64,000 bases of DNA from positions 1 through 64,000 of the forward strand of contig JADZEK010000090.1 in the NCBI GenBank assembly GCA_020850595.1, given 5' to 3'. Position numbers and translations under genes: made by a program. Positions 1 through 64,000 of the stretch are shown in pieces. Within the stretch, counting starts at the first letter, position 1, and each line of letters starts with the position of its first letter. The notes under the pieces are model-generated. The model did no database searches. It was not told the origin of the DNA and saw nothing but the letters and a program-made list of their open reading frames with translations. The DNA is from Anaerolineales bacterium (GTDB lineage Bacteria > Chloroflexota > Anaerolineae > Anaerolineales > UBA6663).

Positions 1-452
1 ATCATGCCCAGGCCCGCCGCCGCTTGGATGCTGACCCGGGCCAAGCCTTGACCCTAATTCTCGGACTTTAAGAAAGCCCTGAGGGCAATTGCATCTAAAC
101 TGCGCTTGGGACCGATCAGTCCTATTTTGCCTGTCATTCCGAAGTACCCATGGCGCCCTGCGCCAGCCCCCATGGCAGAAACTAGCTTGCCCTAACCCAT
201 CCGCTGGAAGTGTAGAGCCGCTCAATTGAGCGGCCGCCGCCGGCTATCAAATGAGTTTAGTTTCTGAGCAACCCGGCCACAGGTCGGTCATCCTGGCGTA
301 GCCTTGTGGCCGGTGACGCGCAGCGTCCCGGGTATTGATAGCTGGTGACCAATTTCTGCCCCACTCTTGGCACTCTTCAGCGAACGGAATTAAGATGCAA
401 TTACCCTGAATATGTCCGCGCAAAAGCTGATCAAGCGCTCCCCGGCCGCGGT
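1..452. other. Left-edge stretch without a convincing gene
   Basis: I see no gene with good codon structure here. A short open frame on the plus strand runs from the window edge to a TGA at 49-51 and could be the last 16 codons of an upstream gene, but nothing in it is recognisable. The only structured element is the palindrome at 217-234. Base composition is lower in GC than the genes that follow, as expected of intergenic DNA. Confidence 0.4.
217..234. repeat. Perfect 18-bp palindrome
   Basis: GCCGCTCAATTGAGCGGC is a perfect inverted repeat with no loop. There is no T-run on either side, so it does not look like an intrinsic terminator. It could be a dimeric protein-binding site or chance; no gene start lies directly next to it. 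Confidence 0.25.
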
Positions 453-1100
453 TCACAACTTCGCCAGCAATTGTTTCTTCTTCTGCTGGAATTCCTCCTC
501 GGTCAGCACACCGCTTTGGCGCAGGGCATCGAGCTGGCCGAGCAGCCCCGGCAGATCGGCCGCGCCGTTGGCGGCCGCCGGCCGCGCGCTGGACCGCAGC
601 GTCCCGCTGTCCAGCGCGTGCTTGGCATTCAGCATGGCCGTCTTGAACTGGATCGGCCGCGCAATGGTCTTGAACTTGTTAACCCCCAACTCGCTGCCGG
701 TCAAGATTTCCACATCGCCATAGTCCAGCACCCGCCCCCACATACTCTGCTCCAGCTTTACGTCGTTGACTTTTTCCAGCGAGGAGTCAGTGACGTCCTT
801 GTTGAACACGCCTTCGAGGAAGATGACGCGCCGGTCGGTGACGACGTATTTGCGGTTGTACCATTCGAGCGCGTCGTGCGATAAGCTGATCAACGGCAGC
901 AGCAGCAGCAGGTAGCCGAGCGCTACCAGCGGCCCGGCGATAGGGAACACGAGCAATAGGGTGATCAGGACGATCAACGCCAGCGACAGCAGCAGCTCTG
1001 AGGCCACCTCTCTCACGAGCACCAGCCAATGGCGGTGTGTGATGTGCAGGATGCGCTCATCCTTGGCCAGCAAGCTTTGCAGATAAGAGTCGTTGGTCAT
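453..1100 (-). CDS. PH-domain (bPH2/DUF304-like) membrane protein with C-terminal SHOCT motif
   Basis: This 215-residue protein has an N-terminal soluble stretch, two adjacent hydrophobic segments (about residues 35-75) and then a bacterial PH-like domain whose core reads YVVTDRRVIFLEGVF, typical of the YdbS/DUF304 group. The last 30 residues (LLGQLDALRQSGVLTEEEFQ) form a SHOCT module, a short helical oligomerisation motif. The function is not established in this family; a membrane-associated structural or sensing role is inferred. The frame stays open upstream to 1133, but the ATG at 1100 is preceded by GAGG at a usable distance and gives the usual family N-terminus. It lies 81 bp downstream of the beta-helix gene on the same strand and could be cotranscribed with it. 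Confidence 0.8.
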   Translation of the reverse strand: MTNDSYLQSLLAKDERILHITHRHWLVLVREVASELLLSLALIVLITLLLVFPIAGPLVALGYLLLLLPLISLSHDALEWYNRKYVVTDRRVIFLEGVFNKDVTDSSLEKVNDVKLEQSMWGRVLDYGDVEILTGSELGVNKFKTIARPIQFKTAMLNAKHALDSGTLRSSARPAAANGAADLPGLLGQLDALRQSGVLTEEEFQQKKKQLLAKL

Positions 1101-1181
1101 GTTTGGTTCTACCTCGGTCGGCCGCGCCGGCATACGCCCCTGCCCACCAGTGTAGGCCCGGCCGCCGGAGTCCGCAACTGC

Positions 1182-2690
1182 CTAGCGCGTGGAGATGGGC
1201 GCGTACAACCAGCGGATGACGATTTCATCCGCGCCGATGTCGGGCGCCGGGCCATGTGGCCGCACATCGCCCTGGAAATCAATCAGCACGCCCACCCCTG
1301 CGCCGGTGTCCTCGGCGGCCGACCCGGGGCTGATCGTTCCCTCGCTCGTGAGCAAGGCGGCCCCGTCCAGGCTGCTGCTCTCGGCGGCCGTGCCGTGCGC
1401 GCCCACGTTGGCGTCAAACAGCGTATGGTTGGCGGCCACGCTGTCCGACAGCGGGTAGTCGCGCCGGATGCCCGTATCCACGCCCGAGATGAGTGTGTTG
1501 GTCAGCGCCATAGTCACATAGCCGCTGGTGACGTGCACGCCATTGTCGCCGGCGATGCCGACCAACGTATTGTGCGCCAGTTGCACGGACAGCGGTCCCC
1601 CGGAAAACCCAAAGGCCCTGACGACATCGGTTCCACTGTCCATGACGATGTTGTTCACCAGGCGCACCAGCCAGGTCGGGAAGCCGTTGACGATGTCCAC
1701 TCCAATGGTGGTGGCGTTGTCGTGCACCTGGTTGCTGTTCAGCAGGCCGCTGGCAAAGCCGATATAGAGCGTCGATTCGCCGGTGTTGCCCGTAAACAGG
1801 TTGCGTGAAATCGTCGGGTAGGCATACCAGGTATACAGCGCCGCCCCATAGCTGGCGGTGTTGCTCGTGAACTGGTTGTCGGTCACCTGAGCATAGACAA
1901 AAGATCCCAACGCCACAGCTCCGCCCCAGGGTGCGCCCTCGTTGGCAATGAAAGTGTTGTTGCGCACGGTGATGGTCAACCCACTATCTAGCGCTAATGC
2001 GCCGCCGATGCCCTGGTAGACCAGCGTCGCCACGTTGCTCAGGAAGACGTTGCCGCTGATGACGGTATAGTTGGCCTGGTTGGCGTACAGCCCGCCGCCG
2101 GCGCCCTGCCCATAAGCGGTGGCCGTCATGAGCGCTGTGTTGCCGATAAACCGGTTGTCGTAGATGCGGGCATGCGCGTTTTGGATGAAGACGCCGCCGC
2201 CGCAGCCCTTGGCGCTGCCTTGCAGGCAGCCCAAGGCCAGGCCGGTGGCATTGCCGCGCGTAATGATGAAACCAATGATGGTCGGGGTGATGTCGCCCGT
2301 GATGCCGACCACGCGCCGGGCCGTCTCGCCATCCAGCGTCGTCGGGTGGGCGGCCGGGCTGATCTCGAGATCGCCGATCGCGCTGCCGTTCCACCCGGCC
2401 AGCAGCGTGATTGATTTCGTGATGCTGATCACCGCCGGGCCGGTGCCCGTATAGGTGCCGCCCGCCACAATGATGGTGTCGCCATTGTTTGAGTTGGCGA
2501 CAGCCGTTTGCAGCCGGCACGGGACGAGCGACGAACAGCCCACCCCCGAGCCGTTGACCGCAACATACCGCGTCGTCGCTAGCGGTTCAGCCCGCGCTAA
2601 GCGCACGCCCAGCATGAGCGTTACCAGGGCCAGACCAGCCAGGCAGATGGGCAAGAGCAGGAGCACGGGCCGGGCGGGTTGAGCGCGCAT
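1182..2690 (-). CDS. Secreted right-handed parallel beta-helix repeat protein
   Basis: This 502-residue protein starts with a signal peptide (basic MRAQPARP, then a long hydrophobic core ending around ARA at residues 31-33). The rest is made of short repeats with regular N-N-T-F, NxFxxN and G-G-G/V-x-I patterns, as in pectate-lyase-like parallel beta-helices (PbH1 repeats). The N-terminal part carries the CSSLVPCRLQTAV segment seen in polymorphic-outer-membrane-type and choice-of-anchor beta-helix proteins, and the C-terminus ends in the DIGADE motif common in these secreted Chloroflexi and Bacteroidetes proteins. The start at 2690 has AGGAT eight bases upstream; the open frame extends 94 codons further but without a ribosome site. 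No catalytic residues can be assigned, so a surface adhesion or polysaccharide-binding role is only a guess. Confidence 0.85.
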   Translation of the reverse strand: MRAQPARPVLLLLPICLAGLALVTLMLGVRLARAEPLATTRYVAVNGSGVGCSSLVPCRLQTAVANSNNGDTIIVAGGTYTGTGPAVISITKSITLLAGWNGSAIGDLEISPAAHPTTLDGETARRVVGITGDITPTIIGFIITRGNATGLALGCLQGSAKGCGGGVFIQNAHARIYDNRFIGNTALMTATAYGQGAGGGLYANQANYTVISGNVFLSNVATLVYQGIGGALALDSGLTITVRNNTFIANEGAPWGGAVALGSFVYAQVTDNQFTSNTASYGAALYTWYAYPTISRNLFTGNTGESTLYIGFASGLLNSNQVHDNATTIGVDIVNGFPTWLVRLVNNIVMDSGTDVVRAFGFSGGPLSVQLAHNTLVGIAGDNGVHVTSGYVTMALTNTLISGVDTGIRRDYPLSDSVAANHTLFDANVGAHGTAAESSSLDGAALLTSEGTISPGSAAEDTGAGVGVLIDFQGDVRPHGPAPDIGADEIVIRWLYAPISTR

Positions 2691-2991
2691 GGTGATCCTT
2701 GATATGCCGGCAAACGCCGCTTGTTGTATGGAGCGAGTGTGGTGTGGCCAGGCTGGCGGGCCGCCTAGCCCATTACAATAACATGGATTTCCCCCGGCCG
2801 GGTCTCGCTCTTTGGTAATTCGTTTTCGGACCGCCTGCGCCCGGCGGCGGCCGCAGCCGCCAAGCGGAGACCAATCGGCTCCATTTCCACGCTGACATCC
2901 GCCTGACACGTCTGCAAATGCCATTGACTCTAATTGCCGACTGGTAGTATCCTTTTTCGAGAAACTAGACACTTGTAGATTAGATTGCGCT
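2691..2991. other. Divergent intergenic region between beta-helix gene and padR
   Basis: About 300 bases separate the two divergent genes. The plus-strand promoter of padR lies at its right end. An open frame continuing the beta-helix gene upstream to 2972 covers this region on the minus strand but is composition-driven and lacks a start signal. I see no other feature. Confidence 0.5.
2924..2950 (+). promoter_or_regulatory. Probable promoter of padR and the ABC exporter genes
   Basis: TTGACT (2924-2929) and TAGTAT (2945-2950) are separated by 15 bp, slightly short of the optimum. The downstream leader has short TAGA-type repeats (around 2966-2984) where a PadR dimer could bind, but no clean ATGT-N8-ACAT site is present. 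Confidence 0.4.
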
Positions 2992-3594
2992 ATGTCCGTT
3001 CGTTACGCCCTTTTGGGCCTGCTGGCCCAACACCCCCGCCACGGCTACGAGCTTCACGCCGCCTTTGAGGCCGTGGTCGGCGGCGAACGCATCTGGGACG
3101 TTAAGCCCGCCCAAATCTACACCACGCTGGCCCGATTGCAAGACGGCGGCCTAGTTTCACCGGAAGCTGTGAAGCAGGACGGCGGCCCCGAAAAGCGCAT
3201 CTATGCGTTGACGGCCAGCGGCCGTACCGAACTTGATCAGTGGTTCGACTCCGGCGTTGACCGCGAACATCATCGCGACGAGTTCTTCGTCAAGCTGATG
3301 CTCAGCCTGGCGATGCCCGAGATCAACCCGCGCCGAGTGATCCAAAACCAGCGGCTGCGCTTGTTCAAGGACCTGCACAGCCAGACGGCTGCCCGGGCGC
3401 GCCTGAACCCCAAGACCGGCCTGGCGCAGATCCTTTTGTTTGACAAGGCGATTATGCATCTGGAGGCCGACTTACGCTGGCTGGATATGGTCGAAGCGCG
3501 GCTGGAGGACGTGCAGCGCCAGCCGCTGCCGCAGCCGGAGGCGCGCCCGCGCGGCCGCCCGCGCAAGCCGCGCGCCGGCCCCACGCCGGCCTAA
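2992..3594 (+). CDS. PadR-family transcriptional regulator
   Basis: This 200-residue protein has the PadR winged-helix domain at residues 1-80 (LLGLLAQHPRHGYEL, then YTTLARLQDGGLV and KRIYALTASGRTEL), followed by a helical Vir-like C-terminal dimerisation region and a basic, proline-rich tail. PadR proteins are usually repressors released by small molecules. It lies directly upstream of an ABC exporter, the classic arrangement in which PadR controls a drug or peptide efflux pump and itself. A stem-loop sits between it and the ATPase gene at 3602-3628. Confidence 0.9.
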   Translation: MSVRYALLGLLAQHPRHGYELHAAFEAVVGGERIWDVKPAQIYTTLARLQDGGLVSPEAVKQDGGPEKRIYALTASGRTELDQWFDSGVDREHHRDEFFVKLMLSLAMPEINPRRVIQNQRLRLFKDLHSQTAARARLNPKTGLAQILLFDKAIMHLEADLRWLDMVEARLEDVQRQPLPQPEARPRGRPRKPRAGPTPA

Positions 3595-3601
3595 GCGTTG
3601 T

Positions 3602-3628
3602 CAGGGGGCGCTGACCGGCAGCGCCCTG
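3602..3628 (+). other. Stem-loop between padR and the ABC ATPase gene
   Basis: GGGCGCTG (3606-3613) pairs with CAGCGCCC (3619-3626) around an ACCGG loop. No T-run follows, so it is more likely an mRNA stability or processing element than a terminator. Confidence 0.35.
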
Positions 3629-3680
3629 GAACTGTGCGGGTTCGGCGCCGGGCATAGCCGGCCCGCTCGGGAGGACCGAC

Positions 3681-4424
3681 ATGGCTTTGATTCAGGCAAC
3701 TCAACTCACAAAAATCTATGGCCGCGGCGAAACCGCCGTCACCGCGCTCGACCACGTGAACCTGAGCGTTGACGCGGGCGAGTTTGTGGCGGTGATGGGC
3801 CCGAGCGGCTGCGGCAAATCTACCCTGCTGCACCTCCTGGGCGGCCTCGACCGTCCGACCTCCGGCCAGGTGGTGATTGACGGCCACGACCTGAGTGTTT
3901 TGAGCGATTCGGCGCTGACCGAACTGCGCCGCCGCAAGCTGGGGTTTGTGTTCCAATTCTTCAACCTCATCCCCGTGCTCACCGCCGCCGAGAACGCCGC
4001 CCTGCCGCTCACGCTGGACGGCCAGGCCAACGGCCCCGCCCATGCGGCCGCGGTGAGTTGGCTCAAGCAGGTGGGCCTGGAGAACCGGCTCGCCAGCCGC
4101 CCCGACCAGCTTTCCGGCGGGCAGCAGCAGCGCGTGGCGATTGCCCGCGCCCTGGCGGCCGAGCCGACCCTGATTTTGGCTGACGAGCCGACCGGCAACC
4201 TAGACACCCGCGCCTCCGACGAGATCGCCGGCCTCCTGCGGCAGGTGTCGGACGAATGGGGCCGCGCCGTGGTCATGGTGACCCACGACCCGCGCATCGC
4301 CGCGTACGCCGACCGCATTGTCTTCCTAAAAGACGGCGCGGTGGTGGACGATACGCGCCTGGCCGGGCAGGGGGCGGGCAAGTCGCAACTGGTGGCCGAC
4401 CATCTTTCGGCCCTCACGGCCTGA
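3681..4424 (+). CDS. ABC transporter ATP-binding protein (MacB/LolD type)
   Basis: This 247-residue nucleotide-binding subunit has Walker A GPSGCGKST, the Q-loop FQFFNLIP typical of the MacB/LolD/FtsE branch, signature LSGGQQQR, Walker B LILADEPT and the H-loop VTHDPR. It would energise the FtsX-type permease encoded 9 bp downstream, forming a mechanotransmission-type exporter or lipoprotein/peptide transporter in the membrane. The ATG at 3681 has GGAGG seven bases upstream. Control by the adjacent PadR protein is inferred from position. Confidence 0.95.
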   Translation: MALIQATQLTKIYGRGETAVTALDHVNLSVDAGEFVAVMGPSGCGKSTLLHLLGGLDRPTSGQVVIDGHDLSVLSDSALTELRRRKLGFVFQFFNLIPVLTAAENAALPLTLDGQANGPAHAAAVSWLKQVGLENRLASRPDQLSGGQQQRVAIARALAAEPTLILADEPTGNLDTRASDEIAGLLRQVSDEWGRAVVMVTHDPRIAAYADRIVFLKDGAVVDDTRLAGQGAGKSQLVADHLSALTA

Positions 4425-4433
4425 GAGGCGGCC

Positions 4434-6992
4434 ATGCTAACTCTCACGTTGGCCTGGCGCTATCTCGCCGGCCGCAAACTGCGCTCCACCCTGACCACCC
4501 TGGCAGTGGTCTTCGGCGTGTTCATCCTGTTTGCCATGAACATCATCCTGCCCACGTTTCTGGCGGCGTTTCAGGCGAACGCCATGGCCGCCTCGAACCA
4601 GGTAGACCTGACGGTGTCATTGGCGACCGGCGGTACGTTTGATCCAGCGGTGCTGGATACGATTGCCAACACCCAGGGGGTGCGGGCGGCAACCGGCCTG
4701 CTCAGCCGGCCCGTTAACCTGCCGCTTGACTTCTATGATAACGACCCGCAGACGACCGATACCGTGAGCACCCTCACGCTGGTAGGCGTGGACCTCGGCC
4801 CCGAGCATTCTGTTACGACTCTGCGCAACACCCAGGTGACCTCCGGCCGGTACCTCGAAGCCGGTGACACCACTCAGGCCATCATCAGCGCCGGCCTGGC
4901 CGACGCCCTGGGTCTGCGGCTGGGCGGCACGCTGCGGCTGCCTTCGACCAACGGCGTGACCGACCTGCAAATCGTCGGCCTGCTGCCGGGGAGCGCCGCC
5001 ACCGGCAACGAGCAGGTGCTGGTGACGCTGGCCGAAGCCCAGTCGCTGCTGGATCTGCCCGACCGCCTCAACGTGGTGGAGGCGAACTACGCCGCCACCG
5101 ACGCGGCGGCGCGCACGGCCACCACGGCGCGCGTGCAGGCCGCGCTGGGTGACGACTACGTGGCGGGGGCGCTGTCTGACGACACCGACCTGATTGCCAG
5201 CATCAAGGTCGGGCAGGCCGCCATGAGCATGTTTGGCGTGGCGGCCCTGATCATGGGCGGCTTCATCATCTTCAACACCTTTCGCACGGTGGTGGCCGAG
5301 CGCCGCCGCGATATCGGCATGCTGCGGGCCGTCGGCGCCGGCCGCCGCACCATCATCGGCCTGATCCTGGCCGAAGGCTTGCTCCAGGGCCTCATCGGCA
5401 CGGCCGTGGGCATGGGGTTGGGTTACCTGGCGGGCGTGGGCCTGCTGGGGCTGTTCGCGGGCATGCTGCAAACTTTCGTCCATTTGCAAATCGGCGCGCC
5501 CGTCGTCCAGCCCGCGCTCGTGGTCACCACCATCCTGCTGGGCGTTGGGGTCACGCTACTGGCGGGGTTGCTGCCGGCCATCTCGGCCACGCGTGTCACC
5601 CCGCTCGATGCGCTGCGCCCCGCCCCGGCTGAAGTGGAGCAGCGCGCGGTGGGGCGCGGCGCGGTCATAGGCGGCGCGCTGCTGCTGGCTGCGCTGTTGG
5701 CGCTGATCTCGGGCAACACCGGGCTGGCCGGCCTGGGCGCGCTGCTGCTGCTGGCCGGGCTGGTGCTGGTGGGGCCGGCGCTGGTGCGGCCCGTGGCCGG
5801 CGTCTTTAGCGTCCTGATCAGCGCGCTGTATGCTCGCGAGGGCACCGGCCGCCTGGCGCTGGGCAACCTTTCGCGCCAGCCAACCCGCGCCGCCATCACG
5901 GCCAGCACCACCCTGATCGCCCTGGCGCTGATCGTGGCCGTGGCCGGGATGCTGACGAGTTTTGAGGTGGGCTTCTTGAGCGTGCTGCGCGCCACGCTGG
6001 GCAGCGACTACCTGCTCATTCCGCCGGCCATTGCGGTCTGGAGCAACGACGTGGGCGCGAAAGCCCAGTTGGCCGAGGATATTAGCGCAGTGCCGGGCGT
6101 GGCGCTGGTGAGCTCGCTGCGCTTCGCGCCGAGCGCGGCGAACGGTACGCCGCTCTCGCTGCTGGGTGTGGACCCACGGACATACCCCCAGGTGGCACAG
6201 CTTAAGTTCGACGCCGGCGACCCGCCAACGGCCTTCGCCGCGCTGCAAAGCGGGCGCGCGCTGATCGCCAACGGCGTGCTGGCCACCGCCCTCCAGCTCA
6301 AGGTGGGCGAGGTGATCCCGCTGACGACGGCGAACGGGCCGCAAAACTACACCGTGGTGGGCATCGCCGGCGACTACATGAACGCCAAAGTGCTGACGGC
6401 CTGGACCTCGCAGGCGAACCTGGCCGCCGACTTCAACTCGACGGCCGACATCTTCTTGCAGTTCGACCTGGCGCCGGGCGCAGATGCGGCCGCGGTGGAG
6501 GCGCGGGTCGGTGCGCTGCTGGAGGCCTACCCGCAGTTCCACCTGGTCTCGAGCGATGCCTACTACCAGGAGAACGCCACGCTCTTCAAGCAAGTGTTCG
6601 CCGGGTTGTACGTGCTCTTCGTCGTGCTGGCGCTGCCGTCGCTCATCGCCATCCTGAACAGCCTGGCCATCGGCGTGATCGAGCGCACCCGCGAGATCGG
6701 CATGCTGCGCGCGGTGGGCGCGACCCAACGGCAGGTCTCGCGTATGATCATGGTCGAGGCGCTGCTACTCTCTGCTCTGGGCACGCCGCTGGGGCTGCTG
6801 GGCGGGCTGTACCTCGGCTATGTCCTCACCCAGGCGCTGTCGCGGGCGGGCTATCAGGTAGATTACTTCTTCCCCTACCAGGGCCTGCTGGTGGCGCTGG
6901 CCATCGGCCTGCTGTGCGGCGTGGCGGCGGCGCTGGCGCCCGCCCGTCAAGCGGCGCGCCTGGAAGTCGTGCGCGCGCTCCGCTACGAGTGA
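4434..6992 (+). CDS. ABC transporter permease, two FtsX domains (MacB-like)
   Basis: This 852-residue membrane protein starts with one transmembrane segment (residues about 18-40), a large extracytoplasmic MacB-PCD-like domain, then a three-helix FtsX domain (around 260-400). A second unit repeats the plan: another long external domain (about 510-720) and a C-terminal FtsX domain (about 725-850). Both FtsX units carry the family motif ERRRDIGMLRAVGA / ERTREIGMLRAVGA, direct evidence of the internal duplication. This is the long single-chain form of the permease, which may work with a dimer of the ATPase encoded just upstream. The substrate cannot be read from the sequence. Confidence 0.93.
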   Translation: MLTLTLAWRYLAGRKLRSTLTTLAVVFGVFILFAMNIILPTFLAAFQANAMAASNQVDLTVSLATGGTFDPAVLDTIANTQGVRAATGLLSRPVNLPLDFYDNDPQTTDTVSTLTLVGVDLGPEHSVTTLRNTQVTSGRYLEAGDTTQAIISAGLADALGLRLGGTLRLPSTNGVTDLQIVGLLPGSAATGNEQVLVTLAEAQSLLDLPDRLNVVEANYAATDAAARTATTARVQAALGDDYVAGALSDDTDLIASIKVGQAAMSMFGVAALIMGGFIIFNTFRTVVAERRRDIGMLRAVGAGRRTIIGLILAEGLLQGLIGTAVGMGLGYLAGVGLLGLFAGMLQTFVHLQIGAPVVQPALVVTTILLGVGVTLLAGLLPAISATRVTPLDALRPAPAEVEQRAVGRGAVIGGALLLAALLALISGNTGLAGLGALLLLAGLVLVGPALVRPVAGVFSVLISALYAREGTGRLALGNLSRQPTRAAITASTTLIALALIVAVAGMLTSFEVGFLSVLRATLGSDYLLIPPAIAVWSNDVGAKAQLAEDISAVPGVALVSSLRFAPSAANGTPLSLLGVDPRTYPQVAQLKFDAGDPPTAFAALQSGRALIANGVLATALQLKVGEVIPLTTANGPQNYTVVGIAGDYMNAKVLTAWTSQANLAADFNSTADIFLQFDLAPGADAAAVEARVGALLEAYPQFHLVSSDAYYQENATLFKQVFAGLYVLFVVLALPSLIAILNSLAIGVIERTREIGMLRAVGATQRQVSRMIMVEALLLSALGTPLGLLGGLYLGYVLTQALSRAGYQVDYFFPYQGLLVALAIGLLCGVAAALAPARQAARLEVVRALRYE

Positions 6993-7025
6993 CCTGAGCG
7001 GGCGGCTTGCTGCTCCGGTGACGAT

Positions 7026-7077
7026 GCGGGCCGGTCGGCCGAGAAGTATGCTCGACCAGTGACCGGCCCGCTTGTTT
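7026..7077 (+). terminator. Probable terminator after the ABC exporter genes
   Basis: GCGGGCCGGTC (7026-7036) and GACCGGCCCGC (7061-7071) form an 11-bp stem, and the interior also pairs partly (GGCCGAG with CTCGACC). TTGTTT follows. Confidence 0.5.
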
Positions 7078-7213
7078 CCCCTGGGCGCTAGACTCCGCTC
7101 AGGGGCTGGGGCGTTGGCCCCGCGCCGTTGGCAACGATGCGGCGGGCAGCAGCAGGCCTGGACCAAGACGCCGCCCTTCGCGGCGGCGCAAACCCGTGTA
7201 GAATACCAGTTCT

Positions 7214-9940
7214 ATGCTGCCTACTCCCGACCTGCACGCCGCCCTACGCCAATACTTCGAGTACCCAGAGTTCCGTCCGGGGCAGCAAGTCGCCGTGGAG
7301 CATGTGCTGGCGGGGCGTGACACACTGGTGGTCATGCCGACGGGATCGGGCAAGTCGCTGATCTACCAACTGGCGGGGCTGCTGCTGCCGGGGGTGACGC
7401 TCGTCATCTCGCCGCTGGTGGCGCTGATGAAGGACCAGGTGGACGGCCTGACACGGCGCGGACTGCCGGCCACGTTCGTCAACTCCAGCCTGGATGGGTT
7501 GGAGCAGAGCCGGCGCTTGCGCGATGTGGCCGCGGGAAAGTACAAGCTGGTGCTGGTGTCGCCCGAGCGCCTGCGCAGCGCGTCGTTTCAGGCGGCCATC
7601 AGCCGCCCGGCGCTGAGCCTGCTGGCGGTAGACGAAGCCCACTGCCTCTCGCAGTGGGGCCACGACTTCCGGCCCGACTACCTGCACCTGGCGCAAGCGC
7701 GGCGTGACCTGAAGGTGCCGGTGACAGTGGCGCTCACGGCTACGGCCACGCCACGCGTGCAGGACGACATCGTCGGCCTGCTGGGACTGCCTAAGGCCGA
7801 GCGGCTGGTGACCGGCTTCAACCGGCCCAACCTGTCGTTCGAGGTGCACACCGCGGCGGACCTCTCGACGAAGATGAAGCTGCTGGCCGCGGTGCTGCGC
7901 GAGGCGCTGCCCGCCCAGCCGGAGCGCGCGCCGGGCCACGGGCTGCCGCGTGGCGGCGGCATCATTTACACCGGCACGCGCAAAGACGCTGAGAACGTGG
8001 CGGCGTATGTCAACGACCGCCTGAAGATCCCCGCCCGTTATTACCACGGCCAACTCGACCCCGCCGCCCGCAGCGAGGTGCAGGAGGCCTTTCTCTCCGG
8101 CGACCTGCCGGTGGTGGCGGCGACCAATGCCTTTGGGCTGGGCATTGACCGGCCGGATGTGCGTTTTGTAATCCACTACGCCCTGCCGGGGTCGCTGGAA
8201 GCCTACTACCAGGAGGCGGGCCGGGCGGGTCGCGACGGCTTGCCGGCCCGAGCCGTGCTGCTGTTCGCGGCGCGGGATATCTTCATGCACCAGCACTTCA
8301 TTGATAACGACACCCCGACGGCTGAAGAGCTGCGCGTGGTGCACACGTTCCTCGCGCGGCCGGGCGCGGCGCAGGGCGTTAGCCGCGAAGCGCTGCCCCA
8401 AGCGGTGAGCCTGACGCCGGTGAAGCTGCGCGTGGCGCTGGAGCAACTGGAGGCGGCTGGAGCGCTGCGCCGTCTGCCGGACGACGGCTTTGGCTATGAC
8501 CAACTGCGGGTGGAGACCGCGCCGCTGCCCGCGCCCGCGCTAGCGGCGATTGCCAAGCAGGCGGCGGCGCGCCGCGACCACAAGCGCCGCCAACTCGACC
8601 TGATGCTGGCCTACGCGCAAAGCCGCGCCTGCCGCCGCGCCACCCTGCTGCGCCACTTTGGTGACAACAGCCATGCCGTGGCCGAGGTGCCGGTGTGCTG
8701 CGATGTGTGCGCAAGCGGGCAGGCCGGCGCCCCACAGCATGAGCGCCCGGCGGCGACGACGGCCGACCGGAACGCGCTGGTCATCCTCGACACGGTGGCG
8801 AACCTGGGCTGGGGGGTAGGCAAGGCCAAGCTGGCCCACCTGCTCAAGGGCGCGGCGGCGCTGGACGGCACCGGCTATGTGCGCGCCTATAACTACGGCA
8901 AGCTGGCGCGCGTGCGGTTGGCCGATCTGGAAGCACTGATCGCGGAGTTGCTGGCGGGCGGCCATTTACAGACGACGGGCGGTCTGCGCCCGGTGCTGGC
9001 GCTGACGCCGCGCGGCGAGCGCACGCTGGAAGGTGGCCTCGCGGTGACGCCGGGCGCGCCGGGGGCGGCGAAGCCTGCGCCGAGTGCGGCCCGCCCAACG
9101 CCCACGACCGGCGCCCGGCCGCCGAACGCCGCGCCCTGGCCGGAGCCTGGCGCGCCCGCTGAAGCCCAGCTCCTTGCCAACACCGTGCTCGAAACCGGGC
9201 GGCTGCTGACGGCTGGGCACAAGCCGGAGCACATTGCCGCCGCGCGCGGGCTGACGCTCGACACCATCTACACCCACCTGGCGCAGCTCATTGCCGAAGG
9301 GCAGGCGGATGTGAACGCGGTGGTGCCGCCCGCCATTCAGGCGCAGGTGCGCCAGGCGATTGCGCAGACCGGCCGGCTGGACCGGCTGGCCCCGCTCAAG
9401 GCGCGGCTGCCGCCCAGCATTGGCTACGGCCTGATTCGCTGCGTGGTGGCGGCCGAGCAGCGTAGCCCGATGTCGCGCGAAGCGGCCCGGCCCGCGCCGC
9501 CGCCCGCGCCGCGCCCGGTTGAACCTGCGCGCCCCGCCGCCCCGGCGGCTCCGGCGTTGGACGCCATGCCGGCCGCCGCCCGCGACCGAGCTGCGCAGAT
9601 GCACGCGCTGGGCGAGCGTGAAGACCATGCGGGCGTGCCCGCGCTGGTGGCTGCGCTGGAAGACAGCGACGGCAACGTGCGGCGGCTGGCGGCCAGCGCG
9701 CTGGGCAAGCTGCGCGCCGCCGAGGCCGTACCCGCGCTGCTCAAGCGGTTGGCGATAGAGCCGCGCCCGCAGGTGAAGCAGTACCTCCTCACCGCGCTGG
9801 GCCGTATCGGCGACGAGCGCGCCCGCACCGCGCTGGAAGCCGTAGCCGAGGCCGGCCCGGCCGAGCTAGACTACAACCGCGCCGCCGCCCGCACCGCCCT
9901 GCGCGCGCTGGGCCAGACCGCTCTTTCGGGCGATGACTGA
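7214..9940 (+). CDS. recQ: RecQ-family ATP-dependent DNA helicase with HTH and C-terminal HEAT-like repeats
   Basis: The 908-residue protein unwinds DNA 3' to 5' in recombination and fork repair. Motifs are intact: Walker A MPTGSGKS (K47), DEAHC near residue 140, motif III ALTATATPR, and motifs V-VI with TNAFGLGIDRPDVR and QEAGRAGRDG. The RecQ zinc-binding region has four cysteines (SRACRRATL then CCDVC, about residues 471-499). A winged-helix RQC domain and an HTH_40-like domain (about 650-760) follow. Instead of an HRDC domain, the last 115 residues hold about three HEAT/PBS-lyase-like repeats (VPALVAALEDSDGNVRRLAA). It stands alone, between the ABC terminator and tRNA-Glu. The start lacks a clear Shine-Dalgarno site but gives the standard family N-terminus. 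Confidence 0.93.
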   Translation: MLPTPDLHAALRQYFEYPEFRPGQQVAVEHVLAGRDTLVVMPTGSGKSLIYQLAGLLLPGVTLVISPLVALMKDQVDGLTRRGLPATFVNSSLDGLEQSRRLRDVAAGKYKLVLVSPERLRSASFQAAISRPALSLLAVDEAHCLSQWGHDFRPDYLHLAQARRDLKVPVTVALTATATPRVQDDIVGLLGLPKAERLVTGFNRPNLSFEVHTAADLSTKMKLLAAVLREALPAQPERAPGHGLPRGGGIIYTGTRKDAENVAAYVNDRLKIPARYYHGQLDPAARSEVQEAFLSGDLPVVAATNAFGLGIDRPDVRFVIHYALPGSLEAYYQEAGRAGRDGLPARAVLLFAARDIFMHQHFIDNDTPTAEELRVVHTFLARPGAAQGVSREALPQAVSLTPVKLRVALEQLEAAGALRRLPDDGFGYDQLRVETAPLPAPALAAIAKQAAARRDHKRRQLDLMLAYAQSRACRRATLLRHFGDNSHAVAEVPVCCDVCASGQAGAPQHERPAATTADRNALVILDTVANLGWGVGKAKLAHLLKGAAALDGTGYVRAYNYGKLARVRLADLEALIAELLAGGHLQTTGGLRPVLALTPRGERTLEGGLAVTPGAPGAAKPAPSAARPTPTTGARPPNAAPWPEPGAPAEAQLLANTVLETGRLLTAGHKPEHIAAARGLTLDTIYTHLAQLIAEGQADVNAVVPPAIQAQVRQAIAQTGRLDRLAPLKARLPPSIGYGLIRCVVAAEQRSPMSREAARPAPPPAPRPVEPARPAAPAAPALDAMPAAARDRAAQMHALGEREDHAGVPALVAALEDSDGNVRRLAASALGKLRAAEAVPALLKRLAIEPRPQVKQYLLTALGRIGDERARTALEAVAEAGPAELDYNRAAARTALRALGQTALSGDD

Positions 9941-10034
9941 ACCGCCGACCCCCGGCGCAGACGCTGGCCGACGGCACACGGTGGAGCGCGGGTTTGTGGC
10001 CGCTTCCGGTCTGCTTGTGAACCCGACACATCTC

Positions 10035-10063
10035 TTCCGTTTCTCGCCAATATCTGTTATCAT
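10035..10063 (+). promoter_or_regulatory. Candidate promoter of tRNA-Glu
   Basis: An extended -10 (TGTTATCAT, 10055-10063) lies about 7 bp before a likely transcription start and 13 bp before the mature tRNA. A weak -35 (TTCCGT, 10035-10040) sits 17 bp upstream of the hexamer. Confidence 0.4.
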
Positions 10064-10075
10064 CTGCCGCGCTGC

Positions 10076-10148
10076 GCCCCCATCGTCTAGTGGACCAGGA
10101 CGCGGCCCTTTCAAGGCCAAAACCGGAGTTCGAATCTCCGTGGGGGCA
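10076..10148 (+). tRNA. tRNA-Glu (anticodon TTC)
   Basis: A full cloverleaf is visible over 73 nt. The acceptor GCCCCCA (10076-10082) pairs with TGGGGGC (10141-10147), with discriminator A. The anticodon loop CTTTCAA places TTC at 10110-10112. The T-arm CGGAG/CTCCG encloses TTCGAAT. The D-arm region is TCTAGTGGACCAGGA. The outermost pair of the anticodon stem is a C-A mismatch, which is slightly unusual. The 3' CCA is not encoded and must be added after transcription. Confidence 0.95.
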
Positions 10149-10176
10149 CACGCCAGTCCTCACCTACTGGTCCAAA

Positions 10177-10214
10177 CAAAAGCGCGCCGGTCAATCATCA
10201 CCGGCGCGCTTTTG
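10177..10214 (+). terminator. Terminator after tRNA-Glu
   Basis: CAAAAGCGCGCCGG (10177-10190) and CCGGCGCGCTTTTG (10201-10214) form a perfect 14-bp stem with a 10-nt loop. The stem ends in TTTT, so it can act as an intrinsic terminator on the plus strand and, being symmetric, also for minus-strand transcription from the right. Confidence 0.75.
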
Positions 10215-10288
10215 ATTCTCTGACCTGAAACACCCAGCGTCGCGCTGGAAGCCTCGGGCGCGGCGCTGTTGGTTGGTGCCGTACTCGC

Positions 10289-11020
10289 CTAGACTCCCGG
10301 GCCGGCGAGCCGGGTGTACACGTCCTGCGCCCAGATCAGCATCGCGTCTTTGGTCGCGGCGTCGGGTTGGCCGGCGCCAGTGCCGTAGAGCACCAGCTTG
10401 AGGGCCATGCCGTCCGCGGCCAGCGGGTCATCAGCTTGCTCGATCACGACCGAGCCGTAGGCGGCCGTCCACTCGGCTAGCCGGGCGCGCTCCTCGACCG
10501 TCAGGATGGTGGCGAGTGTTTCGCCGTCGCGGCGGCAGTTGAGGGCCTGCGCGTCGCCTGAGCCGAACAAGGCGAGGCTATCGCAGAAGCCGGCAAGGCC
10601 GCCGTTGCGTTCCCAGGTGAGGCGCAGGCTGCCGGGCCGAATGACACTGCCGTCGCTGTTGGTGTGATACTCGTACACCCCGCCGTCAGTTTCCAGCACG
10701 ATCAGGTAGCCGGGGGTGATAACCTGGGCGCATACCACGCCGGGCAGGGTCAGACCCAGGCAAGCATCGGGCCAGTCCACCGCCTCGGCGCTAACGAGCG
10801 TGATCTGGTCAACCGAGAGGCCGAGTGAGGCCGCCAGCGCTTCCCGAGCGGCGCGTGCCGCGGGCGAGAGATCGTCCGGGATGGGCGTCTTGGTGGGGGG
10901 CAGCTCAGTGGCGGGCATAGTCGGCGTGGCCGTCCCTTCCACATCTACCGCAGAACCGGGCGTCGAACAGGCGCTAACCAGTGCGGATAAAAATAAGAGA
11001 CCTGCCAACAGCCGTTTCAT
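10289..11020 (-). CDS. Secreted lipoprotein of unknown function
   Basis: The 243-residue product begins with a lipoprotein signal peptide: MKRLLAGLLFLSALVSAC, with the lipobox cysteine at residue 18. A threonine/proline-rich linker follows, then a compact domain. It includes ALAASLGLSVDQITLVSAEAV, WPDACLGL and a VCAQVITPGYLIVLE strand. These recur in Chloroflexi lipoproteins where a small domain of about 65 residues precedes unknown C-terminal regions. The start at 11020 is chosen because of the signal peptide and a GGAG eight bases upstream; the frame is open to 11194. I cannot assign a function. Confidence 0.75.
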   Translation of the reverse strand: MKRLLAGLLFLSALVSACSTPGSAVDVEGTATPTMPATELPPTKTPIPDDLSPAARAAREALAASLGLSVDQITLVSAEAVDWPDACLGLTLPGVVCAQVITPGYLIVLETDGGVYEYHTNSDGSVIRPGSLRLTWERNGGLAGFCDSLALFGSGDAQALNCRRDGETLATILTVEERARLAEWTAAYGSVVIEQADDPLAADGMALKLVLYGTGAGQPDAATKDAMLIWAQDVYTRLAGPGV

Positions 11021-11246
11021 GGGGTAAGCTCCATCGCTTTCAGTCACACCATTAAGACGCGCCGGCCTCTCATTCTGTTCCGCCCACGAGACAAGGTGCG
11101 GGCTGCGCCCGGGCTGGCGCGCTTCACTGGGCGCCGGTGGCGCAGTGCGGTGCTGATCGGGCGGCGCGGACGTTGGGTTTGAGCTTAGCGGCAAGGCTGG
11201 CGGCGGCGGGTTTGCCGGCGCGCCTGTCCGATCAACGCGCTGCGCT

Positions 11247-12407
11247 TCAAGTGCACTGATCGGCGACGCCGGTGAGGGCGCGGGCGCGCGCCCAGGGCTG
11301 CGGGCAGGCGCGGGCTGCGGCCAACGCTTCGGTCAGGACTAGGTCCTTCTGCTCCGAAGGCAGCCAGCCGGCCAACTCGGTCAGCAGGTCGGCGCGCGCC
11401 CAGGTGTCGGCAATCGCGCGGGCCGCGGCCAACGCGGGGGCGTGCAGGTCCGGGCCAAGCGCGCCCGCGAGGCGGCTGACGGCGAAGACGCGGCCCCATT
11501 CATCCTCGACGGCGGCGGCCAGGGTGAGGGCTTCCGCCAGGCGCGCCCGCCGCTCGGCCTCGGGCGCCGCTGTGGCCAGCGCGCCCACGGCCTCGGCCCG
11601 CGCCTCGCCGGGGGGCAGGCCGAGGCCGAGCGGATAGGCTGTCGCGGCGGCATCGCGCGGCAGGGCCGCGGCGGTCCACAGCACCACACGCGCCCAGAGC
11701 GTGGGGTCGGCGGCGGCGTCCACGGCGGCCAGCGCCTCAGCCGCGGCCGGGCCGCGTTCGGGTGCGGGCAGCGCGCCCAACATGCCGGCCAGCGCGCGGG
11801 CGCGCGTTTCGCCGTCGGTGAGGGCGCGGGCCTCGGCCAGCGCCTCAGCGCGCAGCGCCGCCTGTTCGGCCTCGGGCAGGAACTGCGCGGCCTCCGCCAG
11901 CGCGGGCTGGCGCGTGCTCGCGTCGGTGAGGCCGCGCAGCAGCCCCACGGCGGCGGCGCGGTCCGCCGGCGGCAGGTGGGCCAACAGGCTGACCACGCGC
12001 CAACCGCGCTCGCTGTCACCCACGATCTCCGGTGCGCGCGCGAGCGCAGCCTGGGCCGCCTCCGCCGCGGCGTCGCCGCTCAGCCGCCCGGCCAACAGCC
12101 CCAGCACCTCGACCTGCCCGGCCGCTTCGTCAATCATGTTGATAACGGCGCGCGCCTCAGCCAGCAAAGCGGGCTGCTCGGCGGCGGGCGCGGCGCGGCT
12201 GACAGCCAGCAGCGTGCGGGCGCGCAGCGTTGGCCCGGCCAAGGCCCGCGCCAGAGCCAGCGCCGCGGGCACACAGTCGTCCGGCAGCACCTGATACATC
12301 TGCCGCACGGCGCGTGAGCGCAGCCAGTCACTGGTGATCGTCTGCGCGGTCTCAAATGCCTCGCGGCCGATGGCCGAACGCGACAGCGCCGCCGGGTGGT
12401 TTGTCAT
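11247..12407 (-). CDS. Alanine-rich helical repeat protein, unknown function
   Basis: This 386-residue protein is almost entirely built of a degenerate helical repeat of roughly 35-40 residues. Each unit has a motif like W-x-R-A/V followed by an alanine/leucine helix, LP, and a second helix containing ALAEARAL. At least eight units can be counted by eye (for example around DSERGWRVVSLLAHLPPADR and DEWGRVFAVSRLAGALGPD). This suggests an alpha-solenoid similar to HEAT or TPR proteins, probably a protein-binding scaffold in the cytoplasm because no signal peptide or membrane segment is present. The ATG at 12407 has GAGG upstream; the frame is open to 12470 but overlaps the terminator of the upstream gene. 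Not a recognised family. Confidence 0.7.
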   Translation of the reverse strand: MTNHPAALSRSAIGREAFETAQTITSDWLRSRAVRQMYQVLPDDCVPAALALARALAGPTLRARTLLAVSRAAPAAEQPALLAEARAVINMIDEAAGQVEVLGLLAGRLSGDAAAEAAQAALARAPEIVGDSERGWRVVSLLAHLPPADRAAAVGLLRGLTDASTRQPALAEAAQFLPEAEQAALRAEALAEARALTDGETRARALAGMLGALPAPERGPAAAEALAAVDAAADPTLWARVVLWTAAALPRDAAATAYPLGLGLPPGEARAEAVGALATAAPEAERRARLAEALTLAAAVEDEWGRVFAVSRLAGALGPDLHAPALAAARAIADTWARADLLTELAGWLPSEQKDLVLTEALAAARACPQPWARARALTGVADQCT

Positions 12408-12463
12408 CACGCTCAGGTCCTCACCGTCAGGTAGTAGCTGCCGGGCATCGCCGGCCGGTCTCG

Positions 12464-12504
12464 CAATCAAAACGGCCCGCCGCTGCCAGTGGCAGGAGCG
12501 GGCC
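12464..12504 (-). terminator. Intrinsic terminator of the 55-residue protein gene
   Basis: Read on the minus strand, GGCCCGC (12498-12504) pairs with GCGGGCC (12474-12480), an inner CTGCC/GGCAG stem lies within the loop, and a TTTT run follows at 12472-12469. It separates the small gene from the repeat-protein gene downstream. Confidence 0.7.
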
Positions 12505-12524
12505 GCGCCCAGGCAGAGCAGACC

Positions 12525-12692
12525 TTACTTCTCCGGAGTCGGGGAGTTCGGGCTGACCTTTTTGATCTTGGCGATCAGGCGCGCCCGGACCTTGGTGTCG
12601 CGCTCGTGGGCCAACCGCTCGCGCAGGGCCTTGATCTTGTCGTGGCGCTGGCGGCGGCGTTTGATCTCGCGGGTACGTTGCACTTGCGGCAT
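12525..12692 (-). CDS. Small basic protein, 55 residues (possibly DUF6800-like)
   Basis: The product begins MPQVQRTREIKRRRQRHDKI and ends in PNSPTPEK. It is very basic and almost certainly helical over residues 5-45, with a KIKKVSP motif before the tail. It resembles the short DUF6800-type proteins (RTRELKRRR... then KI+KISP) and superficially the ribosomal protein bS21, so a nucleic-acid or ribosome-associated role is possible but unproven. Support for it being real is strong: a good Shine-Dalgarno site (AAGGAGA, seven bases before ATG), its own promoter at 12722-12751 and its own terminator at 12464-12504. It is a monocistronic unit and probably well expressed. Confidence 0.8.
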   Translation of the reverse strand: MPQVQRTREIKRRRQRHDKIKALRERLAHERDTKVRARLIAKIKKVSPNSPTPEK

Positions 12693-12721
12693 GGGCCTTC
12701 TCCTTCGGAAAGTGTCGGGCT

Positions 12722-12751
12722 ATGGTAACACCGACCCGCGCTGGACGTCAA
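12722..12751 (-). promoter_or_regulatory. Promoter of the 55-residue protein gene
   Basis: On the minus strand TTGACG (12751-12746) and TACCAT (12727-12722) are separated by 18 bp, with the start codon 30 bp past the -10. This is one of the best sigma-70-type promoters in the window. Confidence 0.6.
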
Positions 12752-12825
12752 TGCCGGGACAATACCGGCGTGGAAATTGGGCGGGCCGCTGCGCCTTAAC
12801 CGCTGGAAACACGCCCGTCCCAGAG

Positions 12826-14694
12826 TCAGCGCGCGATGGTGATCTGCCCCAACTCCAACCAGGCTTCACCATCGGCGTTGGCGGCCGGGCCGCTGGCGGG
12901 CTGCCGCTGCAGGGTCGCCAGGTCGTACAGGCCCACGATGACCTGGGCCTCACCCGCCGGCACGTCGGGGGGCAGGACCAGTTGAAAGGCGTCGGCGAAC
13001 GGCCGGCCGAGGAGCCAGCGCGTGGTGGGATATTGGCCCGCGCCGGGATAGGCATCGGCCTGGGCCAGCGACCCCGCCGCTCCCAGCAGGTGGACGAAGA
13101 CAGTCAGTGGCTGGGCCGTCACGGCCAGCGGTTCCCAGTACACCGTCACAGTGACGGTCTCGCCCGGTCGCACGGCCGTGGGCGAGAGGCCCACTGCCAC
13201 CACGCGCGCCACGCCGCCAAGCTGCCCTTGCACCGGCGCGGCGGCGGCAAGCTCGGCTGAGGTGGCAGTGGGCACCGGCGCGGCGGCCCGCAACTCGTGA
13301 CCGTAATATAGGCCGGCGCAGCGGTTGGTCCAGAACGCGGGGTCGGCGCTAAAGCTGTCAATGCCGGCCGGGTTATCCAGCCGAGTCACGGTTAGCGGCC
13401 CGGTCCCGGGTTGGGCTCGCATCCAAGCATCGAAGTTTTGCCAGTTAACGGCGAAGAGGCGGCGCTCGGGCCGCAGTGCCTGTATGCCGGCCACGACCTC
13501 CAGCGCCAGCAGGCTGCCGCCGACGACGAGTGCGGCCAGTGCTCCGCTGCGCACGGCCCGCGACCGGGTGAGCAGGCGCGAGGCGAACGTCTGCCCGGCC
13601 AGCCAGCCCCAGGCGGCGCTGCCCGCCGCCACCACCGCCCAGTGAATGACGAGTACGCGCTCGGGCGGCAGATATTGAATGGCGTAAAAGGCGGCCGCGT
13701 AAGCCGCTACCAGCACGGCCAACACCGCGGGAGGCAGGCACAGGAGCGTCAGCACTGCCGGCCGCCGGAGCCGCGGCGCGGGGGCCTCGGCCAGCAAGGC
13801 GCCGGCCCCGGCCGCGAGTGTCAGCGGCAGCAGCCAGCCGAACCAGCGCGTTGTCAGGGCGTCGCGCAGGAACCAACCCGTGTAGACCATGCTGTTGTGC
13901 AGCACGGCCCCCAGCCCGGGCGGCGTGGCGTAGTCTGCCGCTCGGGTGCGCGTGCCAGGGGCCAGGATCACGATGAGCAACCCGGTCAGGGTGGTGAGCG
14001 CCGCCAGCAGAAGCGGCCACGCCCGCCGCCCCCGTTCACCGTGCCGCGCGGCCATCCCCACCGCCAGGATTGCCAGGCCCAGCGCGCCGCCCTGGACGAC
14101 GGTGTAGACCTCGGCAAAACCGCTGCTCGCGAAGGCGGTGAGCGCGATGAGGCCCAGGCCCGGCCCGCGCCGGCGGCCGCCGGCCGGCAGATGTACCAAC
14201 TCACCCACCAGCAGCGCGCCCAAGGCCAGCGGCGCGATGTACGTTAGCACGCCGCCGCGCCAATAGAGCGATTGGGTGAGGTTGGGCAGCGCCAGCAGAG
14301 CGCTGGTGAGCGTGAGGCCGGCCAGCAGCGCGGCCGGCGCCAAGCGCCGGGGCCGCTCCGCGGCCCGCAGCAGGCCGGTCGCCGCCCAGGTCAGCGCGGC
14401 GTACCAGCCCGCCAGCACCAACCCCGGCAGCCAGGGGATCAGGCCGCCAGGGAACAACTCGGCCAGCCCCACCAGGAAGGTGTAGGTGTAGCGCCCTGAC
14501 CACTCCATGTACCAGTAGCGCTGCGCCCCGAAGAAGCCGGCCGCCTGGGCCAGGTAGCCCATGCAGTAATCGTCGGCCATGTAGCGGGTGTAGCGGCCCA
14601 GTTCGGCGTAGGCGGCCACGGGCAGCGCCCAGGCCGCGGCCAAGACCACCGCGGCCGCGCCCCGGCTGTTCCGCTTAAGCCACAAAGCCGCCAT
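12826..14694 (-). CDS. Polytopic membrane protein, DUF6056/glycosyltransferase-like, with C-terminal Ig-like domain
   Basis: This 622-residue protein has around ten to twelve hydrophobic segments over residues 10-400. After the first segment it carries an acidic motif, YMADDYCMGYLA (about residues 37-48), similar to the DD/DE motif at the first external loop of GT-C membrane glycosyltransferases, and SLYWRGGVLTYIAPL (about 140-155) as in DUF6056 proteins. The C-terminal 130 residues form a beta-rich external domain (VRPGETVTVTVYWEPL, then LPPDVPAGEAQVIVGLYD) that recurs in Chloroflexi glycosyltransferases. It probably transfers or handles polyprenyl-linked sugars at the outer face of the membrane, which is an inference. 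It lies 36 bp downstream of the LCP gene and may be cotranscribed with it, consistent with a shared cell-envelope role. Confidence 0.75.
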   Translation of the reverse strand: MAALWLKRNSRGAAAVVLAAAWALPVAAYAELGRYTRYMADDYCMGYLAQAAGFFGAQRYWYMEWSGRYTYTFLVGLAELFPGGLIPWLPGLVLAGWYAALTWAATGLLRAAERPRRLAPAALLAGLTLTSALLALPNLTQSLYWRGGVLTYIAPLALGALLVGELVHLPAGGRRRGPGLGLIALTAFASSGFAEVYTVVQGGALGLAILAVGMAARHGERGRRAWPLLLAALTTLTGLLIVILAPGTRTRAADYATPPGLGAVLHNSMVYTGWFLRDALTTRWFGWLLPLTLAAGAGALLAEAPAPRLRRPAVLTLLCLPPAVLAVLVAAYAAAFYAIQYLPPERVLVIHWAVVAAGSAAWGWLAGQTFASRLLTRSRAVRSGALAALVVGGSLLALEVVAGIQALRPERRLFAVNWQNFDAWMRAQPGTGPLTVTRLDNPAGIDSFSADPAFWTNRCAGLYYGHELRAAAPVPTATSAELAAAAPVQGQLGGVARVVAVGLSPTAVRPGETVTVTVYWEPLAVTAQPLTVFVHLLGAAGSLAQADAYPGAGQYPTTRWLLGRPFADAFQLVLPPDVPAGEAQVIVGLYDLATLQRQPASGPAANADGEAWLELGQITIAR

Positions 14695-14730
14695 AGGGCG
14701 GCATTGTAGCAGAGCGAGGCGGCGGCTGGG

Positions 14731-15819
14731 TCAGTCGGTGCTGTGCAGAAACTGCTGCACAACCGGCGCGATCAGGTCACGGTTGGGAATGCTCACGCGC
14801 CCGCCACTCTCGGTGGTGTAGGGGTAGATCATGGCGCCGTCAATTTGCAGCGTAGTGATCGCGCTGCGGTCAATGTGTGGGCCGAGGCAGGCCAGCGCCG
14901 CGATCTCATCGGGCCCGAGGTCGGTGCGCCCGGCCGACTGCACAGCGGCGATGATGGCCGGGATCTGCGGGATGACGCTGGGCTGCGCCAGCTTGTCGCG
15001 CAGCGCCAGCAGCACCAACTGCTGCCGCTGGATGCGGTGGTAGTCATCGTCCTGGTGGCGGGTCCGGGCATAGCGCAGCGCCAGCGCGCCGTCCATGTGG
15101 GTCGGCCCAGCCGGGATGTCGAGCAGGAGCGTGCCATCGCCCTCGTCGGCGGGGAAGTCTTCATCGTAGATGGCCGTGGGCACGTCTACCTCAATGCCGC
15201 CCACCGCGTCAATGGTAGCCTTGAAGGCGGCGAAGTTGATGAGCACATAGCGATCCACGCGCAGGCCGAAGTTGAGCTCGACGGTTTGTTTGAACTCCAC
15301 CGGCCCGCCGCCGGGCACTCCGTAAATTTCGCCGTACAGGTAAGCGGTATTGATGCGGCTTTGGTCAATGCCCGCCTCGGCCAGGTTCGGCAGTGGCACG
15401 TACAGGTCGCGCGGGATGGAGAACATGGCGGCCCGGTTCGTGAGGAAGTTGACGTGGATGAGCGTGATGGCGTCGGTGCGGGCGCGGTAGTCGTAGTCGT
15501 CGTCGCGGGTGTCCATACCGAGCAGCGCAATGGTCATTTCGGCCGGGCCGCCGCACGGGCCCGAGGCCGCAGTGGGCAGCGGTGGGTTGGTGGGGACCGG
15601 CGTGGTCTCGCTGGTGGGGTGGGGGGTGATGTCGGCGGGCACGTCGCCGCCCGAATCGACAATGGCGATGAGGGTGGCTGCCGGCACGCGCGTGGGGGCC
15701 GCGCTGAAGACCTCGCGCAGCCAGCCCGGATGCGCCACGCTCAGCCCGGCAAAACCCAACCCCAGGCACAGCAGCCCAAGCAAGCCGCCCACCAGCAGGC
15801 TAATTTGGAGTTGACGCAT
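14731..15819 (-). CDS. LytR-CpsA-Psr (LCP) family protein
   Basis: The 362-residue protein has a short cytoplasmic N-terminus, one signal-anchor helix (about residues 8-30), a proline/threonine-rich spacer and an external LCP domain from about residue 95. Family motifs are visible: LLGMDTRDDD, the arginine-rich RTDAITLIHVN, SIPRDLYV, RINTAYLYG, and LRYARTRHQDDDYHRIQRQQ near residue 250. LCP proteins transfer undecaprenyl-linked glycopolymers to peptidoglycan or other surface acceptors, or act as related phosphotransferases. AGGA lies upstream of the ATG at 15819. It forms a likely pair with the downstream membrane protein at 12826-14694. Confidence 0.92.
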   Translation of the reverse strand: MRQLQISLLVGGLLGLLCLGLGFAGLSVAHPGWLREVFSAAPTRVPAATLIAIVDSGGDVPADITPHPTSETTPVPTNPPLPTAASGPCGGPAEMTIALLGMDTRDDDYDYRARTDAITLIHVNFLTNRAAMFSIPRDLYVPLPNLAEAGIDQSRINTAYLYGEIYGVPGGGPVEFKQTVELNFGLRVDRYVLINFAAFKATIDAVGGIEVDVPTAIYDEDFPADEGDGTLLLDIPAGPTHMDGALALRYARTRHQDDDYHRIQRQQLVLLALRDKLAQPSVIPQIPAIIAAVQSAGRTDLGPDEIAALACLGPHIDRSAITTLQIDGAMIYPYTTESGGRVSIPNRDLIAPVVQQFLHSTD

Positions 15820-15947
15820 GCCCTGATGTCCTTTTCACCGGTGGTGCCGCCCGCCGCATCTGGCCCGGCGGCGCTGAATGCGCGGCAGCGGCCAGAGAAG
15901 GCCGCTGCTGTGGACTAGACGCCGCCGCCCGCCGCTCGGTTCCGCCA

Positions 15948-15976
15948 TTGACGCCGGATGTGAAAATCAATACAAT
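15948..15976 (+). promoter_or_regulatory. Promoter of the 66-residue membrane protein gene
   Basis: TTGACG (15948-15953) and TACAAT (15971-15976) are spaced by 17 bp, a near-consensus sigma-70 promoter, 40 bp before the start codon at 16017. Confidence 0.65.
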
Positions 15977-16016
15977 TCTATCTGTCCGCATTTACTTCAT
16001 CGGAGAGACCTAAGCC

Positions 16017-16217
16017 ATGCTGGTCAAACGCTGGATCGTCATTCTCGCTTCGCTCGCCATCGGGGCCGCGGCTACCTGGGCCATTATTACGCTGGTCTTC
16101 AGCACCTCGTTTGAGTTCTTCGCCTACAGCAACGTCGGCCTGTTGTTCATCTCCATCGCCTGCATTGCAGCTATTTGGCTCGACTACTTTTTGGACACCA
16201 AGTTCCTCAAGAGCTAG
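16017..16217 (+). CDS. Small two-helix membrane protein
   Basis: The 66-residue product has two hydrophobic segments (about residues 6-28 and 37-56), a short loop with FEFFAYSN between them, and a charged C-terminus LDTKFLKS. GGAG lies 12 bases before the ATG. A near-consensus promoter and a strong intrinsic terminator frame it, so it is a monocistronic, expressed gene. I do not recognise the family and give no function. Confidence 0.8.
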   Translation: MLVKRWIVILASLAIGAAATWAIITLVFSTSFEFFAYSNVGLLFISIACIAAIWLDYFLDTKFLKS

Positions 16218-16246
16218 GCCGGCGCGCCGGCGGTCCAATCAGCCTC

Positions 16247-16274
16247 AGCCAGGGTGGGCAACCCTGGCTTTTTT
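16247..16274 (+). terminator. Intrinsic terminator of the small membrane protein gene
   Basis: AGCCAGGGT (16247-16255) and ACCCTGGCT (16261-16269) form a 9-bp stem with a 5-nt loop, followed by a run of six T (16269-16274). Confidence 0.88.
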
Positions 16275-16286
16275 GTTGTGCGGCCT

Positions 16287-16934
16287 TCAGGGTGTCCACA
16301 CCCGCACCCAACTGAACACGACCCGCGCCGCTGCTGGGCTGCTGACCAGCACGCCGACGCGGCCGCCGCCCGCGGCGCTAGTGGCCGCCAGCACCTCATC
16401 GTTCACGCGCGCCGTCACGGTCGCGCCGCGCCCATCCACGCGCACGCGATTGCTTTCCACCCCGTACAGAATATGCGGCCACTGCTGGAACACAAACCAC
16501 GTCTCACGGGTGGGGCCGAGTTGAGTATAGGCCTCGGCGTAGCCGTTGCCGCTGACCAGCACCGCCGAATAGTGCGCCGGGTCTTGCCAGGCGAACACCA
16601 GGCCATAGGCCGCCTCACCCGCGCCCGGCCCGGCCGCCCCGGCGACTTCCAGGGTGAAGTCGCCAGTCGGCCCGGCGGTGAGGGCGTAGGCAGTCTGGCC
16701 CGGGGCGACGGTGAAGGCCAACGCCGCGCCGGAGGTGTCCGCGCTGCCGCCCGGCGCGCTGAGCAGTTCCCAGCGCGCGAGACCGGCCTTGAAATCATCC
16801 TGCCAGAGCAGCGGACCGGCCCGGGGCGGGTCAGCCGTGCCCAGGACCAGCGCCGCCGCGCCCGCCGCCACCGCCGCGGCCGCTAGCGCCAGCGACCAAC
16901 CCGACAGCCGCCAAAGCCACCTGGGAACTACCAT
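16287..16934 (-). CDS. Membrane-anchored protein with concanavalin-like (lectin-fold) external domain
   Basis: The 215-residue product has one N-terminal transmembrane helix (about residues 12-34, very alanine-rich) and an external beta-rich domain. Its pattern (LLWQDDFKAGLARWELL, then LTAGPTGDFTLEVAGAAG, AYGLVFAWQDPAHYSAVLVSGNGYAE and VGVLVSSPAAARVVFSWVRV) matches the jelly-roll domains related to DUF1080/LamG that are common in Chloroflexi surface proteins. It may bind carbohydrate at the cell surface; no catalytic residues can be named. The start is uncertain: ATG 16934 directly precedes the helix, while the frame is open to 17039. It is divergent from the deacetylase gene at 17082. Confidence 0.7.
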   Translation of the reverse strand: MVVPRWLWRLSGWSLALAAAAVAAGAAALVLGTADPPRAGPLLWQDDFKAGLARWELLSAPGGSADTSGAALAFTVAPGQTAYALTAGPTGDFTLEVAGAAGPGAGEAAYGLVFAWQDPAHYSAVLVSGNGYAEAYTQLGPTRETWFVFQQWPHILYGVESNRVRVDGRGATVTARVNDEVLAATSAAGGGRVGVLVSSPAAARVVFSWVRVWTP

Positions 16935-17081
16935 GCGCCCGATTGTAACCGCAGCCGCCCGGCCGGCCCTGATAGCTTCTGATACCCCCCTGAGAGGCCC
17001 AGCGGCCAAACTGGGCGCACTATAGCCAGTATTCGACATTTCGGGCCGCGCCTGTTATTATCCCGGGCCGAGGAACCTCAG

Positions 17082-18071
17082 GTGAGAGCTACCGGCGTCT
17101 CGCGCGCCCGACAGACTATCGTTTGGTGGCTGGCGCTCGTCCTGGCGGCGTGCCGCCCAGCGGAAGCGGCCGTGCCGGTCACGGCCACCCCGTCTGCGAC
17201 GCTGCCGCCGGTGGTGGTGGTGGTGGCGAGCGACACGCCCGCCGCGCACACCCCAACCGAGCCACACCCGACGGCGACACTGACGCCCGGCCCCTCCGCC
17301 ACAGTGGTGACCCCTTCCGTCACGGCCGCGCCGCCGTCGGCCACGCCGCTGCGGCCGACGCCGGATGCCGGGGCCGCGGGCCGCCGGGTGCGCCTGCCCA
17401 TCCTGATGTATCACTACGTTGAGCCGTGGCCGGCCGGCGCGGACGTGATCCGCCAGGGGCTGACGGTGAAGCCGGAGGACTTCGCGGCGCAGATGGCCTA
17501 CCTGCACGAGCACGGCTACGTGACGGTGAGTCTGTATGACCTGCTGGAGGCCGTAGCCCAGGGCACACCGCTGCCCGAGAAGGCCGTAGCGCTCACCTTT
17601 GACGACGGCTACCGCACGCTGCTAGACTACGCCGTACCGGTGCTCCAACCTTATGGCTACACCGGCACAGTGTTTGTGATTACGCAGTTCATGGATGAGG
17701 CGCGGCCGGAGTACCTGACCTGGGCGCAGGCCGAGGCGCTCTACGCGCAGGGCTGGAAGATCGAGCCGCACACCAAGACCCACGATAATCTCAAGGGCCG
17801 GGGCCGCGACTTTCAGTTGTACCAAATGCTCGGGTCGGCGCAGACCGTCGAGGCCCACATCGGCGCCATGCCGCGTTTTCTGGCCTACCCGTCGGGCCAG
17901 TACGATGCCCTGTCGGTGGAGCTGGCAGCCGAGATGAACCTGTGGGGCGCGGTGACGACCGTGAGCGGGCGCAACCACACCTGGGCCGGCCGCTATGAGT
18001 GGACGCGGGTGCGCGTGAACGGCGACGACCTGCTGCAGGACTTTATCAACGGGCTGGAAGGCGGCGCCTGA
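17082..18071 (+). CDS. Polysaccharide deacetylase (NodB-type) lipoprotein
   Basis: The 329-residue protein starts at a GTG with AGGA seven bases upstream. Its signal peptide ends in the lipobox LAAC (cysteine at residue 23 or so), followed by a threonine/proline-rich linker to about residue 100. The NodB domain shows ILMYHYVEP, the metal-site TFDDGYRTLLD (about residues 170-180), the HTKTHDNL motif supplying the two histidines, and FLAYPSGQYD. This is the active-site set of carbohydrate esterase family 4, which removes N-acetyl groups from peptidoglycan or other aminoglycans. It lies 17 bp upstream of the HMG-CoA reductase gene on the same strand. Confidence 0.92.
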   Translation: MRATGVSRARQTIVWWLALVLAACRPAEAAVPVTATPSATLPPVVVVVASDTPAAHTPTEPHPTATLTPGPSATVVTPSVTAAPPSATPLRPTPDAGAAGRRVRLPILMYHYVEPWPAGADVIRQGLTVKPEDFAAQMAYLHEHGYVTVSLYDLLEAVAQGTPLPEKAVALTFDDGYRTLLDYAVPVLQPYGYTGTVFVITQFMDEARPEYLTWAQAEALYAQGWKIEPHTKTHDNLKGRGRDFQLYQMLGSAQTVEAHIGAMPRFLAYPSGQYDALSVELAAEMNLWGAVTTVSGRNHTWAGRYEWTRVRVNGDDLLQDFINGLEGGA

Positions 18072-18088
18072 CGCGGGTGGAGGCCAAT

Positions 18089-19390
<1,302 letters not shown>

Positions 19391-19420
19391 GCCGCGCCGA
19401 CAGAGGGCAGAGGTGCTTCG

Positions 19421-20926
19421 TTGAGTTCGCAGACGCCGCCGGCGGGCAGATCACCAAATGGAGCCAAGCCGCCGACCCGCGTGGTGGTCATTGGCGGCGG
19501 CCCCGCCGGGCTGACGGCCGCGGTGGAGTTGGTGCGCGCGGGCGTGCCGGTGACGGTGCTCGAAAAGGACCGGCTGGTGGGCGGCATCGCCCGCACCGAC
19601 AGCTACAAAGGCTACCGCTTCGACATCGGCGGCCACCGCTTCTTTACGAAAATCGGCCAGGTCGAGAAGTTCTGGTACGACCTCTTGGGCGGCGAGTTCA
19701 TCACGCGCCCGCGCATCTCGCGCATCTACTATCAGGGCAGGTTCTTCGACTACCCGCTGAAGGCGATGAACACGCTGGGCAATCTGGGGCTGTGGACCAG
19801 CTTTCAAGTACTGGTGAGCTACTTCCAGTCGCAGCTCTTTCCCTACCCGCGTGAAGACACGTTCGAGGAGTGGGTGTCGAACCGGTTTGGCAAGCGGCTG
19901 TACCGCATGTTTTTCAAAACCTACACCGAGAAGGTCTGGGGCCTCCCCTGCTCCGAAATCCGCGCGGAATGGGCGGCGCAGCGCATTCAGGGGCTGTCGC
20001 TGCCGGTGGCGGTGTGGAATGCGGTCTTCGGCCCGCGGCGCAGCGGCCCGGCGGTGGTCAAGACGCTGATCGAGGCGTTTCAATATCCGCGCCTCGGCCC
20101 AGGCCAGATGTGGGAGACGGCCGCAAGGTTTGTGACGGGCCACGGCGGCGCCGTGGATTTGGAACGCGACGTCGTGCGCGTGCGGCACGCCGACGCGCGC
20201 GTGACCGATGTGGTCACCCGCGCGCCCGACGGCACGGAGCAGGCGGTGGCCGGCGACGCCTTCATTTCCACCATGCCGATCTCCGAACTTGTGCGCAAGC
20301 TCGACCCGCCCGCGCCCCCGGCCGTGGCCGCCGCCGCCGATGGGTTGACCTACCGCGACTTCATTTCGGTGGTGCTGATCGTCAAACAGGCCGACTTGTT
20401 CCCCGACAACTGGATTTACATTCACGAGCCTGGGGTGCAGGTGGGCCGGGTGCAGAACTTTAAGAACTGGAGCCCAGACATGGTGCCCGACCCGAGCACC
20501 TCAGCCCTGGGGCTGGAGTATTTCTGCACCGAAGGCGACGCGCTCTGGCGGATGGACGACGCGGCCCTGATCGCGCTCGGTCGGCAGGAGATGGATAAGA
20601 TCGGCCTGGTGAAATGCGCGGATGTGATTGACGGCACGGTGGTGCGCCAACTGAAGGCGTATCCGGTCTATAACGGCACTTACGCCGGATACCTGGACAC
20701 CATTAAGGACTATCTGGCGGGGTTCAGCAACCTGCAAACCGTGGGGCGCAACGGCCTGCACAAGTACAACAACCAGGATCACTCCATGCTGACGGCAATG
20801 CTGGCGGTGCGCAACCTGCTCGGTGAGCGCCACGATGTGTGGACGGTGAACACCGAGCGCTCGTACCACGAGGAAATCCGTGTCCCGCGCGATGCGCTGT
20901 CGTCGGACGAGGCGGGCGTGGACTAG
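19421..20926 (+). CDS. FAD-dependent NAD(P)/amine-oxidase-like oxidoreductase
   Basis: This 501-residue protein has an N-terminal Rossmann dinucleotide fold (VVVIGGGPAGLTAAVEL, then VLEKDRLVGGIARTD) and the DIGGHRFFT segment seen in UDP-galactopyranose mutase-like and protoporphyrinogen-oxidase-like flavoproteins. The rest follows the amine-oxidase plan, ending with a conserved LHKYNNQDHSMLTAML motif near the FAD. Likely substrates are sugars or isoprenoid/porphyrin-like molecules, but the family does not allow a firm call. It starts at TTG with AGAGG upstream and lies 30 bp after the HMG-CoA reductase gene, so an isoprenoid-linked reaction is worth considering. Confidence 0.82.
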   Translation: MSSQTPPAGRSPNGAKPPTRVVVIGGGPAGLTAAVELVRAGVPVTVLEKDRLVGGIARTDSYKGYRFDIGGHRFFTKIGQVEKFWYDLLGGEFITRPRISRIYYQGRFFDYPLKAMNTLGNLGLWTSFQVLVSYFQSQLFPYPREDTFEEWVSNRFGKRLYRMFFKTYTEKVWGLPCSEIRAEWAAQRIQGLSLPVAVWNAVFGPRRSGPAVVKTLIEAFQYPRLGPGQMWETAARFVTGHGGAVDLERDVVRVRHADARVTDVVTRAPDGTEQAVAGDAFISTMPISELVRKLDPPAPPAVAAAADGLTYRDFISVVLIVKQADLFPDNWIYIHEPGVQVGRVQNFKNWSPDMVPDPSTSALGLEYFCTEGDALWRMDDAALIALGRQEMDKIGLVKCADVIDGTVVRQLKAYPVYNGTYAGYLDTIKDYLAGFSNLQTVGRNGLHKYNNQDHSMLTAMLAVRNLLGERHDVWTVNTERSYHEEIRVPRDALSSDEAGVD

Positions 20927-20953
20927 GGGGCGGGGCGAGATCATTGTTAAAGC

Positions 20954-20990
20954 GGCAGGGCCAGTCGGAGGGTGACTGGCCCTGCCTTCT
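20954..20990 (+). terminator. Terminator after the FAD oxidoreductase
   Basis: GGCAGGGCCAGTC (20954-20966) and GACTGGCCCTGCC (20974-20986) form a perfect 13-bp stem with a 7-nt loop, followed by a short TTCTTC stretch. It lies between convergent genes and may serve both directions. Confidence 0.6.
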
Positions 20991-21012
20991 TCAGACATTG
21001 TCGCCAACTAGG

Positions 21013-21267
21013 CTAGCGGTAGGCGTCTGACCGTTTGCTGACGTGGACGATGGTGACGATGCGATGGTCATCGTCAATGGTATACAGCACCCGGTAGTCT
21101 CCAACCCGGATGCGCCAGCCGGCGCGCTCAACGAGCTTCTTGCACCCTTCTGGCCGGGGCGTTTGCGCTAGCTCATTGATCACAGCCTTGACACGTTGGT
21201 AAGGCTCTGCTGGCAGATCCTCTAGCCCTTTCTTCGCGGGCCGGGTGATGGGCGGCGCGTAGGTCAT
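21013..21267 (-). CDS. RelE/ParE-family toxin
   Basis: The 84-residue product has the RelE core: KKGLEDLPAEPYQRVKAVINEL, then KLVERAGWRIRVGDYRVLYTID and IVTIVHVSKRSDAYR. Family toxins cleave mRNA in the ribosome (RelE) or act on gyrase (ParE). The GWRIRVGDYRVLY strand and C-terminal R-x-x-x-YR favour RelE-type activity. Its start codon overlaps the stop of the antitoxin gene in an ATGA, so translation is coupled. Confidence 0.9.
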   Translation of the reverse strand: MTYAPPITRPAKKGLEDLPAEPYQRVKAVINELAQTPRPEGCKKLVERAGWRIRVGDYRVLYTIDDDHRIVTIVHVSKRSDAYR

Positions 21268-21485
21268 GCGGCCGGCCGGTCGCGCTCGATTTCTGCGATA
21301 GCCTGCTCAAACGGCATAGTCTCCGCCTTGGCAGCCATGGCTTCGTCGAAGTCAGCCTGGTCTACAAGGTCTTCGAGGGCCTCAACAACCTTGCGATAGA
21401 CGTCCATGGCGAGAATGACGCCCACGCGGTTTCCCCCAGCATCGGTGATGTATTGGGGATTCAGTTCGAGCGCTAAGGCTGTCAT
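21264..21485 (-). CDS. Antitoxin (Phd/RelB-like) of the RelE pair
   Basis: This 73-residue protein begins MTALALELNPQYITDAGGNR, followed by VGVILAMDVYRKVVEALEDL, a typical short beta-strand plus helix that dimerises, then an acidic C-terminal tail that would wrap the toxin. The ATG at 21485 is chosen over an upstream frame extension because AAGGAG lies 10 bases before it. It precedes the toxin gene, with a 4-base overlap. In this family the antitoxin, alone or with toxin, represses its own promoter. Confidence 0.85.
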   Translation of the reverse strand: MTALALELNPQYITDAGGNRVGVILAMDVYRKVVEALEDLVDQADFDEAMAAKAETMPFEQAIAEIERDRPAA

Positions 21486-21523
21486 GCCGTTTATTCTCCT
21501 TAACCAGAGCCCTCTGTTCGGCA

Positions 21524-21529
21524 ATTATA
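21524..21529 (-). promoter_or_regulatory. Candidate -10 of the toxin-antitoxin operon
   Basis: A perfect TATAAT on the minus strand lies 38 bp upstream of the antitoxin start codon. The -35 region is not recognisable, so the promoter may be weak or dependent on an unseen factor. Confidence 0.4.
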
Positions 21530-21759
21530 CTATTCGTTGATCAGAGCGGATATCACGTGCAGATGGCTGCGCTGGTAAGGTACTGGGCTTGGCCGGTGTC
21601 TGGCGGCGGCCGCGCAGTTGAGCCGCCCGACAGCCATGCGATTGGGTTCGGTTGGTCAGGAGAACTTGTGCGTAGCGCGGCCTGTGCCAGTGTATAACCA
21701 CCCGCACACCGAGCGGGGGCGTGCTGCGTATATACCCCGTCAGTTGCCCGAAACCTGCA

Positions 21760-21768
21760 TGATATAAT
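21760..21768 (+). promoter_or_regulatory. Extended -10 promoter of the envelope cluster
   Basis: TGATATAAT (TG-N-TATAAT) lies 27 bp before the GTG at 21796. No good -35 is present, which fits an extended -10 promoter. It is the only clear promoter before the long co-directional gene cluster. Confidence 0.55.
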
Positions 21769-21795
21769 CTCGGCTTATGATGGGAAGCCCAATCA

Positions 21796-22839
21796 GTGCG
21801 TAAAACGGCTCAAATCGGCCTGGGGTTGGTCATCAGCCTCCTGGCGTTGGCCCTGGCCTTTCGCGGCGCGAACCTCCAACTCATGGGGGCGGCGCTGCGG
21901 GAGGCCAACTATTTGTACCTCCTCCCCTCAGCCCTGTTGGTCATTGCGGGCCTTTATGCGCGCGCGCTCAGTTGGCGCACCATCCTGGATGGGCGCGTGC
22001 CGTATGGCCGCGTGTTCGATGCCATGAACGAAGGCTACCTGCTCAACAACCTGCTACCGCTGCGCCTGGGCGAGTTGGGCCGCGCTTATCTCATCAGCCG
22101 CCCCGGCCAGGTGAGCGCGTTGCAGGCCCTGTCTTCGGTGCTTGTTGAGCGACTGATTGACCTCATCATGGCGGTCGTGCTGCTGCTGGCGTTCCTGCCG
22201 TTCGTGCCGGGGCTGGAAAGCGCGCAGGGGCTGGTCGGCACGTCGGTGGCGCTCGGTCTGGTGGGCCTGGTCTGCCTGATCCTCGCGGCCCGCTACCGCG
22301 CCGCGCTGGTGGGGCTGGCCCAGCGGGTGCTCAACCGGCTGAACTGGCCCTGGCTGCACCCAGAGCGTATAGTGGCCCGGCTCGACTCGTTCCTTAGCGG
22401 GCTGGCGGTGCTGCAAGACCCACGGCGCGCCCTGGCCGCCGCGTTCTGGTCCGGCCTGGCCTGGGCCGCCGCCGCCTACAGCACTTACTTCCTCTTGATT
22501 GCTTTCGTGCCGGCGGCCACGATCCCCATGGCCTTTATCGTGCTCACGGTCGTTGCGTTGGGCGGGGCGGTGCCGTCGCTGCCGGGCGGCGTGGGCCTGT
22601 TCGAGGCTTTTGTCGTCGGCATCCTGGCCGTCTTCGCGGTGGAGGGCAGCCGGGCGCTGAGCTTTGGCCTGATCTTCCACGCCCAACAGATCGCCCTAAC
22701 GACGCTGCTGGGCAGCCTGGCGCTTGGCCGCGAGGGCCAAACCCTGGGCCACCTGGCGCGCGCGGCTCAGACCTTCGTCACCCGCCCTGAGCAAGCCGCG
22801 CCGCCAGACGCCGCGGCTCCGGCTCGCCCTGACCAATGA
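21796..22839 (+). CDS. Flippase-like membrane protein (UPF0104/LPG-synthase TM domain, AglD-like)
   Basis: The 347-residue protein has about eight hydrophobic segments and the family signature FRGANLQLMGAALREANY at the N-terminus, NNLLPLRLGELGRAYLI around residue 90, and the C-terminal PSLPGGVGLFEAF (about 257-270). This domain occurs in the lysylphosphatidylglycerol synthase N-terminus and in AglD-like proteins, where it is linked to lipid or lipid-linked sugar translocation. No fused C-terminal transferase domain is present. Start GTG. Its stop overlaps the GT4 start (ATGA), so the two are translationally coupled. Confidence 0.9.
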   Translation: MRKTAQIGLGLVISLLALALAFRGANLQLMGAALREANYLYLLPSALLVIAGLYARALSWRTILDGRVPYGRVFDAMNEGYLLNNLLPLRLGELGRAYLISRPGQVSALQALSSVLVERLIDLIMAVVLLLAFLPFVPGLESAQGLVGTSVALGLVGLVCLILAARYRAALVGLAQRVLNRLNWPWLHPERIVARLDSFLSGLAVLQDPRRALAAAFWSGLAWAAAAYSTYFLLIAFVPAATIPMAFIVLTVVALGGAVPSLPGGVGLFEAFVVGILAVFAVEGSRALSFGLIFHAQQIALTTLLGSLALGREGQTLGHLARAAQTFVTRPEQAAPPDAAAPARPDQ

Positions 22840-23996
22840 AAGTCCTCATCGCGCTGACCTATTACCGCCCGCACGTCTCGGGGCTGACCATCTACGTCGA
22901 GCGGCTGGCGCGGGCGCTGGTGGCGCGCGGCCACAGCGTGACCGTGCTGACCTCCCAGTATGACCGCCAGTTGGCCCTGCGCGAGGCGCTCGACGGCGTG
23001 ACGGTGGTGCGCGCGCCGGTTGCCCTGCGCGTGAGCAAGGGCGTCATCATGCCCACCATTGGGGCGCTGGCGCAGCAGCTCGTGCCCGCGCACGATGTCG
23101 TCAGCCTGCATCTGCCGCAGCTCGACGCGGCCGGCATCGGCCTGCGCGGGCGGCTGTTCCACAAGCCCGTCGTCGTGACCTATCACTCCGACCTCATCTT
23201 GCCGCCGTCGCTAGTCAACTGGGCGGCACAGACGGTGTCGGACCTGGCGAACGACCTGACCGCGGCCGTGTCTGATCGGCTGATCGCCTACACTGACGAC
23301 TTCGCGCGGCACTCACGCTATCTGTCCAAGTACCTGCCCAAGGTCACCGTCATCCCGCCGCCGGTGGAGATGCCCGTGCCCGACCCGGCGGTGGTGGCGG
23401 CCTTCAGACAGCAGCACCGGCTAGACGGCTCCGGCCCGGTGATTGGGCTGGCCGTGCGCCTGGCCGCTGAGAAAGGTGTGGAGTACCTGCTGGGCGCCCT
23501 CCCGGCCCTCCTGGCGCAGTACCCCGACCTGCGCGTGCTGCACGCCGGGCCGCGCGAGGCCATCGGCGAGGCGGCCTATTTGCACAAGCTGGATCAGCTC
23601 ATCGCGCCGTTTTCCGAGCGCTACACCTTCCTGGGCACGCTCAATCCGGCGCAAATGGCGGTGTTCTTCAGCGCCTGCGCTGTGCACGTGCTGCCGAGCA
23701 TCAACAACACCGAGACCTTTGGGCTGGTGCAGATCGAGGCAGCGCTGTGCGGCACGCCGACGGTCGCCAGCGCGCTGCCAGGGGTGCGCATGCCCACGCA
23801 AATGACGGGCATGGGCCGCACCGCGCCGCCCAAGGACTCACAGGCCCTGGGCGAGGCAATCCTTGACGTGCTGGCTCACCGCGCCGACTACGTGAAGCCG
23901 CGCGCGCCGATTGCGGAGCTGTTCGCGCCGGCCACTACTGCCGCGCGCTACGAAGAAATCTTCACCGGCCTGCTGCGGGCCAAGAGCAAGGGCTGA
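22836..23996 (+). CDS. Glycosyltransferase family 4 (GT-B) protein
   Basis: The 386-residue cytoplasmic enzyme has an N-terminal GT-B half (MKVLIALTYYRPHVSGLTIY, then VVTYHSDLILPPS) and a C-terminal nucleotide-sugar-binding half with GLAVRLAAEKGVEYLLGAL, FLGTLNPAQMAVFFSAC and the ExFGLxxxE motif as ETFGLVQIEAALCG. It would add a sugar from an NDP donor to a lipid or glycan acceptor. The overlap with the upstream flippase-like gene and the methyltransferase 10 bp downstream support an envelope-glycolipid role. Donor and acceptor are unknown. Confidence 0.92.
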   Translation: MKVLIALTYYRPHVSGLTIYVERLARALVARGHSVTVLTSQYDRQLALREALDGVTVVRAPVALRVSKGVIMPTIGALAQQLVPAHDVVSLHLPQLDAAGIGLRGRLFHKPVVVTYHSDLILPPSLVNWAAQTVSDLANDLTAAVSDRLIAYTDDFARHSRYLSKYLPKVTVIPPPVEMPVPDPAVVAAFRQQHRLDGSGPVIGLAVRLAAEKGVEYLLGALPALLAQYPDLRVLHAGPREAIGEAAYLHKLDQLIAPFSERYTFLGTLNPAQMAVFFSACAVHVLPSINNTETFGLVQIEAALCGTPTVASALPGVRMPTQMTGMGRTAPPKDSQALGEAILDVLAHRADYVKPRAPIAELFAPATTAARYEEIFTGLLRAKSKG

Positions 23997-24006
23997 GGCG
24001 ACTGCC

Positions 24007-24813
24007 GTGCAGGACGATTTGCTGTGGCGCAACCTTAAGGAACTGCCCGCCTTCCGCGGCCTGCTGCGGGCGGTGGAGGCGCGCTTCTACCAGGACTTGC
24101 CGCTGCCCGAGCCGGTGCTCGACCTGGGCAGCGGCGACGCACATTTCGCTTCCGTGGCCTTCAATCACCCGCTGGCCGTGGGCGTAGACCCCTGGACGCC
24201 GCCGCTGCGCGAAGCCGCCCGCCTGCGCCGCACGGCCTACAACCTGCTGGTGCAGGCCGAGGGCGGGTCGCTGCCGTTCGCCGGCAACCACTTCGCCAGC
24301 GCCATGAGCAACTCAGTGCTCGAGCATATCCCGGTGCTGGAGCCGGTGCTGGCCGAGGTGGCCCGGGTGCTGCAGCCGGGCGCGCCCTTCATCTTTTGCG
24401 TGCCGAGCGACCACTTTCTGAGCTTCCTCTCCATCTCTGCCGGGCTGCGGCGCGTGGGGCTGCGCGGGCTGGCCGAGCAGTACGAGACCTTCTTCAACCG
24501 CATCTCGCGCCACCACCACTGCGACGGCCCGGAAGTGTGGCGGGTACGCCTGGCCGCGGCCGGGCTGACGCTCGAGCGGCATTGGTACTACTTTTCGCCC
24601 GCCGCGCTGCGCGCGCTAGAGTGGGGCCACTACTTCGGCCTGCCTGCCGCCGTGGCGCACACACTCACCGGTCGGTGGGTGCTCGCGCCCAACCGCGCCA
24701 ACCTGGCCGTCACCGAGCGCCTGCTGCGCCGTTACTATGACGAGCCGCTGCCCGAGAAAGGCGCCTATTTGTTCTTCATCGCTCGGAAAGCAAAATCGGC
24801 CTCGGGCGTGTAG
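24007..24813 (+). CDS. SAM-dependent methyltransferase (class I)
   Basis: This 268-residue protein starts at GTG (GAGG eight bases upstream), directly after the GT4 gene. The Rossmann SAM-binding motif VLDLGSGDAHFASVAF is at about residues 37-52, an acidic GVDPW follows, and the post-motif region SNSVLEHIPVLEPVLAEVARVL is typical of methyltransferase 11 proteins. The C-terminal part (CDGPEVWRVRLAAAGLTLE) is also standard. It probably methylates a sugar or lipid head group in the same pathway; the exact substrate is unknown. Confidence 0.88.
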   Translation: MQDDLLWRNLKELPAFRGLLRAVEARFYQDLPLPEPVLDLGSGDAHFASVAFNHPLAVGVDPWTPPLREAARLRRTAYNLLVQAEGGSLPFAGNHFASAMSNSVLEHIPVLEPVLAEVARVLQPGAPFIFCVPSDHFLSFLSISAGLRRVGLRGLAEQYETFFNRISRHHHCDGPEVWRVRLAAAGLTLERHWYYFSPAALRALEWGHYFGLPAAVAHTLTGRWVLAPNRANLAVTERLLRRYYDEPLPEKGAYLFFIARKAKSASGV

Positions 24814-24865
24814 AATAGCCCGGCGTTGGCCCGGATTGGCTGGGCCACCCTGAATCCACCGCGTC

Positions 24866-27211
24866 ATGACGCCTACTCCGTCCGTCCTCGACTGGCTGAA
24901 ATACAAGCTGGGCCAGCCACGCGCGCAGCGTTGGCTGCGCTTTGGATTGGCCGCTCTGTTTGCTGTGGTCGGCGTGCTGGCCCTGGTGGGCGCGGTGACT
25001 CCCAGCCTGGGGGCCGTGCTTGTTCTAGCTGTGGCAGTGGGCCTGTTCTTCTGGGGCCTGTCGGTGCGCGGGGCGAACGCGCCTGCGGCCGAAATGCCCG
25101 GCCTGACCCTGCCCGCGGCCCGCCCGGCCCCGGCCGCCGCCCCCGCTGAAGACGCCCCCGCCCGCGCCGCGCTCTTTGACCGCGAGCAGTTGATCAAGCT
25201 GATGGCCGGGGCGCGGCTGCCCTCGGCGCTGGTGCTGACCGTGGCGGGCCAAAGCCTGCTGCTGGCCGACCCGCCCAAGGTAGCGGCTGGGGTCACGCTG
25301 CTGGCGGCGGGCGTGGCGCTATTCGCCGTGGTGGTGTGGTACGACCACCTGCTGGGCACGGCGCGGCCGGTGGAAACCGAGGCCGAAAGCAAGCTCGATT
25401 TTCGCTGGTGGCTGTTGGGCGCGGCGCTGGTGTTGGGGGCTTATGGCTTTTACGCCGCGGGTGACAACACCTACCGCTGGGGTGGGGTGATCGCCTGGGT
25501 GCTCAGCCTGGCGGCCTGGATGGCCGCGCTGTGGGATTGGCGCACACCGCCGGCCGAGATGGCCCGCCGCAGCCTGGCCCGCCTGGGCGCGCTGGCGGAG
25601 ACCAAAGGCCTTGCAATCCCGCTCTCACGCGTGGCGCTGGTCTTCCTGATCGTGCTCGGCATCGGCGCCTACTTCCGCTTCGCCCAACTCGATGCCATTC
25701 CGCCGGAAATGACGTCGGACCACGTTGAGAAGCTCTTCGACGTGAACGACGTGCTCAACGGCAGGCACCCGGTCTTCTTTGAGCGCAACACCGGCCGCGA
25801 GCCGCTGCAATTCTACTTCGCCGCGCTGCTGATCGAGCTGTTCCACACGGGGGTCACGCACCTCACGCTCAAACTCACCGGCGCGATTGCCGGGCTGGTG
25901 ATGCTGCCGTTCATGTTCCTGATCGGCAAGGAGCTAGAGGACACGGAGTTCGGCCTGTGGGCCATGCTGCTGGCGGGCATGAGCTTCTGGGCTGTCGCCA
26001 TCAGCCGGGTGGGACTGCGCTTCCCGCTCACGCCGCTGTTCGTGGCGCCCATGCTGTGGTTCCTGTTGCGGGCGCTGCGCCGCAACAGCCGCAACGACTT
26101 TCTGCTGGCGGGCCTGACGCTCGGGCTGGGCCTGTACGGCTACAGCACCATCCGGCTCGTGCCGCTGGTGATCGTGCTGGCGGTGGTGATCTGGCTCATC
26201 TGGTCGCCGCCGGGGCGCTCGCGCCGGCAGCTCATCGCCAACACCATCCTGCTCTTCGCCACGACCTTCTTCACCTTCCTGCCGCTCTACCGCTACGCCA
26301 TTTCACCCGACAACATCTTCTGGTATCGCTCGTTCTCGCGCCTGACGGGTGAGGAACAGGCCATCAACGGCTCGGTGATCCAGATCTTCCTCGAGAACAA
26401 CTGGAACGCCTTGCGCATGTTCAACTATTTGGGCGACCAGGTGTGGGTGAACACGCTGCCCGGCAAGCCGTCGCTCGACTACATCACCGGGGCGCTGTTC
26501 CTGTTCGGCGTGGCGTTCGCGCTGGGGCGGGTAGTCTTCCGCCGCGACCGCGTGGCGCTGTTCCTGCTGCTGGCGCTCCCCGTGCTGTTATTACCCTCCA
26601 CCCTGAGCGTCGCCTTCCCGAACGAGAACCCGTCGGTGGTGCGGGCGGGCGGGGCCATCCCGGTTGTGTTCACTCTCACGGCTTACCCCTTGTGGCTGCT
26701 CTGGAAACGCTTGCGGGCGGTGTGGCCGGGGCTGCGCGGCCTGTGGGCGCGGCGGCTGATCTTTGGGGCGATGGTGACTGCCGTCTTCGTGGTCAACAGC
26801 GATATGTACTTCCGGCAGTATCCGCGGCAGTACCTGGGCGGAGCCGAGAACGCCTCCGAGATCGGCGCGGTGGTGCGCGACTTCGCGCAATCCATCGGCT
26901 CGTACGACCGGGCGTGGATGTGCCTGCACCCCTACTGGGCCGACACCCGCGCGGTGGGCATTTACGCCGGGCAGGTGGGCTGGGAGCAGGTGCTGCCGCC
27001 CGACCAGTTGGGCCAGCTAGCCGGCGACCCGCGCCCGCTGCTAATCGTGATGCACCCGCAGGGCCAGGATTGCATCGCCGCTGCGCGTCAGCTCTTCCCC
27101 ACCGGCACGCTGACGCTGCGGCACTCCGCCCGCGACCCCAACCACGACTATCTGCTGTTCTTCGTCCCCGGCACCGAAGATCTGGACGAAACCACCCTGC
27201 CGCAGCCCTAG
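24866..27211 (+). CDS. ArnT/PMT-like membrane glycosyltransferase (GT39-type, GT-C fold)
   Basis: The 781-residue protein has an N-terminal extension with several hydrophobic segments and an alanine/proline-rich linker (to about residue 180). A GT-C core follows: the first loop carries RFAQLDAIPPEMTSDHVEKL (about 267-290), with acidic residues in the place of the usual DE motif, and EPLQFYFAALL follows. Further hydrophobic segments run to about residue 640, then an external C-terminal domain. Such enzymes move sugars from polyprenyl-phosphate donors to lipid or protein acceptors on the outer membrane face. It sits in the envelope cluster, 52 bp after the methyltransferase gene. Confidence 0.87.
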   Translation: MTPTPSVLDWLKYKLGQPRAQRWLRFGLAALFAVVGVLALVGAVTPSLGAVLVLAVAVGLFFWGLSVRGANAPAAEMPGLTLPAARPAPAAAPAEDAPARAALFDREQLIKLMAGARLPSALVLTVAGQSLLLADPPKVAAGVTLLAAGVALFAVVVWYDHLLGTARPVETEAESKLDFRWWLLGAALVLGAYGFYAAGDNTYRWGGVIAWVLSLAAWMAALWDWRTPPAEMARRSLARLGALAETKGLAIPLSRVALVFLIVLGIGAYFRFAQLDAIPPEMTSDHVEKLFDVNDVLNGRHPVFFERNTGREPLQFYFAALLIELFHTGVTHLTLKLTGAIAGLVMLPFMFLIGKELEDTEFGLWAMLLAGMSFWAVAISRVGLRFPLTPLFVAPMLWFLLRALRRNSRNDFLLAGLTLGLGLYGYSTIRLVPLVIVLAVVIWLIWSPPGRSRRQLIANTILLFATTFFTFLPLYRYAISPDNIFWYRSFSRLTGEEQAINGSVIQIFLENNWNALRMFNYLGDQVWVNTLPGKPSLDYITGALFLFGVAFALGRVVFRRDRVALFLLLALPVLLLPSTLSVAFPNENPSVVRAGGAIPVVFTLTAYPLWLLWKRLRAVWPGLRGLWARRLIFGAMVTAVFVVNSDMYFRQYPRQYLGGAENASEIGAVVRDFAQSIGSYDRAWMCLHPYWADTRAVGIYAGQVGWEQVLPPDQLGQLAGDPRPLLIVMHPQGQDCIAAARQLFPTGTLTLRHSARDPNHDYLLFFVPGTEDLDETTLPQP

Positions 27212-27251
27212 CCGGGCAGCGGATTGCGCTTCGCGCTAACGGATGTAACGG

Positions 27252-30200
27252 ATGACTCTGGCTGAGCCGGATAAGCTTGTCCCGCAAACCCCCGATTCGC
27301 AGGCCGCTGACGCGGCTATGACTGAGCCGGCCGCCGCGCCGCCGGCTGACGTGCCGCCCCCCATACCGCCCGCGCCGCGCGCCCGGCTGGGCCGCCGCCT
27401 GTCGCCGTGGGGGCTGGCGCTGGATGTGGCGCTGCTGGCCCTGATCGTCATCGGCGTCTACTTTCGCTTTGCCTGGCGCGACTGGAACCAGGGCGCGGCG
27501 CTGCACCCCGACGAATATGGGCTGACGAACACGCTCACGACGCTGCGCCTGCCGGCGACCCTGGGCGAGTATTTCAACACGCGCCTGTCGCCCCTCAGCC
27601 CCTACCAGAAATACGACCTCGACGGTAACCCCCTGCCGCCCAGCAGCGACTACCCCATGCCCGACAACCGCATGCGCTGGGGGCAGTGGCCGCTGACCAT
27701 CATCCGCTTCGTGGCCGAGGCGACCGACACCACCGGCTATGACGAACTGCGTCTGACCGGCCGCAGCCTCTCGGCGCTGGCCGACGCGCTGGCGGTGCTG
27801 GTGCTGTTCTTCATCGGCTTGCAGCTCTACAACTACCGCGTGGGCCTGATCGCGGCGGCGCTGAGCGCGCTGGCCGTGATGCAGATTCAGCAGTCGCACT
27901 TTATGACGGCCGACAACTTCGGCACACTCTTCACGGCGTTGGCGATGTATGCGGCCGTGCGCGTTGCCACCGACCGCCCCCGCCGCCGGCGGCTGTTGGC
28001 GGCGGAACTGGCCGACTCCGCTGCGCCGGTCGCGCCCGCTGGCCTGCCTGACCAACTGCGCGCGCGGCTGGCGGCGGGGCACCCCTGGCTGTGGTATGCG
28101 CTGTTTGGCGTGTTCTTCGGCATGGCGCTCGCCAGCCGCGTGAACCTGGCCCCGTTGGCGGCCGAGATAATCGTGGCGGCCGTCATCGCCTACGCCGCCG
28201 AGTGGCAGCGCGGAGAAGCCGTACTCGGCGGCGACCGCACCACGCTGCTCACCGACGCCGTGCTGCGCCTGGCGCTGGCGGGCGCGGTGACGTTGCTGAC
28301 GTTCCGGGTGACGCAGCCGTGGAGCTTCCGCGCCAAGACCGGCGACACGACGCTCCTGACGCTCCAGCCCAACCAGGAATGGCTCGACAGCATGGCGGTG
28401 GCGCAGAGCGAGAGCAAGGGCCTGGGCGGCCCGCCCGCCGAGCAGTGGACCAACCGCACGGCGCTGGTCTTCCCCTTTACCAATATGGTGCTATGGGGCA
28501 TGGGGCTGCCGCTGGGCCTGACGGCCTGGGGCGGCCTGCTGTGGGCGACGTGGCGCGCCTTCAAGCGCGACGACGACTGGAGCTGGAAGCAGCACGCGCT
28601 GCCGCTGACCTGGGCGGGCGGCTACTTCCTCTTCATGGGCACGCGCTGGGTCAAGTCCATCCGCTATTTCCTGCCCATCTACCCGTTCATGGCGCTGTTC
28701 GCGGCCTGGGCGATCTGGCAGTTGTGGCAGGTCTACCGTGCCAAACAAGCGCAGACGGCCTTGGGGCAGGGGACTCAAGGGTCTCTCGCCACTGACTCCA
28801 CGCCGCGTCCGATTGCTCAGCCACCGAGGCCCCTGAGTCCCCAGTTCCTCAAATGGGCGTCTATCGCCCTCGGCGCTGTCGTCCTCGTCGGCACCCTCGC
28901 CTGGGCTTGGGGCTTCACTTCAATCTACCGCCACCTGAACACGCGGTTGGCGGCGACGCGCTGGCTCTACGACCACGTGCCGGGGCCGTTCACGCTCCAA
29001 CTGGACACCACCGGCAGCCCGAGCACCGAGATCATCCCTGTGCCTGACGGACTGACCCTCAGCGGCGATCAGCCATACCTGACGCAGTTCACGGCGCACC
29101 AGAGCGGCACGGTCAACGGCTTTACCGTGGCGCGTGCCTGGAACCCGCTCGACCCGGCGGGCGGGGCGACGCTGCACGTGGTGCTGGCCGCCGACCCGGA
29201 GGGCCGCACCGTGCTGGCGCAGGGCGACCTGGCCGTTGGTGACAGCGACGGCGGCGCGACCTACACCATGCCGTTTGGGCCGGTGGCGCTGACCGAGGGC
29301 ACGACCTACTTCGTGCAGACCTCGGCCGCGGCGGGCGCGACGGTGGAAGTGCGGAACATCGTGATGACCAACGAGAGTTGGGACGAGCCGGTGCCGGTGC
29401 GCTGGGCTAACTACGATCCCTTCGGCGGCATCTACCGCGGCGTCACGATGGACATGCAGAATTTCGATGACGCCAACAAGAAGCAGATGATCCTCGACAG
29501 CCTGGCGCAGGCCGAGTACGTCGTCATCCCCAGCCAGCGCCGCCTGTGGGCTAGCACGCGCATCCCCGCCACTTACCCGATGACCATTGCCTACTACCGG
29601 GCGCTCTTCGACGGCTCGCTGGGCTTCGATTTGGTCGCCAGCTTCCAGGCGCCCATCGCCATCGGCCCGCTGCAAGTGTCGGCCGAGGCCGCCACGCTGG
29701 CCTGGGGCCGTGCGCCCGCCAACCCGCCGCCCGGGCCGGAGTTCCCGCTCAACAACGGCATCTTCGCGGCGGAAGAGGCTTTCAGCGTCTACGACCACGC
29801 GCCGGTGTGGATCTTCCGCAAGCGCGCCGACTTCAGTCTGGCCCAGGCGCAGGCCGTGCTTGATGCGGTAGACCTGACCACCGTCGTCAACCTCGGGCCG
29901 ATCCCGGCGACCGAGACGCCCACGGCGCTGCGCCTGCCGGCCAACCTGCTCGCTATCTTGCGCGCGGGCGGCACGTGGAGCAGCATGTTCCACTTCGACG
30001 GGCTGCTCAACCGCTATCAGTTTTTGGGCGTGGCGGCGTGGTATCTGCTGTTTCTCATGGCCGGGTGGCTGGCCGTGCCGCTGGCGTTCGTCACCTTCTC
30101 CGGCCTGCCCGACCGCGGCTATGCCCTGACGAAGACTCTGACCCTGCTGGTGGTCACCTGGCTGGTGTGGATGGCCGGCAATGTGCGGCTCTTACCCTTC

Positions 30201-32801
30201 ACGCAACTGACGGTGCTCCTGGGCTTCCTGGCGCTGGCCGCGCTCTCCGGCTTCATCTACTGGCGGCGGCGCGCCGAGATTAACGCTTTCGTGCGCGAGC
30301 GGAAGCGCTACCTGCTTGTCTTCGAGGCGGTGTGGCTGAGCCTGTTCGTCTTTGACCTGCTCATCCGCCTGGGCAACTCCGACTTGTGGCACACAAGCTT
30401 CGGCGGCGAGAAGCCGATGGTGTTCTCGTTCTTCAACGCCGTGCTCAAGAGCGCGTTCTTCCCGCCCTACAACCCGTGGCTGGCGGGCTACGCGCTTAAC
30501 TATTACTACTATGGCTTCGTGGTCGCCGCCATCCCGACCAAGCTGCTGGGCATCGTGCCCGCCTTTGCCTACAACCTGCTGCTGCCCACGTTCTTCGCGC
30601 TGGTGGGCGGCAACGCCTTTGGCGTGGCCTACAACCTGGTGGCGGCGGGCCGCGAGTGGGTCAAGCCGCTGAATGGCAGCGAGGCGGCCGGCACACAGGG
30701 CGGGGGGACTCAGGGGGAGATTGCCGCCGAGCGTGTGGTAGGGCCAACGCTGCTGGTGAGCGAGGCCGATTTGTCGCCGGAGACGGTGAATGTCTCGGGC
30801 GTGGGCGGCGGCGGTGAGGCGCCCGAGGGCGAAGCAGCCTCGGCGGAGGCCGCGGTGGCGCTACCGGCTGAGGCCACCGGCGAGCCGACGCCGATTCCGG
30901 TGGGCTTTCCGGTGCCGGGGAGGCGAGCGCCACAGACGCGCGGCCCGAACCCGTACCTCGCGGGCGTCGCGGCGGCGCTGCTGGTGGTGGTGCTGGGCAA
31001 CCTGGCGCAGGTCTACACCTTCGCCAACGGCTTCATGCGCGCCGCCGATCACGGGGCGCTCGCCAACTCGGCGCTGGGCGACAATGACCTCACGGCCGTC
31101 GTCAACGGCTTCTGGCGCGTCGTCACCGGGCAGACCAACCTGCCCGTGGGCACCGGCTCGTGGTATTGGGACGCCACGCGCATCGTGACCAGCCTGGTGC
31201 CGGAGAACGGCGGCGAGATCACCGAGTTCCCGTTCTTCACCTTCCTCTACGCCGACATGCACGCCCACATGCTCGACATGCCCTTCACGCTGCTGGCGCT
31301 GGCCTGGGCGGTGAGCTATGTGCTGGCGAGCCGGGCCGATGGGCCGCGCCGCCGCTGGCTGGAGTGGGGGGCGGTGTGGGCCGTGGGCGGGCTGGCGCTG
31401 GGCATCACCCGCGCCACCAACACCTGGGACTACCCGCTCTTCCTGGCGCTGGGAATGCTGGCGATTGTGGCGGGCGAATGGCTGCGCCAGCCCACGCTCT
31501 CGCGCGCCACGCTGTTTGCCATCGGCTGGCGGCTGGCGCTGCTCTTTGGGCTGGTCACGCTGGCCTATCACCCCTTCGACGCCTGGTTCGCGGCCGCCTA
31601 TAGCGAGGTCAAGCGCTGGGAAGGCAACTCCATTCCCCTGAGCGGCTACCTCTACATCCACGGCCTGTTCCTGTTCCTGATCGTCACCTTTTTGGCCTGG
31701 GAGACGCGCCGCTGGCTGGCCGAGACGCCCGCCACGGCGCTGACCGCCGCCGGCGAGTGGCTGCCGATTGTGGCGCTGGCCGGCTTGGTGGTGCTGGCCG
31801 CCCTCGGGCTGATGGTTTTTGTCTTCGAGCGGCCCATGGCGCTGATCGCCGTGCCGCTGATGGTCTGGGCGGGCGTGCTGCTGCTGCGGCGCGGCCCGGC
31901 GCTCTCTACCTCCAAACGGCTGACGCTGTTTCTCATCGGCACGGCGCTGGCGATGACGGTCTTCGTGGAGTTCTTCGCGCTGGCCGGCGACCGCATGAAC
32001 ACCATCTTCAAGTTCTACATTCAGGTCTGGGTGGTCTTCAGCGTGGTGGGCGGGGCGGCGTTGGCCTGGGTGTGGGGGGCGCTGCCCGACTGGCGCCCGA
32101 GCTGGCGCACGGCCTGGGTCAGCGCTCTGATGGTGCTGACCGCCGCGGCCGCGCTCTACACCGTCACCGCCGCCTCGGCCAAGCTGCGCGACCGCTTCCC
32201 GTCGCTGGGCGTCACCGCGACGCCCGAGCAGGGCTGCGCCGCCATCCCCGGCATGATCTTGCCCTACGACCGCGGTTTGCCTGAAAGCCAGCAAGGGCAC
32301 AGCCTGTACGGCCTGGATTATATGACGTGGAGCGCCTACTGCGACCACGATTACTTCCTGCCGCTGACCTACGACCACGCCGCCATCCGTTGGCTGCAAG
32401 ACAACGTGGTCGGCTCGCCGGTGATCGTGGAAGCGCAGTCATTCGACCTCTACCGTATGTCGAGCCGCTACGCCTGGAACACCGGCCTGCCCGACGTGGT
32501 GGGCTGGGACTACCACACCCGCCAGCACAACGGCGCTATCCCGACCGAGTTTGTCACGACGCGTGGCGTGGAGGTGACCAACTTCTACACCACCACCGCG
32601 CCCGACGACGCGCTGGCCTTCCTGAGCAAGTACGACGCGCGCTTTGTCATTGTCGGCCCGATGGAGCAAGCCTACTACCTGAGCAGCGGCGGGCTGGATA
32701 AGTTCGGCTTCCTGGTCGCGCGCGGCGACCTGACGATTGTGTATCAGAACCCCGGCGTGACTATCTACGCCGTGGCCGGCACGCCGCTGGTGGGCCAATA
32801 A
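27252..32801 (+). CDS. Giant membrane protein: GT39-like N-terminal half fused to DUF2298 (Chlor_Arch_YYY)
   Basis: This 1849-residue protein joins two membrane modules. The N-terminal half has a GT-C-like start with ALHPDEYGLTNTL (about residues 84-97) and TGRSLSALADALAVLVLFF, then an external beta-rich domain (about 560-900). The second half has the DUF2298 blocks: GGEKPMVFSFFNA (about 1050), LNYYYYGFVVAA (about 1080), DMHAHMLDMPF (about 1334) and RMNTIFKFYIQ (about 1580). A low-complexity Gly/Glu/Ala insert lies between about 1135 and 1230. The blocks match those of the next gene. DUF2298 proteins are inferred to be membrane glycosyltransferases or lipid-linked sugar handlers; the reaction is unknown. 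Confidence 0.88.
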   Translation: MTLAEPDKLVPQTPDSQAADAAMTEPAAAPPADVPPPIPPAPRARLGRRLSPWGLALDVALLALIVIGVYFRFAWRDWNQGAALHPDEYGLTNTLTTLRLPATLGEYFNTRLSPLSPYQKYDLDGNPLPPSSDYPMPDNRMRWGQWPLTIIRFVAEATDTTGYDELRLTGRSLSALADALAVLVLFFIGLQLYNYRVGLIAAALSALAVMQIQQSHFMTADNFGTLFTALAMYAAVRVATDRPRRRRLLAAELADSAAPVAPAGLPDQLRARLAAGHPWLWYALFGVFFGMALASRVNLAPLAAEIIVAAVIAYAAEWQRGEAVLGGDRTTLLTDAVLRLALAGAVTLLTFRVTQPWSFRAKTGDTTLLTLQPNQEWLDSMAVAQSESKGLGGPPAEQWTNRTALVFPFTNMVLWGMGLPLGLTAWGGLLWATWRAFKRDDDWSWKQHALPLTWAGGYFLFMGTRWVKSIRYFLPIYPFMALFAAWAIWQLWQVYRAKQAQTALGQGTQGSLATDSTPRPIAQPPRPLSPQFLKWASIALGAVVLVGTLAWAWGFTSIYRHLNTRLAATRWLYDHVPGPFTLQLDTTGSPSTEIIPVPDGLTLSGDQPYLTQFTAHQSGTVNGFTVARAWNPLDPAGGATLHVVLAADPEGRTVLAQGDLAVGDSDGGATYTMPFGPVALTEGTTYFVQTSAAAGATVEVRNIVMTNESWDEPVPVRWANYDPFGGIYRGVTMDMQNFDDANKKQMILDSLAQAEYVVIPSQRRLWASTRIPATYPMTIAYYRALFDGSLGFDLVASFQAPIAIGPLQVSAEAATLAWGRAPANPPPGPEFPLNNGIFAAEEAFSVYDHAPVWIFRKRADFSLAQAQAVLDAVDLTTVVNLGPIPATETPTALRLPANLLAILRAGGTWSSMFHFDGLLNRYQFLGVAAWYLLFLMAGWLAVPLAFVTFSGLPDRGYALTKTLTLLVVTWLVWMAGNVRLLPFTQLTVLLGFLALAALSGFIYWRRRAEINAFVRERKRYLLVFEAVWLSLFVFDLLIRLGNSDLWHTSFGGEKPMVFSFFNAVLKSAFFPPYNPWLAGYALNYYYYGFVVAAIPTKLLGIVPAFAYNLLLPTFFALVGGNAFGVAYNLVAAGREWVKPLNGSEAAGTQGGGTQGEIAAERVVGPTLLVSEADLSPETVNVSGVGGGGEAPEGEAASAEAAVALPAEATGEPTPIPVGFPVPGRRAPQTRGPNPYLAGVAAALLVVVLGNLAQVYTFANGFMRAADHGALANSALGDNDLTAVVNGFWRVVTGQTNLPVGTGSWYWDATRIVTSLVPENGGEITEFPFFTFLYADMHAHMLDMPFTLLALAWAVSYVLASRADGPRRRWLEWGAVWAVGGLALGITRATNTWDYPLFLALGMLAIVAGEWLRQPTLSRATLFAIGWRLALLFGLVTLAYHPFDAWFAAAYSEVKRWEGNSIPLSGYLYIHGLFLFLIVTFLAWETRRWLAETPATALTAAGEWLPIVALAGLVVLAALGLMVFVFERPMALIAVPLMVWAGVLLLRRGPALSTSKRLTLFLIGTALAMTVFVEFFALAGDRMNTIFKFYIQVWVVFSVVGGAALAWVWGALPDWRPSWRTAWVSALMVLTAAAALYTVTAASAKLRDRFPSLGVTATPEQGCAAIPGMILPYDRGLPESQQGHSLYGLDYMTWSAYCDHDYFLPLTYDHAAIRWLQDNVVGSPVIVEAQSFDLYRMSSRYAWNTGLPDVVGWDYHTRQHNGAIPTEFVTTRGVEVTNFYTTTAPDDALAFLSKYDARFVIVGPMEQAYYLSSGGLDKFGFLVARGDLTIVYQNPGVTIYAVAGTPLVGQ

Positions 32802-32816
32802 GGGCGCGGGCTAAGC

Positions 32817-35579
32817 ATGGCGTCTGACCTGCCGGCCTTTCTCGCGTGGTACGCGGCCGTGGCCGTGGCGGGCCTGGCGGCTCTGCCGCTGGCCTTCCGG
32901 CTGTTCCAGCGGCTGCCCGACCGGGGCTATGGGTTGGCGCGGCTGCTGGGGCTGCTGCTCATTGGTTACGCCTTCTGGTTCCTGGGCTCGCTGGGCTTTC
33001 TGCGCAACGACAACGGCGGGTTGGTGTTCGCCGCGCTGCTGGTGGGCGGGCTGGGCTGGCTGTGGCTGGGCCGCGCCGGTTGGGCCGAACTGCGCGCCTG
33101 GCTGAGCGCCGAGCGCGCCACCGTGCTGGCGGTGGAGGCGCTCTTCCTGGCGGCCTTCGCGCTGCTAGCCTGGGTGCGCGCCTACCAGCCCGACATCCAC
33201 GGCACCGAGAAGCCGATGGAGTACATGTTCATTAACAGCATCCTGCGCAGCCCGGCCTTCCCCGCGCAAGATGCCTGGCTCTCCGGCCACGCCATCAGCT
33301 ACTACTACTTCGGGTATGTCATCATCGCCGCGCTGGCGCGCGTGACCGCCACCGACGCGGCCGTGGCCTTCAACCTGGGGCTGGCGCTGCTCTTCGCGCT
33401 CACGGCGGTCGGCGCGCACAGCCTGGTGCAGAACCTGATTGCGCTGACGCGGCGGTTGAAGCCGGCTGACCCGCTGGCCGGCGCGTTTGGCCCCGCGCTG
33501 CTCGCGCCGCTGTTCGTGCTGATCGTCGGCAACTTCTACGGCGTGGCGCAATCGGCCTACGTGAACGGCCTGTTCCCCGAGGCCAAGATTTGGACCGTGC
33601 GCTATTACTTCGGCGCGGACGACCCGGCCAATCCGGTGTGGACGGACGAGGAGCGGGCCGCGTTGCCGCCGGAAGTCGCCAACCCCGGCTTGCGGGCCGA
33701 GTGGGTGAACCTGTGGGCCTGGCTCGACCTGAAGCAGGTGGGGCTGCCCGCGCCGGAGCGCCGCCCGCAGTTCACCTGGGACGTGGGCGGCAACTGGTTT
33801 TACGGCGCGCGCGTGGTGCACGACCGTAGCCTGACCGGCGGCGAGTCGGAGGCGATTGACGAGAACCCGGCCTTCTCGTTCATCCTGGGCGACATGCACC
33901 CGCACGTGCTGGCGCTGCCGTTTAGCATGTTGGCCGCCGCGCTGGCGCTGGCCTGGCTGCTGTGGGGGCAAGACGCCAACGCCGCTGCACCAGACGCGCT
34001 GGAGTTGACGCCCGCCGCGCTGCGCCGCCCGGCGATCTTCGTCACGCTGCTGCTGGCAGCCCTGATCCTGGGCGGGCTGTCGTTCCTCAATACCTGGGAC
34101 TTTCCCATCTACCTGTTCCTGACCATGGCCGCGCTGGCGGCGGGCCTGGGCCTGCGCCTGGGTTGGGCGGGCCTCGTGGCGCAGGCGGGGCGGCTGGCGG
34201 CGCTGGCCGTGGGGCTGGCCGCGCTGAGCGTGGCGCTCTACTTCCCCTTCTACCTGACCTTCCAGTCGCAGGCGGGCGGCCTCCTGCCCAACCTGATCTG
34301 GCCGACGCGCTTTCAGCAGACGGTGGTGTTCTTCGGGCCGGTGTTGCTGGGCGTGGCGGGCTACCTCGCCTGGCTGACCGCGCGCGGCCGCCGCCTGGTG
34401 GACTGGCGCTCCGGTCTGTGGGCGGGTGGGGGGCTGGTGGGCGTGCTGGTGTTCGCGGTGGCGGCGCTGGCCTTCCTCGCCTCACGCAGCCCGAGCCTGG
34501 TCGGTGTGGTAGAGGGCTTCCTGGCCCCGCTCTCGCTCGACACCGCGCTCGGCCTCGTCATCCAGCGCCGCCTGGTGGATAGCCTCGCCACGCTCTGCCC
34601 CGGCGCACTGATCGTGCTGGCCGTGGGCCTGCTGATCGGCATTGCCCGCCAACCGGCGCCGGAAACCGCGGCCCTGCCCGCCCCAGAAGCCGCGCCCGAA
34701 GTGCCGGAGGCCGCCGCGCCCGTCGAAGCCGAAGCTGCCCCGGCCGCCCGCCCGTGGCGTCGCCGCCCGGCCAACCCGTTCGCCCCGGCCCCGGCTGTAA
34801 GCGTGGTGGAACTGCTGCGCTCGCCCGCCGTGCTCATGGCGCTGGTGATGGCGCTGACCGGCGCGCTGCTGCTGCTGGGGCCGGAGTGGGTGTACCTGCG
34901 CGACAACTTCGGCTGGCGCATGAACACCATTTTCAAGTTTTACTTTCAGGCCTGGAACCTATGGGCGCTGGTGACGGCCTTTGCCCTGTGGCATACATGG
35001 CAGTACTTCCGCGTGGTAGTGCGCTGGGTAGTGGGCGCTGCCGCCGGCCTGGTCGTCTTCGGCGGGCTGATCTACACGCTGCCCAGCCTGTACAGCTACA
35101 CCGGCGGCTTCGCGCGCGCGCCCTCGCTCGACGGCATGGCCTGGTTCGCCAACGCCTACCCCGATGACTGGGCAGGTATTCAATGGCTGCGCGCCAACGT
35201 CAGCGAGTCGCCGGTGGTCGCCGAGGCGGTTGGCGGCTCGTATGCGATTGAAGAAAGCCGCATGGCGACGGGCACCGGTCTGCCCACCGTCATGGGCTGG
35301 GTCAATCACGAAGGGCAGTGGCGCGGCAATTACTACGCGCAAGTGGGCGGCCGGGTGGGCGACCTGGCCGCGCTCTACCAGTCGCGCGAGTGGGCCGACG
35401 CGCAGGCCGTCCTCGACAAGTACAACATTGAGTATGTCGTCGTCGGCGCCGCCGAGCACCGCAAGTACGACGTAGAGAACCAGCGGGTGTGGCAAGATAA
35501 ATTCGAGCGCAACATGGATAACGTCTTCAGTTCGGGCAGCCTGACCATCTATCGCCGCAAGCCGGAGGCCGTGCCATGA
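32817..35579 (+). CDS. DUF2298 (Chlor_Arch_YYY) membrane protein
   Basis: The 920-residue protein has many hydrophobic segments and the same ordered blocks as the C-terminal half of the preceding fusion: GTEKPMEYMFINS (about residue 130), ISYYYFGYVIIAA (about 160), GDMHPHVLALPF (about 358) and WRMNTIFKFYFQ (about 700), with a C-terminal external domain (IQWLRANVSESPVVAEA, VLDKYNIEYVVVGAAE). It also has an alanine/proline-rich linker at about 615-665. The arrangement next to a related fusion suggests gene duplication or partner proteins. Its stop overlaps the start of the next gene (ATGA), so translation is coupled. The biochemical function of DUF2298 is not established. Confidence 0.9.
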   Translation: MASDLPAFLAWYAAVAVAGLAALPLAFRLFQRLPDRGYGLARLLGLLLIGYAFWFLGSLGFLRNDNGGLVFAALLVGGLGWLWLGRAGWAELRAWLSAERATVLAVEALFLAAFALLAWVRAYQPDIHGTEKPMEYMFINSILRSPAFPAQDAWLSGHAISYYYFGYVIIAALARVTATDAAVAFNLGLALLFALTAVGAHSLVQNLIALTRRLKPADPLAGAFGPALLAPLFVLIVGNFYGVAQSAYVNGLFPEAKIWTVRYYFGADDPANPVWTDEERAALPPEVANPGLRAEWVNLWAWLDLKQVGLPAPERRPQFTWDVGGNWFYGARVVHDRSLTGGESEAIDENPAFSFILGDMHPHVLALPFSMLAAALALAWLLWGQDANAAAPDALELTPAALRRPAIFVTLLLAALILGGLSFLNTWDFPIYLFLTMAALAAGLGLRLGWAGLVAQAGRLAALAVGLAALSVALYFPFYLTFQSQAGGLLPNLIWPTRFQQTVVFFGPVLLGVAGYLAWLTARGRRLVDWRSGLWAGGGLVGVLVFAVAALAFLASRSPSLVGVVEGFLAPLSLDTALGLVIQRRLVDSLATLCPGALIVLAVGLLIGIARQPAPETAALPAPEAAPEVPEAAAPVEAEAAPAARPWRRRPANPFAPAPAVSVVELLRSPAVLMALVMALTGALLLLGPEWVYLRDNFGWRMNTIFKFYFQAWNLWALVTAFALWHTWQYFRVVVRWVVGAAAGLVVFGGLIYTLPSLYSYTGGFARAPSLDGMAWFANAYPDDWAGIQWLRANVSESPVVAEAVGGSYAIEESRMATGTGLPTVMGWVNHEGQWRGNYYAQVGGRVGDLAALYQSREWADAQAVLDKYNIEYVVVGAAEHRKYDVENQRVWQDKFERNMDNVFSSGSLTIYRRKPEAVP

Positions 35580-37417
35580 CCGCCGCGCCGCAAATCGCTT
35601 CTCCTCGCCCGCGCCCCAGCCTGAGCCTGGAAGCCGCGCTCTACCTGCTGATCTTCTTCGTGGCGCTGGCGCTGCGGCTCTACCACCTGGGCGCGCACCC
35701 GCTCAACGACGCCGAGGCGCGGCAGGCGCTGTCGGCCCTCAACCTGCTGCGTGGGGCCGACGTGACGCCCGGCGCGCACAGCCCGGCCTACCTTTTCCTG
35801 AGCTACCTGTTGTTCCTGCTGTTCGGAGCCAGCGACGCCGCCGCGCGCTTTGGCCCGGCGCTAGCCGGGGCCGCCCTGGCGCTCACCCCCGCCCTCTACC
35901 GCGACCGGCTCGGCCGCCCAACGGCGCTGGCGCTGAGCGGCTTGCTGGCGGTCTCGGCTACGCTGCTGGCCGCCTCGCGCAGCGCCGATGGGCTGATCTT
36001 CGCGGTGCTGGCGCTGGCCTTCACGCTGGGCGCGCTTCGGGAGTGGGGGGCCAAAGGTAGTTGGCTGGGCGGCGGCGCGCGCGCGTGGCTGTTCCTCACC
36101 GCCATTGGCCTGGGGCTTGGCATTGCGAGCGGCGGGCGTTTGCTGCTCGGGCTGCTGGCGCTGGCGCTCGTCGGCGTCATCTGGCGCTGGACCGGCCCGG
36201 ACCAGGGCGCAGCCATAAAGGCGCTGTTGGGCCCGGTGCTGCGGGAGCGCCGGCTGTTCGCGCTCACGGCGGCCTTGAGCGCGCTGGTGATCGCCACTAT
36301 CGCGCTGGTGAGCCTGCGCGGGCTGGGGGTGCTGCTCGATAGCTGGCTGGCCGCGCTGGCCGGCTTCGTGCCCGCCGCGGCCGGCAGCCGGTCGCCGGTG
36401 GAGGTACTGCTCTTCCTGGTCGTCTATGAGCCGCTGCTGCTCATCTTTGGCCTGATCGGCGCGGTGCGGGCCTTCCGTACCGGCGATGGGCTGGGGCAGG
36501 CGCTGGCCTGGTTTGCGCTGGTCGCCCTAACGCTTATCGTCCTGTACAGCGCCCGGCAGGTGGCCGACCTGGCCTGGGTGGTGCTGCCGCTGGCCGGGCT
36601 GGCAGCCCGCGCGCTAGCGCATTACTTGCGCGATCTGACCAATCGCGCCGAGTGGCCGCTGGCCGCCGCGCAGGCCGGGCTGACCACGGCGCTACTGGGC
36701 TTTGCCCAACTCAACCTGGCCGGGCTGGCCCAAAGCGCGCGCAACACCGGTGCGTTCACTACCATTGGCGTGCCGGTGTTGGGGCAGACCTATCAAGTGT
36801 CGGCGCTGGCGCAGTTGGGCATCGCCGGGCTGGCCGTGACGCTCACGTTCGTCATCGCCTATCTGCTGGCGCTGGGCTGGTCGGCGGCAGCCGCGCGGCT
36901 GGGCCTGGCCGCGGCGGGCGCAGTCTTCTTGCTGGGGGCCACCCTAAGCGCAGGCTGGGGGCTGACCCAGCGCGGGCCGGGCAGCCCGGCCGAGCTGTGG
37001 TGGGCCGTGCCCGCCTCGCCCGACGTGGGCCGCTTGATGACGACGCTTACCGATGTGTCGAACTACACGGTTGGCAATCCGCACGATATTGAACTGACGG
37101 TGCAGGCCGAGGACGACGGCCTGCTGGCCTGGGCGCTGCGCAACTTCACGCACGCCAGTTTTGTGGACCGGCTGGACCCGGTCATTGACAGCCCGGTGGT
37201 CATCGCGCCGCTCGACACCACCAGCAACCCCACGCTCGGCTCGGCCTATGTCGGGCAGGCCTTTACCTTGCGCTCGACCTGGACGCCCGACCTGAGCCGC
37301 CCGGAGTGGGTGGTCTGGCTGGTCTTCCGCGTTGCGCCCACGCAGGTGAACGAGCCGGCGGTGCTGTGGGTGCGGCAAGACGTGCAGCAACTCCAGACGC
37401 CGGGCACAGGGAACTGA
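35576..37417 (+). CDS. GT39-like / Agl23-type (TIGR03663-like) membrane protein
   Basis: The 613-residue protein has about 12 hydrophobic segments. The first external loop carries LYHLGAHPLNDAEARQALSA (about residues 36-55), the acidic motif that matches the DE signature of GT-C dolichol/undecaprenyl-phosphate mannosyltransferase-like proteins and the TIGR03663 group described in archaea near AglD-like flippases. A C-terminal external region of about 140 residues includes VGNPHDIELTVQAEDDG. It overlaps the DUF2298 gene by four bases and is followed 15 bp later by cmk. The acceptor is unknown. Confidence 0.82.
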   Translation: MTAAPQIASPRPRPSLSLEAALYLLIFFVALALRLYHLGAHPLNDAEARQALSALNLLRGADVTPGAHSPAYLFLSYLLFLLFGASDAAARFGPALAGAALALTPALYRDRLGRPTALALSGLLAVSATLLAASRSADGLIFAVLALAFTLGALREWGAKGSWLGGGARAWLFLTAIGLGLGIASGGRLLLGLLALALVGVIWRWTGPDQGAAIKALLGPVLRERRLFALTAALSALVIATIALVSLRGLGVLLDSWLAALAGFVPAAAGSRSPVEVLLFLVVYEPLLLIFGLIGAVRAFRTGDGLGQALAWFALVALTLIVLYSARQVADLAWVVLPLAGLAARALAHYLRDLTNRAEWPLAAAQAGLTTALLGFAQLNLAGLAQSARNTGAFTTIGVPVLGQTYQVSALAQLGIAGLAVTLTFVIAYLLALGWSAAAARLGLAAAGAVFLLGATLSAGWGLTQRGPGSPAELWWAVPASPDVGRLMTTLTDVSNYTVGNPHDIELTVQAEDDGLLAWALRNFTHASFVDRLDPVIDSPVVIAPLDTTSNPTLGSAYVGQAFTLRSTWTPDLSRPEWVVWLVFRVAPTQVNEPAVLWVRQDVQQLQTPGTGN

Positions 37418-37432
37418 GGCACACGGCTGACT

Positions 37433-38140
37433 ATGACTCCCTCGATTATTGCGATTGACGGCCCGGTGGCATCCGGCAAGACCTCCATTGGCGGGCGGCT
37501 GGCCGACGAGCTAGGCTACCTGTTCTTCGACACCGGCGTGATGTACCGCGCCGTGACCTACCTGGCCCTGCGCTACCTGGGCAGCGCCCAAGACGCCGCC
37601 GCCGTGGCTGAGCTGGCGGCGCGCGCCCATATTGACGTGCGAGCGCCCACCGTGGCCGACGGCCGCGACAGCACCGTGGTGGCGGTGGTGGCCGCGCCCG
37701 ACGGCGTCACGCCGGTGGAAGAAGACATTACCTGGGCCATTCGCGGCGGCGAAGTGGAAGGCAGCGTGTCGCTGGTGGCCGCCATTGGCGCGGTGCGGCA
37801 GACGCTCACCGAGCAGATGCGCCGGGTGGGGCGGCGCGGGCGCGTGGTCATGGTCGGCCGCGACGTGGGCACGGTGATCTTGCCCGAAGCCGACCTCAAA
37901 GTGTTCCTGACCGCCTCGGTCGAGACGCGCGCCCAGCGCCGGTATGAAGAAATCTTGGCGCGCGGAGAAGACCGCAACTACAAAGACATCCTCACCAACC
38001 TGCGCGAGCGCGACCGGATTGACACCTCGCGCGCCATCGCCCCCCTGCGCGCCGCCGCCGACGCCGTGACGCTCGACACCAGCGACCTGAGCATTGACGA
38101 GGTGCTGGCCGCCATCCACGATCTGGTGGCCGTGCGCTAG
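37433..38140 (+). CDS. cmk: Cytidylate kinase ((d)CMP kinase)
   Basis: The 235-residue enzyme phosphorylates CMP and dCMP with ATP. The P-loop IDGPVASGKTS is at residues 6-16, followed by FFDTGVMYRAVTYLAL for CMP binding, the insert domain, VVMVGRDVGTVILPEAD around 140 and YEEILARGEDRNYKDIL as the lid region. The length matches the family. It comes after the membrane glycosyltransferase genes and before two acyltransferases; CTP supply for CDP-diacylglycerol makes this neighbourhood sensible, and cmk-plsC adjacency is common in bacteria. Confidence 0.96.
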   Translation: MTPSIIAIDGPVASGKTSIGGRLADELGYLFFDTGVMYRAVTYLALRYLGSAQDAAAVAELAARAHIDVRAPTVADGRDSTVVAVVAAPDGVTPVEEDITWAIRGGEVEGSVSLVAAIGAVRQTLTEQMRRVGRRGRVVMVGRDVGTVILPEADLKVFLTASVETRAQRRYEEILARGEDRNYKDILTNLRERDRIDTSRAIAPLRAAADAVTLDTSDLSIDEVLAAIHDLVAVR

Positions 38141-38189
38141 CGTGGAAACGGAATGACCGTGCGGCGAACTGCGTCACCGCCCGCGTCGC

Positions 38190-38831
38190 GTGCTATCTCC
38201 CTCGCTCGCTTCCCGCCTCTGCCGTCTCTTAGCCCGCCTGCTGCTGCGCATCAGCGTGCGCGGCGTGGAGCAGGTGCCGCCCGCTGGGCCGCTGCTGGTG
38301 ACCATCAACCACCTGGGCGGGGCCGACCCGTTCCTGTGCCTGGCTTATGTGCCGCGCCCGCTCACCATCGCTGGCAAGCGTGAGATCCTCGGCTGGCCGT
38401 TGCTCGGTCCGGTCGCCCGCGCCTACGGCATGATCCCGCTGGCGCGCGGCGAACCCGACCGGGCCACGCTGCGCCTGCTGCTCGACCGGCTGGCCGGCGG
38501 CGCGGCCGTGCTCATCGCCCCCGAAGGCCGCGAGAGCCACACCGGCGCGCTGGAGGTGGGCAAGACCGGCCCCGCCTTCCTCGCCCAGCACGCCGATTGC
38601 GCCGTCCTTCCGGTAGCCATCACCGGCACGGCCTGGCGCGGCGTGCTGCCGGCCTGGAAACGCCTGCGCCGCCCGCCCGTCAGCGTGACCATCGGCGCGC
38701 CCTATCGCCTGCCGCCGGGGCTGCCGCGCCGGGCCGCCGCCGACTACCTCATGCGCCGGCTGGCCGCGCTGCTGCCGCCGGAGTACCGCGGCGTTTACGC
38801 CTCAGACTCGCCCCCAGATGTAGTAAGATAG
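38190..38831 (+). CDS. Lysophospholipid acyltransferase (PlsC family), first copy
   Basis: The 213-residue protein starts at GTG. It has the acyltransferase H(x)4D motif as NHLGGAD (about residues 38-44), the glycerol-phosphate-binding block APEGRESH (EGR form, about 110-117) and VLPVAITGT. It probably acylates lysophosphatidic acid to phosphatidic acid at the inner membrane face. A second PlsC-like gene follows after 5 bp; the two may differ in acyl donor or acceptor. Confidence 0.9.
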   Translation: MLSPSLASRLCRLLARLLLRISVRGVEQVPPAGPLLVTINHLGGADPFLCLAYVPRPLTIAGKREILGWPLLGPVARAYGMIPLARGEPDRATLRLLLDRLAGGAAVLIAPEGRESHTGALEVGKTGPAFLAQHADCAVLPVAITGTAWRGVLPAWKRLRRPPVSVTIGAPYRLPPGLPRRAAADYLMRRLAALLPPEYRGVYASDSPPDVVR

Positions 38832-38836
38832 CGCGC

Positions 38837-39601
38837 ATGGCGAACGACGAGCTGACCTCTCCCCTGGCCGAGCGGGCCGCTGATGCACCCGGCGCGGCGA
38901 TCGGCTACGATCATGCCCGCCACCAGCCTATGCGGCGCTTCTTGCGCTGGGCCATCACCAACATCGGCTGGCGCTTCCTGTGCCGCATTGACTACCGCCG
39001 CATCACCGGGCTGGAAAACCTGCCCGCCACCGGGCCGGTGATCCTCATGATTAACCACATCGCCTTCATTGACCCGATTGTGGTGTTGGGCAACCTGCCG
39101 CGCAACGTGGTGCCGCTGGCCAAGGCGGAGGTCTACCGCATCCCCATCTGGGGCATCTTCCCCTACCTGTGGAACGTCATCCCGGTGCATCGGCAGGAGC
39201 TAGACCGCCGCGCCCTGGAGCGCGCCTTGCAGGTGCTGAAGGCGGGCGAGGTGATCTTGCTCGCGCCCGAGGCCACGCGCCACCCCGCGTTGGAGCAGGC
39301 GCGCGAGGGTGTGGCCTACCTGGGCCACAAGAGCGGCGCGGCCATCATTCCCGTCGCCATCGAGAGCACGCGCGGCTACCCCACGCTGCTTGGCCCGTGG
39401 AACGCCCAGCGCCCTGGCGCCTACTTCCGGCTGGGGCGCGCCTTCCGCTTTCACTCCGTCTCTGGCCGGATGCCGCGCGCCCGCCTGCGCCAGATGACGG
39501 ACGAGGCCATGTACCAACTGGCGGCCATGCTGCCTGAGCAGCGCCGCGGCTTCTATGGCGACCTGTCTCAAGCCACCACTGAGACCATCGAACTGCTCTA
39601 G
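38837..39601 (+). CDS. Lysophospholipid acyltransferase (PlsC family), second copy
   Basis: This 254-residue protein carries NHIAFID (H(x)4D) at about residues 73-79, LAKAEVYRIPIWGIFPY and the block LAPEATRHP (about 140-148), where the usual EG(T/S)R is replaced by EATR. VIPVAIEST follows. The start at 38837 is taken because the N-terminal part begins cleanly 5 bp after the stop of the first copy; the frame is open further upstream inside that gene. Together with the first copy it could complete phosphatidic acid synthesis or act on a second lipid acceptor. Confidence 0.9.
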   Translation: MANDELTSPLAERAADAPGAAIGYDHARHQPMRRFLRWAITNIGWRFLCRIDYRRITGLENLPATGPVILMINHIAFIDPIVVLGNLPRNVVPLAKAEVYRIPIWGIFPYLWNVIPVHRQELDRRALERALQVLKAGEVILLAPEATRHPALEQAREGVAYLGHKSGAAIIPVAIESTRGYPTLLGPWNAQRPGAYFRLGRAFRFHSVSGRMPRARLRQMTDEAMYQLAAMLPEQRRGFYGDLSQATTETIELL

Positions 39602-39651
39602 CCCGGCTGGGCGCTTGCGCGGCGCTTATCCAACTGTGCGACAATTTCCCA

Positions 39652-41136
39652 GTGAGCGCTTCCGCCCCGCCCCCTGAACCCACCCCTCGCGTCACCCGTG
39701 GCTTCATTGCCGAGGTCGAGCCGGACTCGCTCGCCGCCGACCTGGGCCTGCGCCCCGGCGACACCCTGCTGACCGTCAACGGCCACCCGGTCGAAGACGT
39801 AATAGACGTGCAGTTCTACGCCGCCGAAGACCGCGTGAGCGTGACCTTCGAGCGTGACGGCGCCGCGCAGACCGCCGCGGCCGACCGCGACGGCGGCCAG
39901 CCCCTGGGCCTGACATTCGAGCATCCTACCTTCGATATTGACATCCGGCGCTGCAACAACCTGTGCCCGTTCTGCTTCGTGCTGCAAACCGCGCCGCGCA
40001 TGCGCCGCACGCTCTACATCAAAGACGACGACTACCGCTACAGCTTCCTGTTCGGCCACTATGTCACCCTGACCAATCTCAGCCCGCACGACTGGGATCG
40101 CATCGCCGAGCAGCACCTCTCGCCGCTGTACGTCTCGGTGCATTCCACCGACCCGGCCAACCGCCGCGCCTGCCTGAGTAATCCCGGCGCGCCCGACGTG
40201 CTGGCGCAACTGCGCTGGCTGGCCGAACACAGCATCGAGGTGCACACCCAACTCGTCATCACGCCCGGCCTCAACGACGGCGCGTGGCTAGACCAGTCCA
40301 TCCGCGACCTGGCCGAGCTATACCCGGCGGTGCAGTCAGTCAGCGTGGTGCCCGTGGGCCTGACACGCCACCACAAGTACGGCCGTCGTGTCCACTCCCC
40401 CGCCGAGGCGGCGGAGATACTCGACAGCGTGGCCGTGTGGCAAGCGCGCTTCCGGCCCGAGTTCGGCGTGGGCTTTGTCTACCCCACCGACGAGTGGTTC
40501 CTCGTCACCGGCCGCCCGCTGCCGCCGCGCCGCTACTACGACGGCCTGGACCTGGCCGAGAACGGCATGGGCATGGTGCGGGCTTTCCTGGACGACTGGA
40601 AGAAAGTGAAGCGCGAGCTTAAGGCGCGCACCGGGCAGGCGGGGCAGCCGAAGCCCGGCAAGCCGAAATCCAAAGCGCCCCCAGAGCCGCTGTCCCTGGC
40701 GGGCCGCGCCGCCACGCTGGTCACGGCCACACTGTTCGAGCCGACCCTGCGCGCCGCCGCCGCCGAGTTCAACGCCGCCGCCGGCACGCGCCTCAACGTG
40801 GTGGGCGTGACCAACGAGCGCCTGGGCCACACTATCACCGTGGCGGGCTTGCTCATGGGCGCGGACATGCCCGCCCAACTCGCCGGGCGCGACCTGGGCG
40901 AATTCGTGGTACTGCCGCGCGTGATGTTCGACCATCCGCAAGGCATTAGTCTGGACGACGTCTCGCCGCTAACCATCGCCCAGCAGTTGGGCCGCCCGGT
41001 GTTCCTGGCCGATGCGCTTGGCGACGTGCTCGACGCCTTCACCGGCGATAACCCGCTGCGCATCGCGCCCGATCAGGCGGTCATCCCGCTCGACGTGATG
41101 CGCGCCGGCGGCTGGGCGGTGGAAAAGTACCTGTAA
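39652..41136 (+). CDS. PDZ / radical-SAM-like / DUF512 iron-sulfur protein
   Basis: The 494-residue protein has an N-terminal PDZ-like domain (about residues 14-80), a cluster motif C-x3-C-x2-C (C101, C105, C108 in RRCNNLCPFCFV), a TIM-barrel-like core with VSVHSTDPANRRACLSN and VITPGLNDGAWLDQS, and a C-terminal DUF512 domain (GADMPAQLAGRDLGEFVVLP, then DDVSPLTIAQQLGRPVFL). This is the TIGR03279-like group of radical SAM relatives of unknown reaction. A low-complexity KPGKPKSKAP insert sits near residue 345. It starts at GTG, 50 bp after the acyltransferase gene, and is the last gene before the glmS promoter. It is widely found near der or plsC-like genes. Confidence 0.9.
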   Translation: MSASAPPPEPTPRVTRGFIAEVEPDSLAADLGLRPGDTLLTVNGHPVEDVIDVQFYAAEDRVSVTFERDGAAQTAAADRDGGQPLGLTFEHPTFDIDIRRCNNLCPFCFVLQTAPRMRRTLYIKDDDYRYSFLFGHYVTLTNLSPHDWDRIAEQHLSPLYVSVHSTDPANRRACLSNPGAPDVLAQLRWLAEHSIEVHTQLVITPGLNDGAWLDQSIRDLAELYPAVQSVSVVPVGLTRHHKYGRRVHSPAEAAEILDSVAVWQARFRPEFGVGFVYPTDEWFLVTGRPLPPRRYYDGLDLAENGMGMVRAFLDDWKKVKRELKARTGQAGQPKPGKPKSKAPPEPLSLAGRAATLVTATLFEPTLRAAAAEFNAAAGTRLNVVGVTNERLGHTITVAGLLMGADMPAQLAGRDLGEFVVLPRVMFDHPQGISLDDVSPLTIAQQLGRPVFLADALGDVLDAFTGDNPLRIAPDQAVIPLDVMRAGGWAVEKYL

Positions 41137-41153
41137 CGGCCGGCAGGCGAGCC

Positions 41154-41181
41154 TTGACGCGCCGGCCCGCCTCCGTATAAT
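41154..41181 (+). promoter_or_regulatory. Promoter of the glmS transcription unit
   Basis: TTGACG (41154-41159) and a perfect TATAAT (41176-41181) are 16 bp apart, giving an expected transcription start near 41188 and an mRNA leader of about 465 nt. Confidence 0.78.
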
Positions 41182-41250
41182 CCGCTCAACGGCGGCATTC
41201 GGTCCCGCTGAAGCGCTTGAAAGGACGGTGACCCACCACAAACTCGGGGA

Positions 41251-41460
41251 AAGAGAGCGCATGGCCTCCGCGGCGGCTAGCCCTGCCGGGGAGGTGACGA
41301 GGAGGCGGTTCCTGCCGTAGGGCAGTGCTAACGGGCGATCCGCCCGGAACAGCGAGGTATCAGCGGAAGCCGCCGAGGGCCCCCACAGCCCTCAACTCTC
41401 CCCATCAATCAGCGGGTTCCTATAAACCCCCGGGCGACCGGGGCATAACGGAACCGGCCG
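41251..41460 (+). ncRNA. glmS self-cleaving ribozyme (glucosamine-6-phosphate-responsive), with enlarged P2 arm
   Basis: In glmS leaders this ribozyme cuts the mRNA when GlcN6P is bound, lowering GlmS. Blocks matching the family occur in order: predicted cleavage site A41256|GCGC; P1 CCTCC/GGAGG (41265-41269/41290-41294); GTGACGAGG (41294-41302, consensus GUUGACGAGG); P2 GGCGG/CCGCC (41304-41308/41370-41374); GCGGAAGCC (41363-41371, consensus GCGGAUGCC); P3 GAGGGC/GCCCTC; P4 GGTTCC/GGAACC (41415-41420/41450-41455), with inner stem CCCCGG-GCGA-CCGGGG and trailing CATAA. The P4 hairpin, its GCGA loop and the TAAACC/GGCATA internal loop match the T. tengcongensis RNA closely while the stem sequences differ, which is good covariation. 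Unusual: about 50 nt inserted in the P2 loop, closed by GTTCC/GGAAC and holding two small hairpins. Confidence 0.85.
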
Positions 41461-41652
41461 TGGCCCCACTCCCACCGTTCGGACGTGATTCCGGCGCGTC
41501 ACCGACCCTCGGCGGCGTTCTGGCCGCGCACCTGGCCGGTCACGGGGTGGCGGGCAATCTCATTGTCAGCCAGTTCGCATACACCCCTGGGCTGGTCTGC
41601 CGCTCCTGGCGGCCGGGCCTGCCACCCTTAGCTATTCCTGGAGGCACATTCT
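41461..41652 (+). other. Remaining glmS leader, 3' of the ribozyme
   Basis: About 190 nt separate the ribozyme from the glmS start codon. Several GC-rich stems are possible, but I find no recognised riboswitch or terminator. GGAGG at 41639-41643 is the Shine-Dalgarno site of glmS. Open frames on both strands here are not supported by start signals. Confidence 0.5.
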
Positions 41653-43512
41653 ATGTGCGGCATCGTTGGTTACGTGGGTCCGCGCGACGCGGCCCCGCTC
41701 ATTCTCGAAGGGCTGCGCCGCCTTGAATATCGCGGCTATGACTCGGCCGGCATCGCCGTGGTGGCCGGGCCGAATGAGCCGAAGCCCGGGAGCCTTGCCA
41801 TCCGGCGCGACGTGGGCAAGCTGGGCAACCTGGAGCGCTTGCTGGCCGAGCAGCCCATTCACGGCCAGATCGGCATCGGCCATACGCGCTGGGCCACGCA
41901 TGGCGCGCCCTCGACGCGCAACGCCCACCCGCATATCGGCATGACCGGCGACGTGGTGGTCGTGCACAATGGCATCGTGGAGAACTACCTGGACCTGCGC
42001 GCCGAACTGGCGGCTGAGGGCAGCGTCTTCAACTCGGACACCGACACCGAGGTCATCGCGCACGTGGTCGAGCGTTACCTGGCGCAGGGCCTGCCGTTGG
42101 CCGAGGCTGCCCGCCGCGCCTTCGCCCACTTGCAAGGCGCGCACGGCATCGTCGTGCTCAGCGCGCGCGCGCCCGACCAACTGGTGGCGGCCCGCATCGG
42201 CAACGCGGGCGGCGTGACCATCGGGCTGGGGGAAGGCGAAAACTTCGTCGCCAGCGACATCCCCGCCATCCTGGAGCACACGCGCCGCATCATCTTCCTG
42301 GAGAGCCGCCAGATGGCGGTGGTGACGCGCGAGGGCGTGCACGTGCAGACCCTGGCGGGCGCGCCGCTCCAACCCGAAGTGCATACTATCGCCTGGGACC
42401 CGGTGGCGGCTGAGAAGGGCGAGTACGCCCACTTCATGGAGAAGGAAATCTTTGAGCAGGCGCGCGCCCTCACCGACACCATCCGCGGGCGCGCGGACTT
42501 CGAGGCTGGGGTGGTGCGCCTGCCGCAGCTCAACCTGACCCCGGCGCTGGCCCAGCGCCTGCAAAAAGTCGTCATCGTCGCCTGCGGCACGTCGTACTAC
42601 TCGGCGCAGGTGGGCAAGCAACTCATCGAGACCCTGGCCCGCGTGCCGGTGGAAGTGGATATCGCCTCCGAATTTCGCTACCGCGACCCGCTGGTCGGGC
42701 CAGACACGGCCGTGCTCGCCATCACGCAGTCAGGCGAGACGGTGGATACGCTGGCCGCCCTGGAAGAGGCCCGCCGCAAGGGCGCAGTGACGTGGAGCAT
42801 CGTCAATGCCATCGGTTCGCAAGCCATGCGCGTGGCCGACGGCGCCATCACCATGCAGGCCGGGCCGGAGATCTGCGTAGCCAGCACCAAGGCCTTCACG
42901 ACTTCGATTGTGGACCAATATTTGCTGGCCTGTCTGCTGGGCGAACTGCGCGGGACGCTGGCCGGCCCGGCCTTGCGCGCCGCCGTGGACGATCTGGCGC
43001 GCCTGCCCGACCTGGTGGGCCGCGGGCTGGAGCGAGCCGCCGAGGTCGGGCCGCTGGCGCGCGAGCTGATGCACACCGAGCACTTTCTCTACCTGGGACG
43101 CGGGCTGAATGTGCCCATCGCTTACGAGGGCGCGCTGAAGCTCAAGGAGTTGTCATACATCCACGCCGAAGGCTACGCCGGCGGCGAGATGAAGCACGGC
43201 CCCATCGCACTGCTTGACCGCGACCTGCCGGTGCTGGCGCTGGCCACGCAGGATCGCGTCTACGACAAGATGATCAGCCAGATCGAGCAGGCCAAGGCGC
43301 GCGGCGCGCTGGTGATCGCCGTAGCGACCGAGGGCGACACCATCATCTCGACCAAGGCTGACCGCGTGCTATGGGTGCCCGCCGCCCCGCCGCTGCTCCA
43401 GCCGGTGGTCAACGTCCTCCCCTTGCAACTGCTGGCCTACCATATCGCCGTGCTGCGCGGCTGCGATGTGGACCAGCCCCGCAACCTCGCCAAGAGCGTG
43501 ACGGTGGAGTAA
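41653..43512 (+). CDS. glmS: Glutamine--fructose-6-phosphate aminotransferase (isomerizing)
   Basis: The 619-residue enzyme makes glucosamine-6-phosphate from fructose-6-phosphate and glutamine, the first step to UDP-GlcNAc. The N-terminal glutaminase domain starts MCGIVGYVG, with Cys2 as nucleophile after Met removal, and has YRGYDSAG and HTRWATHG. Two SIS isomerase domains follow: ACGTSYYSAQ (about 310-320), AITQSGETVDTLAAL, and KELSYIHAEGYAGGEMKHGP. The C-terminus ends DQPRNLAKSVTVE as in the family. GGAGG lies upstream of the ATG. The ribozyme in its leader is expected to provide product feedback at the mRNA level. Its envelope-precursor role fits the cluster just upstream. Confidence 0.98.
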   Translation: MCGIVGYVGPRDAAPLILEGLRRLEYRGYDSAGIAVVAGPNEPKPGSLAIRRDVGKLGNLERLLAEQPIHGQIGIGHTRWATHGAPSTRNAHPHIGMTGDVVVVHNGIVENYLDLRAELAAEGSVFNSDTDTEVIAHVVERYLAQGLPLAEAARRAFAHLQGAHGIVVLSARAPDQLVAARIGNAGGVTIGLGEGENFVASDIPAILEHTRRIIFLESRQMAVVTREGVHVQTLAGAPLQPEVHTIAWDPVAAEKGEYAHFMEKEIFEQARALTDTIRGRADFEAGVVRLPQLNLTPALAQRLQKVVIVACGTSYYSAQVGKQLIETLARVPVEVDIASEFRYRDPLVGPDTAVLAITQSGETVDTLAALEEARRKGAVTWSIVNAIGSQAMRVADGAITMQAGPEICVASTKAFTTSIVDQYLLACLLGELRGTLAGPALRAAVDDLARLPDLVGRGLERAAEVGPLARELMHTEHFLYLGRGLNVPIAYEGALKLKELSYIHAEGYAGGEMKHGPIALLDRDLPVLALATQDRVYDKMISQIEQAKARGALVIAVATEGDTIISTKADRVLWVPAAPPLLQPVVNVLPLQLLAYHIAVLRGCDVDQPRNLAKSVTVE

Positions 43513-43625
43513 GCGGGCCTGGCGTGGCCGCTGAGCAGAACAGTGTTGGTCGGGTTGCGGCCGGCAGATGCATCGGCCAGGGCGGCCGGCGCGGCGATAG
43601 CAGGGCCGCGGGCGTTCTCCGGCGG

Positions 43626-46571
43626 CTACCATTCCATCAGCTTCCACATCTCCGGCTGAAGCGTCGCCTTTCCAGCCGCCGTGCCGATCTCGGCGTAGAT
43701 CATCACTGACTGCTTCACGTGCGCCAGCGCCGCCTCGGCCTGCCCGCCGGCGTGCAGCAGGTCGGCCAGGTTGTTGTGCAGCGCGGCCTCCCGGTGCCGG
43801 TCGCCCTGCGCCGTGCACAACGCCAGGGCCTGTTCCACCAGGCGCACAGCGGCCGGGTAGGCCTCCGCCTTGCCCAGCGCCAACGCCAGGTTGTTCAGCG
43901 CTGCCACCCGCATTGCCGGATCGCCAAGCTGCTCGGCCAGCGCCAGGCTGCGCTCCAGGTGCTGGCGCGCGCTGTCGGCGGCGCCCTGCGCCCCGGCCAG
44001 GATGCCCAGCAGGTTGTGCACCTGCGCCAGCGCGCGCATGTCGCCGGCCGCTTCGGCCAACTCCAGCGCTTCTTGCGCCAACGCCTGCGCCCGGGCGGTG
44101 TTCCCGCCCTGGTGCGCCGCCAGGCCCCAGTCGGCGTACAGTTGGGCGCGACTCTCGGCGGGCGCGCTTGGCCCCAGCGCGTTCAGCGCCGCCTGAAAGT
44201 GGCTCTCGGCCAGCGCCCACTCACCCTGCCGGTGGTAGACGCTGCCGAGCTTGTGCTCCAGCACGCCCAAACCTTCCGGCCCGCTGAGCGCAGCGGCCTG
44301 TTCGTAGCTGGTCAGCGCCGCTTCGTACAGGCCCGAGAGCGTCAGCAGGTCGCCGATGGCGGTGTGCAGCGCTGCCGGGACCGGGTGGCCCAACGCCAGC
44401 GCCGCCCGGTAGTGGGCCAGCGCCTCGGCGTTGGCGAACAGCGCGCGCGCCTGGTCCCCGGCGAGTTGGAAATACTCGGCGGCCTCGGCTTCGCGGCCGG
44501 CCTGCTGGTAGTGCCGGGCGATCTGCCCGGCGGGCGGCGGGGTGCGCCTGCTGCGCGCCGCCAGCGCCTCGGCCACGCGCCGGTGCAGCAGGCGGCGGCG
44601 TGCCAGACTCGTTTCCTCATACACCAGGCTGCGCAGTTGTTCGTGGCTGAAGTCGTAAGCCGGGCCGCTGCCGGCGCTCGGAGCGCCGGTCACTTCATTC
44701 ACCAACCCGGCCGCCATCAGCGTTTCCAGACCGCCCACGGTTTCATCGTCGCTGCGCCCGCTGGCCGCGTGCAGCGTGTCGAAGTCGAACGAGCGGCCGA
44801 TCACGGCGGCAGTGCTCAGCAACTGCGCCCCGGTCTCGTCCACGCGCGCCAGCCGCGCTTGCAGCAGGTTGCGCACACCGCCGGGCATCGTCCAATCGGC
44901 CGCGCTCAGCCCGGCCGCGCCCAGGCCGGCCAGGTACTCCACGACGAAAAAGGGCAGCCCCTCGGTTTCGCGGTAGAGATGATCCACGGCCTCGGGGGTG
45001 GGGCGTGCGGCTGCGGCGCGCTCGGCCAGTTCAGCCACGGCTGGGCGGCTGAGGCGGCCCAGCGCCAAGCGGCTGCCCACGCCCGCCCTTTGGGCCTCCG
45101 CCAGCAACTGCCGCAGCCGGTGGTTGGCGGGCACTTCCTCGTCGCGCCAGGTGACGATGATACAGATCGGCTGCCCCGGCCAGCGCCGCACCAGGTAGGT
45201 CAGCAGGTCGAGGGAGGCTTCATCAATCCAGTGGGCGTCGTCGAGCAGCAGCACGCCGGGCGGCCCGCCGGCCCTGGTCGGGCTGAGCGCGGCCAGCAGG
45301 GCCTGGCGGAGGCTCTCAAAGAAACGGCTCTGCGCGCCGGGGCTGTCGAGCGCCGACGGCGGTTCGGCCGGGTGCAGGGCTTGCAGCTCAGGCAGCAGCC
45401 GGGCCGCGTCGCTGATCCAGTGCGGAGCCAGGCGCTCAGCCCAGGCGGGCAGCCCGCCCTCGCCCGCCGCGCCAAGCGTGCCGCGCAGTCCCGCCACAAA
45501 CGGGCCAAAAGCCAGGCCGGCCTCGCCCGCGTAGCAGCGCGCCACCATGGTCTGGCTGCCTTGCTCGCGCGCGCGCGCCAGCACTGTTTCGGCCAGCCGA
45601 GTCTTGCCGATGCCGGCCTCGCCTTCCAGCACCACCAGTCGCCCATCGGGCGCGGCGGCCTGGTAGCTCGCCAGCAGCGCCTGCCATTCGGCCGCACGGC
45701 CCACCAGGGGCAGCCCAGCGGGGGTCAGCCGGCCGGCTGGGGCAGCAGCCACCGGCGCCGCCCGGCCCGGCGTGTGGGCGGCCGGGCGGCTGGGCGGGCG
45801 GTTCTCGCGGATCGCCTCATATAACCGGGTGGTCTCCTCCAGCGGGGCCACGCCCAATTCTTGGGCCAGCACGCGCACGCACTCGCGGTACTGCCGCAAG
45901 GCCGCCGCGCGCTGGCCCGCCCAGGCATACAACAGCATGAGTTGGCGGTGGGCCGGTTCGTGCAGGCTGTCGAGCGCCAGCCAGCGCCGCGCATAGCCGA
46001 CCGCCTGTTCCAATGCCTCGGCCGTGCCCTCCGCGCTCAGGGCCGTCACCAGGTGCTCCAGAGCGCCGGCCAATTGCCGCTGCAGCCCCTCAGCCTGGAA
46101 GAATTGCCAATCATCGAACGCGGGGCTGTCGCGCAGGCTGAACCCGGCCATGAAGCTGTCGCGGTAGAGCGCCACGGCTTCCGTCAGTGGGGCCACGCAT
46201 CGCGCGCACACAGCCGTAGCCGGGTGACCGTGCGCGCGTCCTTCGGCCAGGCGCGCCCGGAAATCATCCACATCAATGCGCACCGTCGCGTCGCGCTCCA
46301 GCGCCACAGACTCGCGCTCAATGCGCAGCCATCGGCCGCCCAGCGCCTTGTTGAGCGCCGAGAGCGTGCGCCGCAGCGCGCCGTGCGCCCGGCTCTCGTC
46401 CACATCCGGCCAAAACAGCGCCGCCAGCCCCTCGCGGTCGTGCGGGCTGCCGGGCTGGGCCAGCGCCAAATAGGCCAGCAGCGCAATGGCCTTGCGCGTA
46501 TCAACTTCAATCGCGGCGCCGTCGCACTCGATGCGCGGCGAGCCTAACAACGCCAGTTCCAGGTGAGGCAT
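43626..46571 (-). CDS. BTAD/AAA/TPR transcriptional activator-like protein (SARP/LAL-type)
   Basis: The 981-residue protein has an N-terminal OmpR-like winged-helix DNA-binding domain (LALLGSPRIECDGAAIEV, about residues 1-90), a bacterial transcriptional activation domain (BTAD, about 95-245), an AAA-type ATPase core with VVLEGEAGIGKTRLAE (about 310-325) and Walker B GVLLLDDAHW (about 440-450), and a long C-terminal TPR array (about 690-960). This is the architecture of large SARP-like regulators, which sense signals through NTPase and TPR domains. It is transcribed away from the small membrane-protein gene at 46689; the intergenic region holds two CGTAACG direct repeats, so it may bind there and autoregulate. 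Direct repeats are the usual SARP target type. Confidence 0.92.
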   Translation of the reverse strand: MPHLELALLGSPRIECDGAAIEVDTRKAIALLAYLALAQPGSPHDREGLAALFWPDVDESRAHGALRRTLSALNKALGGRWLRIERESVALERDATVRIDVDDFRARLAEGRAHGHPATAVCARCVAPLTEAVALYRDSFMAGFSLRDSPAFDDWQFFQAEGLQRQLAGALEHLVTALSAEGTAEALEQAVGYARRWLALDSLHEPAHRQLMLLYAWAGQRAAALRQYRECVRVLAQELGVAPLEETTRLYEAIRENRPPSRPAAHTPGRAAPVAAAPAGRLTPAGLPLVGRAAEWQALLASYQAAAPDGRLVVLEGEAGIGKTRLAETVLARAREQGSQTMVARCYAGEAGLAFGPFVAGLRGTLGAAGEGGLPAWAERLAPHWISDAARLLPELQALHPAEPPSALDSPGAQSRFFESLRQALLAALSPTRAGGPPGVLLLDDAHWIDEASLDLLTYLVRRWPGQPICIIVTWRDEEVPANHRLRQLLAEAQRAGVGSRLALGRLSRPAVAELAERAAAARPTPEAVDHLYRETEGLPFFVVEYLAGLGAAGLSAADWTMPGGVRNLLQARLARVDETGAQLLSTAAVIGRSFDFDTLHAASGRSDDETVGGLETLMAAGLVNEVTGAPSAGSGPAYDFSHEQLRSLVYEETSLARRRLLHRRVAEALAARSRRTPPPAGQIARHYQQAGREAEAAEYFQLAGDQARALFANAEALAHYRAALALGHPVPAALHTAIGDLLTLSGLYEAALTSYEQAAALSGPEGLGVLEHKLGSVYHRQGEWALAESHFQAALNALGPSAPAESRAQLYADWGLAAHQGGNTARAQALAQEALELAEAAGDMRALAQVHNLLGILAGAQGAADSARQHLERSLALAEQLGDPAMRVAALNNLALALGKAEAYPAAVRLVEQALALCTAQGDRHREAALHNNLADLLHAGGQAEAALAHVKQSVMIYAEIGTAAGKATLQPEMWKLMEW

Positions 46572-46621
46572 GCGGGGATTATGTCTCCAATCGGCGGCAT
46601 TTTACCCCCATTTGCCCATCT

Positions 46622-46666
46622 CGTAACGTTTGCCGTAACGATTGGCAGATGCCGCGCGCCTATCCT
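46622..46666 (+). promoter_or_regulatory. CGTAACG direct-repeat element, copy 1
   Basis: Two CGTAACG units start 12 bp apart (46622-46628 and 46634-46640), joined by TTTGC and followed by ATTGGCAG. Fourteen bases after ATTGGC is TATCCT (46661-46666), a possible -10. The same element, with few changes and the same spacing to a -10-like hexamer, occurs at 50036-50080. This copy lies between the divergent BTAD regulator and the membrane-protein gene at 46689, so it can control either. Confidence 0.6.
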
Positions 46667-46688
46667 GGAGGCGAAAGCGAGGAGGAGG

Positions 46689-47153
46689 ATGATGATGCAA
46701 TCGAAAAGTTGGTCTCCGACACCGTCTCGCACCTGGGGTGACGCTGCGGTAGATGGGCTCTTGGCCGGAGTGACGGCCGGGCTTGCCATGGCAGCCTACG
46801 TGCTGGTGGTCGGCATTCTGGCCGGCCACACCTGGCAGGTGGTGTTATCCCAGTTTGATCCCGGCCTCACCCCCCAGCCGCTGACGGGCGCGTTGACGCA
46901 CCTGGCGGTAGCGGGCGTGTATGGCGCGCTGTTCGGCGTGGCCTGGCGTGGCGCGCGGCGGGCCTGGCCGCGGCTGCCCGCCCTGGCGGCCGGCGTGGCC
47001 TTTGGCCTGCTGTTGTGGGTGCTGGCGGTGCTGGTCACCAGCAGCCGGCCCACCGGCGAGTGGCTGCGGGCGCTGCCCCCGGTGCACTTGCCCGTGGCGC
47101 ACCTGGTCTATGGCCTGGCGCTGGGGCTGTCCATCCTGCGCCTGCGCCACTGA
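46689..47153 (+). CDS. Four-helix membrane protein, unknown function
   Basis: The product is about 154 residues if the first of three consecutive ATGs is used; the third (46695) is better spaced from the AGGAGGAGG just upstream, giving 152. It has four hydrophobic segments (about residues 23-45, 68-85, 92-115 and 130-150) with a SSRPTGEWLRALPPVHLPV loop before the last. The pattern (GLLAGVTAGLAMAAYVLVVG, then HLAVAGVYGALFGVAW) is like small YagU/DUF1440-type membrane proteins, but I cannot assign it firmly. It is preceded by the CGTAACG element and followed by the cytochrome gene. Confidence 0.75.
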   Translation: MMMQSKSWSPTPSRTWGDAAVDGLLAGVTAGLAMAAYVLVVGILAGHTWQVVLSQFDPGLTPQPLTGALTHLAVAGVYGALFGVAWRGARRAWPRLPALAAGVAFGLLLWVLAVLVTSSRPTGEWLRALPPVHLPVAHLVYGLALGLSILRLRH

Positions 47154-47273
47154 GCGCGGGGCGGCCTGGGGCTGGGGGGACACGGGGGACCAAGGAGGTC
47201 ACGCCATCGCCAAACCGTAACCTGGGTTGTACTGCTCGCAACGCAACATCTTTTCACTTGGAGGATTGTGCAC

Positions 47274-48164
47274 ATGGGCAAGATATTGAAGTGGGTTGGA
47301 ATTGTCATCGGCGGGCTGGTCGTGGTGGTACTGCTCGCCGTTGTGGTTGTGTATACCCTGGGCCGAGCCAAGTTTAGCCAGAACGCCAACGTCGGTCATC
47401 CGGTCACGATCCCGACCTCGGCCGAGGCTGTGGCGCGGGGGAAGTACCTGGCCAGCTCGGTCATGGGTTGCGATGGTTGCCACGGGCCGGGGCTTCAGGG
47501 ACAAGCGTTCTTTGACCCGGCGGTTGTTCCCAATAGCCCGCCCTTCGGCATTTTGTATGCGCCGAACCTGACCACCGGGCAGAGCGGGGTGGGGAGTATG
47601 TCGGACGCGCAGTTCGAGCGCGCCATTCGGCACGGCATCGGCGAAGACGGGCGGACGCTCCTGATCATGCCGTCTCAAGAGTACACCCACCTGACCGACG
47701 AAGACTTCGGCGCGCTGATCGCCTACATCAAGACGCTGCCGCCGTCAGATGCGCCCACCAAGCCGCGCGCGCTGTCGTTCATGGCCTACGTGCTGGCCGG
47801 GGCCGGCCAACTCGGCCAACTGCCCTACGAGCAGATTGACCAGAACGCCGCGCCGGTCGCCAGCCTGGCTGCTTCGACCTCGGCCGAGTATGGCCAATAC
47901 CTGAGCCACATCGCGGCCTGCCGCGACTGCCACGGCGTTGACCTGAAAGGCGCGGTTGATCCCGAGACCGGTGCGCCCACCCCCAGCCTCACCAACTCGG
48001 GCGAGGTCGGCGGCTGGACGGTGGACCAGTTCCTGACGGCGCTGCATACCGGCGCCCGGCCCGACGGCAGCCAGCTCAGCGAAGCCATGCCGTGGATGGC
48101 CTATGGGACGATGACCGATAACGACCTGACGGCCATCTACAACTACCTGCACACGCTCAACTAA
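47274..48164 (+). CDS. Membrane-anchored diheme cytochrome c
   Basis: The 296-residue protein has an N-terminal hydrophobic anchor (about residues 7-29) and two class I cytochrome c domains. Heme-binding motifs are CDGCH (C66, C69, H70) and CRDCH (C216, C219, H220). Each domain has a likely axial methionine in its C-terminal half (LLIMPSQEY in the first, SEAMPWMAYG in the second). It would carry electrons on the outer membrane face, similar to the cytochrome subunits of alcohol or aldehyde dehydrogenases. The ATG at 47274 has GGAGG nine bases upstream; the earlier in-frame GTG at 47268 is too close to it. No dehydrogenase or oxidase subunit lies nearby. Confidence 0.92.
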   Translation: MGKILKWVGIVIGGLVVVVLLAVVVVYTLGRAKFSQNANVGHPVTIPTSAEAVARGKYLASSVMGCDGCHGPGLQGQAFFDPAVVPNSPPFGILYAPNLTTGQSGVGSMSDAQFERAIRHGIGEDGRTLLIMPSQEYTHLTDEDFGALIAYIKTLPPSDAPTKPRALSFMAYVLAGAGQLGQLPYEQIDQNAAPVASLAASTSAEYGQYLSHIAACRDCHGVDLKGAVDPETGAPTPSLTNSGEVGGWTVDQFLTALHTGARPDGSQLSEAMPWMAYGTMTDNDLTAIYNYLHTLN

Positions 48165-48612
48165 GCCTGAGCACCTTCCGCTGCACTTGACGTAGAATAG
48201 CCCCGCCGTGCCCAGTTTTATTCACGGCGGGGCTGCTTCTAGGCACATGCCTCCCTCGGGCCGCTGGCGTCTGTTGGGGCGCGGTTTGCCCACCCGCCCG
48301 GCTATCGCCGGCCAGTGCGAGCGCCTGTTCGCCATTCACCTGATCGTCAACCGCACACTGGCCCACAGCCTTTTCTTCGGCCTGCCGGCGCTGATCTGCC
48401 TCAGCGCTTTGGTGAACTCGCCGGGTGGCGGGGCGCTGCTTACCGGGTGGCGCGACTTGTGTCGGCATCGTCCGCTCCACCTTAGTCGCTGCCGCTCGCG
48501 CCTGTCCGCACCCCGCTGCTGCCGGCGGCGCCTGGGCCAGCTGCCGCGGGCATTTGTGCTATGCTTACATTCGCAGCCTGGCAAGACCCAACTAACCGGC
48601 AGAGGAGCAGTG
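48165..48612 (+). other. Intergenic region between cytochrome c and dihydrolipoamide dehydrogenase genes
   Basis: About 450 bases contain the hairpin at 48199-48234 and no convincing gene. The Lpd reading frame is open back to 48208, but that part has cysteine/arginine-rich translation typical of non-coding GC-rich DNA and no family similarity I can see. The Lpd promoter is probably near 48555-48575 but no clear -35/-10 pair is present. Confidence 0.5.
48199..48234 (+). terminator. Hairpin after the cytochrome gene, probable terminator
   Basis: AGCCCCGCCGTG (48199-48210) and CACGGCGGGGCT (48223-48234) form a perfect 12-bp stem with a 12-nt loop. The T-run is poor (GCTTCT), so it may be factor-dependent or an mRNA end-protecting structure. 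Confidence 0.5.
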
Positions 48613-50040
48613 ATGGAGCACTATAACGCAGTCGTCATCGGCAGCGGGCCTGCGGGCCACACCTGCGCCGTTCGGCTGGCCCAACTCGGCGCGCGCGTGG
48701 CCGTCATCGAGCGCGACTATGTCGGCGGCATCTGCACCAACTGGGGCTGCACCCCCAGCAAGAGCATGATCGAGTCGGCCAAGATCGCCCGCGTGGTGCG
48801 CGAGAGCGCCCGCTACGGCGTCAATGTCTCCAGCTTCAGCGTGGATTTCAAGGCCGTCGCTCAGCGCCGCGATGAGGTGATCCGCACCTCGCGGCTGGAG
48901 GTCATGGAGCGGCTCCAACACCACAACGTGGACGTCTTCCAGGGCGAGGCCCACGTCATCACTCCGGGCCAGGTGCAAATCCGGCGCGGCAAGCTCGACC
49001 TCGACGGGGCCATCATGCACTACACCGGCCGCACCGAAGACCTCTCGGCCGACCACATCGTGCTGGCGACCGGTTCGGTGCCGGCCCTGCCCGACTTCGT
49101 CAAGCCGAACGACCCGTTTGTCGTCAGCAGCAACCGCCTCATTACCATCGGCGAGCTGCCCGGCCGGCTCACCATCGTCGGCGGCGGGGTCATCGGGCTG
49201 GAGTTCGCCACCATTTTCTCCAACCTGGGCAGCCAGGTCACCGTCATTGAGTTCCGCGACCACGTGCTTAACGGCATGGACCACGAGATTTCGCGCGCCA
49301 TTGTGGACGAGATGACGGCGACGGGCGTGCGCATCCTTGCCTCGCACCGCGTGTTTTCCGTGGCGGCCGGGATGGTCTACGTGGAAGACATGGAGCGCCA
49401 AGAAGCGCTCGAAATCCCCGCCGATGCCATCCTCATCGCCACCGGCCGCGCTCCTGTTATTCAGAAGAGCATGTTCGACAAGCTTGGCATCGCCTACGAC
49501 CAGCGCGGCATCGGCGTGGACGACTATCTGCGCACTAGCGTCCCCGGCGTGTGGGCCATCGGCGACGCCACCGGCAAGTCCATCCTGGCGCACGTCGGCA
49601 TGCAGCAGGGTATCGTGGCGGCCGAGAACATCATGGAAGCCCCCGGCACGCCGCTGCGCAAGATGGATTACAGCGTCATCCCGGCCGTCGTCTACTCTAT
49701 TCCGGAGATTGTCGGCGTCGGCGCCATCCCTGCCGATCTGGCGGGCGTAGAGGTCTTCAAGGTGCCCTTCAAGGCCAACCTGCGCGCCCACATTGAAGCC
49801 TACGACAGCGGTTTCATCAAGATTTGGGTCAAGTCCGACCGCGTTGTGGCCGCCCAGGCCATCGGCCACAACGTCTCCGAGATCATGCAGGAATTGGCGA
49901 ACATGATTGCCCTGAACACGCCCCTGGCCGACGTGGCCCGCATCATTCACGCCCACCCCACCTACTCCGAGATCACCCGCTCGGCGCTCGAATATGCCTT
50001 GGGCCGCGCCGTAGATTTTGTGCCGGAGCCTGTGCCGTAA
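48613..50040 (+). CDS. Dihydrolipoamide dehydrogenase-like pyridine nucleotide-disulfide oxidoreductase
   Basis: This 475-residue flavoprotein has the FAD-binding start AVVIGSGPAGHTCAVRLAQL, the redox disulfide GGICTNWGCTPSK (C41 and C46, the C-x4-C form), the NAD-binding motif VGGGVIGLEFATIF around residue 193, and the interface catalytic pair in HAHPTYSE (H448, E453). It is E3-like and would reoxidise dihydrolipoyl groups with NAD+. No pyruvate or 2-oxoglutarate dehydrogenase subunits are adjacent, so its partner complex is unknown. The ATG at 48613 has AGAGGAG upstream. The CGTAACG element copy 2 overlaps its last codons. Confidence 0.9.
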   Translation: MEHYNAVVIGSGPAGHTCAVRLAQLGARVAVIERDYVGGICTNWGCTPSKSMIESAKIARVVRESARYGVNVSSFSVDFKAVAQRRDEVIRTSRLEVMERLQHHNVDVFQGEAHVITPGQVQIRRGKLDLDGAIMHYTGRTEDLSADHIVLATGSVPALPDFVKPNDPFVVSSNRLITIGELPGRLTIVGGGVIGLEFATIFSNLGSQVTVIEFRDHVLNGMDHEISRAIVDEMTATGVRILASHRVFSVAAGMVYVEDMERQEALEIPADAILIATGRAPVIQKSMFDKLGIAYDQRGIGVDDYLRTSVPGVWAIGDATGKSILAHVGMQQGIVAAENIMEAPGTPLRKMDYSVIPAVVYSIPEIVGVGAIPADLAGVEVFKVPFKANLRAHIEAYDSGFIKIWVKSDRVVAAQAIGHNVSEIMQELANMIALNTPLADVARIIHAHPTYSEITRSALEYALGRAVDFVPEPVP

Positions 50041-50080
50041 CGTTTTCCGTAACGATTGGCGGACGCCTGTTCGCTACAGT
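50036..50080 (+). promoter_or_regulatory. CGTAACG direct-repeat element, copy 2
   Basis: CGTAACG occurs at 50036-50042 and 50048-50054 with the same 12-bp period as copy 1, joined by TTTTC and followed by ATTGGCGG. TACAGT (50075-50080) lies 14 bases after ATTGGC, as TATCCT does in copy 1. It starts inside the stop codon of the preceding gene and precedes the phosphatase gene by 36 bp, so it probably drives the partner-switching module. Confidence 0.6.
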
Positions 50081-50089
50081 GGGGTCACC

Positions 50090-51718
50090 ATGACAACCTT
50101 CTTCCGCAATCTCTGGCAGAACCTGGTTGGCGGTGGCCGGCGCGAAGCGCCGCAGGTCGTGGCGCTCGTCACCGACCGCCCGCGCCACGCTCCCGGCCCG
50201 CAGGTGGATATTGCCCCAGATGACCCCATCGTGGGCTATTTCCAGATGGCTTCCGGCGCGGTGGAGATTGACAAGCTCGACCTGGCCTCGCCCGGCCTGC
50301 GCGCCCTGAAGGCCGCCGGGGTCAAGCTGGCCGTGCCACTGGTCAGCCAGGGCGAGCTGATCGGCCTGCTCAACCTCGGGCCGCGCCTGAGCGAGCAAGA
50401 CTACTCGGCCGACGACCGCGCCCTGCTCAGCAACCTGGCGACCCAGGCCGGGCCGGCCGTGCGCGTCGCCCAGCTCGTCCGCCAGCAGCAGATTGAGGCC
50501 CAAACCCGCGAGCGCCTGGAGCAGGAGCTGCGCGTGGCCCGTCTGATCCAGCAGACCCTGCTGCCCAAGGAGATGCCCAACCTGCCGGGCTGGAGCGTGG
50601 CGGGCTATTACCAGCCCGCCCGCGCCGTCGGCGGCGACTTCTACGACTTCCTGACCCTGGCCGATGGCCGCCTGGGCCTGGTGGTCGGCGACGTGACCGA
50701 CAAGGGCGTACCCGCCGCGCTGGTGATGGCGACCACGCGCGCCATCATGCGCGGCGCGGCGCGCCAATTCGACCAGCCGGGACAAGTGCTCGAGCGCGCC
50801 AATGAACTGCTGGTGCCCGACATCCCGCGCAACATGTTTGTGACCTGCCTTTACGCCATCCTCGATCCGCAGACCGGCCGCCTGGTCTACGCCAACGCCG
50901 GCCACGATCTGCCCTACCGCCACCACCAGGCCGGGGCCGATGAACTGCGCGCCACCGGCATGCCCCTGGGCCTGCTGCCCGGCATGATCTACGAAGAGAA
51001 AGAAACCATCGTGCGGCCGGGCGAGACCATCGTCTTCTACAGCGATGGCCTGGTCGAGGCGCATAATGCTGAGCGCGCCATGTTCAGCTTTGGCCGCTTG
51101 CAGTCGCTCGTGGGCGGCTATGCCGGCCACAGCGCCGACCTCGTCAAGTTCCTGCTCGACCAGTTGGCCGCCTTCACCGGGCCGGATTGGGAACAGGAAG
51201 ACGACGTCACCCTGGTCACGCTGGAGCGCGCCCCGTTGCCGGAGGGCGCGCCGGGCGGCGGCGCAGAAACCGAGGGCGAGTGGCGCACCCTGGCGCACTT
51301 CCAGTGGTCGAGCGAACCGGGCAACGAGCGCCTCGCCATGGCGCAAGTCGCCGCGGTGGTCAAGGACGAAGCTTTGCCGCCCGAGCGCCTGGAGCGTCTG
51401 AAGACCGGCGTGGCCGAAGCCACCATGAACGCCATGGAGCACGGCAACAAATTCAAGCCCGAAGTGCCGGTAGATTTCGTGGTGCTGGCCTCACCGCGGG
51501 CGCTGGCGGTGCGCATCACCGACTACGGCGGCGCGCAGGTGATCCCCGAGGCCCAGACCCCCAACCTGGAAGCCAAGCTGGCCGGTGAACAGACCCCGCG
51601 CGGCTGGGGCTTGTTCTTGATTGAGAAGATGGTAGATGAGGTGAACGTGACGGCTGGGGATGGCACGCACACCCTCGAACTGGTTATGTATCGCGGAGGA
51701 GGGCAAGATGGCCACTAA
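50090..51718 (+). CDS. RsbU/SpoIIE-type PP2C phosphatase with GAF-like N-terminus and fused C-terminal HATPase (anti-sigma-kinase-like) domain
   Basis: The 542-residue protein has a shortened GAF-like domain (about residues 35-130), a coiled linker, and a SpoIIE-type serine phosphatase domain (about 150-380) with QQTLLPKEMPN, AVGGDFYDF (metal aspartate), VVGDVTDKGVPAALVMA and FYSDGLVEA. The C-terminal 140 residues are an RsbW/SpoIIAB-like ATPase: VAEATMNAMEHGN (N-box), ITDYGGAQV and RGWGLFLIEKMVDEV. Phosphatase and kinase of a partner-switch are thus on one chain and would act on the two STAS proteins encoded next. The overlap with the STAS gene (11 bp) supports this. The ATG at 50090 has only a weak ribosome site (GGGG). 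Confidence 0.93.
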   Translation: MTTFFRNLWQNLVGGGRREAPQVVALVTDRPRHAPGPQVDIAPDDPIVGYFQMASGAVEIDKLDLASPGLRALKAAGVKLAVPLVSQGELIGLLNLGPRLSEQDYSADDRALLSNLATQAGPAVRVAQLVRQQQIEAQTRERLEQELRVARLIQQTLLPKEMPNLPGWSVAGYYQPARAVGGDFYDFLTLADGRLGLVVGDVTDKGVPAALVMATTRAIMRGAARQFDQPGQVLERANELLVPDIPRNMFVTCLYAILDPQTGRLVYANAGHDLPYRHHQAGADELRATGMPLGLLPGMIYEEKETIVRPGETIVFYSDGLVEAHNAERAMFSFGRLQSLVGGYAGHSADLVKFLLDQLAAFTGPDWEQEDDVTLVTLERAPLPEGAPGGGAETEGEWRTLAHFQWSSEPGNERLAMAQVAAVVKDEALPPERLERLKTGVAEATMNAMEHGNKFKPEVPVDFVVLASPRALAVRITDYGGAQVIPEAQTPNLEAKLAGEQTPRGWGLFLIEKMVDEVNVTAGDGTHTLELVMYRGGGQDGH

Positions 51719-52055
51719 GGCGCTGGAAGCCACTGTGCGCCAGCAAGGCGCCGTCGCCGTGATTGACCTGCGCGGCGAGATAGACTCGTTCGGCGAGGAA
51801 GCGCTCAACAACGCGTATGCCGAGGCCGAGCGCCGCAACCCGTCCGCCGTGCTGCTCAACTTCGCGGCGGTTGAGTACATCAACAGCACCGGGATTGCGC
51901 TGATCGTGGGCCTGCTGGCGCGCGCCCGCAAGAGCGCCCGCCGCCTGCTCACCACCGGCCTGAGCAGCCACTACGTCGAAATCTTCACCATCACACGCCT
52001 GGCCGACTTCATGAACATTTATCCCGATGAGGCCTCGGCGCTCGCCCAGGCCTAA
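51708..52055 (+). CDS. STAS-domain anti-sigma factor antagonist, first copy
   Basis: The 115-residue protein is a single STAS domain: VAVIDLRGEIDSFGEEALNN, then SAVLLNFAAVEYINSTGIAL, where the serine in NSTGI is the usual phosphorylation site, and RRLLTTGLSSHYVEIFTI. GGAGGAGGGC precedes the ATG at 51708, inside the end of the phosphatase gene. It should be dephosphorylated or phosphorylated by the phosphatase/kinase just upstream and then bind a target, possibly a sigma-factor antagonist elsewhere in the genome. Confidence 0.93.
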   Translation: MATKALEATVRQQGAVAVIDLRGEIDSFGEEALNNAYAEAERRNPSAVLLNFAAVEYINSTGIALIVGLLARARKSARRLLTTGLSSHYVEIFTITRLADFMNIYPDEASALAQA

Positions 52056-52090
52056 CCCACCCATCGCTCGCCTACCCTGAAGGAGTGCGC

Positions 52091-52441
52091 ATGTCCAAGC
52101 CCATCGCCACCCTGTCCACCCGCAAGCTCAGCGACGCCGTCAGCGTCATTGACGTCAAAGGCGAGGTGACCGCCGCCGCCGAGACAGCCCTGATGGACGC
52201 CTACAACGCGGCTGGGGCGCAGGTCAAGGCCATTGTTCTGAACTTCTCCGGCCTCGAGTATATGAACAGCAGCGGCATCGGCCTGCTGGTGACGCTCCTG
52301 ATCCGAGTCAACCGCCAGAAGCAGCGCCTGCTGGCCTACGGCCTGAGCGACCATTACCGGCAGATTTTTGATCTCACCCGCCTCGATGAGGCCATCGGCA
52401 TCCATGCCGACGAGGCCGCCGCGCTGGCCGCCGCGGCCTAG
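52091..52441 (+). CDS. STAS-domain anti-sigma factor antagonist, second copy
   Basis: The 116-residue protein is also a single STAS domain with VSVIDVKGEVTAAAETALMD and KAIVLNFSGLEYMNSSGIGL (serine in NSSGI). It is about half identical to the first copy by eye, so it arose by duplication. The ATG at 52091 follows AGGAG by five bases; an in-frame GTG six bases earlier sits on the Shine-Dalgarno site and is not used. Two antagonists for one phosphatase suggest two targets or graded output. Confidence 0.92.
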   Translation: MSKPIATLSTRKLSDAVSVIDVKGEVTAAAETALMDAYNAAGAQVKAIVLNFSGLEYMNSSGIGLLVTLLIRVNRQKQRLLAYGLSDHYRQIFDLTRLDEAIGIHADEAAALAAAA

Positions 52442-52481
52442 CGCCGGATCGGGCTGGGCAGAGGCCCAGACCAGCGAAGCC

Positions 52482-53264
52482 ATGAGCGCCAAGCCTCCCC
52501 AAGGCGATCAGCAGCAGCGCAGCCGCGCGAGTTGGGCCGCGCCGGTAGACCGCCTCAAGGTCAGCGAAGTGCCGGCCGGCGCCACCAACCTGAACGTGGA
52601 CGGCCGCGACCTGGCCAGCCCCATGCAGGGCTTCGGCCCCGTCTGGAAGAAGACCTACAAAATTCGGCTCACCGGCCTGCCGGCGACCCCGGCAGAGGTC
52701 ATGCGCGCCTGGAAAGAGAACTTTCCCAAGTTTCAGCCGCCCGAGAACCAGTTCTACCCGCCCATGGCGGGCGTCAAGCCGGGCGAGGTGCTCTTCATCA
52801 GCGCCACGCTGCCGGCCTTCCCCGGCCTCAAGGTCGGCATCCCCGTGTCGGCGGGCGTCATGGTCATGTACGCCGACGATGAGCTGTTCACCGTGATGAC
52901 CCCGGCTGGCTTCCCCGAAGCGGGGTGGAATACCTTCAGCGCCTACGAAGAAGACGGCGTGACCGTGGCCCAGGTGCAGTCTATGGCCCGCAGCGCCGAC
53001 CCGATCTACGAGTTCGGCTTCCGCTTCATGGGTGGGGCCAAACAGCAGGAGAAGATTTGGGCCTATGTGCTGCTGCATGTCGCGCAGCACTTCGGCGTGC
53101 AGAGCGAGGTGGTGACCAACTTCGAGTGTCTCGACCCCAGCCTGCAATGGGGGCAAAGCCGCAACGTCTGGCACAACGCCATCATTCGCACGACCTTCTA
53201 CAAGCTCGGCGCCCCTTTTCGCTGGCTGGCCGCCCGCTTCAAGAAACCTGCCGCGGCCGCCTAA
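52482..53264 (+). CDS. Conserved-looking protein of unknown function in the partner-switching cluster
   Basis: The 260-residue product has no signal peptide or clear membrane segment. It has the features KVSEVPAGATNLNVDGRDLA, GFGPVWKKTYKIRLTG, a GVMVMYADDELFTVMTPAG region of alternating hydrophobics and WAYVLLHVAQHFGV near the end. The mixed alpha/beta pattern with a hydrophobic cavity-like series recalls START/SRPBCC-type lipid-binding folds, but this is only an impression. It starts 40 bp after the second STAS gene and its stop abuts the ATG of the desaturase-like gene (TAAATG), so it belongs to the same unit. Confidence 0.7.
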   Translation: MSAKPPQGDQQQRSRASWAAPVDRLKVSEVPAGATNLNVDGRDLASPMQGFGPVWKKTYKIRLTGLPATPAEVMRAWKENFPKFQPPENQFYPPMAGVKPGEVLFISATLPAFPGLKVGIPVSAGVMVMYADDELFTVMTPAGFPEAGWNTFSAYEEDGVTVAQVQSMARSADPIYEFGFRFMGGAKQQEKIWAYVLLHVAQHFGVQSEVVTNFECLDPSLQWGQSRNVWHNAIIRTTFYKLGAPFRWLAARFKKPAAAA

Positions 53265-54692
53265 ATGCCAAAGTCTTACGATGCGGTGGTGGTCGGGGCA
53301 GGGCCCAACGGCCTGGCCGCGGCCATCACGCTGGCGCAGGCCGGGCGCTCGGTGCTGGTGCGCGAGGCGTCGGCTACTATCGGCGGCGGCGCGCGCTCAG
53401 CCGAACTGACCCTCCCCGGCTACATCCACGACATCTGCTCGGCCATCCACCCGCTGTCGCGCATCTCGCCCTTCCTGCGCGGGCTTGACCTGGCCGCGCA
53501 CGGCTTGCAGTGGGTAGACCCGCCCGCCGCGCTGGCCCACCCCCTCGACGACGGCCCAGCCGTGATCGTGGAGCGCTCGGTGGAGGCGACCGCCGCGACG
53601 CTTGGGCCTGATGCCGCCGCCTACCGCCGCCTGATGCAGCCGTTTGTGGGCCACTGGGCCGAGATGGCCGATGACCTGCTTGGCCCGCTCCCGTTACCCC
53701 CGCGCCACCCCATCCTCATGGCGCGCTTTGGCCTGAAAGGTGGCTGGCCCGCCGCCTGGGTCAAGCGTGCCAACTTCCGCGGCGTGCGCGCCCCCGCGTT
53801 GTTCGCGGGCAGCGCCGCCCACTCCATGCTGCCCTTGAGCGCGCTGCTCACCGCCGCGGTGGGGCTGCTCATCGGCGGCAGCGCCCATGCCGTCGGCTGG
53901 CCCCTGGCCCGCCAAGGGTCGCAAAGCATTGCCGATGCCCTGGCCGGGCTGCTGCGCTCGCTGGGCGGCGAGATCGAGACCAACGCGCCCGTCACCAACG
54001 TGGATGAACTGCCTCCCGCGCGCCATATCTTGTTTGACCTGACGCCGCGCCAGGTGGTCAAGATCGCCGGGCACAAACTACCGAGCGGCTACGTGCGCCG
54101 CTTGCAGGGCTTCCGCTATGGCGTGGGCGTGTTCAAGCTCGACTATGCCCTCGACGGCCCAATCCCCTGGCGCGACCCGGCCATCTTGCGCGCGGCCACG
54201 GCCCACCTGGGCGGCACGTTTGGCGAAATTGCGGCGGGCGAGGCCGCCGTGTGGCGCGGTGAGCACCCGGAGCGGCCGTTCGTGCTGCTGGCTCAGGCCA
54301 GCCTGTTTGACGAGGCGCGCGCCCCGGCGGGCAAGCACACCGTGTGGGCCTACTGCCACGTGCCGCACGGTTCCACCGTGGATATGAGCGAGCGCGTCAC
54401 CGCGCAGATTGAGCGCTTCGCGCCGGGCTTCCGCGACCGCATCCTGGCCGTCAGCAAACGCGGCCCGGCCGAGGTCGAAGCCCACAACCCCAACTACATT
54501 GGCGGCGACATCAACGGCGGCGTGCAAGATTGGCGGCAGTTCTTCACGCGGCCGGTGGCGCGTGCTGTGCCATATTCCACGCCCAATCCTCAGCTTTACT
54601 TTTGCTCGTCTTCCACTCCGCCCGGCGGGGGCGTGCACGGCATGTGCGGCTACCACGCCGCGCGGGCCGTCCTGCGCGCCAGCCGCGGCTAG
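53265..54692 (+). CDS. Phytoene desaturase-like FAD-dependent oxidoreductase (PYROXD2/CrtI group)
   Basis: The 475-residue flavoprotein has an N-terminal FAD motif [20 protein letters not shown] and an [18 protein letters not shown] segment, both typical of the large CrtI/CrtN and PYROXD2-like group. Near the end is [15 protein letters not shown], then [18 protein letters not shown], the conserved C-terminal FAD-side motif. Family members desaturate or isomerise carotenoids or act on other lipids. No phytoene synthase is nearby. It directly follows the unknown 260-residue protein gene with no intergenic space, so the pair may act on the same hydrophobic substrate. The link to the phosphatase/STAS switch is by operon position. 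Confidence 0.88.
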
Positions 54693-54813
54693 CGTAGGAG
54701 CAAGCTCCTGGCGCGCCGGTGACGGGCGGCCTTGTGCTGCCCACCATTGGCCGGTAAAATAGTCTCAGCGGGCAGAATTTCCTCAGGCCCGCATTCGCCA
54801 TGGGGGAGCCAAC

Positions 54814-57800
54814 ATGCGCCGCATCATCCACACGCTCGTTTGCCTTAGCCTGGCCCTGCCGCTGCTGACGTCGCTACCGGCCGGGGCGCAGTCGCCCGCC
54901 GTCGCACCCGCGCCGGCCACTGCCCCTGCGGCCAGCCAGCCGGCGGCCTACGCGCCCGGTGTGGTCCTCATCGGGCTGAAGCCCGGCCATTCCGTGGCGC
55001 TGGAAGGCCTTGCGGACTCGGCCGGGGCTGCACTGGAGGTGACGCTCGGACAGCTTGGCGTGCGGCAGGTCGAGCCGCTGTTGCCTCTGACATCAAGCAG
55101 CGCGCCGGCGCTCGCGGGGGCGAGTGCGCTGGGCCAAATCTACCGGTTGCGGCTGCTGCCCAGCGCGGATGTGCCGGCGGCGGTGGCGGTGTTGCAGGCT
55201 GACCCGGCGGTGGCGTTCGCCGAGCCGGACTACGTGGCCCACCTGATCACCACGCCCAACGACCCAGAATTCGCCGAGCAGTGGGCGTTGGCGACGATCA
55301 ACGCCCCGGCCGCCTGGAATGTGGTGACGGGCACGCCCACGGTGAGCATCGCGGTGATTGACGCCGGCCTGGATATCACGCACCCGGAGCTTGCCAACCA
55401 GCTTTGGACCAATCCGGGCGAGACGCCTGGCAACAGCCTGGATGACGACAACAACGGCTATGTGGATGACCTGCACGGCGCGAACATCTACGGCCAGAAC
55501 GCCGACCTGACCGACACGACCGGCCACGGCACGCAGGTGGCGGGCATCATGGCGGCGCAGACCAACAACGCGCTAGGCGTGGCGGGTGTGTGCTGGCAGT
55601 GCCGTCTGATGATCGTCAAGGTGGTGCAGCCGGGCGGGATCGCCAACTATTCCGACATCGCGGCGGGCATCGCGTATGCCGCCCAGAAGGGTGCGCAAGT
55701 CATCAACCTCAGCCTGGGTGGCTTGACCGACTCGGCCACGCTGCGGGCGGCCATCGCCGCCGCGGCGCCCTCGGCGGTGATTGTGGCCGGGGCCGGCAAC
55801 AACAACAGCGCCGCGCCGTTCTACCCCGCCGCCTATCCCGAGGTGGTGGCGGTGGCTGGCACGACGATCAGCGACACGAAGGTCAGCACCTCCAACTATG
55901 GGAGCTGGGTGGACCTCACCGCGCCCGGCGAGCTCATCACCACCACGCTCGACGGCGGCAGCTACGGGCCGGCCAGTGGCACTTCGCTGGCGGCGCCGTT
56001 CGTGGCGGGCGCGGCGGCCCTGTTGCGCAGCCAGCACCCCGGTTGGTCGCCCGCGTTGGTGCGGGCACAGTTGTTGCACACCGCCGTAGACATTGACGCG
56101 CTCAACCCCAGCTACGCAGGTCAGTTGGGTCACGGCCGGCTCGATCTGGCGGCGGCTGTCACCAACACGCCTGTGCCGCTCATCACCCTGCAGCAAGTAC
56201 TGGTCAACAATCAGGCCAATGGCACACCCGCCCCAAACTCAACGGCCGACGTGGCCTTCGCGCTCTATAACGACTGGGGCCGGGCCACGAACCTCCAGGC
56301 GACGCTCACTGGCGGCGGCGCGCACGTTACGGTCCTTACGGCCACGGTGGCCTATGACCCGCTCGATGCCTACCAGACCTCAGCAGGCAAGGGCGTGGCC
56401 CGGATTAGCATCGCCAATGCGGCCGGATTTGGCGCGGCGCTGCCGTTCACGCTCACACTGACGGCGGCCGGCGGTTACTCGGCCGCGTTCCCGGTCACGG
56501 TGACGACGCAATCCCAGATGGTGGATGTCAGTGGTACTTTGCTGGCCAATACGACCTGGACCAACAATCATGTCTACCACGTGGTTGACACAGTTGCGAT
56601 TGCCAATGGCTACACGCTTACAATCGAGGCCGGCACGGTGGTCATGTTCGAAGCGGATAAGGCGCTGTACGTCCTGGGCAACTTGGTGGCGATTGGTACG
56701 GCCGAACAGCCCATCGTGTTCACCTCTGCCAGCAATACACCGGCGGGCGGGGATTGGGACCGAATCCTGTTCGCGTACGGCAGCACGGACACAGTTTTCG
56801 ACGGCGAGTTCAATTACGTCAGCGGCTCGATCATCAGCCACGCCACAATTGAGTATGGCGGCGATATCTACGCCGAAGATACCTCCCTCTACTTCGGGCA
56901 CAACGAAGTTCGCAATATGGGCGGCCTAGCCGGGGATGGCCCCATGACGGTGGTAAAAGACAACGCATTCACCAATGCCGGTATCTGGCATACCGGCAGC
57001 ATGCAGGCTATTGGCAATACCATCACCAACGGCGGATTGACGTTGGATGGGGCCGGATTGGTGAGCCACAACTCCGTGGCAGGCGGTTCGGTCAGCATTC
57101 GCGTAGCGGATGTGGTCTCCAACCGATTTGTCGGCCAGGACGGCGAGGTGCTGATCAACGGCACAGGCGTCATCAGCGGTAACCTGATTGCGAACAATAC
57201 CGGCAACGGCCTGCGTGTGCTTGGGTGGCCGACCGTGATGAACAACACCATCGTGGGCAACGGCGCCGTGGTTTTCACCGAAGATAGCGTTGGCCCGTCG
57301 CAGGTGCACCACAATAACCTGATCGCGGCGGCCGGGCAGTTCGCCTTCCGCAACAACACGGCCAGTAATCCCAGCGCCACCGACAATTGGTGGGGAACGA
57401 CCAGCGCCGCAACGATTAATGGCTTGATCCGAGACGGCTTGGACCAAGTCGGCTACGGCATTGTGACCTATAACCCGGTGCTCACCGGCCCGGAGGCCGC
57501 CGCGCCGGCGTATGTTACGGCGGTAGACATCAACCCAGATACAACGCTGGGCATCCAAACGGGCACGTTCCAGGTAGCGTTCAGCGCGCCTATGGATCAG
57601 AGCGTAGATCCGGCGTTGACCTTCGGCTCGGCGGCGCCATATGATGCGTTCAGCATCACCGATGGGGCTGTCTGGCTGGACGCCACGCACTGGCAGGCCA
57701 CGTTCGATGTGACCTCTCTAGTGGCGCGCGGGGTGTATACGGTCAGCGTCAGCGGCGCGGTTGGGCTGGACGGGATGATGATCGCCGACGATACGCGGAC

Positions 57801-58206
57801 CCAGTTCACGGTTGACTATGCCGGCACCATCACCGACCAGACGCCGCCGAGCGTTTCAGAGGTGGTCGCGACGGGCAGCGACGCTGACGCCAGCCTGATG
57901 CAGGCGTTCTGGTCGGCCACCAATGCTTCGGTGGGCCTGCTATCACCGGCGGCGGACGGGGGCGTGACGGGCTATCGTTATGCCATTGGGTCGGCGCCCG
58001 GCGCGACCGATGTGGTCAACTGGACCACCACGAACAATGCCGGCGTGACCCGCAGCCTGCCCGGCCTGATGGCGGGGCACACCTATTGGCTCAGTGTGCA
58101 GGCGCGAAACGCTGGCGGTCTGTGGAGCCTGGTGGAGTACGCTGAGTTCATCGCCGGCTACCGGACGCTGTGGCGCGTATTCCTGCCGCTAGCGGGCCGG
58201 CCGTAG
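54814..58206 (+). CDS. Secreted subtilisin-family (S8) serine protease with beta-helix and Ig-like domains
   Basis: The 1130-residue protein has a signal peptide (about residues 1-25), an I9-like propeptide (about 48-140, GVVLIGLKPGHSVALEGL), and an S8 catalytic domain with the triad D183 (VIDAGLDITHPEL), H238 (GHGTQVAGIMAA) and S391 (GTSLAAPFVAGA), plus the oxyanion asparagine in AGAGNNNSA. After about residue 450 come beta-rich modules and a parallel beta-helix (about 590-900, with NNTIVGNG and NNLIAAAG turns). A Big-like domain (VDINPDTTLGIQTGTFQVAF) and a fibronectin-like domain (about 1010-1120) follow. The C-terminus RVFLPLAGRP is a common Chloroflexi extracellular tail. It is expected to be a surface or exported protease; the target is unknown. 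Confidence 0.93.
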   Translation: MRRIIHTLVCLSLALPLLTSLPAGAQSPAVAPAPATAPAASQPAAYAPGVVLIGLKPGHSVALEGLADSAGAALEVTLGQLGVRQVEPLLPLTSSSAPALAGASALGQIYRLRLLPSADVPAAVAVLQADPAVAFAEPDYVAHLITTPNDPEFAEQWALATINAPAAWNVVTGTPTVSIAVIDAGLDITHPELANQLWTNPGETPGNSLDDDNNGYVDDLHGANIYGQNADLTDTTGHGTQVAGIMAAQTNNALGVAGVCWQCRLMIVKVVQPGGIANYSDIAAGIAYAAQKGAQVINLSLGGLTDSATLRAAIAAAAPSAVIVAGAGNNNSAAPFYPAAYPEVVAVAGTTISDTKVSTSNYGSWVDLTAPGELITTTLDGGSYGPASGTSLAAPFVAGAAALLRSQHPGWSPALVRAQLLHTAVDIDALNPSYAGQLGHGRLDLAAAVTNTPVPLITLQQVLVNNQANGTPAPNSTADVAFALYNDWGRATNLQATLTGGGAHVTVLTATVAYDPLDAYQTSAGKGVARISIANAAGFGAALPFTLTLTAAGGYSAAFPVTVTTQSQMVDVSGTLLANTTWTNNHVYHVVDTVAIANGYTLTIEAGTVVMFEADKALYVLGNLVAIGTAEQPIVFTSASNTPAGGDWDRILFAYGSTDTVFDGEFNYVSGSIISHATIEYGGDIYAEDTSLYFGHNEVRNMGGLAGDGPMTVVKDNAFTNAGIWHTGSMQAIGNTITNGGLTLDGAGLVSHNSVAGGSVSIRVADVVSNRFVGQDGEVLINGTGVISGNLIANNTGNGLRVLGWPTVMNNTIVGNGAVVFTEDSVGPSQVHHNNLIAAAGQFAFRNNTASNPSATDNWWGTTSAATINGLIRDGLDQVGYGIVTYNPVLTGPEAAAPAYVTAVDINPDTTLGIQTGTFQVAFSAPMDQSVDPALTFGSAAPYDAFSITDGAVWLDATHWQATFDVTSLVARGVYTVSVSGAVGLDGMMIADDTRTQFTVDYAGTITDQTPPSVSEVVATGSDADASLMQAFWSATNASVGLLSPAADGGVTGYRYAIGSAPGATDVVNWTTTNNAGVTRSLPGLMAGHTYWLSVQARNAGGLWSLVEYAEFIAGYRTLWRVFLPLAGRP

Positions 58207-58463
58207 GCGAACACTCTCCGTCCAGGCCGACTGATCCTGCCGCACTAGCTCGCCGGGCGCGAACGGCAGGCCGTTCGCGCCCGGCGTTTTGATGGCGGCG
58301 TTTGGCCCTACAGCCGCGCTGGGCCGCGTCCTACACCGCTTTCAGCGACCGCCTGATAGCCGCTGCCCGCCCCTTTCGCTATCCTCACTCTCAGACGCCC
58401 CAGATGGCCGCCGGTGGGGCGTCCGGCCGCGCGACCGCGGCTGTACTTGAAAGGGACAGTGGG
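58207..58463 (+). other. Intergenic region after the protease
   Basis: Apart from the strong terminator at 58251-58290 it holds a 9-bp stem-loop (GACGCCCCA 58394-58402 with TGGGGCGTC 58415-58423) shortly before the possible small gene at 58464. I see no gene here. Confidence 0.5.
58251..58290 (+). terminator. Strong intrinsic terminator after the protease gene
   Basis: CGCCGGGCGCGAACGG (58251-58266) pairs perfectly with CCGTTCGCGCCCGGCG (58271-58286), a 16-bp stem with a 4-nt loop, followed by TTTT (58287-58290). Confidence 0.88.
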
Positions 58464-58768
58464 ATGTTCGGTCAACTGGACGAGACGCAACTGAATGCGG
58501 GTCTGGCCTATCTGCTGGCGGAGTGTCCCCAGTGCGCGGTGAAGTACGCAGTGACGCCCGACCCACTGACGCCGGGCAAGTGGGCGTTCTATCAGCGCGA
58601 CGCCGCGGGCCGCCGCTCTCGCATAGCTGCACGGGCGGGTTGCTGTGCCTGCGCGGCCACGCGCTCACCATTACGCTGCGGCAGGCGGTGCTGACGCAGG
58701 CCGGCGCGTGGCTGAACGTGCTCGGGGCGGACGTGCTCGGGGCGGGCGTGCAGCCGGCGCTAAATTAG
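58464..58768 (+). pseudogene. Small gene, apparently frameshifted
   Basis: The frame starting at ATG 58464 encodes MFGQLDETQLNAGLAYLLAE, then CPQCAVKYAVTPDPLTPGKW and FYQRDAAGRR before degenerating. From around 58610 the next frame continues sensibly with GPPLSHSCTGGLLCLRGHAL, TITLRQAVLTQAGAW and a stop at 58766-58768. Joining the two gives about 100 residues with a CPQC and later CLRGH pair that could bind zinc. A single-base change near 58605-58620 would explain this: either a true pseudogene, a sequencing error, or programmed shifting (no slippery heptamer seen). GAAAGGGA precedes the ATG at a usable distance. No family recognised. Confidence 0.45.
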
Positions 58769-58807
58769 CCTGGCCGAATGGCGGCGCGGTTCGCCGCCTT
58801 CTCCAAA

Positions 58808-58845
58808 CAGGCGTCCAGCCTCCTCCGCGGGAGGCTGGACGCCTG
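58808..58845. terminator. Bidirectional terminator between convergent genes
   Basis: CAGGCGTCCAGCCTCC (58808-58823) and GGAGGCTGGACGCCTG (58830-58845) form a perfect 16-bp stem with a 6-nt loop. On the minus strand TTT follows, directly after the RecD2-like gene ends; on the plus strand a weak AGTCTCT follows. Confidence 0.7.
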
Positions 58846-58862
58846 AGTCTCTAAGCGGACGG

Positions 58863-61190
58863 TCACGCGCCGACGCCCTCGGCCTTGAGCCGCGCGGCCA
58901 GCGCCGAGAAGCGGTTGGGGCCGCGCTGGGTGTCGAGGGCCAGCTCCAGGGCGCGGCGCGAACCCACCAGCACGCATAACTGCCGCGCGCGGGTGACCGC
59001 GGTGTAGAGCAACTGCCGGTAGAGCATGATGGCGTGCTCGGTGAGCAGTGGGATGACCACGGCCGGGTACTCGGAGCCTTGCGCCTTGTGGATGCTGATA
59101 GCATAGGCGTGCACTAGGTCGTCCGTCTCCAGCCAATCGTAGACAACCTCGCGGCCGTCCACCGCCAGGCGCAGGCACTGCTGGGCGGCGTCAATCTCCG
59201 TCACCACGCCGATGTCGCCGTTGGAGACCTCGCGCTCGTAGTCGTTGCGCATAATCATCACCTTGTCGCCCGCGCGGAAGGTGCAGCGCGGGAGCTGGCG
59301 CTCGGCCTTGCCGCCCGCTGGCGGGTTGAGCACGGCCTGCAAGCGGGCGTTGAGCTGGTCAATGCCGGCCTGGCCCTTGTACATAGGGGCCAGCACCTGC
59401 ACATCGCGCAGCGGGTCGCTCAGGCCCAGCGTGCGCCCGAACTGCTCCGGGATGCGGTGGCAGGTGATGTCCACCACCAGGTCGGCGGCCTCAGCGGCCG
59501 TCTTGGCGGCGAAGAGGTAGAAGTCGCAGTTGCGCTGCGGCGTGAGCGGGGCCAGGCCTTGGTTGAGGCGGTGGGCGTTGGTCACGATCAAACTCTCCTG
59601 CCCCTGCCGGAAGATGTGCGTCAGGCGCGTGACGGCCGCCAGCCCGGACACCAGCACGTCATGCAGCACGTTGCCGGGGCCCACGGCGGGCAGTTGATCC
59701 ACATCGCCGACGAGCACCAGGTGCGTGCCGGGCTTGATGGCCCGCAGCAACTGGCGGGCGAGCACCAGGTCCATCATGCTGGCCTCATCCACCACCACCA
59801 CGTCGGCGTCAATGGCCTCGTCCGAGAAGGTGTCGCCGCTGTATTTGAGCAGGCGGTGGATGGTCTGCGCCGCATGGCCGGTGGCCTCGGCCAGCCGCTT
59901 GGCGGCGCGACCCGTGGGCGAGGCGAGCACACACCGATAGTGGTGCAGTTCCAGCAGCGCCACTAGCGAGCGCAGGCAGATGGTCTTGCCGGTGCCGGGG
60001 CCGCCGGTGATAACGCTGAGCGGGCTTTCGATGGCGCGGCGGATGGCGAGGCGCTGCTCCGCCGACAACTCGGTTTGCCCCGCCATGCTGGCCGCCCAGT
60101 GAATTTGCTGCTCGGAGAGCGCCGCTTGCAGCGCGGCGATGGCCGAACGGCGGCGCTGAGCCAGCCCCTGCAGCAGCGCCGCCGTTTCGACCTCCACGCG
60201 GTAGAGCGACCCGGCGTAGACCGGCACATCGGGCAGGTCGAGGCTGCTCTCCACGACCAACTTCTCGCCGCTGACGGCCAGCACCGCCACCATGTCGGCC
60301 ACCAGCCCGGCGGGCGCCTCCAGCAATTGGGCGGCGGCTTCCACCAGGCGGGCCTGTGGCATGTAGCTGTGCCCCTGCTCGGCGAACTCGGTGAGGGTGT
60401 AGATCAACCCGGCGGTCAGGCGCTCCACGGCGTCACGCGGGGCGCCGGCCTTGGCGGCGATGACGTCGGCGGTCTTGAAGCCGATGCCGGGCACCTCCAC
60501 CAGCCGGTACGGCTGCGACTGGACGATTTGCCCGGCAGCTGGGCCGAAGGCGCGGTGGATCTTGAGGGCCAGGGCCGGCGGCAGCCCATGCCCTTGCAAG
60601 AAGGCCATCAGCCCGCGGATGGCGGCGTGCTCGGCCCACACGTCGCAGATGACCTGCACGCGCGCCGGGCCGAGGCCGGGCACCTCGCGCAGGCGCTGCG
60701 GCTCGCGCTCGATGATGTCGAAGGTGTCTTCGCCAAAGCGGGCGATGATGGCGTTGGCGAGCGCCGGGCCGATGCCGCGCACCAGGCCAGACGCCAGGTA
60801 GGCCTGCATGCCCGTGAGGGTGGTGGGGAGTTGCACCTTCCATAGGTCGGCGCGGAACTGCCGGCCGTGGGTGGGGTGGTCGGTCCACTCGCCCATCACC
60901 CAGAGCTGCTGGCCGACTTCCACCTCGGTGAAGTCGCCCACAACCGTGATGAGCTTGGGCAGGTTGTCGGCCTCGATGAAGCTGGCTTGCTGGGGCGAGG
61001 TGCTCCCGGTCGCATCGCCCGCTCCAGGAGCGCCCGCCGCGCCGCGCGGTGTGCTGCGCTCGGCGGGAGGCGTGGCCGCGGGGCGCACGCGCAGGGGTTG
61101 GTCGGGGGCCAGGCGGAGAACGGTGTAGGTGGATTCCGCGTTGCGGAACACCAGCCGGGTAACTGAGCCAGTGATTTGTTCCATATCCAT
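58863..61190 (-). CDS. recD2: RecD2-like ATP-dependent DNA helicase (SF1B)
   Basis: The 775-residue protein has an N-terminal OB-like domain (ITGSVTRLVFRNAESTYTVL), helix-hairpin-helix segments (REVPGLGPARVQVI and VEVPGIGFKTADVIA) and the SF1 motor. Motifs: Walker A GGPGTGKTICLRSL, DEASMMDL, GDVDQLPAVGPGNVL, and the C-terminal AYAISIHKAQGSEYPAV and LLYTAVTRAR. Family enzymes unwind DNA 5' to 3' and act in recombination and damage tolerance without RecBC. The start at 61190 gives the family N-terminus; the frame is open to 61319 without a ribosome site. It lies 183 bp after the unknown protein gene at 61374-62204 on the same strand and may share its promoter, which carries SOS-like sites. Confidence 0.92.
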   Translation of the reverse strand: MDMEQITGSVTRLVFRNAESTYTVLRLAPDQPLRVRPAATPPAERSTPRGAAGAPGAGDATGSTSPQQASFIEADNLPKLITVVGDFTEVEVGQQLWVMGEWTDHPTHGRQFRADLWKVQLPTTLTGMQAYLASGLVRGIGPALANAIIARFGEDTFDIIEREPQRLREVPGLGPARVQVICDVWAEHAAIRGLMAFLQGHGLPPALALKIHRAFGPAAGQIVQSQPYRLVEVPGIGFKTADVIAAKAGAPRDAVERLTAGLIYTLTEFAEQGHSYMPQARLVEAAAQLLEAPAGLVADMVAVLAVSGEKLVVESSLDLPDVPVYAGSLYRVEVETAALLQGLAQRRRSAIAALQAALSEQQIHWAASMAGQTELSAEQRLAIRRAIESPLSVITGGPGTGKTICLRSLVALLELHHYRCVLASPTGRAAKRLAEATGHAAQTIHRLLKYSGDTFSDEAIDADVVVVDEASMMDLVLARQLLRAIKPGTHLVLVGDVDQLPAVGPGNVLHDVLVSGLAAVTRLTHIFRQGQESLIVTNAHRLNQGLAPLTPQRNCDFYLFAAKTAAEAADLVVDITCHRIPEQFGRTLGLSDPLRDVQVLAPMYKGQAGIDQLNARLQAVLNPPAGGKAERQLPRCTFRAGDKVMIMRNDYEREVSNGDIGVVTEIDAAQQCLRLAVDGREVVYDWLETDDLVHAYAISIHKAQGSEYPAVVIPLLTEHAIMLYRQLLYTAVTRARQLCVLVGSRRALELALDTQRGPNRFSALAARLKAEGVGA

Positions 61191-61373
61191 GCCGACTTTC
61201 AGGGGCGGGCGAGCCGCCCAAACTCGCGGTGACCGCCCGAACGGCGGCGGGCGCGAGGCCAGGGGTAAGTGATGGATAGCGCGCGCAACTCGCGCAGCGG
61301 AGGGTAAGACAGGCCGCACCGGTCGGTTTGGCCGGCGCGGCCCGCGCTAGGGCGGCGGCGGGGCGAGCGGCCG

Positions 61374-62204
61374 CTAGAACTGTTCGGGCGTGATGGCCGG
61401 GTCTAGCTCGTGGTCGTCTAGCGTCTCTTCGGCGCCGGGGCGGTCCCAGGCGGCGGCCCACTCGGCGGCGGCGTGGAAGTGCTGCTGCAACTCTTGCAGC
61501 CGGTCGCGGCCGACGTAGACTTTGCTCAGGTAGTCTTCGCCGATGACCGCCGGCAGGTCGAGCACCGGCGGGGTGATAATGCTCTCCTGCCCCTTCTGCC
61601 CAACCTTGACGTGCGGGCCGGGGCTGAGGCGCATGTAAAAGGCAAAGCGCGGGAACTTGGTGTGACCGTTGGCCGCCAGCCCGTTGCCGTTCCCCTTTTC
61701 TCGCGTCACGCGGTAGGCGGCCTCCTGCACCTTCTGCGCGAAGTCGCGCAGCAGGCGCTCGAACTCCTGCGAGGCCTTGCCCTTGAAGGTGACGACGATG
61801 GGCTGCTCGAAGCCGTGCACGCCGCACAGCGCCTGCACGTGACCGCGCATGCCGCTGTCGGCCTGGTAGCCGGAGCGCGGGTAGTAGGTGGTGACGCCGT
61901 TGTAGGTGACGAACCAGCGGAAGCGCGTGCGGATGACGGCCAGGCGCGGCTTCTGGGCGGCGAGCACCGCCTCGCTCTTGCCGCTGGAAAAGGCGACCGT
62001 GGTGCGCGTCCAGCCAGGGGCGGGGGCCACGCTCTCATCCAAATACTTATCGGGCAGGATGATACCGCCGGTGTGGGCGACACCGCCGGCCGCGGCCAGC
62101 TTGGGGTCGCCATGCAGCCACTGGGCGACCGGGTAGCTCGGCCCAGTCGCCTCAATGGTGGTCTGATCCACGATATCCAAATCGTCAACGAAGTGAGATG
62201 TCAT
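61374..62204 (-). CDS. Protein of unknown function, upstream of recD2
   Basis: The 276-residue product has no signal peptide or membrane segment. It begins MTSHFVDDLDIVDQTTIEAT and includes PVAQWLHGDPKLAAAGGVAH, TRFRWFVTYNGVTTYYPRSG, HVQALCGVHGFEQPIVVTFK and an acidic C-terminal tail (DDHELDPAITPEQF). The layout, with a compact beta-rich core and an acidic tail, recalls single-stranded-DNA-binding proteins of phage and plasmid type and the DUF5895-like proteins of Cyanobacteria and Chloroflexi, but this is an impression only. The start has TGGAG at a good distance. The promoter with AGAAC/GTTCT repeats and the downstream RecD2 helicase suggest a DNA-repair role. Confidence 0.7.
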   Translation of the reverse strand: MTSHFVDDLDIVDQTTIEATGPSYPVAQWLHGDPKLAAAGGVAHTGGIILPDKYLDESVAPAPGWTRTTVAFSSGKSEAVLAAQKPRLAVIRTRFRWFVTYNGVTTYYPRSGYQADSGMRGHVQALCGVHGFEQPIVVTFKGKASQEFERLLRDFAQKVQEAAYRVTREKGNGNGLAANGHTKFPRFAFYMRLSPGPHVKVGQKGQESIITPPVLDLPAVIGEDYLSKVYVGRDRLQELQQHFHAAAEWAAAWDRPGAEETLDDHELDPAITPEQF

Positions 62205-62530
62205 GCTGGTCTCCAGGTAAACGGTTCACGAATGAAGTAGGCTAGGTGGGCTTTTTGTCGCCCATACAAGGAGATTGGGCGGTTGAGAACGCCCGTTCTT
62301 AGAACATATATACTACAAATGAGTCCAGATAGCAAGAGGCAAAAACTGGGGTGAGACGGCGGGGTTTTGGGGCCATGCAGGGGAGTCTCGGGAGCCTCGG
62401 AATGTGGGCGGCAACAAGTTGCCCTGTGCGGCAATGCTAGCGCGGATACTTGCGCCCGATCCAAGACGGGGCAAGCGGCGCTCCTCCGCTTCTCATGTTG
62501 GGCTGGTACACTGCGCGGCGGAAACGGACG
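62205..62530. other. Divergent intergenic region with the SOS-like operator
   Basis: About 325 bases between the unknown gene (-) and the VanZ-like gene (+). The AT-rich part at 62286-62335 holds the minus-strand promoter and operator. On the plus strand TACACT near 62508 could be a -10 for the VanZ-like gene. A short palindrome GGCAACAAGTTGCC (62410-62423) has no clear role. Confidence 0.5.
62286..62335 (-). promoter_or_regulatory. Minus-strand promoter with AGAAC-N4-GTTCT operator (SOS-box-like)
   Basis: On the minus strand TTGCTA (62335-62330) and TATATA (62312-62307) are 17 bp apart. Directly downstream of the -10 lie three half-sites: AGAAC (62301-62305), GTTCT (62295-62299) and AGAAC (62286-62290) as read on the plus strand, forming the perfect palindrome AGAACGCCCGTTCT plus one extra arm. 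GAAC-N4-GTTC is the Gram-positive-type LexA box. A repressor bound here would cover the transcription start. Confidence 0.6.
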
Positions 62531-62962
62531 ATGATGCCTACGACGCGCTCACTCAAATCTTGGCTGTGGCGTTTCGGCCCGGCCGCCGTGGTGATGGCGC
62601 TGATCTTCTTCGCCTCGGCGCAGCCCAGGGGTGTCTTACCCGACTATGGCGCGAACGATTGGGGCGTGAAGAAAGCCGCGCACGTGCTGGTCTACGCCGT
62701 CCTGGCGGTAGCCTACCTGCACGCGCTGGCGGCGGGCCGCCGGCCCACCTGGCGGCAGGCCACAACGGCCGTGGTGCTGGCGGGCCTCTACGGCGCGACG
62801 GATGAGTTTCACCAGGCGTTTGTGGCCGGGCGCGGCGCCGGCCCGGTAGATGTCGCCATTGACACCCTCGGCGCGGCGCTGGGGGTGGCGCTGGGCGGCT
62901 GGGTCTACCGGCGCTTCACTCGAACTCCAACTCCGCCAGCTCCTCTTCCTTCCATTCGCTGA
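62531..62962 (+). CDS. VanZ-like family membrane protein
   Basis: The 143-residue protein has about four hydrophobic segments and the VanZ-like signatures VVMALIFFASAQP (first helix), KKAAHVLVYAVLAVAYLHAL, ATDEFHQAFVAGR (about residues 98-110) and DVAIDTLGAALGVALGGW. The role of stand-alone VanZ-like proteins is not settled; teicoplanin resistance is known for VanZ itself. The start at 62531 is chosen over frame extensions to 62450; the first of two adjacent ATGs is used. Its last 47 bp overlap the 3' end of scpA on the opposite strand. Confidence 0.88.
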   Translation: MMPTTRSLKSWLWRFGPAAVVMALIFFASAQPRGVLPDYGANDWGVKKAAHVLVYAVLAVAYLHALAAGRRPTWRQATTAVVLAGLYGATDEFHQAFVAGRGAGPVDVAIDTLGAALGVALGGWVYRRFTRTPTPPAPLPSIR

Positions 62963-63683
62963 TCGAGCGCAGCTCGATCTGCCCGAAGACCTGCTCCTGG
63001 CGCGCCTCAATCTTGCGGCGTTTCACCAGTTCCAGCACCGCCAGGAACGTCACCACGATCTCCATGCGCGAGCGGGCCGCGGCCAGCATGTCTTGAAAGC
63101 TAGCCGTGCCGCTGCCCGTGCGCAGCGTGCGCGCGATCAGGCGAATTTGATCGCGGATGGTCACCTTGGGCGGAGCCACCACCGTGCCCACATCGGCCAA
63201 TTCGGGGTTGAGGGCCAGCGCGCGGCGCACGGCCTCCAACAGGTGCAGCGTGGTCACGCCGCTCAGGTCGAGTTGGGCCTCCACCTTGGGCGGCGGGGCC
63301 AGGCGCAGGTACGTGCGCAACCCGGCTTCGGCGCGGCCGTGCAGCAGTCCCGCGATCTCCTTGTAGCGCTTATAGGCAATCAACTGGCGGGCCAGCTCGT
63401 CGCCGGGGTCTTCCTCGCCGGGCTGGCGCTCCACCGGCCGGGGCAGCAACGCCTCGCTCTTGATGAGCACCAGCCGCGCCGCGATCACCAGGAAGTCGGC
63501 GATATCGGCCAGGTTGAGGCTTTCGAGCACCTTCAGGTGAGCCAGGAACTGCTCGGTCACCTGCGCCAGCGCCACCTTGGTGATATCCAGCTCGTCACGC
63601 TCGATGAGCTGCAAGAGCAGGTCGAGCGGTCCAGCGTAGACCGGCAGTTGCACGGTGTAGTTGGTGTTCGGGTTGGCCGTCAT
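62916..63683 (-). CDS. scpA: Segregation and condensation protein A
   Basis: The 255-residue kleisin joins ScpB and the SMC ATPase in the bacterial condensin. The N-terminal block VYAGPLDLLLQLIERDELDI and VTEQFLAHLKVLESLNLADI are the family signature, then DFLVIAARLVLIKSEALLP and a mid-region ending ARQLIAYKRYKEIAGLL. The C-terminal winged helix has MEIVVTFLAVLELVKRRKI and WKEEELAELEFE. Length fits the family. It follows the truncated zinc-ribbon gene by 8 bp on the same strand; scpB would be expected nearby but is not in the window. Confidence 0.96.
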   Translation of the reverse strand: MTANPNTNYTVQLPVYAGPLDLLLQLIERDELDITKVALAQVTEQFLAHLKVLESLNLADIADFLVIAARLVLIKSEALLPRPVERQPGEEDPGDELARQLIAYKRYKEIAGLLHGRAEAGLRTYLRLAPPPKVEAQLDLSGVTTLHLLEAVRRALALNPELADVGTVVAPPKVTIRDQIRLIARTLRTGSGTASFQDMLAAARSRMEIVVTFLAVLELVKRRKIEARQEQVFGQIELRSISEWKEEELAELEFE

Positions 63684-63691
63684 ACGGTTCC

Positions 63692-64000
63692 TCAGTCGCC
63701 GAGCGCCGCCGCTACCACCAGCACGCCGACAAAGATGATAAAGCCCACGGTAAGGCCGCCCAGTACCATCAGAATTATGCGCTGCTGGGCGTCGCGCCGG
63801 TGGCGGGCCTCGGCCAGCAGCGCCTGCCGCCGCGCCTCGATGGCGGCAAACTCGGCCGAGCGCCGCTCCCCGTCGGCCAGTTCGTGCGCCTTAAGCGCGG
63901 CCACCGAGCGCGCCTGCTCGTTGAGGCGGTTGGCCGGGTCGCGGCCCCAGCGCCCGCTGGAGAGCGCCAGCGCGTCGAGGGCGCGGCCGCACTGCCCGCA
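63692..64000 (-). CDS. Zinc-ribbon membrane protein, N-terminally cut by the window edge
   Basis: Only 102 codons are visible; the frame runs without a stop to the edge at 64000. It starts CGQCGRALDAL, which looks like the second half of a C-x2-C zinc ribbon, followed by a charged helical stretch (NRLNEQARSVAALKAHELAD) and a single C-terminal transmembrane helix (MVLGGLTVGFIIFVGVLVVA). An internal GTG at 63904 could be mistaken for a start, but the in-frame cysteine motif upstream argues for a longer protein. It is 8 bp upstream of scpA and likely cotranscribed. Function unknown. Confidence 0.7.
   Translation of the reverse strand, partial: CGQCGRALDALALSSGRWGRDPANRLNEQARSVAALKAHELADGERRSAEFAAIEARRQALLAEARHRRDAQQRIILMVLGGLTVGFIIFVGVLVVAAALGD

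Follow-up and report, generated by a model that had tools for sequence, protein, structure and literature searches.

A fusion protein predicted to carry two tandem GT-C modules and its free DUF2298 paralogue in a recurrent gene block of Chloroflexota

The gene block and its products

The window, by which we mean the whole 64-kb stretch of DNA analysed, contains at 21796-37417 a block of genes that are all co-directional (+ strand), tightly packed and operon-like. The block opens with a flippase-like membrane protein of the LPG_synthase_TM/TIGR00374 type (21796-22839; PF03706, E 1.2e-50; TIGR00374, E 8.1e-21), followed by a GT4-type cytosolic glycosyltransferase (22836-23996; PF00534, E 2.2e-20) and a class-I methyltransferase (23911-24813; PF08241, E 6.9e-12), which is read from a TTG codon and whose real start may lie further downstream. 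Then come a PMT-like GT-C protein of 781 residues (24866-27211; PF13231, E 1.2e-11), a giant fusion protein (27252-32801), a free DUF2298 protein (32817-35579) and an Agl23-like membrane protein of 613 residues (35576-37417). The flippase-like and GT4 genes overlap by 4 nt, as do the genes for the free DUF2298 and the Agl23-like proteins, while gaps of 40 nt and 15 nt separate the fusion gene from the PMT-like gene upstream and the free DUF2298 gene downstream, respectively. An earlier note on this DNA had described one co-directional block that includes flippase-like, GT4 and methyltransferase genes, and the Pfam matches bore this description out.

The giant is encoded by one unbroken frame of 1849 residues. 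A Pfam search matched PMT_2 (PF13231) at residues 171-243 with an E-value of 4.9e-6 (27.3 bits, above the cut-off of 26.1) and DUF2298 at residues 967-1596 (30150-32039; E 1.4e-102), so that the protein does join a GT-C-like and a DUF2298 module, as had been claimed. The next gene encodes DUF2298 alone, in a protein of 920 residues (Pfam, E 2.6e-101). Both proteins also score above the cut-off of 300.25 bits for the NCBIfam family TIGR03662, 'Chlor_Arch_YYY' (441.1 bits for the giant and 480.6 for the free protein), and are thus members of TIGR03662/PF10060. The pattern search found the same ordered motifs in both, in agreement with the earlier note: EKPM (residues 131-134; 33207-33218), YYYFG (162-166), DMHPH (359-363; 33891-33905) and RMNTIFKFY (701-709; 34917-34943) in the free protein, and EKPM (1053-1056; 30408-30419), YYYYG (1084-1088), DMHAH (1335-1339; 31254-31268) and RMNTIFKFY (1581-1589; 31992-32018) in the giant. 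The DUF2298 half of the giant is complete: N-terminal helices known from the free protein are there too, shared from the stretch LPDRGY onward, and so is the motif series corresponding to E131 through K707.

The same note had counted two further GT39-like proteins in the block. This held for the product of 24866-27211, by its PMT_2 match. It did not hold in that form for the product of 35576-37417, for which the Pfam search gave no match and which resembles Agl23 (TIGR03663) at 67.8 bits, under the cut-off of 126.25, making it a distant relative of Agl23 of Haloarcula hispanica; its relationship to PMT-like proteins appeared only by profile comparison (98.4%). Each of these proteins carries a conserved acid motif, SDHVEK in the PMT-like protein (25715-25732; D285 and E288 each in 38 of 39 rows) and NDAEA in the Agl23-like protein (35705-35719; E47 in 40 of 41 rows).

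Predicted folds and candidate active sites

The first 960 residues of the giant were modelled with a pLDDT of 85.1, and the model matched Pmt1-Pmt2 (Z 28.6), AglB (Z 28.1) and ArnT (Z 27.4), and likewise STT3. The N-half is therefore PMT_2/GT39-like on two counts, namely the PF13231 score over the cut-off and the PMT-type GT-C fold of its model. The resemblance to PMT (GT39) and ArnT (GT83) covers both the fold and an acidic motif, HPDE, in the first outer loop (27504-27515). In the model the first outer-loop helix (residues 86-96) begins at this motif, and D87 and E88 were found in 49 of 49 non-gap rows of a 50-row alignment; D87 is the predicted catalytic acid. The giant differs from PMT and ArnT in its fusion to a second GT-C module and in a beta-sandwich insert (residues 580-710; 28989-29381), which is visible as strands in the model and is weakly CBM35-like (Foldseek matches 2w46, E 0.069, and 2w87, E 0.088). 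Trimmed hhalign comparisons linked the N-half, the PMT-like proteins and the Agl23-like proteins to one another at 96-99%.

The AlphaFold2 model of the free DUF2298 protein reached a pLDDT of 90.9 and a pTM of 0.94. A Foldseek search of the PDB returned six matches with E-values of 0.001 or below, all of them GT-C proteins (DPY19, AftA and AglB), but the superpositions were poor, with TM-scores (by query) of at most 0.36 and an rmsd of 16-21 Å. With VIA-align, the best match was the arabinofuranosyltransferase AftA (8if8_C), with a Z-score of 15.1 and 5.0 Å over 494 residues; this was also the best whole-length structural match and covered part of the N-terminal helices, at 14% identity. Other GT-C proteins followed, i.e., STT3 (8agc_A, Z 12.6), ALG12 (11.8), AglB (3waj, 11.7), DPY19 (11.1) and ArnT (10.7), where helical bundles can reach a Z-score of about 13 by common arrangement, a level that only AftA exceeds for DUF2298. 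Ranks 1-35 of the list were all GT-C proteins or C-terminal domains of AglB/STT3, and the first unrelated row was a cytochrome oxidase with a Z-score of 5.7. The C-terminal outer alpha/beta domain of the free protein (residues 776-915; 35142-35561) was AglB-CTD-like, superimposing on the AglB-S2 CTD (3vu0_A) with a Z-score of 10.6 and 2.7 Å over 118 residues. These data, in which the top matches by both methods were GT-C enzymes, answered the comparison that the earlier note had called for, and a GT-C fold for DUF2298 is well supported by the model. DUF2298 may already belong to the GT-C clan of Pfam.

At the level of sequence profiles, trimmed hhalign gave no link of DUF2298 to the GT39-like proteins (0.6% or less for the core), and the fused DUF2298 form reached 40% against the Agl23-like proteins. 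An initial comparison of alignments A2 and A3 had given 100%; it was discarded as an artefact because some rows of A3, the N-half alignment (49 of the 53 listed fused ORFs and the window protein), extended into the DUF2298 module, and the trimmed repeat gave no DUF2298-GT39 link. A sequence search of the PDB with the DUF2298 profile gave unconvincing matches, the best being LMBD1 (E 0.0018). The same search with the C-terminal domain returned many triosephosphate isomerases (E 0.007 and above), which we judged a chance likeness of YVxVGxxER to the TIM motif, and a single GT-C chain, the AglB-S2 CTD (E 0.043). From its modelled structure, DUF2298 thus appears to be a GT-C family that has diverged too far to be recognised by the sequence profiles used here. 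Because the N-half is PMT/STT3-like and the DUF2298 half GT-C-like in their models, the giant is predicted to consist of two GT-C modules in tandem, module 1 at about residues 50-900 and the complete DUF2298 module 2 at about residues 920-1849.

In the model of the free protein, E131 of the EKPM motif belongs to the first outer loop, after helix 100-123 (TM1 of the GT-C core) and before the helix of that loop at 132-144, at the place that corresponds in model order to D87 of HPDE in module 1. The DMHPH motif closes the long second outer loop, and RMNT (701-704) opens the late transmembrane helix 702-728; the positive-inside charge check gave a weak signal for this assigned topology. Known GT-C anatomy matches this order. 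In PMC7226087, the metal and catalytic residues D47, R154, D161, H163 and E360 of AglB are equated with D56, R147, D154, D156 and E319 of PglB; a Glu serves as the base in DPY19 (PMC10154233); and an Arg before a late transmembrane helix contacts the lipid phosphate in solved relatives (PMC7801869). E131, D359-x-H361 and R701 therefore have natural candidate roles, and we consider them, with moderate support from topology and conservation, a predicted GT-C active site: E131 as catalytic acid or base, the DMHPH motif as a metal site comparable to D161/H163 of AglB, and R701, perhaps with K707, in lipid-phosphate binding. The suggestion of the earlier note that DMHxH and RMNT are possible catalytic or phosphate-binding residues fits this map, by topology and conservation only.

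Likeness to AglB/STT3 (GT66) is predicted to comprise the GT-C fold, the D-x-H in the second outer loop and a similar C-terminal alpha/beta domain. On the other hand, the DUF2298 proteins of the window had no PF02516 match in the Pfam search, unlike GT66, and the pattern search found no WWD motif in either of them; the fused copy has GWDYH at residue 1751, which is a different motif. The first outer loop contains a Glu (E131) instead of the Asp of STT3 and AglB, and the model has three extra N-terminal helices. The Arg that precedes the metal Asp lies 7 residues before it in AglB, whereas the nearest invariant Arg of DUF2298 (R332) lies 27 residues before D359.

Conservation was assessed in an alignment of 133 DUF2298 copies (79 free and 54 fused) from the best 80 of 582 loci. 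E131 was Glu in 129 of 129 non-gap rows, and E349, P351, D359, H361, H363, N425, R701, N703, K707 and W713 were invariant in all 133 copies. Two free copies were left out of alignment A2, that of L102 for its excessive length and that of L108 because the contig end truncates it, and its fused ORFs were limited to 1500-2500 residues; alignment A6 used 48 of 132 rows. The motif residues were kept with few exceptions in a wider set of 67 domains, to which Chloroflexota contributed 63 besides the window's own two, and a clostridial protein and an archaeal piece one each. D359 was present in 33 of 33 fused and 28 of 30 free copies, being lost in two of the latter, and DLHAH and R-x-N-T-x-F-K were kept in the clostridial protein and the archaeal piece. 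Being retained in nearly all relatives, the motifs are not a product of chance.

Recurrence and descent of the fusion

Within the window's order, DUF2298 was found in 57 of the 61 genomes searched, and within the Chloroflexota in 194 of 300, the own genome being counted in both. A fusion of a PMT-like module and DUF2298 in one frame occurred in 32 of 37 genomes (40 stretches, 36 families of the phylum), a rate that is biased because the regions were picked from the stronger matches of the 300-genome search, one or two per family. The stretches examined of the other five (G124, G140, G168, G205 and G290) had no fusion, G205 having an unfused second DUF2298. The fusion was also present in the named strains Bellilinea caldifistulae and Flexilinea flocculi.

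In a tree of 66 domains, built by a quick method with a long outgroup and no bootstrap, 33 fused and 2 second-fused copies all fell on one side of a branch with an SH-aLRT of 96. This fits, but does not prove, an old split between fused and free DUF2298 as paralogues and one old fusion event. In two families (f33 and f66) the giant carries a second DUF2298; the giants of L120 and L141, of 2501 and 2679 residues, combine a PMT-like module with two DUF2298 modules, and a further free DUF2298 gene lies nearby.

The gene order of the block recurs as flippase-like, GT4, methyltransferase, PMT-like, fusion, free DUF2298 and Agl23-like, so that the conservation across Chloroflexota on which the earlier note had made its proposal depend was indeed found. 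Among the best 80 of 582 loci, which were selected by similarity to the free DUF2298 copy, the free copy was immediately preceded by a long fusion in 53 of 61 testable loci and followed by an Agl23-like gene in 54 of 62. The eight loci lacking the upstream fusion were L037, L065, L074, L075, L090, L091, L093 and L113; the frame at L090 appears broken, and L065 carries two DUF2298 genes, both unfused. Many more distant relatives (L053, L055, L084, L086, L088, L098, L102 and others) have a second, much longer Agl23-like protein of about 1000-1770 residues downstream of the short one. At the genome level, strong DUF2298 and Agl23 matches occurred together in 184 of the 300 Chloroflexota genomes; 3 had DUF2298 alone, 2 had Agl23 alone and 111 had neither, counts that are not independent because the genomes are related.

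The best 80 loci (L034-L113) came nearly all from Chloroflexota or Anaerolineae, together with one Bacteroidetes MAG (L107), and none was archaeal by title. Among 14 control genomes, DUF2298 was found in Haloferax volcanii and Methanosarcina acetivorans, and the Agl23 profile matched in four, over the cut-off in two. The only archaeal DUF2298 sequence analysed was a piece on a Halarchaeum plasmid, whose start lies beyond the record edge and whose neighbours include no glycosyltransferase genes. On a Pseudobutyrivibrio plasmid, a DUF2298 gene (L114:8462-10717) lies inside a polysaccharide locus, on the strand opposite to the neighbouring glycosyltransferase genes; the neighbours of this clostridial copy include genes for a glucosyltransferase, a GT2 protein, an O-antigen ligase and a sugar epimerase.

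Proposed pathway and competing explanations

Fold, motif conservation, paralogue split, gene order and co-occurrence were all obtained by computation; from here on, we infer catalysis, residue roles, outward orientation and product. We consider it probable, at roughly 0.7, that the tandem GT-C giant and its ancient free paralogue are glycosyltransferases that belong to a membrane-based pathway assembling an extracytoplasmic glycan. The cluster would most likely build this glycan from polyprenyl-linked sugars, and the product may be an envelope glycolipid or glycoprotein. The GT4 enzyme would begin the glycan inside the cell and the flippase-like proteins would carry intermediates outward, where the GT-C modules (the PMT-like protein, the two in the giant, the free DUF2298 protein and perhaps the Agl23-like protein) would lengthen or transfer the glycan, and a cap or other modification may be added by the methyltransferase. 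Within the giant, the N-half would act as a PMT/GT39-like polyprenyl-phosphate-sugar transferase facing the extracytoplasmic side and the C-half as a second complete GT-C glycosyltransferase with the same orientation, while the free DUF2298 protein would perform a second, related transfer. In each DUF2298 module, the residue equivalent to E131 would be the catalytic acid or base, D359-x-H361(-x-H363) would hold a metal ion in the way D161-x-H163 does in archaeal AglB, R701 would grip the lipid phosphate of the polyprenyl-linked donor, and the C-terminal alpha/beta domain would help acceptor binding.

A bolder extension, which we put forward only tentatively, is that DUF2298 forms a separate metal-dependent GT-C branch of Chloroflexota and archaea and that the giant, in organisms without STT3, is a two-active-site machine that builds and then transfers a glycan, with PMT-like and AglB-like halves acting in sequence and the free paralogue adding a second specificity. 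Slightly less probable, and in our view unlikely, is the reading that DUF2298 ligates oligosaccharides or polysaccharides en bloc, as STT3/AglB do, with a metal site that would handle a lipid diphosphate and a C-terminal domain that would select the acceptor. The AglB-like D-x-H (PMC7226087), the proximity of the C-terminal domain to that of AglB-S2 in structure and in the sequence search, and the lack of any STT3 (PF02516) match in the own genome speak for such a ligase; against it, the pattern search found WWD in neither DUF2298 protein, the presence of two or three DUF2298 copies in a genome is better suited to sugars being added one after another, and en bloc transfer does not follow from the presence of a metal, DPY19 being contrasted with both OST and PMT1/2 in PMC10154233.

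It is improbable that DUF2298 is a GT-C relative which has lost catalysis and instead binds lipid or serves as a scaffold, as PIG-U does in the GPI transamidase. A GPI-transamidase chain (9ub7_B, Z 8.2), presumably PIG-U by its size and match, was among the structural matches, and fusion to an apparently intact GT-C module could be scaffolding, but across deep divergence both paralogues, like the archaeal and clostridial pieces, keep the acid, metal-site and Arg/Lys residues with little or no variation. We regard as a little less probable still a flippase or scramblase for a lipid-linked sugar, a role suggested by Haloarcula hispanica Agl23, which translocates lipid-linked oligosaccharide in proteoliposomes (PMC11182771). 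DUF2298 co-occurs almost perfectly with Agl23, and Agl23-like proteins are PMT-related by profile; however, the invariant residues match an active-site layout that transport alone would not need. The source assembly, with 194 contigs and 9.58% contamination, might also have raised suspicion of an assembly or frame artefact, or of a recent local event, but the recurrence of the fusion across families and in named strains refutes this reading.

DUF2298/TIGR03662 is known as a widespread, catalogued family, whose name already contains the YYY motif and the Chloroflexota-archaea range. As catalogued it carries no function, to which the present analysis adds a predicted fold, a hypothesis for the active site and a split into two paralogues. 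The NCBI description of TIGR03662 presumably also speaks of long members with several domains and of co-occurrence with Agl23. The literature searched reported no function for DUF2298: full-text search found it named in two papers, of which one offers only an annotation. A full-text search for PF10060, IPR018746 and COG5427 found no paper, and no published polypeptide with two GT-C modules in tandem turned up in the literature search. With a predicted GT-C fold and specific residues as candidates for catalysis and for metal and phosphate binding, DUF2298 becomes an enzyme hypothesis that can be tested directly. Because the giant is conserved across the phylum, its product is suggested to be a fundamental component of the Chloroflexota envelope, about which little is known, and the recurrence of the giant with its neighbours points to an unstudied sugar-coat route. 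The shared DUF2298/Agl23 set ties the Chloroflexota system to archaeal surface glycosylation. If the two-active-site reading were true, an undescribed surface-glycan pathway would mark most of a major bacterial phylum.

Several other genes of the window were noted. Just upstream of the block, an HMG-CoA reductase gene (17999-19390, + strand; PF00368, E 1.4e-112) adjoins one for a flavin amine oxidoreductase (19421-20926), and a mevalonate-type isoprenoid supply from this reductase could feed polyprenyl carriers. A 622-residue protein with a weak DUF6056 match (12826-14694, - strand; E 2.3e-5, under the cut-off) is perhaps another membrane glycosyltransferase of envelope assembly; its gene adjoins that of a LytR-CpsA-Psr protein (14731-15819, - strand). 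Beyond the block lie a TIGR03279-like Radical SAM/PDZ/DUF512 protein (39652-41136, + strand; 368 bits, below the cut-off of 574.7) and a 981-residue protein with BTAD, AAA and TPR domains (43626-46571, - strand), which resembles large transcriptional activators.

Follow-up and report, generated by a model that had tools for sequence, protein, structure and literature searches.

The 5' leader of the glmS gene in the window (the 64,000-nucleotide stretch of DNA from an Anaerolineales bacterium analyzed here) contains an RNA that is a member of the glmS ribozyme class by every available sequence test and that exhibits a lineage-specific form; it represents a new variant of an already known ribozyme class. 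Taken as a whole, this leader is, with high probability, best explained as a glmS-class ribozyme of a Chloroflexota form that is distinguished by an insert in the core, a shifted P2.2 helix and a release of the linker coupled to a helix termed P0. The lineage as a whole combines a remodelled core with a helix through which the leader that is cut off is connected to an expression platform. The glmS ribozyme is described as a sensor of GlcN6P that regulates genes for making this compound (PMC10043782) and as acting by way of RNase J1, which degrades the cleaved mRNA (PMC7125110). Judged from its sequence, the window RNA is probably cleaved in a GlcN6P-dependent manner as well; we infer in this way its catalysis, its ligand and the direction of control.

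Detection, anatomy and distribution of the window RNA

The Rfam covariance model RF00234 aligns over its full length with positions 41,245-41,466 (forward strand) at 27.7 bits, which is below its gathering score of 37 bits. The corresponding E-values are 1.2e-4 for a scan of 541 bases and 3.2e-4 for the 5.83-Mb genome, in which this RNA is the sole match even at E<=10. Because the score falls short of the gathering cut-off, the RNA is missed by default annotation, and a default Rfam scan of the ribozyme region gave no match. A second covariance model (R1) was derived from 26 RNAs that belong to other genomes and all lie upstream of glnA or gltB, the window not being among them; it scored the window RNA at 72.8 bits and found no other match in the window's genome. 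The predicted folding of the RNA lies 2.6 s.d. below that of shuffles. A leader rich in G and C, with a modest Rfam E-value viewed alone, might also be a structured leader that resembles glmS ribozymes by chance or convergence. We give this notion practically no credence: R1 detects the RNA at E 1.3e-14 without having been trained on it, the correct gene follows downstream, and relatives that lie above the cut-off with RF00234 scores of 38-66 bits, together with R1, already refute it. The reading of this leader as a divergent glmS ribozyme, put forward in the preliminary description, is supported by the covariance-model match and by P1-P4 pairings that are retained in relatives through compensatory changes.

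Residues are numbered according to the crystal-based core of Andreasson et al. 2020 (PMC7125110). In that core, P2.2 consists of the pairs 2-56, 3-55, 4-54 and 5-53, a bulged A6, and the pair 7-52; for P2.1, the pair 28-45 and the strands 28-30 and 43-45 are stated, from which we infer the pairs 29-44 and 30-43, and the strand 43-45 lines the cofactor pocket (PMC7125110). All helices of the class (P1, P2, P2.1, P2.2, P3, P3.1, P4) are present in the window RNA (Table 1), which ends 187 nt upstream of glmS. It contains the cut site A|GCG, the ACGAGG segment, C44 G45 and the GCGG core residues; residue -1 is an A in 121 of 124 glmS leaders. The double pseudoknot is retained, P2.2 through covariation with a shifted bulge and P2.1 through C28-G45 and G29-C44, with a non-canonical A30.G43. 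P3/P3.1 and a P4 with a purine internal loop and a GNRA tetraloop complete the fold. The motif blocks lie where they had been placed from the sequence, i.e. the cut between A41256 and G41257 followed by GCGCAUGG, GTGACGAGG ending at 41302, GCGGAAGCC at 41363-41371, and the GCGA loop of P4. A reading of AUCGAAAGAU as a simple GNRA hairpin was rejected, as the published core structure puts it in the P2.1-P2.2 pseudoknot. The gene directly upstream of the leader (39,652-41,136) encodes a PDZ / radical-SAM / DUF512 protein (TIGR03279-like).

Table 1. Positions in the window of the glmS leader, its ribozyme and adjacent features
Feature	Position	Strand	Basis and remarks
Sigma-70-like promoter, TTGACG - 16 nt - TATAAT	41154..41181	+	11/12 consensus positions; 0.1 expected in shuffles; putative function
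P0 5' strand GGGGAAAG	41246..41253	+	Against 41396-41403 CUCUCCCC: 7/8 pairs, one A.C mismatch
Predicted cleavage site A41256/G41257 (residues -1, 1)	41256..41257	+	RF00234 and R1 alignments
P2.2 5' strand, C2 G3 C4 (A5 bulge) U6 G7	41258..41263	+	Pairs with G56 C55 G54 A53 C52 at 41361-41365; residues 4-6 covary with 53
P1 hairpin, 41264-41276 / 41283-41295	41264..41295	+	One G.G mismatch; covaries in relatives
A27 C28 G29 A30 G31 G32 (ACGAGG)	41297..41302	+	Invariant in A1; P2.1 5' strand C28 G29, A30 opposite G43 (PMC7125110)
P2 5' strand GGCGG	41304..41308	+	Pairs with CCGCC 41370-41374; P2 pairs kept in A1; RF00234 and R1 alignments
Core insert	41309..41349	+	Closing helix UUCC 41309-41312 / GGAA 41346-41349; hairpins covary in relatives
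Insert parts: hairpin A; conserved GCUAAC; hairpin B	41313-41324; 41327-41332; 41333-41345	+	
A42 G43 C44 G45 (canonical AUCG)	41351..41354	+	P2.1 3' strand, ligand-pocket residues; U43 replaced by G
A50 U51 C52 A53 G54 C55 G56 G57	41359..41366	+	3' strand of P2.2, with G57 as a pocket residue; numbering PMC7125110
P3 hairpin GAGGGC / GCCCUC	41375..41393	+	RF00234 alignment, relatives
P3.1, P3 loop CCAC with GUGG	41383-41386; 41460-41463	+	Reciprocal changes in relatives, by eye
P3-P4 linker, P0 3' strand	41396..41403	+	UCUCC also able to pair with glmS Shine-Dalgarno GGAGG, weak here
P4, internal loop UAUAAAC / CAUAAC, GCGA tetraloop 41434-41437	41413..41456	+	RF00234 alignment
glmS Shine-Dalgarno GGAGG	41640..41644	+	Sequence
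glmS, glutamine--fructose-6-phosphate transaminase, 619 aa	41653..43512	+	TIGR01135 753.6 bits, SIS and GATase domains

The form found in the window is not particular to its genome; it is usual in its order and present in other classes of the phylum. RF00234 matches occur in 50 of 61 genomes of the same order (16 above the cut-off), most of them before glmS, and nearly all RNAs parsed among these matches carry the core insert; sub-threshold matches that are devoid of the ribozyme blocks (L060, L061, L065, L066, L067) were dropped. R1 matches are spread over the phylum (69 of 301 genomes). A pattern scan over 84,980 named species genomes yielded at least 119 stretches, and those listed are titled as Chloroflexota, mostly Anaerolineae, except for one bin labelled Actinomycetes. 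In this bin (L130), a glmS-type core is found about 450 nt before the start of glnA, and either a mislabelled bin or a transfer may be the cause. The order includes the cultured Bellilinea caldifistulae (strain GOMI-1; locus L243 in genome G017).

The remodelled catalytic core

With the Firmicutes glmS ribozyme (RF00234; T. tengcongensis, B. subtilis), the window RNA shares the A/GCG cut site, ACGAGG, A42..C44 G45 and GCGGA, the helices P1-P4, the P2.1/P2.2 double pseudoknot, P3.1, the internal and GNRA loops of P4, and the place before glmS. It differs from it by an insert of approximately 40 nt that forms two hairpins and separates P2 from A42, by an A5 bulge with a U6-A53 pair where the canonical form has C4 C5 with G54 G53 and a bulged A6, and by the G43 of its family in place of U43. 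Further differences are the P0 helix to the leader in the window's lineage and, in relatives, a linker complementary to the Shine-Dalgarno sequence. McCown, Roth and Breaker reportedly described in 2011 glmS variants of Deinococcus-Thermus with additional stems in the catalytic core; these are likened here by description alone, with no homology of the inserts implied.

The insert comprises a closing helix of 4 bp, hairpin A, the GCUAAC segment and a variable hairpin B, and it joins the 5' strand of P2 to A42, just before this residue and thus between P2 and the strand of the ligand pocket. An enlarged P2 arm had been proposed for this region. The insert itself (about 40 nt) is real, as are the pairings GTTCC 41308-41312 / GGAAC 41346-41350, TGCC/GGCA (41313-41316 / 41321-41324) and GGGCG/CGCCC (41333-41337 / 41341-41345) assigned to it; its assignment to P2 did not hold, as it follows the 5' strand of P2 and precedes the 3' strand of P2.1, and P2 is ordinary. 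The window's family is represented by four genomes; hairpin A and GCUAAC hardly vary among them, and hairpin B can be as small as 5 bp or as large as about 100 nt. The two hairpins take the place of the short P2-P2.1 joiner and probably stiffen the core. The insert is missing from nine of 180 parsed glmS leaders, in which a short joiner is found. Since leaders of this kind are found within the Chloroflexota (L253, L254, L255, L258, L261-L264, L266; 23-25 nt versus about 65), gain or loss of the insert is traceable inside the phylum.

Most Chloroflexota RNAs, including that of the window, have GCGCAUGG in combination with A53. Among 228 distinct RNAs, those without C4-C5 have A53 in 214 of 214 cases and those with C4-C5 have G53 in 12 of 14, in a set that was partly selected by a pattern requiring A53 and in which every C5-G53 case comes from the unselected part. 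The alteration of P2.2 suspected from the window alone is consequently both correct and general among Chloroflexota. The combination of GCGCAUGG and A53 fits a bulged A5 and a U6-A53 pair that would take the place of C5-G53; RNAs with GCGCAAGG or GCGCACGG retain a mismatch at this P2.2 position. Bulge shifting was inferred from rescue mutants by Andreasson et al. (PMC7125110), and the Chloroflexota P2.2 bulge positions are natural cases of it.

In all four genomes of the window's family (the window, L016, L030, L055), residue 43 is a G, which stands opposite an unchanged A30. The same replacement of this pocket-lining residue, canonically a U, recurs in further Chloroflexota families (L214, L217, L240, L265). 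Such a G43 facing A30, a sub-threshold Rfam score and a mismatch in P0 are traits that one could expect from a decayed ribozyme that inherited the fold and lost cleavage or GlcN6P sensing through drift of residue 43, P2.2 and P0. We consider such decay improbable: G43 is common to all four family members and recurs in other families, the residues A-1, G1, C2, C28, G29, G45, G56 and G57 are intact, and P1, P3 and hairpin B show compensating changes between family members. G57 we take to be a residue that contacts the ligand in the pocket.

P0 and a proposed coupling of cleavage to glmS expression

In members from Anaerolineae, P0 is formed by the leader immediately 5' of the cut, which typically reads GGGAAAGA, together with the P3-P4 linker (UCUUUCCC). 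In 124 glmS leaders, cognate P0 pairing amounts to 18.5, compared with 16.46 +- 0.20 for swapped partners; this control breaks the pairs and keeps the ancestry, so that the difference, like those given for other pairings below, is evidence of correlated change and not a tree-corrected probability. P0 is perfect in the sister RNA L030, and it is altered yet retained as GGAGGGU/ACCCUCC (L075), GAAAGUA/UACUUUC (L119) and GGCAAAU/AUUUGCC (L010). When sought by eye in the insert-less and other-class leaders inspected, it was not evident in the former or in most of the latter. In 66 of 113 glmS leaders, the linker is continued by CCUCC, which is complementary to the Shine-Dalgarno sequence (cognate pairing 16.8, swapped 15.5 +- 0.22, in the 113 leaders); in the window, this match comprises only 5 bp.

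Since P0 binds the strand 5' of the cut to the P3-P4 linker, cleavage should release the linker. The next bases of the freed linker match the Shine-Dalgarno sequence in many relatives, and release and match together suggest that cleavage could block translation directly; it would also expose an mRNA with a 5'-OH. Counting against our preferred explanation are the sub-gathering Rfam score, G43 at the pocket, the mismatch in P0 and the short Shine-Dalgarno match.

The complementarities of the linker to P0 and to the Shine-Dalgarno sequence covary, a property for which a ribozyme would have no use if mRNA decay were its sole mode of action and that might be accounted for by a non-cleaving riboswitch with a glmS fold, whose ligand shifts the pairing of the linker from one partner to the other. 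We see little reason to favor such a switch, given that the cut-site A/GCG and the core residues are retained in almost all members and that P0 lies on the very strand that cleavage would remove. A search for a transcriptional terminator in the window's leader found none, and terminator-like hairpins in the glmS leaders of relatives (17/113, versus 7/113 in mononucleotide shuffles) were not counted as a feature.

A second subtype before glnA and gltB

Many genomes possess a second match upstream of glnA (TIGR00653, 521 bits for L035) or of a glutamate synthase gene (PF01645); in the genome of the window, a search with R1 did not find this second subtype. In 35 of 39 glnA/gltB leaders, residues 1-8 read GCGGCUGA, GCGUAUGG or close variants, an extra nucleotide precedes P1, and residue 26 is variable; the C4-G54 pairing and the G26 of the core triple, which characterize the class, are mostly not kept in these leaders. 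The glmS leaders have the core GCGCAUGG versus GCGGCUGA of the second subtype, and 123 of 124 are without the extra nucleotide and 122 of 124 keep G26. Because some glnA/gltB leaders (4/39, with a fifth case, L205, in another set) keep the glmS-type core, the link between core type and gene is strong without being strict. Both core types occur in 22 of 104 genomes with parsed RNAs. B. caldifistulae GOMI-1 has both subtypes, with L054 as its glnA leader and L113 as its glmS leader. Most members of the second subtype retain the cut site, G1, C2, A42, U43 and G57, and their changed P2.2 core possibly forms a helix with a bulged G4. L007 and L013 score 47.7 and 42.9 bits with RF00234, above the cut-off, and many others score below it; the strongest of these RNAs are annotated by Rfam as glmS. 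An altered core GCGGCUGA lies directly before glnA in L007, L013, L022, L035, L054, L072, L076 and others, most of which have a linker helix, an antiterminator and a terminator. Before glutamate synthase genes (L010, L052, L053, L056, L086, L097, L205), the core is ordinary in some cases and altered in others.

P0 is also found in the 39 glnA/gltB leaders (cognate 15.2, swapped 13.9 +- 0.26). In addition, UGGAAGGG follows P4 and is complementary to the CCCUUCCA of the linker, a pairing termed P5 (cognate 20.9, swapped 18.7 +- 0.43). A terminator-like hairpin with a U-run comes next, as a rule 25-35 nt ahead of the start codon, in 21 of 31 leaders versus 4 of 31 when shuffled, and the AGGG of UGGAAGGG heads an antiterminator pairing with the 5' arm of this terminator (AGGGCUGCC / GGCAYGCCC). 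In 36 distinct leaders, the antiterminator reaches -14.7 kcal/mol for cognate partners, -12.9 +- 0.31 for swapped and -8.5 +- 0.43 for shuffled ones. Full-length P5 and the antiterminator are mutually exclusive, and P0 and P5 share about two linker bases. Cleavage is in this subtype probably coupled to attenuation. With the leader attached, P0 would hold the P3-P4 linker and the AGGGC of the downstream strand would form the antiterminator; with the leader cleaved off, the linker would take UGGAAGGG to form P5, the antiterminator would be lost, and the terminator would form.

A paralogous subtype with a clear terminator switch is placed on nitrogen-assimilation genes. We tentatively suggest, as a possibility that we regard as rather doubtful, that this Anaerolineae paralogue (GCGGCUGA/GCGUAUGG) controls the synthesis of glutamine and glutamate through cleavage-coupled attenuation by sensing, in place of GlcN6P, a nitrogen metabolite (e.g., glutamine) or some other amine. 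Another ligand would be favored by the GS/GOGAT targets and by the consistent core divergence of paralogues that share a genome; the kept pocket residues and the ordinary core of some gltB/glnA leaders would favor GlcN6P. If GlcN6P is the ligand, amino-sugar supply would tune nitrogen assimilation; if it is not, the second subtype would, to our knowledge, be the first ligand switch in the glmS class, with the first built-in expression platform. A change of ligand is directly testable on named sequences, including those of the cultured B. caldifistulae GOMI-1. The known glutamine riboswitches (glnA and downstream-peptide motifs) resemble the second subtype in their position before nitrogen-assimilation genes; their Rfam families gave no match in seven loci with an altered core or a nitrogen gene, where RF00234 was the sole family above threshold. 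A literature search that covered few subscription papers revealed no account of a glnA subtype or of Chloroflexota variants, which is no proof of novelty; the glnA/gltB subtype is apparently the new, undescribed part.

Altered cores also occur before other genes. Eleven such RNAs with a terminator (L193-L200, L206, L212, L234) form one family upstream of an ada-like gene, whose product combines an AraC HTH with an O6-methylguanine-DNA methyltransferase and has no obvious fit to GlcN6P or glutamine. In Longilinea arvoryzae KOME-1 (L157), an altered-core RNA precedes an open reading frame of 46 aa, which has no confident Pfam match and could encode a small regulatory peptide.
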